This document shows, piece after piece, positions 1-34,763 of a stretch of 34,763 nt of DNA. Each line of letters opens with the position of its first letter. Position 1 is the stretch's first letter. Made by a program: the position numbers and the translations under genes. Below the pieces are notes generated by a model. It saw only the letters and a program-made list of their open reading frames with translations, had not been told where the DNA came from and made no database searches. The DNA is from FCB group bacterium. Its GTDB lineage: Bacteria > Fidelibacterota > Marinisomatia > Marinisomatales > J089. The stretch is from contig JAADFQ010000074.1 of NCBI GenBank assembly GCA_013152835.1, positions 1-34,763 on the forward strand. Direction: 5' to 3'.

Positions 1-125
1 CACGGGAAAATCCCGTGGTACCTAGCAAAGCACGCCCATAAGGGCGACATCCCGATCCCGGGATGATAGAAAAGGATTCATCCACCCCGATAGCTATCGG
101 GGTGGTTTTCTCCATATCGGGATAA
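1..125. repeat. Multi-hairpin dispersed repeat (family E2), copy 1
   Basis: Consecutive palindromes CACGGGA..TCCCGTG, CGCCC..GGGCG, CATCCCG..CGGGATG, CCACCCCGATAGCTATCGGGGTGG; shared text with copies at ~7930-8070 and ~9411-9497. Confidence 0.8.
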
Positions 126-126
126 A

Positions 127-999
127 ATGAAAAAGGCAATCTACTATAGCGTTTTTGTGTTCATAAATGTTAACATATCAATAGCTGCTGATTACTTCCC
201 ATTTAAACTCGGAAACTCGTGGCAGTACCATCAGTATCGGAGTTATTCCGACACAACTATTACTTCTGATACAACTATTCATGAATTTTCCATTGTCGCT
301 GAGTATACAGAATATGGTGAACTATATTTTGAAATCAATAATCTTCCTGGTCAAGATGGTATTGGTACTCTAATTCTGAGAAAGGATACCTTAACCGGTG
401 AGTTATTTACCGAAAATGAATGTTTGTGGTTAAATCCACAGATAGAAATTGGTGATACCGTTTTAAATTCTTCTTGTACTTTTATTTCTCATTTTTTAAC
501 CGGTATTGATTCTTTGAATCATTTTACTTTGTATAGAGAAACACACTTTTACCAGCAAAACTCATTGCAAGGGGTACATATTGATTATCAACTATTTGAA
601 GGAATCGGACCAATTCGCATAGAACTTCATAACACACTTACAACATATACCTTGATATCAGAATTAGTGGCAGCAGAGATTGATGGCATTACATATGGTG
701 AATTCGTTGATATCGATAATGAAATCACAATCCCTAGTACTTTTAAACTTTACCCGACCTATCCTAATCCCTTTAATCCCGTAACTACAATAAGATTCTA
801 TATTGCCAACACCGAAAAAGTATCTCTCAAAATATATGATGTCAGCGGTAGACACATTTTAACTATTTTTGAAGATATCGTTGATCCAAACAACTATGCA
901 ATTCAATGGGATGCTACCGGTTTATCAAGTGGTATATACTTCCTACAACTAATAGCAGGTTCAAAGGTTGATAATCAAAAATTAATATTGTTAAAATAA
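127..999 (+). CDS. Exported protein with T9SS-type (Por) C-terminal sorting domain
   Basis: Signal-like N-terminus; C-terminal YPNPFNPVTTIRFYI...KIYDVSGR...GLSSGIYFLQL...KLILLK. Confidence 0.8.
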   Translation: MKKAIYYSVFVFINVNISIAADYFPFKLGNSWQYHQYRSYSDTTITSDTTIHEFSIVAEYTEYGELYFEINNLPGQDGIGTLILRKDTLTGELFTENECLWLNPQIEIGDTVLNSSCTFISHFLTGIDSLNHFTLYRETHFYQQNSLQGVHIDYQLFEGIGPIRIELHNTLTTYTLISELVAAEIDGITYGEFVDIDNEITIPSTFKLYPTYPNPFNPVTTIRFYIANTEKVSLKIYDVSGRHILTIFEDIVDPNNYAIQWDATGLSSGIYFLQLIAGSKVDNQKLILLK

Positions 1000-1022
1000 T
1001 ATTAGCCTAAAAATGCAAAATA

Positions 1023-1227
1023 TACCTAACAATACGCTGCACTGGTCCTCGATTAAATCTGGTGGGCTGGCCAGCCTACGCCAGGGCTTCGGCTGGTAGG
1101 CGGCATCCTACTACGCTGAAGTTTCGTAGGACAGGTGAAAATGAGGATTTACTAATAATGAAATTCAAACCAGGTAAAATGTTAATCGGTAATAACCCAC
1201 GCGCCGGTTACTTTTCCCGCTAAAGGG
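1023..1227 (+). repeat. attC-like recombination site (a)
   Basis: Left arm ACCTAACAATACGCTGCACTGG; right arm CGCGCCGGTTACTTTTCCCGCTAAAGGG (degenerate); contains conserved interior E1. Confidence 0.65.
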
Positions 1228-1233
1228 CAATAA

Positions 1234-1830
1234 ATGAAAAGTCAAATAAAAATCATTACTGTCCCCGTATATTACTTCTTGTTTATGTCCTGTATATCGG
1301 CACAAAAATATTATCTTGAAACATTGAACGGTGAGCAATTCGAAAACTTAACCTATAGCTCTAAAACCGACACAACTATAAAATTCAAACGTGTCAACGG
1401 CACAATGGGACAACAAGGAAAAATATCCTATACCACGGATTATCACACTATCCATATCAATGATCTGAAAGTTATCAGTAAACATAATAATACGTTTTCC
1501 AAGTTTGGTTTACAGCCTGCAAAATTTAGTATTATTAGGGGACTGGCAGGTGCCACCGCCGGAGGCTATTGCGGGACTTTAATTGGTACGGGTATAGGAT
1601 ACCTGGCATTGAGATTATTTACGGAGGATGAGAGCTTCTCTGAATTCAATATGTTCTATTGGTTGGGAGGTGCTACTGTAGGATTGGTAACCGGTTCCGT
1701 ATGGAATCTGATATACTTCTCAAAACATAAAATCGGTTTTGAAACCGAATCATATGATTTGACCAATAAATCATTTGACGAAAAGAAGTTAATCGTGTCG
1801 TTGCTGGTTGAACAGAATGAGACTCCATAA
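1234..1830 (+). CDS. Hypothetical exported/membrane protein with glycine-rich TM segments
   Basis: N-terminal hydrophobic signal; GLAGATAGGYCGTLIGTGIGYLAL segment; follows attC-like site. Confidence 0.6.
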   Translation: MKSQIKIITVPVYYFLFMSCISAQKYYLETLNGEQFENLTYSSKTDTTIKFKRVNGTMGQQGKISYTTDYHTIHINDLKVISKHNNTFSKFGLQPAKFSIIRGLAGATAGGYCGTLIGTGIGYLALRLFTEDESFSEFNMFYWLGGATVGLVTGSVWNLIYFSKHKIGFETESYDLTNKSFDEKKLIVSLLVEQNETP

Positions 1831-2092
1831 GCTCTACATCATATCATTGATCATCATGATTTGTGGGTGTGAGGATAATGAAAAAGCGGAATATGAAAAT
1901 GATGATACAAGGTATCTTAACATCTTGATGACCCAGGAAGTAGATTCCACAACAATTGATACATTGTTCACCACAGTTTTAACAATAAAACGCATCACGC
2001 GCGAAAACTTTTCAAGGGCTTGCTACCAGAATCCTTTCGAAGATAACTGCTTTTACCCTCTTACAGTACATCAACAAATTCATCAACAATAG
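1808..2092 (+). CDS. Small putative lipoprotein
   Basis: MRLHKLYIISLIIMICGCEDN lipobox-like; overlaps preceding ORF by 23 nt. Confidence 0.55.
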   Translation: MNRMRLHKLYIISLIIMICGCEDNEKAEYENDDTRYLNILMTQEVDSTTIDTLFTTVLTIKRITRENFSRACYQNPFEDNCFYPLTVHQQIHQQ

Positions 2093-2158
2093 GCCACTGA
2101 ACCATGTTAAAAATGCGCTCATTTAATTTGCACAACGGGTAAATATTTTAGAAACAAG

Positions 2159-2806
2159 ATGGAAACAAGAAAGATGAAGTTTATTATTTTAGTAATAACC
2201 GGATTAATTTTATTCTCCTGTCAAAAGGAACAGCCACTTGCCCCATACAATGAAAATTATGAATTCCCGATGACGATAGGTTCACAGTGGAAATACAATG
2301 TAACCGACACTACATACTACACTAATTTTGATGATAGTATCGTAGTAAATAATGGCATATTGGAAATAATAGTCATAAAAAGCACGTCCCTGGACAATGG
2401 TAAGAAAGCATTTCTTTGGCAATACAAATTTAAAAATAGCATTTTGGATACATTGTATATTTCATCTTCAAATGATACGGTATTTTTTTACAATGATAAA
2501 AATGTTCTTTCAACAAATAAAATTTTTATATTCCCTTTACAAGTAAACAACGAATGGCAATTTGACCCCTGCAATGAGTACAGAGTAGTTAGACAAGATA
2601 CTCTGAATTTATCTTTTGGTACGATTAAAGGTATTTATAATGTTGAGCATAAATTTATTTGTGAAGGTGAAGCAGGGTTAGTAGATAACTATTATATTAA
2701 ATCATCAATTGGTATAGTTAAGTATGAATTTCATTACATGAACATCCATTATGGAATGATGCAAAATAAAAATTGGATTTTAAAATCATACTCAATAGGT
2801 GAATAG
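2159..2806 (+). CDS. Putative lipoprotein
   Basis: MKFIILVITGLILFSCQKEQP lipobox; probable start at internal Met (2174). Confidence 0.65.
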   Translation: METRKMKFIILVITGLILFSCQKEQPLAPYNENYEFPMTIGSQWKYNVTDTTYYTNFDDSIVVNNGILEIIVIKSTSLDNGKKAFLWQYKFKNSILDTLYISSSNDTVFFYNDKNVLSTNKIFIFPLQVNNEWQFDPCNEYRVVRQDTLNLSFGTIKGIYNVEHKFICEGEAGLVDNYYIKSSIGIVKYEFHYMNIHYGMMQNKNWILKSYSIGE

Positions 2807-2811
2807 CCTTG

Positions 2812-2943
2812 GTATAACCCTTGCTGGAGGTGACGTGAATATCTTTGGTGTGAATTTAAGGTTTCGGGGTTCAGCGGATGCAAATCAACAGAGGGAACGT
2901 CGTGTTGTCATCATTTTCACGCACCTCAGCACATCGCTAGGCA
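2812..2943 (+). repeat. Degenerate attC-like site (b)
   Basis: Left arm ATAACCCTTGCTGGAGGTGACG pairs with right arm CGCACCTCAGCACATCGCTAGGC (GCTG[G]AGGTG[A]CG vs GCTGAGGTGCG). Confidence 0.45.
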
Positions 2944-2947
2944 ATAC

Positions 2948-3655
2948 ATGAAATTAAATAGTATAATATTAGGTATTGTTTGTATTACAGTTATTAAAGC
3001 AAATGATAATGTGGATTATTTATTAGAACCAATTATTGAATTCTCCAAGATCATTGCCGAGGAACCAGAACCTATTTTGTACCAATACAAAGACGAAAAT
3101 CATCCATATTTTACTCAAAACAATATTGTAAATAAATACGGTTTGCGTGCAACAATGAGAATAGATGGAAAAATAAGGAATATTATTTCATTAAAGGTTA
3201 GTACTAGTTATTATTCTCCACTAGTTAATAATGATAGCTCTATCCAATTAAAAAACTATGCATTCAACCAAAATGATATCGGTCTTTCAACTGGATTTGA
3301 ATATCCATTAGGAAATGTGTTTTTATCTTTTATCAGTGTGAATGGTATTAAGAGTAAAATTGAATTAATTGAAACTAGGACATATTACCTAAGTCCACAT
3401 GGTTACAATGAAGAGATAACTAAAAAAGTCAGAACAAAAATTGACAAATATTTCTTTAATTTAGAAATGGGCTTCAAATATATTTTTCATAAGAAAGTTG
3501 AACTTCAGATTGGAGTTCAATACTATTTAAACCCATTTAATCACGATATTGTATATGCATTAAGTGATCCTGAAACAGAAAATCCATTTGTTGTTTATTC
3601 TCATGTTTCGCAAAACAAATTTATACAATTTATAGGTTGTAGTTTTGTTTTCTAA
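2948..3655 (+). CDS. Hypothetical exported, beta-barrel-like protein
   Basis: Signal-like N-terminus; alternating aromatic/hydrophobic strands, C-terminal aromatic residue (FIGCSFVF). Confidence 0.5.
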   Translation: MKLNSIILGIVCITVIKANDNVDYLLEPIIEFSKIIAEEPEPILYQYKDENHPYFTQNNIVNKYGLRATMRIDGKIRNIISLKVSTSYYSPLVNNDSSIQLKNYAFNQNDIGLSTGFEYPLGNVFLSFISVNGIKSKIELIETRTYYLSPHGYNEEITKKVRTKIDKYFFNLEMGFKYIFHKKVELQIGVQYYLNPFNHDIVYALSDPETENPFVVYSHVSQNKFIQFIGCSFVF

Positions 3656-3660
3656 ATATT

Positions 3661-3823
3661 GCCTAACATTGCGCTGCACCGGACACGAAACGCTGGCCAG
3701 CCTACGCCAAGGCTTTGGCTGTCAGGTGGCATCAAACTTGAGTTTGGAGGTAAAATGAAGTCAAAACCCGTCAAAATGTTAATTGGTAAAATCCCACACA
3801 CCGGTGAGCTCTCCTGTTAGGTC
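3661..3823 (+). repeat. attC-like recombination site (c), best preserved
   Basis: GCCTAACATTGCGCTGCACCGG ... CCGGTGAGCTCTCCTGTTAGGT; arms pair as CCTAAC / GCT[G]CACCGG with one extrahelical G. Confidence 0.8.
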
Positions 3824-3824
3824 T

Positions 3825-5072
3825 ATGTTAATGGAAGGTTTATATTCACTGAATAAACCAATTTATGCATCCCTTGCGATAGTGTTCATCATAGGTTGTA
3901 TCGAGGAAGTCGATAACTCAATCATTGATGAAAATTTTGATGATACTACGGCAGTCGATGATACAACGTTACATAACCTTTCACCCTCTACCTTTGCTTG
4001 GTTAGATGTGAATGATATCTCAATTCAGGTCGATACCGCAGGCCAACTTCGAGAAGGTATTCTACGGGGAGCAAATGGTGCTACAATAGCCTATCATACT
4101 TATTTTTCCGGTTTATGGGTCGGTCACGACGATCCTTATAGCCCGTCAGCGAATATTACCTGGGTAGGGACGAGACAAAAGAGCAATTATACCAGTCATT
4201 GGCCGGATGGAAGATTTGGGGTGTATCGCATTGTTCCCGCTTATATTAATCCAGATTCTGTTTATTGGCCAATCGACAAGGGATTTCCTGTAACGCAAAA
4301 TGGAGGTCCTTTTTTAATTGGAGATTTAATGCTATGGTCGGCACTGAAAGCCGATACGCTGGTGGAAACCAGCATTCTGGCCTCTCCCATCCCAAATATG
4401 ACCTATACACAGACCGTATGGGCATATGAACGTGATGATCTTCGGAGCACTATATTTATAAGTTATACCCTTCGAAACACGGCAGATACCGATATTAACG
4501 GGATTCGCATTGGATTTTATTCTGATACAGATTTATCTTTTTCCGGTGGTTCGTCAGGCAGCAATTCTACTGGGTATGATTCATCGCAAGCACTTACCTA
4601 TACGTATATTCCGTCCGACACGGGCAGTACTTTTGTCTGTGGGTTTACATTTCTTGAAGTGAATGGAATTACGGACCCCGGACAATTGGTCACTAGCCAT
4701 CGTATCATGCGAAAGAACAACTACATCGATTCTGATTTTGGAGAGTATGGCTTTGATTCCCCTGAACAGATCCTCTTTGCCCTAAAAGGATTATCCAATA
4801 CGGGTCAGCCTATGATTGATCCCACAACCGGTGAGCCAACACTCTTTGCATTTTCCGGTGATCCGGTTGCCGGTACGGGATGGTTGGATGTACAGGTTGA
4901 CGTCCGAAGTTTACTCAACGGTCCAGAACTATCACTTGTCGCCCATGGCCAAGTCAGAGCAACACTTGTATTTACAATAACAATGGGGACCGATTTGAGA
5001 ATAGCTTTAATAAATTTAAAACGTACAATTAATGATATTCGTAATGAGCCCGATCTCTGGATTTTTTATTAA
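3825..5072 (+). CDS. Large putative lipoprotein of unknown function
   Basis: Internal Met start gives MLMEGLYSLNKPIYASLAIVFIIGCIEEVD; the track start (3783) lies inside the attC-like site. Confidence 0.6.
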   Translation: MLMEGLYSLNKPIYASLAIVFIIGCIEEVDNSIIDENFDDTTAVDDTTLHNLSPSTFAWLDVNDISIQVDTAGQLREGILRGANGATIAYHTYFSGLWVGHDDPYSPSANITWVGTRQKSNYTSHWPDGRFGVYRIVPAYINPDSVYWPIDKGFPVTQNGGPFLIGDLMLWSALKADTLVETSILASPIPNMTYTQTVWAYERDDLRSTIFISYTLRNTADTDINGIRIGFYSDTDLSFSGGSSGSNSTGYDSSQALTYTYIPSDTGSTFVCGFTFLEVNGITDPGQLVTSHRIMRKNNYIDSDFGEYGFDSPEQILFALKGLSNTGQPMIDPTTGEPTLFAFSGDPVAGTGWLDVQVDVRSLLNGPELSLVAHGQVRATLVFTITMGTDLRIALINLKRTINDIRNEPDLWIFY

Positions 5073-5082
5073 ATGCGTACTA

Positions 5083-5275
5083 GACCTACCCCCCGTTCAG
5101 CCGGATGTGAAACGTTTACCACACTACGCCAAGGCTTCGCGTGGCAGGCGGCATCCTACTACGCTGAAGCTTCGTAGGACAGGTGAAAATGAGGATTTAC
5201 TAATAATGAAATTCAAACCAGGCAAAATGTTAATCGGCAGAAACCCGCGCGCCGGTAAACTGTGCCGTTAGGGGT
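5083..5275 (+). repeat. attC-like recombination site (d)
   Basis: GACCTACCCCCCGTTCAGCCGG ... CGCCGGTAAACTGTGCCGTTAGGGG; E1 interior. Confidence 0.65.
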
Positions 5276-5281
5276 TAGTTA

Positions 5282-6202
5282 ATGAATCTGAAAGATATCA
5301 ATTACAATTGGAACTTATTTGGATTTTTACAGGGACCAGGTTACTTCTTTATTTGCGGAAGATATTGGTTAGGTATTTTGTTGTTAACTATTGTCCTATT
5401 ATTAACAGTTCTTTTTCAACAAATATGGTATGTGTTTGCTTTACTTGTGTCGCTAGGATGCGGATTTACCGTAGATCATTTTTGTGAGGAATCTCTTAAT
5501 AAAAAGAGAGCCAAATTAAGAGAAAAACTAATCAAAAAAGGATTTAAAGATTATGACCTGAGACGTGAAATAAGGCGAAGAGAAAGTGGCGGTTTTTCTA
5601 ATTTCTTAAAAATGTGTCTTGTATTGATACTATACTGGGGTTCATATTTTATTATTTTACTTATTATTACAGGTTTTAGACAAATTCCACGCGCAATAGA
5701 AAATAGAGTACCTACTATGGAGGAAATGGTTTCAAGGTTAGAGAAGGCTAACACAATTAAAGAAGAGGATTATATTTATAAATCTAAATATGGTTTTGAA
5801 ATCTATGTACCCAAAGACTTGAAATATCTTGAATTGAATAGAAACATTGCTTTATTTGCTGCAATAGAAAGGAATGAGCAATTCCTGTTTATTTCTGTGT
5901 CCGTTAACGATATTGTCCCACTGGATGAAATACGAAAAGCGATGAATATCGAAAAAAACAACTCATTGGCAAATTATGAAAAATTTGAAATATTAGAATT
6001 ATCTGAAAATGATTTAGAAAATGTCTATGTTACTTATAGGATGAAAGATAATAACTACTTTAGTTCAAGAGGATTTTATCTATTTATTAATAGTAAAGAA
6101 AATTCATATAAGTTTGAATTTTCGACAAATTATCCACCTATTGATCATTTCATTAATATGGAAGAGAAAATTCTAAACTCAATCAAAATAACAAACCCCT
6201 AA
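5282..6202 (+). CDS. Hypothetical membrane protein
   Basis: Several hydrophobic segments (YWLGILLLTIVLLLTVLFQQIWYVFALLVSLGCGF; MCLVLILYWGSYFIILLIITGF). Confidence 0.6.
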   Translation: MNLKDINYNWNLFGFLQGPGYFFICGRYWLGILLLTIVLLLTVLFQQIWYVFALLVSLGCGFTVDHFCEESLNKKRAKLREKLIKKGFKDYDLRREIRRRESGGFSNFLKMCLVLILYWGSYFIILLIITGFRQIPRAIENRVPTMEEMVSRLEKANTIKEEDYIYKSKYGFEIYVPKDLKYLELNRNIALFAAIERNEQFLFISVSVNDIVPLDEIRKAMNIEKNNSLANYEKFEILELSENDLENVYVTYRMKDNNYFSSRGFYLFINSKENSYKFEFSTNYPPIDHFINMEEKILNSIKITNP

Positions 6203-6408
6203 CATGCACTATACCGGACACCGATTAAATCGGGGCAAGCTGTGAGGGGCTGGCCAGCCTACGCCAGGGCTTCGCGTGGCAGGCGGCATCCTACTACACT
6301 GAAGCTTCGTAGGACAGGTGAAAATGAGGATTTACTAATAATGAAATTCAAACCAGGAAAAATGTTAATTGGAAGAAACCCACGCGCTGGTGAGATTAGC
6401 CGTTGGGC
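6196..6408 (+). repeat. attC-like recombination site (e)
   Basis: CCCCTAACATGCACTATACCGG ... CGCGCTGGTGAGATTAGCCGTTGGGC; E1 interior. Confidence 0.65.
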
Positions 6409-6448
6409 GGCGTCACCATTAATCTCAAGCCACTAGAGTAAGCACCTC

Positions 6449-6982
6449 ATGTTAATCGATCAGTTCTTGCCACACTACGATGTAAACGCACGGCACCAAA
6501 TCGACATTCGTGCACCTATCGGGAGAGCGTATTCGGTCACACGCTTTCTAGACATGCGCGATTCCCGGATAGTCCGTTGGCTTTACTCTTTGCGCGGCCT
6601 CCCAGAATACAACCTGACCCTTGATGGCATGTTGAAATGGGGGTTTGTTCTCCTCGCGGATAAACCCTCGCAAGAAATTGTCTTTGGGTTGATCGGTCGC
6701 TTCTGGACTCCTTCTGCCCAGATTCAGTCTATCAACGCCGATGCTTTTGTCAAGTTCGACCGGCCAGGCTTTGCCAAAGCGGCCGGGAACATGACATTCA
6801 TTCCTCAGGATGATGGAAGTGTTCGCGTCACGACGGAGACGCGGGTGCATTGCCTGGATAATACAAGCCGACGCCATTTTCGGCTGTATTGGCTGCTTAT
6901 TGGTCCATTCAGCAGCATAATCCGTAAGGAGTGGCTCCGGCTAATCAAACAGCGAGCAGAAGCGCAGCCTTCCCATGTGTGA
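6449..6982 (+). CDS. SRPBCC-like family protein
   Basis: IDIRAPIGRAYSVTRFLD...LRGLPEYN...IVFGLIGRFW...GFAKAAGNM...TTETRVHCLD...RRHFRLYWLLIGPFSSIIRKEWLRLIKQRAE pattern; GC-rich relative to neighbours. Confidence 0.55.
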   Translation: MLIDQFLPHYDVNARHQIDIRAPIGRAYSVTRFLDMRDSRIVRWLYSLRGLPEYNLTLDGMLKWGFVLLADKPSQEIVFGLIGRFWTPSAQIQSINADAFVKFDRPGFAKAAGNMTFIPQDDGSVRVTTETRVHCLDNTSRRHFRLYWLLIGPFSSIIRKEWLRLIKQRAEAQPSHV

Positions 6983-7024
6983 GAGGACGTATGTGAAAAA
7001 AGCGCTTCAAAAGATGCATGCACT

Positions 7025-7152
7025 GCCCAACCAACGCTGCACCTTACCTGCGACTCCGCCGCGGTGGGTAACGCGGGCCTCGCAAGCCAAGTCTGGAGTG
7101 GGCAAATACTCTGAGCAAACATGCCGTAGGCAGGTGAGTTAACCGTTAGAGG
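7025..7152 (+). repeat. attC-like recombination site (f)
   Basis: GCCCAACCAACGCTGCACCT ... AGGTGAGTTAACCGTTAGAGGTC; CT[G]CACCT/AGGTGAG pairing; different interior from E1. Confidence 0.65.
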
Positions 7153-7160
7153 TCTATTCG

Positions 7161-7676
7161 ATGAAAAGAGCAAAAATGAATACTTTTAATGGAATTATTC
7201 TGCTATTCTCATTAACAATAATCTCAAGTTGTACTGATCAAAAAGATGATTCATTTACTATTGTATACTCAGGCGGGGGCTTTACTGGCGGAATCAATCC
7301 CACCTTTACCGAAACTATTATTAGTAATAGTGGTAAGGTGGTAATAAATACTACATCTTTATATACCGATGATGTAACACAGGTTAGATACACAAATGAA
7401 AGGGAGGTTAATAACCTGTACCAATATATAATGGATAATGGATTTATGGATCTAAATGATGTATATGACTGTGCTGACAATGATTCAATATGTGTGGATT
7501 TGAAAATTGATTATCCTCCGGCCAATCCATTAACAATCACACTAGATGAAAATGATATTACACATTCAGTAACAGTATCTGTTTATAACTGTACTGAATC
7601 GCCCATCATCGATTATCCGGCAATATTAGATTCAATAGTAAATAAAATAAGTGAGACTATTGCCAGTAGTGAGTGA
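7161..7676 (+). CDS. Putative lipoprotein
   Basis: GIILLFSLTIISSCTDQ lipobox; probable start at internal Met (7176). Confidence 0.6.
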   Translation: MKRAKMNTFNGIILLFSLTIISSCTDQKDDSFTIVYSGGGFTGGINPTFTETIISNSGKVVINTTSLYTDDVTQVRYTNEREVNNLYQYIMDNGFMDLNDVYDCADNDSICVDLKIDYPPANPLTITLDENDITHSVTVSVYNCTESPIIDYPAILDSIVNKISETIASSE

Positions 7677-7694
7677 ATTATCAAAGAGGTGACC

Positions 7695-7843
7695 CTCCTT
7701 ACATGCGCTGTACCGGACCCCGTAAATGCGGGGGACTGTCCGGCGCTATGAAGCGTTAATCTACGCCTGACAAGTGGTTTTGAAGTTTGGAACGGAAAAT
7801 TCAATGAAAACGGTAAGTCACACACGCCGGCTGGCACCCAAAG
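7695..7843 (+). repeat. Degenerate attC-like site (g)
   Basis: CCTTACATGCGCTGTACCGGACCCCG ... CACGCCGGCTGGCACCCAAAG. Confidence 0.45.
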
Positions 7844-7847
7844 AAAA

Positions 7848-8136
7848 CGTATAACAATGCACCGGACCCCGGGTAAATTGGGGACGGTTGTGATGGACTG
7901 GTAACGTGAATTTAACGTTTTGGAGATGGAGCCCTACAGGAAAATTCCGCGATACCTGACAAAGTACGCCCATAAAGACGACATCCCCCCGATTAATCAG
8001 GGGGATGATCGAAAAGGATTCATTCACAACAATAACTATCGGGGTGGTTTTCTCCACATCGGGATAAATTGAGTGTAATTTTTCTAACAGAAGTTTTGAA
8101 GGTAAAATGCATCACGCCGGTAAGTTCTGTAGGTGT
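7848..8136 (+). repeat. attC-like site (h) with E2 repeat in the interior
   Basis: TATAACAATGCACCGGACCCCG ... CACGCCGGTAAGTTCTGTAGGTGT; E2 copy lies between the arms. Confidence 0.45.
7930..8070. repeat. E2 multi-hairpin repeat, copy 2
   Basis: ACAGGAAAATTCCGCGATACCTGACAAAGTACGCCCATAAAGACGACATCCC...GGATGATCGAAAAGGATTCATTCACAAC..CTATCGGGGTGGTTTTCTCCACATCGGGATAAA. Confidence 0.75.
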
Positions 8137-8181
8137 GTAAAAATGCGACCAAAATATTGAATATCACCAAGGATACACGTA

Positions 8182-9183
8182 TTGAAAATCGAAATAGTAA
8201 CGACACAAAATGAGGACATGAAGGAAACCGGATTTGGAACTCTCAAGGCTTGCAATAGTGTATTTGATTCTATCGAAAGGATAGGGTATGATGTTAAATT
8301 AAACATATGCAAGTCTAAACGAGACCTGGAGGGTATTGTCAAGAGAAATCCGGATTTGGTTGTTTTAGCTGTAAAATATATTCCACTTCAAAATAGAAAT
8401 AGTATTTGGCTGAGTGAATATTTTTCCAAGCATGGAATTAATTTCACCGGCTCATCAAGAGATGTGTTGAGGTTTGATTCCAATAAAACTAGTGCGAAAT
8501 TATATTTAGCAAATAAAGGTATTAAAACTGCCAGATATTTTACGGCAATTCCCGATCAGTACCGATATGCAAGTGAACTTCCGATTAAATTCCCGTTATT
8601 TTTAAAACCGACAGATGCGGCAAACGGAAATGGAATTGATGATTTCTCTTTCGTGACAAATTTTTCGGGGTTTGAAAGTAAAGTATTGTCGTTATATAGC
8701 ACATTTAGTGCTCCTGCTTTGGTCGAAGAATATTTGGATGGGCGTGAGTTTACCGTCTCGGTAATAAATACACCAAACAACGAACTAATAATATCGCCTA
8801 TCGAAATTCTCCCGCCAGAATCAAAATATGGACTTAGAATTCTAGGGAAAAAGGTAAAAAATGATGATTCGGAAGAGCTGAAATTAGTTGAAGATGGTGG
8901 AATGAAACACGAAGTGATAAAACTTGCTATAAATTCGTTCCTGACTTTAGGTGTGAGGGACTTTGGTAGAATAGATATTAAGGCTAATAAAGCAGGCGAT
9001 TGTTTTTTTATTGAAGCCAATTTGGTTCCAGGTATGACATATGGCTCTAGCTATTTTCCTAAATCCTGTGAAATTGAGAATGCACTAACTTATGACGAAG
9101 TCATCCAGCTGATGTTGGAAAATGGGCTTTGTAGAGCTAAACCAAAAGCACCGCCTGACAATTGCATAAACGCAGATTGTTGA
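8182..9183 (+). CDS. ATP-grasp family protein (D-Ala-D-Ala ligase-like)
   Basis: FPLFLKPTDAANGNGIDD, VEEYLDGREFTVSVI, FGRIDIKA...CFFIEANLVPGMT motifs. Confidence 0.75.
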   Translation: MKIEIVTTQNEDMKETGFGTLKACNSVFDSIERIGYDVKLNICKSKRDLEGIVKRNPDLVVLAVKYIPLQNRNSIWLSEYFSKHGINFTGSSRDVLRFDSNKTSAKLYLANKGIKTARYFTAIPDQYRYASELPIKFPLFLKPTDAANGNGIDDFSFVTNFSGFESKVLSLYSTFSAPALVEEYLDGREFTVSVINTPNNELIISPIEILPPESKYGLRILGKKVKNDDSEELKLVEDGGMKHEVIKLAINSFLTLGVRDFGRIDIKANKAGDCFFIEANLVPGMTYGSSYFPKSCEIENALTYDEVIQLMLENGLCRAKPKAPPDNCINADC

Positions 9184-9410
9184 AAAGTTGTGCCGTAAAA
9201 CCAAGTAATAAGGTTCGGAGTAAAAAACTCTTTTAAAGGTGTTGCATGGACTGTGCATCCTAATAATCCGAGCGGTGTTAAATCGAGCCCCACGCGTGCG
9301 TACCAAAACACACTTCGTCGTGCAGACCCGCCGGCTCCCCTGCCGGCCACTCACGGAGTGAGGCTGGCTGGCGAAGAATGAAGGTGTGTCCACCGAAGCT
9401 TTAGCGCAGG

Positions 9411-9497
9411 ATAGCGACATCCCGATCCCAGGATGATTGAAAAGGATTCATCCACCCTCGATATTCATCGGGGTGGTTTTCTCCATATCGGGATAAA
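9411..9497. repeat. E2 multi-hairpin repeat, copy 3 (3' part)
   Basis: GCGACATCCCGATCCCAGGATGATTGAAAAGGATTCATCCACCCTCGATATTCATCGGGGTGGTTTTCTCCATATCGGGATAAA. Confidence 0.75.
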
Positions 9498-9532
9498 CAT
9501 TCTGATCCGCTCAACGGAGGGCCGGTATTGAT

Positions 9533-9690
9533 TCAGTTGATACCATAATGATGTGTAAAAACCGTCGTAATTGTTCCGGAATGAAAACACTTTCCGGTCG
9601 GAATGCCATCGGCATTCATGATACACACTAGATGTTTATCCTTGGCCGGATCAATTCCGATGACTATTTTTCCACGAATAAATTCACGCT
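9533..9690 (-). pseudogene. IS110-family (DEDD) transposase N-terminal remnant
   Basis: Minus-strand translation REFIRGKIVIGIDPAKDKHLVCIMNADGIPTGKCFHSGTITTVFTHHYGIN*; GIDPAKxKH N-terminal motif; truncated. Confidence 0.6.
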
Positions 9691-9884
9691 TATCCGCGCT
9701 TATCCGCTAATGACCGTAAACCTATCTTCATGTTTGTCCCGCTTGGCTGGTTCAGGATTTTTTACTACAAAACATTACCATTGTTTTGCCTGCCCGCCAA
9801 AGTCCGGACCTAGGCCGGTCTCTCGGCAACGAGGAACATAGATATCGTTAGATTTTAATAAAAAACCAAAGACAAGGAAATATC

Positions 9885-11156
9885 ATGAATAAAAAGAATG
9901 TCGTTGCCTTAGTATTAACTGTATTCTTTTTTGGTTTTATCAAAGGTCAATCCGTAGATACATTAGATTTGAATTGGGAGCCGTCTGTTCATTTTGGGAC
10001 ATATGGTCAACGAACGGTAGTGGTCAATGATACGTTATGGCATTTTGGTGGGCTTTTACGGTATGGAATACCGTTTGGGTATGACTATGAAGATTACTCA
10101 TTTATGGAATATAAGGCCCCTGATAACGGTTATTGGAGAGTTGATACTACAAAAATCATCTTTAGAAGATATTTTAATGCGGAAAGCTACAATGGGAAAA
10201 TTTATATTTTCGGTGGTATTGGCTCTGAACAATACACACAATATTTAGTCGAAGATGTTGAGATTTTTGATCCGTCTACCGGTACGATTACTTACGGCAC
10301 ACCGCTTCCATATCCAAGACGAGCGGGAGGATCTGCAGTGTATAATGGAAAAATATATCTGGTAGGAGGAGAATCAAGTACCGGGTATTCAGATCGATTA
10401 GATATTTATGACATAAATACCAACACCTGGACATCCGGTGCATCCTTGCCGATAGCTACTGAGACTGAAGCCGTTTATTATGATGGGAAAATTTATGTAA
10501 TAGGTGGATATGATGGTGGTGTTCATGATGAGGTATTTGAGTATGATATCAATGCGGATACATGGACTCAAATCGGTGTAGCTCCAAGTTCAGTAAGTGC
10601 TCATAAAATGGCTGCGTATAATGGTCTCATTTTTGTTATTGGTGATTACGGTGTACTTGACAGGCTTTGGGTTTATAATATTGCTGATGGTAGTTGGACC
10701 GAATATTCATCAAATATCATCGGGCGAAGACACACATCATTGGCCATATCCGGCGATAAGCTATACATTATTGCCGGTAACTCCAAACTCGATGGCGTTT
10801 ACCAATACTATCGGGTAGTCCAAAGTATTGATTTATCACCTTTTCTTAGCGTGTCCGGACAATCTGATTTTCTACCAAAAGCATTTGAGTTGGATCAAAA
10901 TTATCCCAATCCATTTAACCCTGTGACCAACATAGATTTTACTTTACATCAAGATGGGGATGTAAAATTAAAAGTATACGATCTCCTTGGGAAACAAGTT
11001 CAAGAATTATATAATGGATTTAAAAAATCCGGTTCACATACAATCCAATGGAATGGCAAAACTCAAAATGGAGAATTTGCGTCAAGTGGAGAGTATATTG
11101 TTGTTATTGAAATGAATGGCAATATTTTAACAAAGAAAATGATTCTCATTAAGTAG
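9885..11156 (+). CDS. Secreted kelch-repeat protein with T9SS-type C-terminal domain
   Basis: Repeated YNGKIYLVGG / YDGKIYVIGGYDGG / ISGDKLYIIAG kelch motifs; C-terminal LDQNYPNPFNPVTNIDF...KKMILIK. Confidence 0.85.
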   Translation: MNKKNVVALVLTVFFFGFIKGQSVDTLDLNWEPSVHFGTYGQRTVVVNDTLWHFGGLLRYGIPFGYDYEDYSFMEYKAPDNGYWRVDTTKIIFRRYFNAESYNGKIYIFGGIGSEQYTQYLVEDVEIFDPSTGTITYGTPLPYPRRAGGSAVYNGKIYLVGGESSTGYSDRLDIYDINTNTWTSGASLPIATETEAVYYDGKIYVIGGYDGGVHDEVFEYDINADTWTQIGVAPSSVSAHKMAAYNGLIFVIGDYGVLDRLWVYNIADGSWTEYSSNIIGRRHTSLAISGDKLYIIAGNSKLDGVYQYYRVVQSIDLSPFLSVSGQSDFLPKAFELDQNYPNPFNPVTNIDFTLHQDGDVKLKVYDLLGKQVQELYNGFKKSGSHTIQWNGKTQNGEFASSGEYIVVIEMNGNILTKKMILIK

Positions 11157-11174
11157 GCAAATAATTCAATAAAA

Positions 11175-11197
11175 CCAACATTGCGCTACACCGGAGG
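11175..11197 (+). repeat. Left half of an attC-like site (i)
   Basis: CCAACATTGCGCTACACCGGAGG; no right arm before the next CDS. Confidence 0.5.
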
Positions 11198-11203
11198 TTT
11201 GCA

Positions 11204-11923
11204 ATGACTTCAGATATAAGGAACTCAGGACTTATTGGAGGCTCGCCGCTCGTTCATGCGCGGGTCGCCGGGCTCGTCGGCGTGGTCATGCTCGCGAGCG
11301 GATCATTTGCGAACGTCGTTGCATCGCGTCTTGTTGTGCGCGGCGATATTATCACGACGTCGAACAACATCGCGGCATCTGAATTTCTGTATCGCCTCGA
11401 AATCGTCAGTGGTCTGGTCATGATGGTCGTCTGGTTATATTATGCGATGCTACTTTACCGGCTCCTGGGACCTGTCGACAGGAATCGTGCGAAAATCATG
11501 CTCGGGCTCGTCATGGCATCGGTCCCCATCTACATGCTCAATCAAGTCAATCAGTTTGCCGTCTTGCTGTCGGCATCGGACCAGCTGCACGAACAGGTCG
11601 GGTTGTTTCTAAACCTGAGTCGATTCGGAAGCCTCATCGCCGGAATATTTTTCGGTCTGTGGTTATTTCCTCTGGGGTTCCTGGTCTTCAAGTCCGGCTT
11701 CCTCCCCCGGTTTCTAGGCGCCTTGCTGATGTTCGGAGGTCTTGGATATCTGGTGCTCTTCGTACAGGCGTTTCTGTTTGCGCAGTCAGGGCAGACGCTA
11801 TGGAATAACCCCTTCCTCGTGGTTACCCATATATCGGAATTGGCGCTGCTGCTCTGGCTTCTAATTAAGGGCGTGAATGTCGATGAATGGAAAAAGCGAA
11901 CTCATGAGCTCACGACGCCGTGA
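11204..11923 (+). CDS. DUF4386-like multipass membrane protein
   Basis: ARVAGLVGVVMLASGSFANVVASRLVVRGD...RLEIVSGLVMMVVWLYYAMLLYRLLGPVDR; GC-rich. Confidence 0.7.
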   Translation: MTSDIRNSGLIGGSPLVHARVAGLVGVVMLASGSFANVVASRLVVRGDIITTSNNIAASEFLYRLEIVSGLVMMVVWLYYAMLLYRLLGPVDRNRAKIMLGLVMASVPIYMLNQVNQFAVLLSASDQLHEQVGLFLNLSRFGSLIAGIFFGLWLFPLGFLVFKSGFLPRFLGALLMFGGLGYLVLFVQAFLFAQSGQTLWNNPFLVVTHISELALLLWLLIKGVNVDEWKKRTHELTTP

Positions 11924-12002
11924 ATTCCGGATGGAAAACGAAGTCTTCAGGATTTATTGCAAAAGAGACTATTACACAAATAATGTTTTCCCATAAATGT
12001 CG

Positions 12003-12090
12003 TCCAACCATGCGCCACACCAACCGACTACGGCAAGGCTTCGTCGATCGGGAAGTTTCGGGAGCAGACGGCACGAACATGAATTTGGAG
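12003..12090 (+). repeat. Decayed attC-like left arm and interior (j)
   Basis: GTCCAACCATGCGCCACACCAACCGACTACGGCAAGGCTTCG...; right arm not found. Confidence 0.35.
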
Positions 12091-12145
12091 CGAAAATTTA
12101 TTACCATCTGGATAGAATGGTAGTAAGCAAACCGTTCCGCTTCTT

Positions 12146-12222
12146 TTTCAGGGGGATTCCCGTGGTGCCACACTCATGAGGGCAGCACACCGATCCCGGT
12201 ATGATTCCTTATCAGGATAATA
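12146..12222. repeat. Degenerate E2 repeat, copy 4
   Basis: GGGGGATTCCCGTGGTGCCACACTCATGAGGGCAGCACACCGATCCCGGTATGATTCCTTATCAGGATAAT resembles the E2 order of segments. Confidence 0.45.
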
Positions 12223-13154
12223 TGACTCTACGAAAATCATTTCTATCGGAGAGAATCTGGCCGGTTGTACGGGTCCTGATTCTACAACTTGTTTTACTGG
12301 CAGGTATTCTGGGAAACATCGTCGGTTGGCTTGCGCTTGTATTCCTGGTCGATGTTCTGCACTGGCTGGACATCGATTTTCACGGAAAAACGCTAAGCAC
12401 AATCAGCCCGGAAGGGAAAATCGTCGGTATCATTATTTTGTTAAGCGTCAATCTCGTCCTCATTCTGTCGGCATGGCGCTGGCTGGAGCGAAAACGACTG
12501 CCGGATATGTGGTTAGTGTTTTCCCGAAAGCAAGGGAAATACCTGGCCGGCGGACTGGCGGTGGGTTTGGGTGAAATGCTGGTGGTGTTTGGCAGTATGG
12601 TTGCCGTCGGCGTGATCCAGCCGTCGTGGGGACTGGCGCGGGTGCCTGCCGGTACGGTTCTGATGGCCCTGGGATGGTTGTTCGCCTCCTCTGTTCTGGG
12701 ACCGATTGTGGAAGAAGTTTTGAATCGTGGCTATTGGTTTCAGAATATCAAACAGGGCTGGGGTGTCGCTCCGGCAATCATTGTCACCGCATTGCTGTTC
12801 GGCGGAATGCATCTGTTCAATCCGAATGCCGAATTATTGGGGGCGATTAACATTATGCTCTCGGCTGTTACCTATGCATTGAGCCTGGTATGGTTACGCT
12901 CGCTCTGGTTTCCCATCGGCTGGCACGCCGGTTGGAACTTCGCCCAGTTCTTTATCGCCGGTCTGCCGAACTCCGGTATTTCAGTCACCGGTATGGGCTT
13001 GGAAGGCACGACCCTGTTGGTGTCGAAATCGTCCGGCTCCCACTGGATAAGCGGCGGTGAATTCGGTATGGAGGCAAGCCTGGTCAGAACGGGTGTGCTG
13101 ATTGTGGCCATCATTGTATTGCTATGGTTGAAGAAAAACCGGCCCGTTCAATAA
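12222..13154 (+). CDS. CPBP-family intramembrane metalloprotease
   Basis: VEEVLNRGYWFQ (EExxxR), LLFGGMHLFNP, FPIGWHAGWNF motifs; start reassigned from 12201 to ATG at 12222, after the E2-like sequence. Confidence 0.8.
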   Translation: MTLRKSFLSERIWPVVRVLILQLVLLAGILGNIVGWLALVFLVDVLHWLDIDFHGKTLSTISPEGKIVGIIILLSVNLVLILSAWRWLERKRLPDMWLVFSRKQGKYLAGGLAVGLGEMLVVFGSMVAVGVIQPSWGLARVPAGTVLMALGWLFASSVLGPIVEEVLNRGYWFQNIKQGWGVAPAIIVTALLFGGMHLFNPNAELLGAINIMLSAVTYALSLVWLRSLWFPIGWHAGWNFAQFFIAGLPNSGISVTGMGLEGTTLLVSKSSGSHWISGGEFGMEASLVRTGVLIVAIIVLLWLKKNRPVQ

Positions 13155-13195
13155 TATGAGAATGGCAGATCAGGGCACGATAACCCCGGTGTTTT

Positions 13196-13897
13196 ATGCA
13201 AAACATTGAAAATACGTTATCCGGATTTACTTTTGTTGTCACCGGCGCGAATCGCGGCATCGGTTTTGAATTGGTTCGCCAGCTTCAGAAACATCACGCA
13301 AATACTATTGCCACCGCCCGGAGTCCGCAAGAGGCCGTTGAACTACGGAAGCTCAAAGTTCGTCTTGAAGCGCTGGATATTACTAATCCGGCCAGTATTG
13401 ACCGGTTTACCGGTCGATTGAACAAAACTCCTGTCGATGTTCTGATTAACAATGCGGGAATCGGTATTGTCGATGACAAATTCGATTCCCTGAAAATGGG
13501 GGATATAAACCGGCATTTTCAGGTCAATTGTATCGGCACCCTTCAGGTCGTTCAAGCGTTGTTACCCTTCCTGCGGCGGGGGAAACGAAAGCTGGTGATT
13601 AATCTCAGCAGCAAATCAGGAAGTATATCTCAAAACGTGCAGGGCACTTGTTACGGTTACCGGGCCAGTAAAGCGGCGTTAAATATGCTCACAAAAAATT
13701 TATCGATTGAATTTGCTTCTCAGGGTTTCACCTTTATTCTGATGCATCCCGGTTCGGTCCGGACTGATATGACCGGACATCAGGCGCCGCTGAGTCCGCA
13801 GGAAAGCGTCCAGGGAATGTTACAGGTCATTCAGGGATTAGGACCGGAAGACAACGGTTCGTTTATCGATTATAAAGGTGAAATAGTTCCCTGGTAG
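13196..13897 (+). CDS. SDR-family oxidoreductase
   Basis: TGANRGIG, NNAGIG, NLSSKSGS, YRASKAAL motifs. Confidence 0.9.
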   Translation: MQNIENTLSGFTFVVTGANRGIGFELVRQLQKHHANTIATARSPQEAVELRKLKVRLEALDITNPASIDRFTGRLNKTPVDVLINNAGIGIVDDKFDSLKMGDINRHFQVNCIGTLQVVQALLPFLRRGKRKLVINLSSKSGSISQNVQGTCYGYRASKAALNMLTKNLSIEFASQGFTFILMHPGSVRTDMTGHQAPLSPQESVQGMLQVIQGLGPEDNGSFIDYKGEIVPW

Positions 13898-13988
13898 GCA
13901 CGGAGGATATTCCGGTCTAGGATATTGATAATGTACACACTCCCGATCCGGAGCCTGGATTTACTCCAAATCAGAATGAGCGGAATAA

Positions 13989-14909
13989 ATGAACGTTGAT
14001 CAAAGACCCATCGTTGTTTTCGGCGGCACCGGACATTATGGATGCAGGATTGTCAGCAAACTGCTGGATAAACAGGAAAAAGTCAGGGTGCTAAGCCGCG
14101 ATTCCCGGAAGGCCAGACGTCTCCTGGGAGAAAATGTGGACATCCTTGAGGGCGATGTAACCCGCCGGGAACGGATTGTCCAATCGTTAGCCGGAGTCAA
14201 GGCAATCATCATCTGCCTGTCAGCCATGAATCGGAAATTGATAAGAAAAATGAAATCGATCGAACGTGACGCTGTTTTGATGATTCTGGATGAAGCGCAA
14301 AAGGCAAGGATTGACCGCCTGGTCTATGTTTCGGGGTATGATCTCCGGGAAGACCTGTTGCGGGAACTAAAGATGGTAAAATTCGGGGAAATTAAACTGG
14401 AAATTGAGAAGCGAATCAAAAGCTCCCGATTTGACTGGACCATCATAGGCGCTGCGCCTTCCTTCGAATTATTTTTCTCATTTATAAACAATGATACAAT
14501 GTCTGTCCCGGGCGGTGGAAAGAATCCGATTCCGACCGTTTCACCGGAAGACATTGGCGAAATAACGGCCCAGGCCGTCCTGAGAACCGATTTAAGCGGC
14601 AGGCGATTCAGAGTGACCGGACCGGAAGCCCTTTCGTTTCCGGAAGCGGTGGAACGGATTTCGACGATTATCAACAGGGAGATAAAATATAGAGTGATTC
14701 CTCTGATTATCGTGAAGATTGCGGCCGTATTGACCCTGCCGTTTCATCCGTTTATCCGATTTATTTACTGGAGTGTAAAGCTGTTAAATAATTTCCCCGC
14801 CGATCTGGCGACGAAGGTACCGGAAGATCATCAACACTTATTAGCGACTTTCGACTATACGCCGATAACCTTTGATATGGAAATACGGAATCGATTCCTG
14901 AAAGAATAA
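13989..14909 (+). CDS. NAD(P)-binding atypical SDR / NmrA-like protein
   Basis: GGTGHYGCRIVSKLL, LEGDVTR, DRLVYVSGYD. Confidence 0.8.
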   Translation: MNVDQRPIVVFGGTGHYGCRIVSKLLDKQEKVRVLSRDSRKARRLLGENVDILEGDVTRRERIVQSLAGVKAIIICLSAMNRKLIRKMKSIERDAVLMILDEAQKARIDRLVYVSGYDLREDLLRELKMVKFGEIKLEIEKRIKSSRFDWTIIGAAPSFELFFSFINNDTMSVPGGGKNPIPTVSPEDIGEITAQAVLRTDLSGRRFRVTGPEALSFPEAVERISTIINREIKYRVIPLIIVKIAAVLTLPFHPFIRFIYWSVKLLNNFPADLATKVPEDHQHLLATFDYTPITFDMEIRNRFLKE

Positions 14910-14972
14910 GACCGGTTACCGGGAAACGGAACCGGCGAGAAAACAATTAAACCTGAATATACTGATAATAGC

Positions 14973-15004
14973 GCCCGGTTTCCGGATAAATCCGAAAACC
15001 GGGC
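14973..15004. terminator. Bidirectional terminator hairpin between convergent genes
   Basis: GCCCGGTTTCCGGATAAATCCGAAAACCGGGC. Confidence 0.65.
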
Positions 15005-15011
15005 ATAATCA

Positions 15012-16268
15012 TCAGGATTTTTTCTGCATATTCTTTATTTTAAAGATCAACATAATCACCAGGAACGAAGCGGCCATAATCATAATGAATAAATTGACTC
15101 TTCGCTGGTTATATTCCGCCAAGGCTCCCTGGGCACCTTCCAAGGCATTGGCGGTAGCCTTGAATCCGGGTTCAGCGGTTTTTTGAACCGTAGCGAAATT
15201 AAAACTGTGGATGCTGGTTCGTGTCTGAATCAACGCGCGACGGGAGTCATCCAGATCAGCATACAAATCACTGACTTCCATTCCCAGTTGTTCCGCATGT
15301 TCTATCTTTTTCTGTGCCCGTTCATAGCGCACGGATAAACTGTCGATCACGCTATCCATTTGGGTGGCCAGAATCGCCGCTTTATCACCATGCTGTTCAT
15401 GGCAGGACTGGCAGACAAATTTCTGCGTTCCGACTTTCAGCAAATCATCCGTGGGATGTTGAATCCCATGATTGCCATGGCATTCAATACATTGTTTCGC
15501 GCCCATTTCCAGCATGTCATAGTTCAGGTGACTGGAAATGAAAAGTTTTCGGTTATTTACGTGGCAGGTCCCACAAATGTCGGCGATGGTTACCACATCC
15601 GGCGGCAACGCACCATGGTTTCCATGACAGTCATTACAGGCCGGAGCTCCGATATCATTTTCTTCCAATAGCGCCTTTCCGTGAACGGAAGTCTGATACT
15701 TTTCAAACTGATCCGTCGGGATATTGAATTCTGCCATGTAATCCGCATTTCCGTGGCAGGAATTACAGGTTTCCGGCACGTGCGTCGGATACACCGGTGA
15801 ACGGGGATCATCTTTGGGAAAGATACCGTGGACTCCGTGACAACTGGTACACACGGCCACTTTCGAATTGCCCTCTTTCAGCAATTTACCGTGTTGACTG
15901 GTCCAGTATTGTTGAATTTCATCAGTTCGTACCGAGGCCGTGTACTGGCGCATGAAATTGGGGTCCGTATGACATTTTCCGCAAACGTCCGGCTGATCTT
16001 CCCGGGGGACGGCGCCGATAAATGTATCATTATCCCACATAGCGGCATCGGGATCATCGAAAGCCGTGGGATCGCCGCCGTGACAATCGGCACAGCTCAG
16101 TCCTACCTGCAAATGGATATCCTCATCGATATGCGTCATAATCCGGGCATCTTCATCCCGGTCTTCATCCACCGCTAAATGGCATGCGTAACAGGCATCT
16201 TTCCGGAGAACATCACCGGATAACAAGGTTCCGAAAACCAGGACAGTAATTGTAAGTACATGTTTCAT
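15012..16268 (-). CDS. Nonaheme c-type cytochrome with C-terminal TM anchor
   Basis: Nine CxxCH motifs; C-terminal LFIMIMAASFLVIMLIFKI; internal Met start MKHVLTITVLVFGTLLSG. Confidence 0.85.
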   Translation of the reverse strand: MKHVLTITVLVFGTLLSGDVLRKDACYACHLAVDEDRDEDARIMTHIDEDIHLQVGLSCADCHGGDPTAFDDPDAAMWDNDTFIGAVPREDQPDVCGKCHTDPNFMRQYTASVRTDEIQQYWTSQHGKLLKEGNSKVAVCTSCHGVHGIFPKDDPRSPVYPTHVPETCNSCHGNADYMAEFNIPTDQFEKYQTSVHGKALLEENDIGAPACNDCHGNHGALPPDVVTIADICGTCHVNNRKLFISSHLNYDMLEMGAKQCIECHGNHGIQHPTDDLLKVGTQKFVCQSCHEQHGDKAAILATQMDSVIDSLSVRYERAQKKIEHAEQLGMEVSDLYADLDDSRRALIQTRTSIHSFNFATVQKTAEPGFKATANALEGAQGALAEYNQRRVNLFIMIMAASFLVIMLIFKIKNMQKKS

Positions 16269-17332
16269 ACCAGGTACCCCCAGACAGTCATGACAATAAT
16301 AAAGGCAACCGCAAAAATACCTACCCGATTCCATTTTTTATCACTGAAATTCGGATCTCCGGCATGTTTATCCAGAAACGGTACCAGCATCCAGATGGCT
16401 CCGCCGATCATAAAGATCAGCACCCCGAACAGTTCCCCTTCCATGAACAGGAAATGGGCCGGGATTTGTTTCAGGGTCTGGAACATGAACATAAAGTACC
16501 ATTCGGGCCTGATTCCGGCGGGAGCCGGCGCCAGCGGATCGGCTTTATTTCCCAGTTCCCAGGGAAAAAACAGGGCTAACAGGGCAATAATGTTGAATAC
16601 GACCAACCAAACCGTCACATCGCGCAACACAAAATTGGGAAAGAAAGGAATGGAACCCCGGCGTTTTTCCGGTTTTTGTTCCAGTTCAGGAGGTACGCTC
16701 ATTCCCTGAAACTGGACCAGCATGAGATGCACTCCGAGAATCAGGATGGCCACCAGCGGTAAAACCGCCACATGAAAACCGTAAAACCGGGTCAGCGTCG
16801 CACCGCTGACTTCATCGCCTGCCCGGAGAAACTTCAGGATAAAATCACCGACGAAAGGTAAGGCACCGGCTATTTCGGTACCGACTCGCGTGGCAAAATA
16901 GGATAATTCATTCCACGGAAGTAAATAGCCCGAAAAGCCGAATCCCAGGGCCACAAATAAAAGGAGCATGCCGGAAAGCCAGGTCATTTCCCGCGGTTTA
17001 CGATAGGCTTTGGCAAAGAATACGGTAAACATATGCAGGAAAATGAACAGGATGAACAGATTGGCCGACCAACTATGCATTTCACGAACCAGCCAGCCAA
17101 AACTCACTTTACTGACAATAAATTTCACACTTTCGTAAGCAGTATTAATTCCCGGCTGATAATAGAAGGTTAACATAATTCCGGTAAATATCTGGATGAT
17201 GAAAAGGAATAAAGCGACACCCCCAAGATAGTACCAGACGGTACCATAGAAAACCGGCACCTCTTTCTTTTTGGCAAATTTCCGAGCCGCTTCCAGACTG
17301 ATGCGCTCGTCAATCCAGTCAATGATCTTCAT
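16265..17332 (-). CDS. Cytochrome b subunit of a bc-type complex
   Basis: WYYLGGVALFLFIIQIFTGIML, REMHSWSANLFILFIFLHMF, PEWYFMFMFQTLK. Confidence 0.9.
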   Translation of the reverse strand: MKIIDWIDERISLEAARKFAKKKEVPVFYGTVWYYLGGVALFLFIIQIFTGIMLTFYYQPGINTAYESVKFIVSKVSFGWLVREMHSWSANLFILFIFLHMFTVFFAKAYRKPREMTWLSGMLLLFVALGFGFSGYLLPWNELSYFATRVGTEIAGALPFVGDFILKFLRAGDEVSGATLTRFYGFHVAVLPLVAILILGVHLMLVQFQGMSVPPELEQKPEKRRGSIPFFPNFVLRDVTVWLVVFNIIALLALFFPWELGNKADPLAPAPAGIRPEWYFMFMFQTLKQIPAHFLFMEGELFGVLIFMIGGAIWMLVPFLDKHAGDPNFSDKKWNRVGIFAVAFIIVMTVWGYLV

Positions 17333-17796
17333 CAGGCAACTTCTCCCTTCATGACAATCACTTTGTCATTTTGTACCTCGGCGACCATGCGGGTCAAAGG
17401 TCTGGGGGGTGGGCCGGATATATTATTGCCGTTAATGTCGTATTTCCCGTTATGACAGGCACACCAGATAATTCCCGCATCCGGCAAATACTGGACCGTG
17501 CAGTCCAGATGCGTGCAGGTAGCTGTCAGGGCAGTGAATTCACCGTTTTTCTTTCGAATAACAATCACTGGTTTCCGGCCGAAGCGAACAATTTTAGCGG
17601 AATTATTGGGAAATTCCGCGACCAATCCCGCCTCTACCTGATTGACTGAAATATTCGCCACTTTGGGCGGTACCATATATTTTATTAATGGATAAAACAA
17701 GGTTCCCAACCAGGCAATCACGCTTACACCGAGGAGATTGTCTATAAATGTTCTCCTGGATTTAGATTGAACAGGCTTTTCAGTATCTACCATCAT
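17332..17796 (-). CDS. Rieske [2Fe-2S] protein
   Basis: CTHLDCTVQYLPDAGIIWCACHNGKYD; N-terminal TM. Confidence 0.9.
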   Translation of the reverse strand: MMVDTEKPVQSKSRRTFIDNLLGVSVIAWLGTLFYPLIKYMVPPKVANISVNQVEAGLVAEFPNNSAKIVRFGRKPVIVIRKKNGEFTALTATCTHLDCTVQYLPDAGIIWCACHNGKYDINGNNISGPPPRPLTRMVAEVQNDKVIVMKGEVA

Positions 17797-17867
17797 CGAT
17801 ACCCCCTCAAAGGTTAATCTGGTTTGTTTTTATTATGGAAATGTTGCTTACCCCACAACCTCAAAAC

Positions 17868-17900
17868 AAAAAAAATGCGGACAAATACCCCCGCATTTTT
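17868..17900. terminator. Putative terminator hairpin
   Basis: AAAAATGCGG ... CCGCATTTTT inverted repeat with T tract. Confidence 0.5.
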
Positions 17901-18153
17901 CGGACGCCAGCGGCGTCATGGCACCTATTGTTTTATACTCCCCCACAGATGACCGCAAAAATTAATAGTAACAGCTCACATCAAACAAGACTTTAAACTC
18001 TTGTTTTCGCGGTATTTTATCCCGCTATAGCGAACACAATCACGGCTGTTCAATTTTAGTAAGGTTCGATTCCGCCTGCAATCCGGACATGATCTAAGGG
18101 AACCGGACACACAGGTTTTTCTTCTTTAAACGCTATTAAGTGCAGGTATCCGG

Positions 18154-18618
18154 TTAAATTGAAGAATTTGAGGTGAGTTCTTTATCCCGCATCATATTGT
18201 GGTGCTTGATCTGTACTTTGGCGGCCAGATCGGATAAATCCTCGGAGTTTAACATGTATGATATTTCGGATCGAATCCGGGTCCATTTATTATGAAAAGG
18301 ACAGGGTTGGGTGCTGGAACAGGGATCCAATCCGATAACACAAATATCTTCATCCGGTTCGGGACCGTCAATCGCTTCTATAATATGCTGAACATGGATG
18401 TCGTGGGCATCCTTGGCCAGCATAATTCCGCCGTGACGACCGCGAACGGCTTTCAGTAAATTAAACTTGACCAGTGTCTGAACGATTTTTGCCAGAAACG
18501 GTTGGGGAATATTGTAGGCTTCCGCGATTTCACTGATCAGGACCGGTTCATCGGAATTGTTTACCGCCAGATAAATCATGGCCTGGATTGCATATTCCGC
18601 AGATTTTGAGTATAACAT
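18154..18618 (-). CDS. Rrf2-family transcriptional regulator
   Basis: MLYSKSAEYAIQAMIYLA..., YNIPQPFLAKIVQTLVKFNLLKAVRGRHGGIMLA, three conserved Cys (CVIGLDPCSSTQPCPFH). Confidence 0.9.
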   Translation of the reverse strand: MLYSKSAEYAIQAMIYLAVNNSDEPVLISEIAEAYNIPQPFLAKIVQTLVKFNLLKAVRGRHGGIMLAKDAHDIHVQHIIEAIDGPEPDEDICVIGLDPCSSTQPCPFHNKWTRIRSEISYMLNSEDLSDLAAKVQIKHHNMMRDKELTSNSSI

Positions 18619-18622
18619 GGTT

Positions 18623-19003
18623 TTATTCCTCGGCTAAACTATCCACGACGATCCATTGATAGATGAGGTCATATTGTCGAACATCATTAAGGTAAATGTA
18701 CATGGATCTGATCGATACGTCCGCTGGTTTTAATTTTAATAAGGCAAACGAATTTGCGTCACCGGGAAGAAAATCATCGGAACTGTGAATTGAACTATAG
18801 CTTCGCAAATCCAAATCCTTTATCATCTCATCCACCCCATGACAGCGGATACATTGCCGATCGAAAATAGGCTTTATATGATCCACATAGGTTACCCGGT
18901 CGGGCAAGGATTCCGTCATTGACGAGTTGATATCAACGCAACCGTAAAGAACCAGACTAAAGAGTAACACGGTCCCGATGATTACTGATGACAATAACCG
19001 CAA
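18623..19003 (-). CDS. Monoheme cytochrome-like lipoprotein (PSD1/planctomycete cyt c-like)
   Basis: TTG start preceded by AAAGGAG; lipobox LVLYGC; FDRQCIRCHGVDEM. Confidence 0.6.
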   Translation of the reverse strand: MRLLSSVIIGTVLLFSLVLYGCVDINSSMTESLPDRVTYVDHIKPIFDRQCIRCHGVDEMIKDLDLRSYSSIHSSDDFLPGDANSFALLKLKPADVSIRSMYIYLNDVRQYDLIYQWIVVDSLAEE

Positions 19004-20148
19004 AAGCCCACTCCTTTGGTTGTTTCCGGTTGATGACAGACAAAGCACATAGAGATCGGTTCCGTACACCAATCGCCCTGGGTATCATGCATATAATTCG
19101 GTGCATGTGTTTTGGGATCCGTGTTTTGAACGCCATCGCGATCGGAATGACATTGCACACATAACGGATCGGCTCCCTCTACATCATGACAGGACGCACA
19201 GAGTTCAATGTCCCGACGGGCCATTTCCGCATGGCGGCCTCCGGTGATATTGTCGGCAAAATCAGTATTGTTGCCGTATTTCACTGCCCCCCAGTCGCTG
19301 CCTCCGTGAAAATCGGGTTTATTCAATAACAGGTCATCAGAATTCTGATGGCAGTCCGAACAAAATTCCTGGTATTCGTGACAAACCTGGCAATCCCGCG
19401 CTTTGGTGGTGGCATCCAAACCATGGGTAAATTCGTAATCCAGCGCATGATTCCGTTCCAGTAACAGCTTCCCTTTCATCAGGTCTTTCCGAAAAGACGG
19501 GGCCGGGTTCATCCGGGACAGATCATCCTGACCCAGCCGGGAACCGCTATGGCAATTGTCACAGGTCAGTTGCGTATGACAAAGTTGACAATCAGCCGAT
19601 TCGGAAAGCGCCGCTATATCATGATCCGTAATCCAGGCGGAGGTATGATTTTGGGGTCTCAGAAAAGCCACATTATCATGACAGGCATCGCAATTCTCCG
19701 GGCCCTGTTTTTCCCGATGACAGCTCAGACAATCGGCCATTTTGGGAATCGGCGGACGATTTTCAACATCGGCCATATCGCTGTGGCATTGTTCACAGGT
19801 CAGTTTCTGATCAATATAGTGCAATTTATGGGAAAACTTGAAGCTGCGCGTCACCGGTGCGAAAGTCCGGTACGGTTCATCACCCAAATGGCAGGTTTCG
19901 CATTCGCCATCTTCTTTCCAGGTTTTATGACATTTCATACAGCGCTTTTCCGTAGGCAGAATTCGATCGGCGGAACTTTCGCTGGTTTTCAATACTTTGG
20001 GATTATGGCATTTTGTGCACCGGACGCCAATTTCATTCACGTGCAGGTCATGATTAAAGGTCACCACCAGCGGGCGATCCGTATTCTGAGCCCACAGGGC
20101 CGTTAGTAACAGGCCAAATCCAATTACTCTATCGATCCGAATCCTCAT
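18982..20148 (-). CDS. 14-heme c-type cytochrome
   Basis: 14 CxxCH motifs, signal peptide MRIRIDRVIGFGLLLTALWAQN. Confidence 0.9.
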   Translation of the reverse strand: MRIRIDRVIGFGLLLTALWAQNTDRPLVVTFNHDLHVNEIGVRCTKCHNPKVLKTSESSADRILPTEKRCMKCHKTWKEDGECETCHLGDEPYRTFAPVTRSFKFSHKLHYIDQKLTCEQCHSDMADVENRPPIPKMADCLSCHREKQGPENCDACHDNVAFLRPQNHTSAWITDHDIAALSESADCQLCHTQLTCDNCHSGSRLGQDDLSRMNPAPSFRKDLMKGKLLLERNHALDYEFTHGLDATTKARDCQVCHEYQEFCSDCHQNSDDLLLNKPDFHGGSDWGAVKYGNNTDFADNITGGRHAEMARRDIELCASCHDVEGADPLCVQCHSDRDGVQNTDPKTHAPNYMHDTQGDWCTEPISMCFVCHQPETTKGVGFCGYCHQ

Positions 20149-21371
20149 ATTCGCACTCTCAGACCCAGTTGAAAGCGGGTGTCGTTGGTATAGTAGGGAT
20201 TTCGTAACACATGAACTTCACTGCGCAATGTCAAGCGATCGGTCAGCAGGTATTCACCGGTTAGAGATACCGTGGATAAATCGTCCCAATTCCCTTCCAG
20301 CAAACGATAATTCCCGATCGTAGTTCGTGCCGCCAGGGATAATTTCTCCCAGGGTTTGCGGATACCCACTACCAGCCGATTCGAACTCCCACCATAGCCC
20401 TCCTGTCGAATAACATTCACTGCAAAATTAGTATGATTGACGCCAATCGATACTATATCGGCGGATTCACCGGAAAACCACACGTGCCGAAATGAAAACG
20501 AACCCTGAACCCGATCGGTCAATTGATTGCGGCCGCTTAACCGTACTTCACTGGAGGCGGATGAATTGAACACGGAAAAAATGGAATTTTCGGGGATCCG
20601 GGGAGTACGATACTGATATTCCAGCGCCAATGATTGCAGGGGCGTCTGCGATGATCCGCGATAATTACCATGGATCACAAAATCACTGATCGAAAAATCG
20701 TTGGTATAATTACGCATACGTACAAAGGTGGTCCACCTTGATTTCCTGAACGTTCCCTGGACACCCAGTAAACTGCGGAGATTCGGGGAAACTTCCTGGG
20801 GACTTCTTTCTGTTCCGTACGTACGGCTGTGGGCTTTCTGACTCAACCCGGCTTTCAGATCCAGTGCTGAAGTTGCCTTCCAACCCAGTTGCATTCCCCA
20901 GAAATGACTATTGATCGGATCGGATGTCCATCCCGAGGCCGGGACGTAGCCACCGGCAAAGCCAAGCAGGGACATTTTTTTCCGGTTGTAGGTAACCTTG
21001 AGTCCATCCATCCGGGCCACATCCGACACGGCATAAATAAACTGCCGGCCAAGATGAACCTGGAGTTTGCGTTGCATCCAGACCGTCGAATAGACCACAT
21101 TATACATATTGAATACCGGATCCACATCAAAAGCATTGACGGGATCCAGATAAAAAACGCCGGAAATAGTAAGGCGGCTGCCTTTGAGAAGGACATCATT
21201 TCCCCGGATCATAAATGATTCGTATACCCGGACATGGGTCAGCGTGCTGTCCCCCGGGTTCTGTCGGGCAAAGGAATAGGCGCTGGTATTCAGATAGGCA
21301 TTAAAACTGCGGGGACAGGCAACTCCGATCAGCAGGAGTATCCCGGCAATCCGCCAATAGGATCGCAGCAT
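20145..21371 (-). CDS. Outer-membrane beta-barrel-like protein
   Basis: Signal region; repeated amphipathic strands alternating aromatic/polar residues; terminates RFQLGLRVRI; ATG at 21371 one base after the upstream stop. Confidence 0.65.
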   Translation of the reverse strand: MLRSYWRIAGILLLIGVACPRSFNAYLNTSAYSFARQNPGDSTLTHVRVYESFMIRGNDVLLKGSRLTISGVFYLDPVNAFDVDPVFNMYNVVYSTVWMQRKLQVHLGRQFIYAVSDVARMDGLKVTYNRKKMSLLGFAGGYVPASGWTSDPINSHFWGMQLGWKATSALDLKAGLSQKAHSRTYGTERSPQEVSPNLRSLLGVQGTFRKSRWTTFVRMRNYTNDFSISDFVIHGNYRGSSQTPLQSLALEYQYRTPRIPENSIFSVFNSSASSEVRLSGRNQLTDRVQGSFSFRHVWFSGESADIVSIGVNHTNFAVNVIRQEGYGGSSNRLVVGIRKPWEKLSLAARTTIGNYRLLEGNWDDLSTVSLTGEYLLTDRLTLRSEVHVLRNPYYTNDTRFQLGLRVRI

Positions 21372-21372
21372 A

Positions 21373-21624
21373 TCAGTCGTGGGGTCTCGCTTTTCGAATT
21401 CCAATAAATACGTAGGTCAGGATACCGGCCAGTAATGTAAAAATCGGCAGTACTACTAAGGATATAATCAGGGTGGCGTTTTGAGCATCGTGGAGATAGC
21501 GGGATAATGAAATCAGATTCAAGATCCAGGTAATCACACTTACGACCATAATCCAGATCAGAGAGATACTGAAGATTTGAAGAAAAAATATTAATCCGGA
21601 CGGGTTCGTCTTTGGTTCAGACAT
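21373..21624 (-). CDS. Small two-TM membrane protein
   Basis: MSEPKTNPSGLIFFLQIFSISLIWIMVVSVITWIL...LIISLVVLPIFTLLAGILTYVFIGIRKARPHD. Confidence 0.65.
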   Translation of the reverse strand: MSEPKTNPSGLIFFLQIFSISLIWIMVVSVITWILNLISLSRYLHDAQNATLIISLVVLPIFTLLAGILTYVFIGIRKARPHD

Positions 21625-21626
21625 GA

Positions 21627-22967
21627 TCAGGCTCCTTCCCCGGCTACATCCGTATCCGGCAAATAGGATTCCAAACGTTCTTTTACGGCTTCCAGACCTT
21701 CTGCGCGCCCGTCCTTGATTTCCCAGATGGAAATCAACGGGAATACTTTGGAGAATAAAAGGAACATCATACAAAAGGCGGCAACACCACCGGCAAAAAG
21801 GGACCATTCGGTCAGCGACGGAATATAGGGTTCGCTCACGACCGGCAACCGGGGATTGGATAAAGATGGAACAATAATGATCAACCGTTCCAGCCACATC
21901 CCGATAATTACGGAAAAGGAAGCTACCAGAATGCCGGGTATTTTTTTCAGCTTCTTGAAAGCCAGAATGATCACCGGAATGACAAAATTAAGCAATACCA
22001 TCATCCAGAAGAAGGGTGCATACGCTCCGGAGAACTTGAACTGAATAACCCGCATTTCCATCGGTTCATTCCCGTAAATACCGGTCAGGAATTCACTGAA
22101 CGTGAAATACCCCCAGAGCAGGGCGAAAACCAATAGCAGAACGCTCAAATACTGGAAATGAATTTCCTTCAGATAATTTTCCAGATGATAGAATTTCCTG
22201 AAGAAAATCATCACCACCAGAAGCGTGGCGGTTCCGGAAAAAATAGCGCCGGTGACGAAATAGGGCCCGAAAATGGTGCTGTGCCAACCGGACTGGAGCG
22301 TCATGGAGAAAATGTACGAAATCACCGTATGTACACTGACCGCAACCGGAATGACGACCACCATTAAGATTGACATCGCTCGTTCCAGAACGTGCTTTTG
22401 CCGTTCGGTGCCCACATATCCCCAGCTCAGCCACGTGTATAACTTTTTAAATTTCGTCGTGTGATCCCGGAGTAGGGCAATATCGGGAATCAACGGCACA
22501 TACAAGTAGACCGTACTGGCGGTAAAGTACAGGGAAATGGCGGTAACATCCCACAGGAGCGGTGATTGGAGTCGGCCATAGAAGAAAACATTCAGTACCC
22601 GGTCAGGGCGACCCAAATCGATAATCGGATGCAAACCGCCGATTGCCAGAACGATGGCTGTAATGACTTCCGCCATCCGGGTAATCGGTCGGCGCCACTC
22701 TGCCTGAGATAAACGCAGGATGGCCGAAATCAAGGTCCCGGCATGACTGACACCGATAAAGAACACGAAATTGATGATATAAAAGCCCCATGTGACGGTC
22801 CGATTTAATCCGGTCACGCCCAATCCGTAAACCAGTTGCCGGATGTACATGACAATGGCCCATACAACAACGGCCCCTAAAAAACCAATTGCCCAGTAAA
22901 ACCGTCGATCACTTTCCAGAATCGGCCGATACAGTGTATAATCCGGATCTTTGCGCAACGCATCCAT
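21627..22967 (-). CDS. NrfD/ActC-like polytopic quinol-interacting subunit
   Basis: FYIINFVFFIGVSHAGTLISAILRL, DLGRPDRVLNVFFYGRLQSPLLWDV. Confidence 0.85.
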   Translation of the reverse strand: MDALRKDPDYTLYRPILESDRRFYWAIGFLGAVVVWAIVMYIRQLVYGLGVTGLNRTVTWGFYIINFVFFIGVSHAGTLISAILRLSQAEWRRPITRMAEVITAIVLAIGGLHPIIDLGRPDRVLNVFFYGRLQSPLLWDVTAISLYFTASTVYLYVPLIPDIALLRDHTTKFKKLYTWLSWGYVGTERQKHVLERAMSILMVVVIPVAVSVHTVISYIFSMTLQSGWHSTIFGPYFVTGAIFSGTATLLVVMIFFRKFYHLENYLKEIHFQYLSVLLLVFALLWGYFTFSEFLTGIYGNEPMEMRVIQFKFSGAYAPFFWMMVLLNFVIPVIILAFKKLKKIPGILVASFSVIIGMWLERLIIIVPSLSNPRLPVVSEPYIPSLTEWSLFAGGVAAFCMMFLLFSKVFPLISIWEIKDGRAEGLEAVKERLESYLPDTDVAGEGA

Positions 22968-23653
22968 TATTTATCTTCCTTTTTAAGATAATAAACTTTC
23001 GGATCAGTTCCCAATTCCTCGTCCAGACGAAACGCCCGACTGGAATGGATCAGTGTGGCCACCCGGTGGTCCGGATTTTCCAGATCACCAAAGGTCATGG
23101 CGTCGGCCGGACAGGATTCCACACAGGCCGGTTGGAAATCTTCTTCCCTCAATTCCCGGTTTTCGAATCGGGCCAAATCCTTGGCCAGGGAAAGCCGATG
23201 ATGGCAGAAACTGCATTTTTCAACCACACCTTTCATTCGGCGGGTCACATCCGGATTGCGGATCCCTTCGTAAGATTCGGGAATATCCGGTTCAAAATAG
23301 TTGAATTTCTTCGCCGAATACGGACAGGCAGCCATACAAAACCGGCAGCCGATACACCGGTAATACACCTGCCCGACCAATCCTTCCTCATTTAAAAAGG
23401 TGGCATGCACCGGACATACTTTTGTACACGGCGGATTGTCGCACTGAAAACACGGTCGCGGAATATGGGTAACCCGGACATCCGGATATTCGCCTTCATA
23501 TTCGGTCACGATTTGCATCCAGTCCAGGGCGCGTCCCTTTTGCGCTTCTTCTTCGCCAACATTGGGTATGTTGTTTTCAATGCGACAGGCATTGACGCAG
23601 GCGCCGCATCCCGTGCATTTATTTAAATCAATTACCATTCCCCATTTAGTCAT
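22967..23653 (-). CDS. 4Fe-4S ferredoxin-type electron-transfer subunit (NrfC/PsrB-like)
   Basis: CTGCGACVNAC, CFQCDNPPCTKVC, CIGCRFCMAAC, CSFC...CVESC: 16 Cys in four cluster motifs. Confidence 0.9.
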   Translation of the reverse strand: MTKWGMVIDLNKCTGCGACVNACRIENNIPNVGEEEAQKGRALDWMQIVTEYEGEYPDVRVTHIPRPCFQCDNPPCTKVCPVHATFLNEEGLVGQVYYRCIGCRFCMAACPYSAKKFNYFEPDIPESYEGIRNPDVTRRMKGVVEKCSFCHHRLSLAKDLARFENRELREEDFQPACVESCPADAMTFGDLENPDHRVATLIHSSRAFRLDEELGTDPKVYYLKKEDK

Positions 23654-23656
23654 GAT

Positions 23657-26074
23657 CTATCCTATCGTAATCCGTACTGGAGTTCCTGACAAAATAATAT
23701 TCCCCCGGTTTACTTCCGGTTGAGCGACAATCAACTCCCGCGGATCAGTCCCGACCCCTGAGGTAAATCGCCCGACCCCTTCACGTCCCAGTCCCAGGGG
23801 TATAAAGACCACATCGGGATGGATAATCGGACGCACCCGCGCCCGGACCTTGATAACACCGACCGGCGAATCCAATTGAATTTTTGTTCCGTCGCGTACA
23901 CCCATTTTCCGGGCTGTCTCTGGATGGATTTCAACCCAGTTTTCCCAGTGAATTTCCCGCAGATGACCGAAAGTTTCCACGAGGGTCGGAGAATAGACCG
24001 TCCGTCCATACGGATTGGTAATGGGATATCCGGTCATAAGCGTTAATGGATATCCTGCCGAATCAGAAGCCGTGTATTTTTCCATTTCAGTCGGATATCG
24101 GGAACCGGTCATCATTTTGATGCTTTGCACCTCATCCCGGGCGGACCCGTCATAGGATTTCAACAGAGGTGACATGAAATCAAAACGTTTTACCGAACCG
24201 TTCAATACCTGGCTAAACGGAGTACTGGTTCTACCGGCCGGATCCCACCAGCCGCCGACTTTGAGCAAGGCTTTCAGGAAAGTACGTTCCGCCGTGGTGA
24301 TGGACACCGGTTCATGGTCCATGTACATCCGGGCCCAGTCTTCCTTGGTTTGCTCAGCATACAATAGTCCCTTCTTGTCGGAATAAATCTTCTGCAATCG
24401 CTTTTTCACTACCGTTTTGGCATTTTTCCCCGGAAAGATTCGGGGTTCGATCCCCGGCAGGGAAGCTGCTACCGTTTTCAGGATATCATAACTGCTTTTC
24501 GTATCATACATGGGATCCAAGACGGGGCGCTGCAAGGTAGCGGAAGCAACCGGAACACCGGGAATATCTTCTACAAGGTCCCAATCCTCTAAAGGAGAAT
24601 GGGTCGGAAGCAGAACATCGGCATGGGCGCTGGTTTCATTGGGTAAATCACCGATAAACACGACGCGTGGTACATGTTTCAGCAGGGTTTTCCACTTGGT
24701 TCGGTTCTCTCCGTAATAGACCGGATTTGCACGATTAATGATAATGAGTTCAATGGAATAGGGCGCATATCCTTCCACCCGTTTGGCAAATATATCCAAA
24801 GATGGTTTTTCCAGGGGATGAGCTTCGTTGGTCTTAAAGAGATTTTGAACATCTTTCCCTTTGAATTCCTGTCGAAAGAGTTTTTCCCCTTGGCTGGAAA
24901 AATCAAAATACCATCCGCCGGGTTGCTGCACTGCTCCCAGCATGTAATTCAGACAGTGGGCGGCCCAGGAATGAAAATCACCGCGAGGCGACTGCTGGGC
25001 TTCGCTTCCGCTAAGGATAACCGGCTTGTCGCGTTCGATAATCAGATTTGCCAAATCTACGATATCTTCTTCCGGAATGCCGGTAATTTCCTCCACTCGT
25101 TTGGGATGAAATTCAGAGCGCACCAGTTTCTCAAAGCCCTCGTGGGTTCGGCCCTGGGCATCCTTCCAGTCACCGAATCCATGACTGTTCTTACGCAGGT
25201 GTCCCAGATCCACTTTTGGTGAATCCATCAGTAAATGAGCCAATCCCAGAGCCAGGGCACCCCAGGTATCGGGATTCAAGGGAATCCAGCGGTGAGAACT
25301 GGCGGCAGTGATATTGGCCCGGGGTCCCACGTAAACCAGTTTATTCCGGGTTACGTTGGACAAATCTTTAAACTGACTTATGACCTGGTTGAAGTGTACG
25401 GACGCCCCGTCCTCTTCCAGAAAATTGGCGCCTAAGCTGATAATACAATCGGCATTGATGATGTCGAAGGTCGGTTCCAAATCCACGCCCTGGGTAAGGC
25501 GAGCGGAATTGGACCCGTAACTGACATGGGATTCCTGATAATAATTCGGTGTTCCCAGCCAGTTAGCAAAATTCCGCCAGATTTCCTGCATTACCGGGGA
25601 ATCATCCCCGTTGATAATGGCAATTTTATAGGTTTGATTACGGGTGATCAGATCCTGGATATTCCGGCTCAGTGATCCCAACGCCTCATCCCAGGAAACC
25701 GGAAGCAATTCTTTTTGAATCGGTCCTTCCGGTCGGGCCATGGGAATGGTCAAACGATCCGGATGATACAGTATTTCCAGATTGGCATAGGTTGCCGGGC
25801 AGGTTCCGCCACGGTTAATCGGCGATAAGGTATTGCCTTTTAAACTAATCGGGACTTCATTTAACCGTTTTATCGACAAGCTGCAGCCGCCGGGACACAG
25901 ACGACAGGCGGTATTTTTCCAGGTAATTGTCCCTTCCCCCCGGCGTAATTGTTGAATGGTTTTTTCCGACAGCCCCAGAACCTGGGGGAATGCGGCGGAA
26001 GCCACGATGCCACCGGTAGCAACACCGGTGATTTTCAGGAAATCACGCCGACTTAGAAATTTTTTATCAAACAT
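23657..26074 (-). CDS. Molybdopterin oxidoreductase-family protein (Tat-exported)
   Basis: SRRDFLK Tat motif; CRLCPGGC...C [4Fe-4S] motif; PVSWDEALGSL; C-terminal molydopterin dinucleotide-binding domain region. Confidence 0.85.
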   Translation of the reverse strand: MFDKKFLSRRDFLKITGVATGGIVASAAFPQVLGLSEKTIQQLRRGEGTITWKNTACRLCPGGCSLSIKRLNEVPISLKGNTLSPINRGGTCPATYANLEILYHPDRLTIPMARPEGPIQKELLPVSWDEALGSLSRNIQDLITRNQTYKIAIINGDDSPVMQEIWRNFANWLGTPNYYQESHVSYGSNSARLTQGVDLEPTFDIINADCIISLGANFLEEDGASVHFNQVISQFKDLSNVTRNKLVYVGPRANITAASSHRWIPLNPDTWGALALGLAHLLMDSPKVDLGHLRKNSHGFGDWKDAQGRTHEGFEKLVRSEFHPKRVEEITGIPEEDIVDLANLIIERDKPVILSGSEAQQSPRGDFHSWAAHCLNYMLGAVQQPGGWYFDFSSQGEKLFRQEFKGKDVQNLFKTNEAHPLEKPSLDIFAKRVEGYAPYSIELIIINRANPVYYGENRTKWKTLLKHVPRVVFIGDLPNETSAHADVLLPTHSPLEDWDLVEDIPGVPVASATLQRPVLDPMYDTKSSYDILKTVAASLPGIEPRIFPGKNAKTVVKKRLQKIYSDKKGLLYAEQTKEDWARMYMDHEPVSITTAERTFLKALLKVGGWWDPAGRTSTPFSQVLNGSVKRFDFMSPLLKSYDGSARDEVQSIKMMTGSRYPTEMEKYTASDSAGYPLTLMTGYPITNPYGRTVYSPTLVETFGHLREIHWENWVEIHPETARKMGVRDGTKIQLDSPVGVIKVRARVRPIIHPDVVFIPLGLGREGVGRFTSGVGTDPRELIVAQPEVNRGNIILSGTPVRITIG

Positions 26075-26582
26075 GGCAGGTCAGACAATCGTTAGATATG
26101 GATTTTTGGTCATGGCAGTTCATACAGCGCTTCATTTGAATGGGAACCAATTGATGATCTGCCGGTTTGGTCAATTTTTCAACGTCTCCATGACAATCAG
26201 AACAGGGTATTTTTCCGGAGGTAACATGGCGGCGATGGGAAAAAAATACATGCTCCGGTAACGTATAAATCCGGTTCCATGGAATCTCTTCCTTATTGGT
26301 TACCGCCTCCACGACCTTGGCTTCTTCCTTGCTTTCACCCTGCATTTCCGAGTGGCAGGTCTGACACCGTTTTATGGAGGGCAAAGTAGCCTGAATCTTG
26401 GTCTCCGCTCCCACATGACAATCGGTGCAATAGAGACCCGCTTCCGATACATGAATCGAATGATTATAGGCAATTGGCTGGGTAATTTTTTCTGTGGAGT
26501 TACAACCGTAAAGCCCCAGTATAATCGCTGCAAAAAGCAGTTCTTTACGGCCGAAAAATCCTGTTTGTTTCAATGTTACCAA
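26067..26582 (-). CDS. Pentaheme c-type cytochrome lipoprotein
   Basis: Five CxxCH motifs; lipobox-like LGLYGCNST. Confidence 0.85.
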   Translation of the reverse strand: MVTLKQTGFFGRKELLFAAIILGLYGCNSTEKITQPIAYNHSIHVSEAGLYCTDCHVGAETKIQATLPSIKRCQTCHSEMQGESKEEAKVVEAVTNKEEIPWNRIYTLPEHVFFSHRRHVTSGKIPCSDCHGDVEKLTKPADHQLVPIQMKRCMNCHDQKSISNDCLTCHV

Positions 26583-27157
26583 TCCTCATCTTCCTCTTCG
26601 TCGCCGGTATCACAGGTGTAATCGGGATTTTTATGATGTTCTATTTTAGGATAATAAACAGCGTAATCGAAAGGTTTGTATTTTGGACTTTCTTCGTTGT
26701 GACAGGTTAGGCAGTCTTTCGACGTCGGCAGGATTAATCCGTTTGCTTTAGCGGTTTCCACATCACACATAATATCCTGCTGCCGATATTTTTCCCCGGG
26801 ACCATGACAACTTTCGCATTGGATGCCTTTGGTCTTGTCAAATTTTTTCCCAAATTCCGCACCATCGACATTGTACCCGGTGACATGGCATTTTAAACAT
26901 TCCGGTGCTTCATTAGCCGGTGTTTTCAAACCACGTTCTTTCACTATTTTCGCCGCCTCTTCGCCCAGCAGCGTTTCATAAGCCTTGGCGTGGGCGGTTC
27001 CCGACCAAACGGCGTATTGATTACCCATTTCAGCGGTTTCATGGCAGACCTTGCAGCGGTCCACTCCTACGTAGGCATGTGTTGTCTCCCCCTCTCCCTC
27101 AGAACCATATAGGAAGGCAAATAAAATTGTTAGGATAGATACTATGGTTCTTGGCAT
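26576..27157 (-). CDS. Tetraheme cytochrome c (cytochrome c-554-like)
   Basis: YVGVDRCKVCHETAEMGNQYAVWSGTAHAKAYETL; four CxxCH motifs. Confidence 0.85.
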   Translation of the reverse strand: MPRTIVSILTILFAFLYGSEGEGETTHAYVGVDRCKVCHETAEMGNQYAVWSGTAHAKAYETLLGEEAAKIVKERGLKTPANEAPECLKCHVTGYNVDGAEFGKKFDKTKGIQCESCHGPGEKYRQQDIMCDVETAKANGLILPTSKDCLTCHNEESPKYKPFDYAVYYPKIEHHKNPDYTCDTGDEEEDEDW

Positions 27158-27408
27158 AATTTACTCCTGCTTTTATTTATCTGGTCTTGTAAGAAGTATT
27201 TTCTCCGTCATTCTGACTCCGATTAGGGAAGCAATATCAGGGAAAGAATCTAAAGTATCGCCAATAATAAAGTTATGAAATTTTTTCCTGTTTGAACGGA
27301 ATCTGTCGTGCAGAACTTTGTTCAAAGCGGTAAATAGTCCCTTATTACAAGATCACTTAGTTACTATTTTGGAAAAGAGCAACGGGTTCGAAAACCCGAA
27401 AAGAAAAG

Positions 27409-27438
27409 ATCAGGGATGGGGTTGATCCCATCCCTGAT
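27409..27438 (-). terminator. Rho-independent terminator (minus-strand orientation)
   Basis: ATCAGGGATGGG/CCCATCCCTGAT 12-bp perfect stem followed on the minus strand by CTTTTCTTTTC. Confidence 0.8.
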
Positions 27439-27451
27439 GAACCGTCAAGTA

Positions 27452-27580
27452 TTAAAACTTGATACGAAACGGAGCGACACCGCCGTGAGAGCCACCGGAA
27501 TTACTATCTTCATTACACCCCACAAAGAAAGGTGTCGATCCCAAAGCGAGGGTGGCCAATACCTGAAAGTATGTACTCAT
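27452..27580 (-). CDS. Small (42-aa) putative exported peptide
   Basis: MSTYFQVLATLALGSTPFFVGCNEDSNSGGSHGGVAPFRIKF; purine-rich AAGAAGG upstream; followed by strong terminator. Confidence 0.45.
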   Translation of the reverse strand: MSTYFQVLATLALGSTPFFVGCNEDSNSGGSHGGVAPFRIKF

Positions 27581-27727
27581 TATGAATTCTACCTTCTTTT
27601 TTGTTAAGCCCCCGCTTACGAAAACGGAATGAAAGTATTTCATCGCTCCCCAAATATTAGAAAATTTTAATAAAACAAAACAAGATGTTCTAATCCTTTT
27701 TATTTATCGTTTCATCATAGTATTAAA

Positions 27728-27760
27728 AAAGCCCCGGATTTCAGTAAAATCCGGGGCTTT
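27728..27760 (-). terminator. Rho-independent terminator downstream of the 16-heme cytochrome
   Basis: AAAGCCCCGGATTT...AAATCCGGGGCTTT stem, T tract on the minus strand. Confidence 0.8.
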
Positions 27761-27779
27761 CAGCAACGATAGAATCGAT

Positions 27780-30536
27780 TTATTTCAGTAGGACCATTTT
27801 CACCTGATGAACTTCATTACCGGTGTTCATCCGGGCGAAATAGAGTCCCGCTGGGGCTGCTTGTCCGGAATCCATGCGGCCATTCCAGGTTATCTGGTGA
27901 TGTCCGGGAGTCATGGATTCAGCAATTAATGTCCGTACCTTGTTGCCCAGTAAGTCGAAGACTTCGAGGGTAACGTTGGTGGTCACGGGAACATCAAAAG
28001 TCAGCGTGGTTACCGGATTAAACGGATTCGGATAATTCTGCTTCAGAGCAAACGCTGTGGGCAGTTCCGTCTCATCACCGGTACTGACGGTACCGTGCAT
28101 GGTGGCCGCTTCTTCGGCAGCTTCCGCCAAGGTCATATCCGGGATGCTGTCGGCCGGATCATCATTATGGCAACTCATGCAGGAATAGGCCGGAGACAGG
28201 CTGGCCGGACGAGTATCGTCATCCCGCACAGCGCCGCCATCATCCGTAAACATGGATAATGTATCAGGTGCAATCCTGAAGATATGCGACCGTACATCGC
28301 CCTTGTACCCGCTCTGACCGCGAGTCGTGCCGGATTTTGCCGCGTAGGGCATATGGCATTCCACACATTCCTGGGTGCCCTGATGCGTCAAATTCGCTAC
28401 CTGCGCCGGGTGACACGTGGAGCATTCCATTTTGATCCCCTGACCATCCCAGAGAACCCGCTTATGCGGATCGTGACAAGTGGTGCAATTCAGACCGGCA
28501 TCATCGTGCGGACTGGCGGAGAATTCATCCCATTGTTCATGATGGCGAATGAATCCACCGGAGGCATTTATCGGATCAGTATAACTCCGGTTATGGCAGG
28601 TTCCGCAAAGGAAATTCACATCGTCACCACTTGCATCAGGAGTAATGACAACACCATCTTTTTCCAATCCACCCAGACTATTATCCAAATGGGCGAACTC
28701 ATAAACGCGGTCAATATAGGCCGGATTTCCGGTCTGTACATGATTGCTACCCGGTCCATGACAGGCTTCACAGCCAATGCCACCTTCGGTGAATGTGCCG
28801 AGCCCATCCACTCCCGTAAGCCAGGTTCCGGTGGTATCGCCGCCTGTTGTATGACACTTAAAACAACTGTAGTTGTAGATTTTCGTATCACCGGTATGGT
28901 AATCCGCCCAGCCATAGTCCACGCCATCGTAGAAGTTGAACTGATTATGGCCCGCGCCCGGATCAACGGCTGCCGTTCCGGTACCAACGATTTGTCCATC
29001 GGTTCCGACGAACCGAGCCTTCCAGCCGAATCCGCCGATCACACCGGCAATTTCGGACCAACTGTGATTCCCATTCCCAAGATCGGTCAGCCAATTATCT
29101 TCAAAATTGGTAACAAAATCGGGATATGTCGGAGCCGTGGCATTTTCAATAACATTGAATTTATAGGGATGTCCGGAATTATTCCATTCATCCACAATAT
29201 TATATCCAAGGTTGCTGTTAACTTCGTTATGACAGGCCGCACAGGTTTCCGAGCCGACAAAGGTGGGATCGTCGGCGGGAGTGGCAACATGCATATTCTG
29301 TGCCGTATTCACAACCTGTTCAAGCGTCATGTCCGGAATCCCGTCTGCGGGGTCATCGTTATGACAACCCAGGCAGGAATACGCCGGAGACAATGAGGCC
29401 TGGCGAGTTGCATCATCCCGGACGGCTGAACCATCATCCGTGAACATGGATTCCGCATTCGGTGTAATCTTCCATAAGTGAGAACGTACATCGCCCTTAT
29501 AGCCGCTTTCGCCGCGGGTCGTTCCGGACTTGGCCGCATAGGGCATATGACATTCAATACAGGTCTGCGTTCCTGCGTGGTTGATGGTCGTATTTTCTGT
29601 CGGATGGCAGGTGGAACATTCCATGGTAATACCGTCACCGTCCCATAAAACCCGTTTGTGGGGATTATGGCAGGAGGTGCATTTCAGTCCTGCGCCAAAG
29701 TGATCCGAAGCTACAAATTCATCCCACTGTTCGTGGTGTCGGATGAATCCCCCGCTCGCATTAATGGGATCCGTATAGCTCCTGTTGTGGCAGGTACCGC
29801 AGAGAAAGTTCACGTCATTTCCGCTGGGATCCGGTGTTATTACCGAACCGTCGATTTCCAATCCGCCGGATGCGTTATCCAGATGAGCAAATTCGTACAC
29901 CCGGTCAATATTGCTGGTGGACGGGCTGGAAACATGATCGCTTCCCGGGCCATGACAGGCTTCGCAACCAATGCCGCCTTCATTAAAGGTACCCAATCCA
30001 TCCACACCGGTAAGCCAGGTGCCGGTTGTATCGCCACCCGTCGTATGACACTTAAAACAACTGTAGTTGTAGATTTTTGTGTCACCGGTATGATAGTCAG
30101 CCCAGCCGTAATCCACACCGCCATAAAAATTGAACTGATTATGGCCCGCACCCGGATCAACGGCTGCCGTCCCGGTACCAACGATTTGACCGTCAGTTCC
30201 GACGAAACGGGCTTTCCAGCCGAATCCACCGATAACACCGGCAATTTCGGACCAGCTATGATTCCCATTCCCCAGTTCCGTCATCCAGTTATCTTCAAAG
30301 TTTACCACGAAATCCGGGTATGTCGGTGCCGTGGCATTTTCTATAACTGAAAACTTATAGGGATGTCCAGAGTTTGTCCAGGAATCATAGATGTTGTATC
30401 CCACTCCGGTAACATCAGCGGTACCATGACAGGCCTGACAGGCTGCGGAACCAACGTATGTCTGTCCCCATCCCATCCCGGTCAACAGTAAAACTGATAA
30501 CACCATTGCGGATGTTTTTCTTATCTTTTTATTCAT
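27780..30536 (-). CDS. 16-heme cytochrome c with T9SS-type C-terminal sorting domain
   Basis: 16 CxxCH motifs in two near-identical octaheme repeats; C-terminal LKQNYPNPFNPVTTLTFDV...VKMVLLK. Confidence 0.9.
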   Translation of the reverse strand: MNKKIRKTSAMVLSVLLLTGMGWGQTYVGSAACQACHGTADVTGVGYNIYDSWTNSGHPYKFSVIENATAPTYPDFVVNFEDNWMTELGNGNHSWSEIAGVIGGFGWKARFVGTDGQIVGTGTAAVDPGAGHNQFNFYGGVDYGWADYHTGDTKIYNYSCFKCHTTGGDTTGTWLTGVDGLGTFNEGGIGCEACHGPGSDHVSSPSTSNIDRVYEFAHLDNASGGLEIDGSVITPDPSGNDVNFLCGTCHNRSYTDPINASGGFIRHHEQWDEFVASDHFGAGLKCTSCHNPHKRVLWDGDGITMECSTCHPTENTTINHAGTQTCIECHMPYAAKSGTTRGESGYKGDVRSHLWKITPNAESMFTDDGSAVRDDATRQASLSPAYSCLGCHNDDPADGIPDMTLEQVVNTAQNMHVATPADDPTFVGSETCAACHNEVNSNLGYNIVDEWNNSGHPYKFNVIENATAPTYPDFVTNFEDNWLTDLGNGNHSWSEIAGVIGGFGWKARFVGTDGQIVGTGTAAVDPGAGHNQFNFYDGVDYGWADYHTGDTKIYNYSCFKCHTTGGDTTGTWLTGVDGLGTFTEGGIGCEACHGPGSNHVQTGNPAYIDRVYEFAHLDNSLGGLEKDGVVITPDASGDDVNFLCGTCHNRSYTDPINASGGFIRHHEQWDEFSASPHDDAGLNCTTCHDPHKRVLWDGQGIKMECSTCHPAQVANLTHQGTQECVECHMPYAAKSGTTRGQSGYKGDVRSHIFRIAPDTLSMFTDDGGAVRDDDTRPASLSPAYSCMSCHNDDPADSIPDMTLAEAAEEAATMHGTVSTGDETELPTAFALKQNYPNPFNPVTTLTFDVPVTTNVTLEVFDLLGNKVRTLIAESMTPGHHQITWNGRMDSGQAAPAGLYFARMNTGNEVHQVKMVLLK
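28090..30465 (-). repeat. Intragenic tandem duplication (two ~1.2 kb units)
   Basis: Proteins VGSAACQACH...CLGCHNDDPADGIPDM and VGSETCAACH...CMSCHNDDPADSIPDM are near-identical across most of their length; DNA text also closely matches. Confidence 0.85.
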
Positions 30537-30691
30537 TCCTTCCTCCTAGTAAAGTAATGAAATCATTAAAACGGACCTTTTTATCCGAATAATGTGTGGG
30601 ATATTATTAAGATTGTATTAAAATCTGCTTAGAAAATCATTAAAGTTTTCTAATTTTACAGTCAATAACCACCATGTACAGGAGGCCCATA

Positions 30692-31366
30692 ATGAGAATC
30701 CTCGTTGTGGAAGATGAACCGGCAATCGGGAGCTACATTCAGGATTGTTTTGTGGAACGAGGTTATAGTGTGGACTGGGTGACCACCTGCGAACAGGCCC
30801 TGGAAACGGCCGTTGTTGAGGACTATGACAGCATTATTCTGGACCGGAGATTACCGGATAAAGACGGCTTATTTGTTTGCAGTGAATTGCGCAGTCAGGG
30901 AATCACCGTACCGATCCTGGTACTGACGGCACTTTCCGGTATCGATCAGCGTGTGGAAGGGTTGAACGTTGGCGCCGACGATTATTTACTGAAGCCCTTT
31001 GCCATGGATGAACTGGTGGCACGCGTTCAAGCTCTGATTCGTCGTTCCTCCTATCGGAATCAACCGAATTTGACCATCCGGAATATTTCGTTGAATTCCC
31101 TCAACCGAAACGTGACGGTTAACGGGGAACAAATCCCACTTTCCAACCGGGAATTTTTACTATTGGAATATCTGATGCGACATGCGGATCAAGCGCTAAC
31201 CCGTTCGCAAATACTGGAACATGTCTGGGAAACACAACGGGATTCCGATACCAATATCGTCGACGTGTACATCAACTATTTGCGGAAAAAGATCGATGTT
31301 CCACAGAAAACTTCCAATATTGAAACCGTCCGCGGATTCGGGTATCGATTTCGGTATGAAGACTGA
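30692..31366 (+). CDS. OmpR-family response regulator
   Basis: MRILVVEDEPAIGSYIQD, LDRRLPDKDG, LTA, KPFAMDELVARV; winged-helix C-terminus; AGGAGG upstream. Confidence 0.9.
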   Translation: MRILVVEDEPAIGSYIQDCFVERGYSVDWVTTCEQALETAVVEDYDSIILDRRLPDKDGLFVCSELRSQGITVPILVLTALSGIDQRVEGLNVGADDYLLKPFAMDELVARVQALIRRSSYRNQPNLTIRNISLNSLNRNVTVNGEQIPLSNREFLLLEYLMRHADQALTRSQILEHVWETQRDSDTNIVDVYINYLRKKIDVPQKTSNIETVRGFGYRFRYED

Positions 31367-32753
31367 ACTCAGTCTGCAACGCCGGATCACGCTCTGGTCC
31401 ACGCTGGTTGTATCGCTGATTTTCATCGTGTTCATCGTTCTGGTGATTCTGGCCCTGGATAATCAGCTAAAATGGGACTTGGATCATCGAATTGACGAAG
31501 AAGCGAACGCCGTGGAACTTTCGATATTCCACACCGATTCAGGTATTTCCATTGATGAATCCATTGAATGGCGCGAACCTCATCATCAGGATATGGATGA
31601 TGAGTCCATGGTTCTTATGATCCTGAACGAAAACCTCCATTTAATTCGTCGCTCACCCAATTTCCCGTTTTCTCCCGAATTAATCCAATCCTTTGTCTTT
31701 GACCCGACCGACTCCAATTATTATACCCGATCGTTTATGGACCTGGAAATGCGCTTTTTGGTTAAACCAATTCCTTTTGCGAATCAGACTCTGGTATGGA
31801 TTATTGTTGGCAAATCATTCAACTCGATCCATCAAATTCTTAAAGAAGTATTCACCATTTTTCTTTTTTCCTTCCCGGTAGCCTTGATTATGGTGTATTG
31901 GGGTAGTTTATTTTTAGCACGAAAATCTTTGCGACCGGTTCGGGCCATATCTGAAAAAGCACGCCAATTCAAATCCTCGAATCTGTCCCAGCGACTCCCG
32001 GTTCCCCGTACCGATGATGACATTGCACACCTTGCGATTACCTTAAATGAATTGCTGGATCGATTGGAAACAACCGTGGTCAGCTTACGGAACATAGCTG
32101 CGAATGCTTCCCATGAGATAAAAACACCGGTCACTATTCTGTATACCTACCTGGACCGCTGGGCGCAGACCCATCCCGATATGGATACCCATGAAATTCT
32201 GTCCTTTCGGAGCGAATTAAACCGCATCACGAAAATCATTGATAATTTGTCACAAATCGCAAAAACCGATTCCGGAGCAGCCAAATTACAATTTGATACG
32301 GTGTGGATGAATGACCTGCTGTATGAAGAAATTGAACGCTTCCGACCCCAGGCGCTGATGAAGGATATTACCATTCAGGTCAAACCGCTTCCTTCCGTAG
32401 CCATTGAAGGGGACGAATCATGGCTCCACCTGGCCCTGGGAAATCTGATCGAAAACGCCCTGAAATATTCCCCGGAACATTCCTCCATTTCCTTGAAAAT
32501 GGAATCCACCGATGCTCACACACTTATGGTGACCATCTCCGATGAAGGCCACGGTGTCCCGGAGCAAGATTTAGAACTACTGACGGCCCGGTATTTCCGC
32601 AGTAAACAGTCCCGGCCCGGAACCGGTCTGGGACTTGCAATCGCCCATTGGGTCGTGCAACAACATCATGGAAAACTGCGGTTTGCCAATAATCCTACCG
32701 GAGGGCTCACGGTTCAGGTCTGCCTTCCGGAACAATATAATCCCGGTACATAA
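31356..32753 (+). CDS. Sensor histidine kinase
   Basis: NASHEIKTPVTILYTYLD H-box, NLIENALKYSP N-box, DEGHGVPEQD, GTGLGLAIAHWVV; HAMP-like linker; overlaps the response regulator by 11 nt. Confidence 0.9.
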   Translation: MKTELSLQRRITLWSTLVVSLIFIVFIVLVILALDNQLKWDLDHRIDEEANAVELSIFHTDSGISIDESIEWREPHHQDMDDESMVLMILNENLHLIRRSPNFPFSPELIQSFVFDPTDSNYYTRSFMDLEMRFLVKPIPFANQTLVWIIVGKSFNSIHQILKEVFTIFLFSFPVALIMVYWGSLFLARKSLRPVRAISEKARQFKSSNLSQRLPVPRTDDDIAHLAITLNELLDRLETTVVSLRNIAANASHEIKTPVTILYTYLDRWAQTHPDMDTHEILSFRSELNRITKIIDNLSQIAKTDSGAAKLQFDTVWMNDLLYEEIERFRPQALMKDITIQVKPLPSVAIEGDESWLHLALGNLIENALKYSPEHSSISLKMESTDAHTLMVTISDEGHGVPEQDLELLTARYFRSKQSRPGTGLGLAIAHWVVQQHHGKLRFANNPTGGLTVQVCLPEQYNPGT

Positions 32754-32924
32754 GTAGACTTTGGGGGATGGAATGATGAAAATTTTGATCCTCATCACTT
32801 ATTGTGGACTCGTTTGTCCTGTTTTATGTAAATTTTCCCCGTTCAGATGAGGTACCGATGATGTCCAGCGCGTTGGTTTTCCCGTTCTTCCCCAGCATCT
32901 GCTTGCTATGGAGCCGAATTTGAT

Positions 32925-33980
32925 ATGGATGACTTGATGACACCCCGCCCCAACGCTCACCTTCTCTTTTCCGCCGTTCCGGCCTTGGTGCGGTATCTCC
33001 AGACCCAAGCCACCGTGTACGCGCCCCATCGGTTCGGAGATACGTCCTACCGATTTGATCAGGTTCTGAGTCCTGACGCTGTGGTTCTGGACTATAACCG
33101 CACCCTCCAATCCATTAAGAAATATTTCCTGCCGCCCCGGGAAACGCTCCTTTCCTTCTCGCTGACTGAAGCCACCTTTGAGCCGGTTTCTGCCGAGTCG
33201 TCATTCCGGATCTTCCTGGGTGTTCACAGTTATGATCTACAGGCCTTGCTCCGCCTGGACTACAATTTCACTCACGGTCATCCCGAATCTAACTATTTGA
33301 AACGCAGGGAAAACTGCGCCTTTGTCGGTGTATCGTTTGAACCGGATGAAGTCCACTTCAGCCGATCCGTGGGAATTACCGTTGAGGAAATGGAAGGGTT
33401 TGACCTGTTCCTGGACCGACAGGATGACGGGTATGCGGTTTTTTTCCTTACCGACCGGGGAAAAGCCCTCCTGGAGGGGTTCACGGAGATTACCAAGGCC
33501 CGGAACCAGTCTCCGGTTCACCGGGAATTCCGGACGAAGATAAAATACAATTACAACCGGCTCTCGGAAGTCTTTGATCAGGCCTGGGATTCCCCGGTCT
33601 GGGAAGAAGTGGCGGAACGCTGTGTAGGCTGCGGCACCTGCAATCTGGTCTGTCCCACCTGCTATTGTTTCACGGTGGATGATGAGGTAAACCTAACCCT
33701 CACCGAAGGCATTCGAAAACGCACCTGGGACGGCTGCATGTTGAGTCAATTTGCTCAGGTAGCCGGTGGAGAAAATTTCCGCTATGAACGGAGCGCTCGT
33801 CAGCGGCACCGGGTGTATCGAAAATTTAAATATTTGAGCGATCCTACCGGGAGGCCCTGGTGTGTGGGCTGCGGTCGGTGTACCGCCTACTGTACGGCCC
33901 GCATCAGTATCGTGGACATTGTGAACCAACTTTGCGAGGATTACGAGCAGCGGATCCTCCATAAAAACGCCCTGGTGTGA
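32925..33980 (+). CDS. 4Fe-4S dicluster protein, sulfhydrogenase/hydrogenase beta-subunit-like
   Basis: CVGCGTCNLVCPTCYCF...CVGCGRCTAYC; next gene is HydG-like. Confidence 0.75.
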   Translation: MDDLMTPRPNAHLLFSAVPALVRYLQTQATVYAPHRFGDTSYRFDQVLSPDAVVLDYNRTLQSIKKYFLPPRETLLSFSLTEATFEPVSAESSFRIFLGVHSYDLQALLRLDYNFTHGHPESNYLKRRENCAFVGVSFEPDEVHFSRSVGITVEEMEGFDLFLDRQDDGYAVFFLTDRGKALLEGFTEITKARNQSPVHREFRTKIKYNYNRLSEVFDQAWDSPVWEEVAERCVGCGTCNLVCPTCYCFTVDDEVNLTLTEGIRKRTWDGCMLSQFAQVAGGENFRYERSARQRHRVYRKFKYLSDPTGRPWCVGCGRCTAYCTARISIVDIVNQLCEDYEQRILHKNALV

Positions 33981-33991
33981 AGGAGACGCTC

Positions 33992-34763
33992 ATGACCACG
34001 CCCTTCCCCATTAGCCGCCCACCCCTCCGTGAAACTGAGGATTTGTATTATCCCCAAATGGCCACCATTCTTCAGATGAAAGTCCTGACAGAACTGGAAA
34101 CCTGGTACGAAATCGCCCTGCCCGAAAACCGAACCCTGAATCATCAACCGGGACAGTTTGTTCAGGTCTCACTGTTCGGATATGGGGAAGCACCCATTTC
34201 CATTACGTCCGCTCCCAATGACCGGGGAACCTTTGAATTATGCATCCGGAGAGTGGGACGGCTCACCAGCGCCCTCCATCGCCTCCAACCGGGAGATTCA
34301 GTGGGTATCCGGGGACCCTTCGGCCGGGGATTCGATTTAACCAAATTTCGGGGTCAGGATGTCCTGATCATCGGTGGCGGCATTGGTATTGTACCACTCC
34401 GCTCCCTGATCCAAACCCTGATCCGCGATCGCTCCGACTACGGGCGGTTATTCATATTGTACGGCGCCAAACATCCGGACGAATTGTTGTACCCGGAGGA
34501 TCGGAAACACTGGGCCAACGATCCGACGATTGAATTTGCCCTCACGGTGGATCGCCCCTCCGCCGACTGGACAGACCGGACAGGCGTCATTACCACCCTC
34601 ATTCCGCCGCTGGATCTGGACCTCAACCGTACTGTCGCCGCAGTGGTGGGTCCTCCGATCATGTATAAATTTGTACTCATGGCCCTGAAATCCAAGCGGT
34701 TACCGGAGAACCGGATTTACCTGTCCCTGGAGCGACGGATGAAATGCGGTGTAGGGAAATGTG
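33992..34763 (+). CDS. FAD/NAD(P)-binding oxidoreductase, hydrogenase gamma-subunit-like (partial, runs off window)
   Basis: MTTPFPISRPPLRETEDLYYPQMATILQMK...HQPGQFVQVSLFGYGEAPISITSAP...LIIGGGIGIVPLRSLI...LSLERRMKCGVGKC; not in the ORF track because it has no stop in the window. Confidence 0.8.
   Translation, partial: MTTPFPISRPPLRETEDLYYPQMATILQMKVLTELETWYEIALPENRTLNHQPGQFVQVSLFGYGEAPISITSAPNDRGTFELCIRRVGRLTSALHRLQPGDSVGIRGPFGRGFDLTKFRGQDVLIIGGGIGIVPLRSLIQTLIRDRSDYGRLFILYGAKHPDELLYPEDRKHWANDPTIEFALTVDRPSADWTDRTGVITTLIPPLDLDLNRTVAAVVGPPIMYKFVLMALKSKRLPENRIYLSLERRMKCGVGKC

Follow-up and report, generated by a model that had tools for sequence, protein, structure and literature searches.

The array and its attC-like sites

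The window, meaning the whole stretch of 34,763 nucleotides analysed here, belongs to a Neomarinimicrobiota genome, not to the Bacteroidetes/Calditrichota-style background suggested in the original prediction. It begins at position 1 of its contig, that is, at a contig edge. Every real-looking gene within 127–14,909 lies on the + strand, and the array genes are mutually unrelated except for secretion tails common to two of them, in agreement with the predicted run of single + strand genes of unrelated sequence. The genes of the array are:

127–999, + strand: secreted protein with a type IX secretion sorting tail
1234–1830, + strand: cassette gene without family
2159–2806, + strand: cassette gene without family, lipoprotein-like N-terminus
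2948–3655, + strand: cassette gene, weak outer-membrane beta-barrel match
3834–5072, + strand: cassette gene without family, 412 aa or slightly longer
5282–6202, + strand: cassette gene, membrane protein without family above cut-off
6449–6982, + strand: cassette gene without family
7161–7676, + strand: cassette gene without family, lipoprotein-like N-terminus
8182–9183, + strand: D-Ala-D-Ala ligase (ATP-grasp) domain gene
9885–11156, + strand: Kelch-repeat protein with a type IX secretion tail
11204–11923, + strand: DUF4386 membrane protein

The 412-aa gene is absent from the same-genus genome, and its relatives reach only ~26–33% identity over long stretches. A PADLOC search for defence functions among the cassette products gave no match.

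The genes alternate with six complete attC-like sites (a–f, spanning 1023–7151 with inter-site gaps of 0.6–1.6 kb) and four degenerate or half sites (g–j). At least six to eight sites with CCTAAC/GTTAGG ends had been predicted; the exact ends occur in site c only. The sites are:

1023–1219, + strand: site a, 197 nt; R' degraded to CGCTAAAGG; inner repeat common to d and e
2812–2942, + strand: site b, 131 nt; L'' GCTGGAGGTG, L' CACCTCAGC; 9/9 pairs; one extrahelical base
3661–3822, + strand: site c, 162 nt; canonical, GCCTAAC-5-GCT[G]CACCGG ... CCGGTGAGC-6-GTTAGGT
5084–5273, + strand: site d, 190 nt; L boxes GTTCAGCCGG/CCGGTAAAC
6197–6408, + strand: site e, 212 nt; L arm degraded in part
7025–7151, + strand: site f, GCCCAAC-GCTGCACC ... 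AGGTGAG-GTTAGAG; read from sequence
7690–7840, + strand: degenerate site g
7846–8138, + strand: degenerate site h; loop holds a dispersed repeat bearing a terminator
11172–11195, + strand: half site i, 5' arm alone; CCGGAGG resembles the next gene's ribosome-binding site
12001–12025, + strand: half site j, weak, 5' arm alone; read from sequence

Site architecture and covariation

The box plan, in which R and L boxes pair, L'' carries an extrahelical base and the central spacer stays unpaired, is complete in b, c and d, partial in a, e and f and degraded in g–j. The fold proposed for site c is confirmed: CCTAAC is paired to GTTAGG, and GCT[G]CACCGG to CCGGTGAGC, with a single extra base and a spacer that is left unpaired. 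The six complete sites vary, for example in the L boxes of b and d, with partial degradation in a and e. Several of the attC-like sites overall are degraded, and four (a, d, e and h) are long.

The arrangement follows the R''-spacer-L''-variable terminal structure-L'-spacer-R' plan of the VCR in the Vibrio cholerae superintegron (PMC2727003), with which the sites also share a large branched terminal structure, an extrahelical base in the L'' arm and a C preceding the GTT of R'. Unlike the VCR, they have only one clear extrahelical base, placed after L pair 3 and, in site c, reading C on the bottom strand; in the VCR the identity of the first extrahelical base is not essential (PMC2727003).

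The consensus 5' end YAACAWTGCGCTGCACCGG occurs three times in the window against 0.01 expected (up to 3 mismatches), and the consensus 3' end three times against 0 in 100 shuffles. Genome-wide, the 5' end occurs 11 times and its reversed pattern never, while a 32-nt stretch from the 3' half gave 10 occurrences against 0. The L boxes covary: in 11 sites from four genomes, 8.6 of 9 pairs form between a site's own boxes and 6.2 of 9 between swapped ones. Total fold energies are unexceptional (z −1.7 for site c and −1.5 for site b, not significant), and the argument is therefore built on box architecture, covariation, homology and context. A box scanner used alone at a loose threshold performed weakly, with 10 matches against 5.1 in shuffles; because of this excess of chance matches, the analysis relied on motif counts, covariation and homology. 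An Rfam scan gave no match at the attC-like sites.

Sites of the same family are present on five further contigs of the host genome (C71, C87, C138, C144 and C236). None was found on plasmids or viral contigs. The locus itself is variable, and its conservation does not extend to the nearest named relative. A gene order fixed across distant relatives, the pattern named in advance as speaking against an array, was not found: a close relative (cytochrome b 85% identical) carries ffh, rpsP, rimM, trmD and rplS in place of the array side. Compared with 80 cytochrome-b loci, the cassette products gave no match except for the T9SS-tail and Kelch proteins, which have a common tail domain.

Integron integrases in the phylum

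Of 245 genomes from the phylum, 42 carry an intact IntI, the integron-type tyrosine recombinase; none of 14 controls does. The same-genus genome encodes one scoring 414 bits (cut-off 265), and G003 carries six IntI genes. In four of these genomes, attC sites are located upstream of intI and on the other strand: G034, G003, G023 and G229, the last with a five-site array. The opposite-strand placement upstream of intI matches that of standard integrons. The L'' box of site b (GCTGGAGGTG) reappears beside intI in G003.

Site structure, L-box covariation, same-family sites elsewhere in the genome, the same-genus IntI and the occurrence of this site type on the array side of intI in relatives together support the predicted integron-like array. 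Positions 1–12,300 very probably constitute an integron-type cassette array that is part of a sedentary chromosomal integron. Each gene with the site behind it would be a present or former mobile cassette. The attC-like sites are likely substrates of the relatives' IntI lineage; the form that IntI recognises would be the folded bottom strand, with cleavage inside the R' box, which would let cassettes be excised, inserted or shuffled.

CALINs are defined in IntegronFinder as attC clusters with sites <4 kb apart (PMC9024848), and resemblance among the attC sites of a genome is a mark of sedentary integrons (PMC8618304). The array shares with both the clustering of sites <4 kb apart, a single orientation, mostly unknown genes and sites that are alike. 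It differs in that some sites reach 190–290 nt owing to repeats within the variable terminal structure, and in that Neomarinimicrobiota is missing from the 2021 list of integron phyla (PMC8618304). No published integron report for Neomarinimicrobiota was found in the literature searched.

Loss or assembly gap

No intI or attI adjoins the array on this contig. A search of the host genome recovered only XerC/XerD-like proteins and a truncated IntI, a C-terminal remnant of ~46 residues on contig C206 that scores 78 bits for TIGR02249 against 49 for XerD; the rest of IntI is unmatched beside it. The array had been predicted to be without a visible integrase. Since the window starts at a contig edge, array contigs end in sites and the genome is 88% complete, absence of the integrase, and with it CALIN status, is not concluded. 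The array is formally CALIN-like because the integrase has either been lost, leaving the C-terminal remnant, or is missing from the assembly.

Loss in the host lineage, with the array a decaying CALIN, is about an even prospect. Real decay is favoured because the search yielded only XerC/XerD-like proteins and the truncated remnant, in an assembly that is otherwise fairly complete; the degraded state of a, e and g–j, several of them half sites, is in keeping with it. The remnant may, however, stem from a second, unrelated integron copy, given the six IntI genes of G003, and the contig edges leave space for an intact intI. An empty-site test for a lost intI gave no clear ortholog in the host genome of the intI neighbour in G001.

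It is quite possible, if short of an even chance, that a complete integron was split by assembly, with intI and attI in an unassembled or unbinned gap and the array not a CALIN. The start at contig position 1, the termination of C71 and C236 inside sites, the state of the assembly (257 contigs, 87.7% complete) and the intact same-genus IntI all fit such a split, against which stands the recovery of only XerC/XerD-like proteins and a truncated remnant. That the repeats are ordinary REP-like palindromes dispersed between unrelated genes, with no role in recombination, is very improbable: a, c, d and e do contain inner hairpin repeats (CCTACGCC..GGTAGGCGG; TCCTACTACGCTGAAGCTTCGTAGGA) that are partly found outside sites as well, but the R/L boxes, which flank these hairpins, covary, hold the extrahelical base at a constant position and are found beside intI in relatives.

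Putative short leader frames within the sites

In many sites, a short frame that starts with ATG and has a Shine-Dalgarno-like motif lies in the loop and 3' arm, frequently ending at the TAG of the R' box. In the window these frames are:

1158–1223, + strand: site a, MKFKPGKMLIGNNPRAGYFSR, then stop
2878–2940, + strand: site b, MQINRGNVVLSSFSRTSAHR, then stop within the R' box; alone not above chance
3755–3820, + strand: site c, MKSKPVKMLIGKIPHTGELSC, then R' box TAG stop; GGAGG upstream
5206–5271, + strand: site d, MKFKPGKMLIGRNPRAGKLCR, then R' box TAG stop
6341–6436, + strand: site e, MKFKPGKMLIGRNPRAGEISRWAASPLISSH, then stop 12 nt ahead of the next start codon

Sites a, c, d, e and most family relatives have a start codon with a Shine-Dalgarno-like motif, and their frame stays open as far as R'; in the site on C71 the frame stops shortly ahead of R'. 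Within the site family of the host, the frame has a dN/dS of 0.40, while the other two frames give 1.2 and 0.84; a value as low was reached in 58 of 2000 column permutations, and 136 of 2000 permutations were stop-free. In the G229 family all 16 frames are open with an ATG (18 of 2000 permutations stop-free). Across 20 sites, frame openness reached p<0.1 in six (binomial p 0.011, Fisher p 0.04). Statistical support for the leader frames is moderate.

The frame is less regular in G003/G016, where the register is shifted in two copies and the start lost in one. Distances from the frame stop to the next start do not differ clearly from those of the other two frames. Stop/start overlaps (ATGA, TAATG), considered as proof of translational coupling, looked striking in G229; that argument was dropped because they are almost as frequent in the other two frames (within 15 nt: 17, 13 and 15 of about 30 for the three frames). 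Peptide conservation as proof of leader function fails in the G229 family, with a dN/dS of about 1.

We tentatively propose that many Neomarinimicrobiota attC sites may be dual-purpose, combining the recombination hairpin with a leader ORF that has its own ribosome-binding site, often runs into the next cassette in one register (CGT|TAG), and starts translation of that cassette. In class 1 integrons, ORF-11 of attI1 (Hanau-Bercot 2002, reviewed in PMC8876359) is a short frame that has a Shine-Dalgarno motif and runs across the recombination point, its TAG stop being positions 3–5 of the next cassette's GTTRRRY. The leader frames resemble this account of ORF-11 in being short, in their Shine-Dalgarno motif and in taking TAG from the R' box; they differ in lying inside attC sites, in many copies per genome and several attC families, and their effect on translation is putative. 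The leader ORF would act as an ORF-11-like translation starter for whichever cassette inserts behind it. Jacquier et al., as cited in PMC8876359 (section 3.2), proposed for mobile class 1 cassettes that a short attC ORF relieves the stem-loop barrier. The termination-reinitiation mechanism through attC proposed there would apply directly: translation of the leader would open the attC hairpin in the mRNA, and the next gene would be translated by reinitiation. Unlike in those mobile cassettes, as that source presents them, sedentary attC sites here share the leader frame as a trait of their family.

Implications

The integrases in 42 of 245 genomes extend the known cassette reservoir to an uncultured, mostly marine phylum for which the literature searched contains no integron report; integrons are the main known machines for gene stockpiling and shuffling. 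The leader frames, if real, would bear on how promoterless, often Shine-Dalgarno-poor cassettes lying deep within long sedentary arrays are translated past attC hairpins, and would represent a translation device that travels with the recombination site.

The cassette array and its sites

Every gene from 127 to 14,909 of the window lies on the + strand, and these genes share no common family, save type IX secretion tails in two. The original prediction was of an integron-like cassette array without a visible integrase at 1023–12100, and the attC-like sites that it described are indeed present between these genes.

1023–1219, site a
2812–2942, site b
3661–3822, site c
5084–5273, site d
6197–6408, site e
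7025–7151, site f
7690–7840, site g
7846–8138, site h
11172–11195, site i
12001–12025, site j

The 5′ site consensus occurs three times in the window versus 0.01 expected, and the 3′ consensus three times versus none in 100 shuffles. Site c has the textbook form, GCCTAAC-5 nt-GCT[G]CACCGG ... CCGGTGAGC-6 nt-GTTAGGT. The L box of site b is unlike that of site c, with equal complementarity (GCT[G]GAGGTG/CACCTCAGC). Perfection falls off stepwise from d through e and f to a; the remaining four (g–j) are degenerate sites or half sites. A stretch of 167 nt is common to sites a, d and e at 83–87% identity, the same within-genome likeness that characterizes sedentary integrons (PMC8618304). The window spans all of draft contig C74 (genome of 2.61 Mb in 257 contigs, 87.7% complete), so the array begins at a contig edge. 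The ATP-grasp, D-Ala-D-Ala-ligase-like gene inside the array (window 8182–9183, TTG start) has a product that scores 63.7 bits in Pfam but stays far under the cut-offs that NCBIfam sets for genuine D-Ala ligases.

An attC hairpin has extrahelical bases, an unpaired central spacer and a variable terminal structure, and which letter the first extrahelical base has is reported to be dispensable (PMC2727003). In folds of the b and c bottom strands the L arms are paired, a single extra base follows the third L pair, and the spacer stays unpaired, as had been foreseen for c; the R arms of c are likewise paired. Total fold energy is unremarkable (z −1.7 for c and −1.5 for b). Across 11 sites from four genomes, L arms pair at 8.6/9 with their own partner versus 6.2/9 with another site's, and this covariation is a stronger argument for attC structure than fold energy. 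The array is a true array of integron cassettes and of an ordinary type.

The same attC family recurs on contigs C71, C87, C138, C144 and C236 of this genome. Contig ends fall inside a site on C71 and C236; draft assemblies can be broken by repeated attC sites (PMC9024848). A C71 cassette gene (L057 5462–6073) flanked by two attC sites shows weak likeness to family 4 uracil-DNA glycosylase. The loops of several attC sites hold palindromic elements (CCTACGCC..GGTAGGCGG and TCCTACTACGCTGAAGCTTCGTAGGA), which bring these sites to 160–217 nt; site finders have a default size limit of about 200 nt, which some of these sites exceed. Sites C87 and C138_17 have no such elements. A second dispersed repeat of about 70–130 nt carries a strong terminator-like hairpin (CCACCCCGATAGCTATCGGGGTGG-TTTTCTCC), and degenerate site h contains one copy.

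Window 1058–1140, 3679–3740, 5101–5185, 6236–6320: palindromic elements in attC loops
Window 1–130, 7936–8072, 9401–9501, partly 12151–12205: repeat with terminator-like hairpin

Host and locus variability

The window cytochrome b is 85% identical to that of Candidatus Neomarinimicrobiota J089 and about 66–73% identical to those of other phylum members. After the conserved respiratory genes, J089 has ffh, rpsP, rimM, trmD and rplS (names read from translations) in place of the array. Among 80 cytochrome-b loci, relatives were found for the T9SS-tail and Kelch proteins (through a shared tail domain) and, as one weak SDR match, for one further array product, and for no others; nothing in the same-genus genome matches the 412-aa product. 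Marinimicrobia are not included in a 2021 list of integron phyla (PMC8618304), and in the integron papers searched they appear only in passing co-occurrence. Among these papers we found no earlier report of integrons in this phylum, which is no proof of absence.

The integrase

The genome-wide search found two recombinases of Xer type and one fragment of an integron integrase (IntI).

C206 (L062) 178–321, − strand, IntI C-terminal remnant, by profile scores

Against the integron-integrase model this remnant reaches 78 bits, aligned over 46 positions; its XerD score is 49 bits. It adjoins RidA-like and DAHP-synthase-like genes, and the contig end is 178 nt away. An intact IntI in a same-genus genome reaches 414 bits (cut-off 265), and IntI above cut-off occurs in 42 of 245 phylum genomes and 0 of 14 controls. 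Three of the compared genomes (G034, G003 and G023) show the standard layout, with attC upstream of intI on the opposite strand, and in G229 a five-site attC array adjoins intI. The integrase of the window genome has either been lost or is merely absent from the assembly. More than one IntI gene is found in the Neomarinimicrobiota genomes G003 (six), G016, G108, G109 and G229, which suggests either that a single chromosome carries several integrons or that the bins are mixed.

A short reading frame within the sites

Sites a, c, d and e, like those on C71, C87, C138 (two sites) and C236, encode MK.KP.KMLIGRNPRAG.LCR in their 3′ halves, starting at an ATG with GGAGG, GGAG or GAGGA ahead. In c, d and one C138 site the frame stops at the TAG of R′ box positions 3–5; in the C71 site a TGA ends it shortly ahead of R′, and in the remaining sites it stops a few nt past the R′ TAG or continues into the next cassette. 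ORF-11 of attI1 follows the same logic, and short ORFs in attC have been proposed as a way past the hairpin (PMC8876359 section 3.2). A separate attC family, AGT.AACC.G/CCGGTTACT, has the reading (F/L)TPVT(F/Y) through L′ in common in three genomes, in a register that differs from that of the main family.

L156 19510–19641, L166 15375–15507, L061 16023–16184: AGT.AACC.G/CCGGTTACT attC family

Within the window's own family, dN/dS is 0.40 in the leader frame versus 1.19 and 0.84 in the other frames; 2000 column permutations gave a value as low 58 times and a stop-free frame 136 times. G229 has an unrelated attC family in which each of the 16 copies is open and has its ATG at the same position, and about half of the copies have stops in the other frames; 18 of 2000 permutations are stop-free. 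The dN/dS of this frame is about 1, so the G229 leader peptide is not conserved, and the pattern fits a leader in which translation counts, not the product. Loop shuffling of 20 attC sites gave p<0.1 in 6 (binomial p 0.011; Fisher p 0.04), none of them short sites or sites of G034, G108 or G053. These frame tests were devised after the pattern was seen and the family copies are non-independent, so the support that they lend is moderate. A built-in leader frame may be a feature of these attC sites, and this reading is the part of the array finding that merits experiment.

Follow-up and report, generated by a model that had tools for sequence, protein, structure and literature searches.

A 16-heme cytochrome whose product joins two octaheme units in tandem to a type IX secretion system (T9SS) sorting domain was identified in a Neomarinimicrobiota bacterium of the FCB group, and it probably acts as a surface terminal reductase, one used for electron transfer out of the cell or for acceptors of many kinds. 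The gene lies in the window, by which we mean the whole 34,763-nucleotide stretch of DNA that was analyzed (Table 1). Its 918-residue product contains exactly 16 CxxCH motifs, eight per unit, and 32 of 32 cysteines fall within them. The two units of about 395 residues are collinear (hemes 1 to 8 and 9 to 16), at a spacing of 1194 nt. The open reading frame, the heme count, and the TIGR04183 match described below bear out the architecture given in a preliminary description of this DNA, namely, two octaheme repeats followed by a C-terminal T9SS domain.

Table 1. Features of the 16-heme cytochrome gene and its neighbors in the window
Feature	Position	Strand	Basis and remarks
16-heme cytochrome gene	27780..30536	(-)	Single 918-aa ORF with two octaheme units and T9SS sorting domain; ORF, heme count, and family matches
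Signal peptide of 16-heme cytochrome			Sec-type, ~25 aa; MNKKIRKTSAMVLSVLLLTGMGWGQ
Octaheme unit 1	29277..30455	(-)	Residues ~28-420; CxxCH at 33, 160, 191, 246, 286, 307, 326, 388
His-His motif, unit 1	29733..29738	(-)	H267-H268; predicted over heme 2; HHE conservation and OcwA alignment
Octaheme unit 2	28068..29267	(-)	Residues ~424-823; CxxCH at 432, 558, 589, 644, 684, 705, 724, 786
His-His motif, unit 2	28539..28544	(-)	H665-H666; predicted over heme 2; HHE conservation and OcwA alignment
T9SS type A sorting domain	27783..28040	(-)	C-terminal, residues ~833-918 (~85 aa), YPNPFNPVT-type; TIGR04183 match and PorU CTD structure match
Likely intrinsic terminator	27730..27758	(-)	AGCCCCGGATTT / AAATCCGGGGCT GC-rich stem, then T run, just past the gene; read by eye
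c554-like tetraheme cytochrome	26576..27157	(-)	PF13435, 1.4e-20
Qrc-like quinone-linked complex	21627..26582	(-)	Four genes
QrcA-like pentaheme protein	26067-26582	(-)	NCBIfam QrcA, 89.7 bits, below equivalog cutoff
QrcB-like molybdopterin-fold protein	23657-26074	(-)	NCBIfam QrcB, 258.8 bits, below equivalog cutoff
QrcC-like FeS protein	22967-23653	(-)	NCBIfam QrcC, 299.5 bits, below equivalog cutoff
NrfD-type membrane subunit	21627-22967	(-)	NrfD over Pfam cutoff
Predicted 22-strand outer-membrane beta-barrel	20145..21404	(-)	AF2 pLDDT 85.7; top structure matches are outer-membrane barrels
14-heme cytochrome	18982..20148	(-)	14 CxxCH; overlaps barrel gene; candidate porin-cytochrome conduit with barrel
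OmpR-type response regulator	30674..31366	(+)	Divergent from cytochrome gene; conserved neighbor in several lineages
Sensor histidine kinase, same pair	31221..32753	(+)	True start probably near 31360; Pfam and neighbor survey

Sorting domain and predicted surface location

The C-terminal tail matched TIGR04183 (Por_Secre_tail) at 33.2 bits, above the cutoff of 23, whereas its score against Pfam PF18962 (24.6 bits) was just below the cutoff of 27; FlgD_ig was also matched above its own cutoff. In the structural model presented below, the tail aligned with the PorU CTD at Z 10.6 (VIA-align). The domain is like those of T9SS type A cargo (e.g., NucA and the PorU CTD) in sequence and fold, and the host carries T9SS genes; unlike in these examples, the protein bearing it is a multiheme cytochrome. 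The preliminary description had made T9SS export depend on PorU/SprA-type components, and both were found in the window's genome: SprA scored 145.7 bits (over the cutoff) and PorU 485.4 bits (cutoff, 420), alongside 12 PorV-family matches over the cutoff, and a similar tail was encoded at about 65 further places. The GldL search gave no match in this genome, nor in any control. Among the genomes with an octaheme unit, 28 of 30 had SprA, the exceptions being a Calditrichaceae MAG and a Planctomycetota MAG. The window itself contains two further genes with T9SS sorting domains, at 127-999 and 9885-11156 (+), one of which has Kelch repeats.

Complete relatives were sorted by pattern and by eye according to their N termini. 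Those with a tail have ordinary signal peptides, and those without one show a lipobox Cys, after which come acidic or polar residues (WSCED, SACSNE, TSCSKDD). The lipobox members are seven proteins of Neomarinimicrobiota family f30 and two from Bacteroidales (L084 and L101); a remote Planctomycetota protein belongs to neither the tail class nor the lipobox class. Since the tail is swapped for a lipobox, these sequences suggest that selection acts to keep the protein at the outer membrane or cell surface, and we infer that the putative tail-less lipoproteins likewise face outward. The same swap, the T9SS genes, and kinship with OcwA and OmhA (below) support, as a prediction, the earlier proposal that the 16-heme protein is exported by T9SS to the cell surface. 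That it is instead a soluble periplasmic carrier with a nonfunctional sorting domain is very unlikely: although the Pfam tail model falls slightly under its cutoff and the domain resembles FlgD Ig domains, the TIGR04183 score is over the cutoff, the genome holds T9SS genes and dozens of genes with the same tail, and complete members that are not lipoproteins retain the tail across phyla.

Relationship to OcwA, OmhA, and MccA

A profile of 42 unit sequences, searched against PDB sequences, matched MccA (5.2e-13), OmhA (5.4e-9), and OcwA (8.1e-9). An AlphaFold2 model of unit 2 plus the tail, built without hemes, had a moderate pLDDT of 73.9. Foldseek ranked MccA first for the unit model, and VIA-align, in comparisons covering 285 to 315 residues, gave Z 13.1 for OcwA (6i5b, over 288 residues), 12.0 for OmhA (6qvm), and 11.9 for MccA (4rkm). 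Model strands 76-81, 86-91, 110-116, and 119-125 fall between CxxCH 1 and 2 and make up a beta-sheet domain. Such a domain is common to OcwA and MccA, and OcwA hemes 1-4 and 6-9 superpose on MccA (PMC6703420).

OcwA is a nonaheme cell-surface terminal reductase of Thermincola potens (PMC6703420), and its heme-domain fold is like that of the unit, with 23% identity over the aligned residues. Also alike are the beta-sheet domain that separates heme 1 from heme 2, a His-His pair that aligns with the one at OcwA heme 2, and the surface location, which for the window protein is predicted. Unlike OcwA, the unit has eight hemes (OcwA heme 5 appears to be missing) and lacks the C-terminal three-helix bundle of its known relatives, the model showing one short helix (383-391) between heme 8 and the sorting domain; the window protein further differs in its tandem fusion, its T9SS tail, and its Gram-negative FCB host. 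OmhA, the undecaheme S-layer cytochrome of Carboxydothermus ferrireducens (PMC7829351), is similar by profile and by fold but has eleven hemes, is associated with the S-layer, and has neither tandem units nor a T9SS tail. The octaheme sulfite reductase MccA/SirA, the best profile match, has in common with the unit the number of hemes, a collinear motif order, and the beta-sheet domain. However, the 918-residue protein has no CX15CH or other CxnCH, no CxxCK, and no spare Cys for copper. An MccA identity was rejected for want of the CX15CH eighth site and the two copper Cys, and the unit is also about half as long as MccA and predicted not to be periplasmic.

The proposed role as outermost cytochrome is like that of Shewanella MtrC/OmcA. 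The window protein nonetheless belongs to a different fold family and carries a T9SS tail, in contrast to the T2SS lipoprotein export of MtrC/OmcA; membership in that family was rejected, TIGR03507 and PF22113 being absent from the matches of the 918-residue protein (E up to 0.01 and 0.1). Because the helix bundle is missing, we call the unit a relative of the branch and not a full OcwA or MccA. By profile and model, it fits best with the OcwA/MccA branch of NrfA-type cytochromes, as a short, copper-free relative with eight hemes.

Hemes 2 and 5 of OcwA are open, and a His-His pair is positioned over them (PMC6703420). The corresponding pair of the unit, H245-H246 in unit numbering, was invariant in 42 of 42 aligned sequences, and HHE was present in 49 of 49 units. 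It aligned with the HH at OcwA chain index 252-253, which would be HH281/282 if the numbering offset is 29, as the listed chain ranges suggest. By analogy, heme 2 of each unit may be open beneath the His-His pair. Several non-heme residues between hemes 1 and 2 were invariant as well (GG.GWK.RF, Q112, N114, Y126, and Y136).

Age and history of the tandem

The units had been described as near-identical, and their DNA identity had been read as a possible sign of recent duplication. In fact, protein identity between window units 1 and 2 is 80%, but DNA identity is 73% overall and 48% at third codon positions; dN is 0.15 and dS, at about 2.4-2.7, is saturated. This silent-site divergence contradicts the earlier claim and rules out a recent duplication of the window gene. 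By these codon comparisons, its units diverged long ago, and strong purifying selection on the protein has kept them alike. A recent unit copy is carried by the sister protein L081 (genome G030), to judge from units that are 96.7% identical in DNA with a dS of 0.065. Elsewhere, dS between units was about 0.9-1.0 in L094 and L107, 1.5 in L067, and 1.7-2.3 in L098.

The source is a draft MAG of 257 contigs and 88% completeness, in which an assembly artifact might be suspected. Such an origin of the tandem is extremely improbable, since saturated silent sites at 73% DNA identity are incompatible with the reads of a single copy placed twice. Moreover, one uninterrupted open frame spans both units, and a separate assembly (L081 in G030) and other phyla have the same architecture.

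When 49 units were placed in a tree, those of the same protein clustered in the window gene (support, 100/99), L081 (100/95), L094 (100/100), L107 (99/96), and L067 (99/92), and the three units of L098 sat inside a Saprospiraceae/Lewinellaceae clade. A single ancient duplication common to the window protein and L081 was rejected both when first units were held together (p-AU 7e-70) and when second units were (p-AU 4e-6). This clustering and the rejected by-position pairing point to repeated duplication or within-gene homogenization, two histories that the position-constrained tree test cannot separate. Over window unit residues 30-150, a region picked post hoc, identical residues used the same codon at a frequency of 0.63 versus 0.46 (p 0.003), at most a weak hint of partial homogenization there.

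Distribution and architectures of relatives

The octaheme unit was present in 17 of 245 Neomarinimicrobiota/Fidelibacterota genomes; the other listed member of the genus, an 81% complete genome, gave no match. A scan of named genomes placed the unit in Neomarinimicrobiota, Bacteroidota (Bacteroidales, Prolixibacteraceae, Saprospiraceae, and Lewinellaceae), and Calditrichota, as well as in MAGs labeled Chlorobiota and in the remote Planctomycetota member. The survey of unit number that the preliminary description had proposed found one, two, or three units in the relatives from Neomarinimicrobiota, Bacteroidota, and Calditrichota. One unit plus a tail is the commonest architecture. Two units occur in the window protein, L081, and L094, and probably in L097 and L095, both broken by contig gaps or ends; L098 has three units and 24 hemes. 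In other relatives, a seven-heme module of a different type is fused to one or two units (L065/L087, L068, and L078; L066/L107 and L067).

In L066, L067, L068, and L078, that module stands behind the octaheme units, giving T9SS proteins of 15 and 23 hemes, and it is weakly like GSU2203-type decaheme proteins. Units of family f30 and L070 that count seven CxxCH have CX3CH at the sixth site, and CX3CH at the sixth heme site was seen in L070, L074-L077, and L080. The Shewanella matches L117-L134, decaheme proteins that we take to be of the MtrA/DmsE sort, aligned over shared heme motifs only and were left out.

A unit number ranging from one to three and the fused seven-heme modules (15 and 23 hemes) fit a pure surface electron wire or capacitor, in which all hemes are bis-His and tandem copying is selected only for hemes per molecule; the conserved extra His would also be enough for eight distal ligands. 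For such a wire, though, an invariant His-His pair at the OcwA open-heme position is unexpected, as is the strong non-heme conservation between hemes 1 and 2, and we regard it as quite unlikely in its pure form.

Gene neighborhood

Downstream of the cytochrome gene lie a c554-like tetraheme cytochrome, a four-gene Qrc-like complex, a predicted beta-barrel, and a 14-heme cytochrome (Table 1). A c554-like tetraheme also adjoins the octaheme gene in genomes G030 (L041, by resemblance) and G092 (L087). In the latter genome (L065/L087), the c554-like tetraheme, together with genes whose heme motifs number 17, 17, and 11, comes before a 15-heme octaheme-unit fusion, and the multiheme genes there are very densely clustered. 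The barrel and the 14-heme cytochrome are kept together in close barrel homologues wherever both sides are readable, and the pair adjoins the octaheme gene in L105. Because the barrel belongs to no Pfam family, the pair may be an unnamed porin-cytochrome conduit. The same pair recurs in other Neomarinimicrobiota families (L136-L142), several times after an NrfD-sized gene.

Among the 245 genomes, 17 have the octaheme gene and 13 the barrel, with both present in only 4 of the 26 having either. This co-occurrence excludes a fixed partnership, and the conduit is therefore a probable partner in the window's genome, not a rule. Farther along, at 15012-17796 (-), a Rieske protein, a cytochrome b, and a 9-heme cytochrome stand in a row; they would form a bc-type complex with the multiheme cytochrome as its likely c subunit.

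On the other side, the OmpR-type regulator and its kinase adjoin the octaheme gene in the window, L081, f30, L090, L109, and L094. In Bacteroidales, a HisKA_3 kinase and a NarL-type regulator lie directly upstream, and a Crp/FNR-type gene runs divergently at five other loci. In 12 loci, the octaheme gene has near it a gene for a membrane hexaheme protein of the NrfH/NapC-like quinol dehydrogenase type, one of these being a nine-heme version from Planctomycetota, and several Bacteroidota carry a CcsA-type cytochrome assembly gene close by. Right after the window's kinase gene, homologues of the sulfhydrogenase (NAD(P)-linked hydrogenase) beta and gamma subunits occupy 32925-34762 (+), in an operon that leaves the contig end.

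NarL-type, OmpR-type, or FNR-like genes also adjoin substrate-induced reductases. They and the NrfH-like hexaheme partner in 12 loci favor a dedicated surface enzyme that acts on a single small molecule (nitrite, hydroxylamine, sulfite, polysulfide, tetrathionate, or the like) in detoxification or respiration, as opposed to a general electron outlet, as do the many invariant non-heme residues and the fact that the OcwA/MccA/NrfA kin are enzymes. Yet a soluble substrate makes surface export unnecessary, and the spare Cys for an MccA copper site, CxxCK, and CX15CH are all missing. Overall, we consider a single-substrate enzyme a minority prospect, if a stronger one than the wire.

Proposed function

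A surface terminal reductase, a single-substrate enzyme, and a wire are overlapping readings, among which we favor the surface reductase with moderate confidence. Besides the family match and the T9SS evidence, the surface reductase reading draws on the regulators and the NrfH/NapC-like partner found next to the gene in many lineages. The pre-protein would pass to the periplasm by Sec and there be loaded with heme and folded. T9SS cargo folds before export. SprA/PorV/PorU would then take the C-terminal domain and fix the folded protein to the outer surface. Electrons from the quinone pool would reach the 16-heme protein through periplasmic multiheme cytochromes, a route that in the window's genome probably comprises the Qrc-like complex, the c554-like tetraheme, and the barrel/14-heme conduit. 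From there, the hemes of each unit would carry them to an external acceptor such as a mineral, a humic substance, a shuttle, or a small oxyanion, which would probably bind at heme 2, beneath the His-His pair. With two fused units, every exported molecule would have a longer heme chain and two sites of exit.

Octaheme relatives of OmhA and OcwA "of unassigned function" have already been noted in Proteobacteria and Bacteroidetes (PMC7829351). Our search of the open-access literature found no paper joining T9SS with multiheme cytochromes, and neither T9SS nor any of these phyla comes up in the main text of a survey from 2024 that deals with outer-membrane multiheme cytochromes (PMC11475568). As far as we have checked, the combination of an OcwA-type unit, a T9SS tail, recurrent tandem copying, and an anchor swap is undescribed.

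More broadly, and tentatively, with the odds somewhat against it, the FCB group may have a surface electron-transfer system of its own, in which OcwA-type octaheme reductases would be loaded with heme in the periplasm, exported folded by T9SS, repeatedly lengthened in tandem (8, 16, and 24 hemes) into covalent multisite surface conductors, and placed under dedicated two-component control. If so, a surface reductase would be carried by phyla that abound in sediments and oxygen-poor water yet are rarely counted as electroactive, and surveys built on models of the MtrC type or of porin-cytochromes could overlook it. Surface reductases of the OcwA/OmhA type, which are known from thermophiles that are Gram-positive, would extend to Gram-negative bacteria, and type IX secretion would be an export route for a heme-loaded protein. 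Members with one, two, and three units would offer a natural series for the effects of heme-chain length and active-site number on electron transfer.
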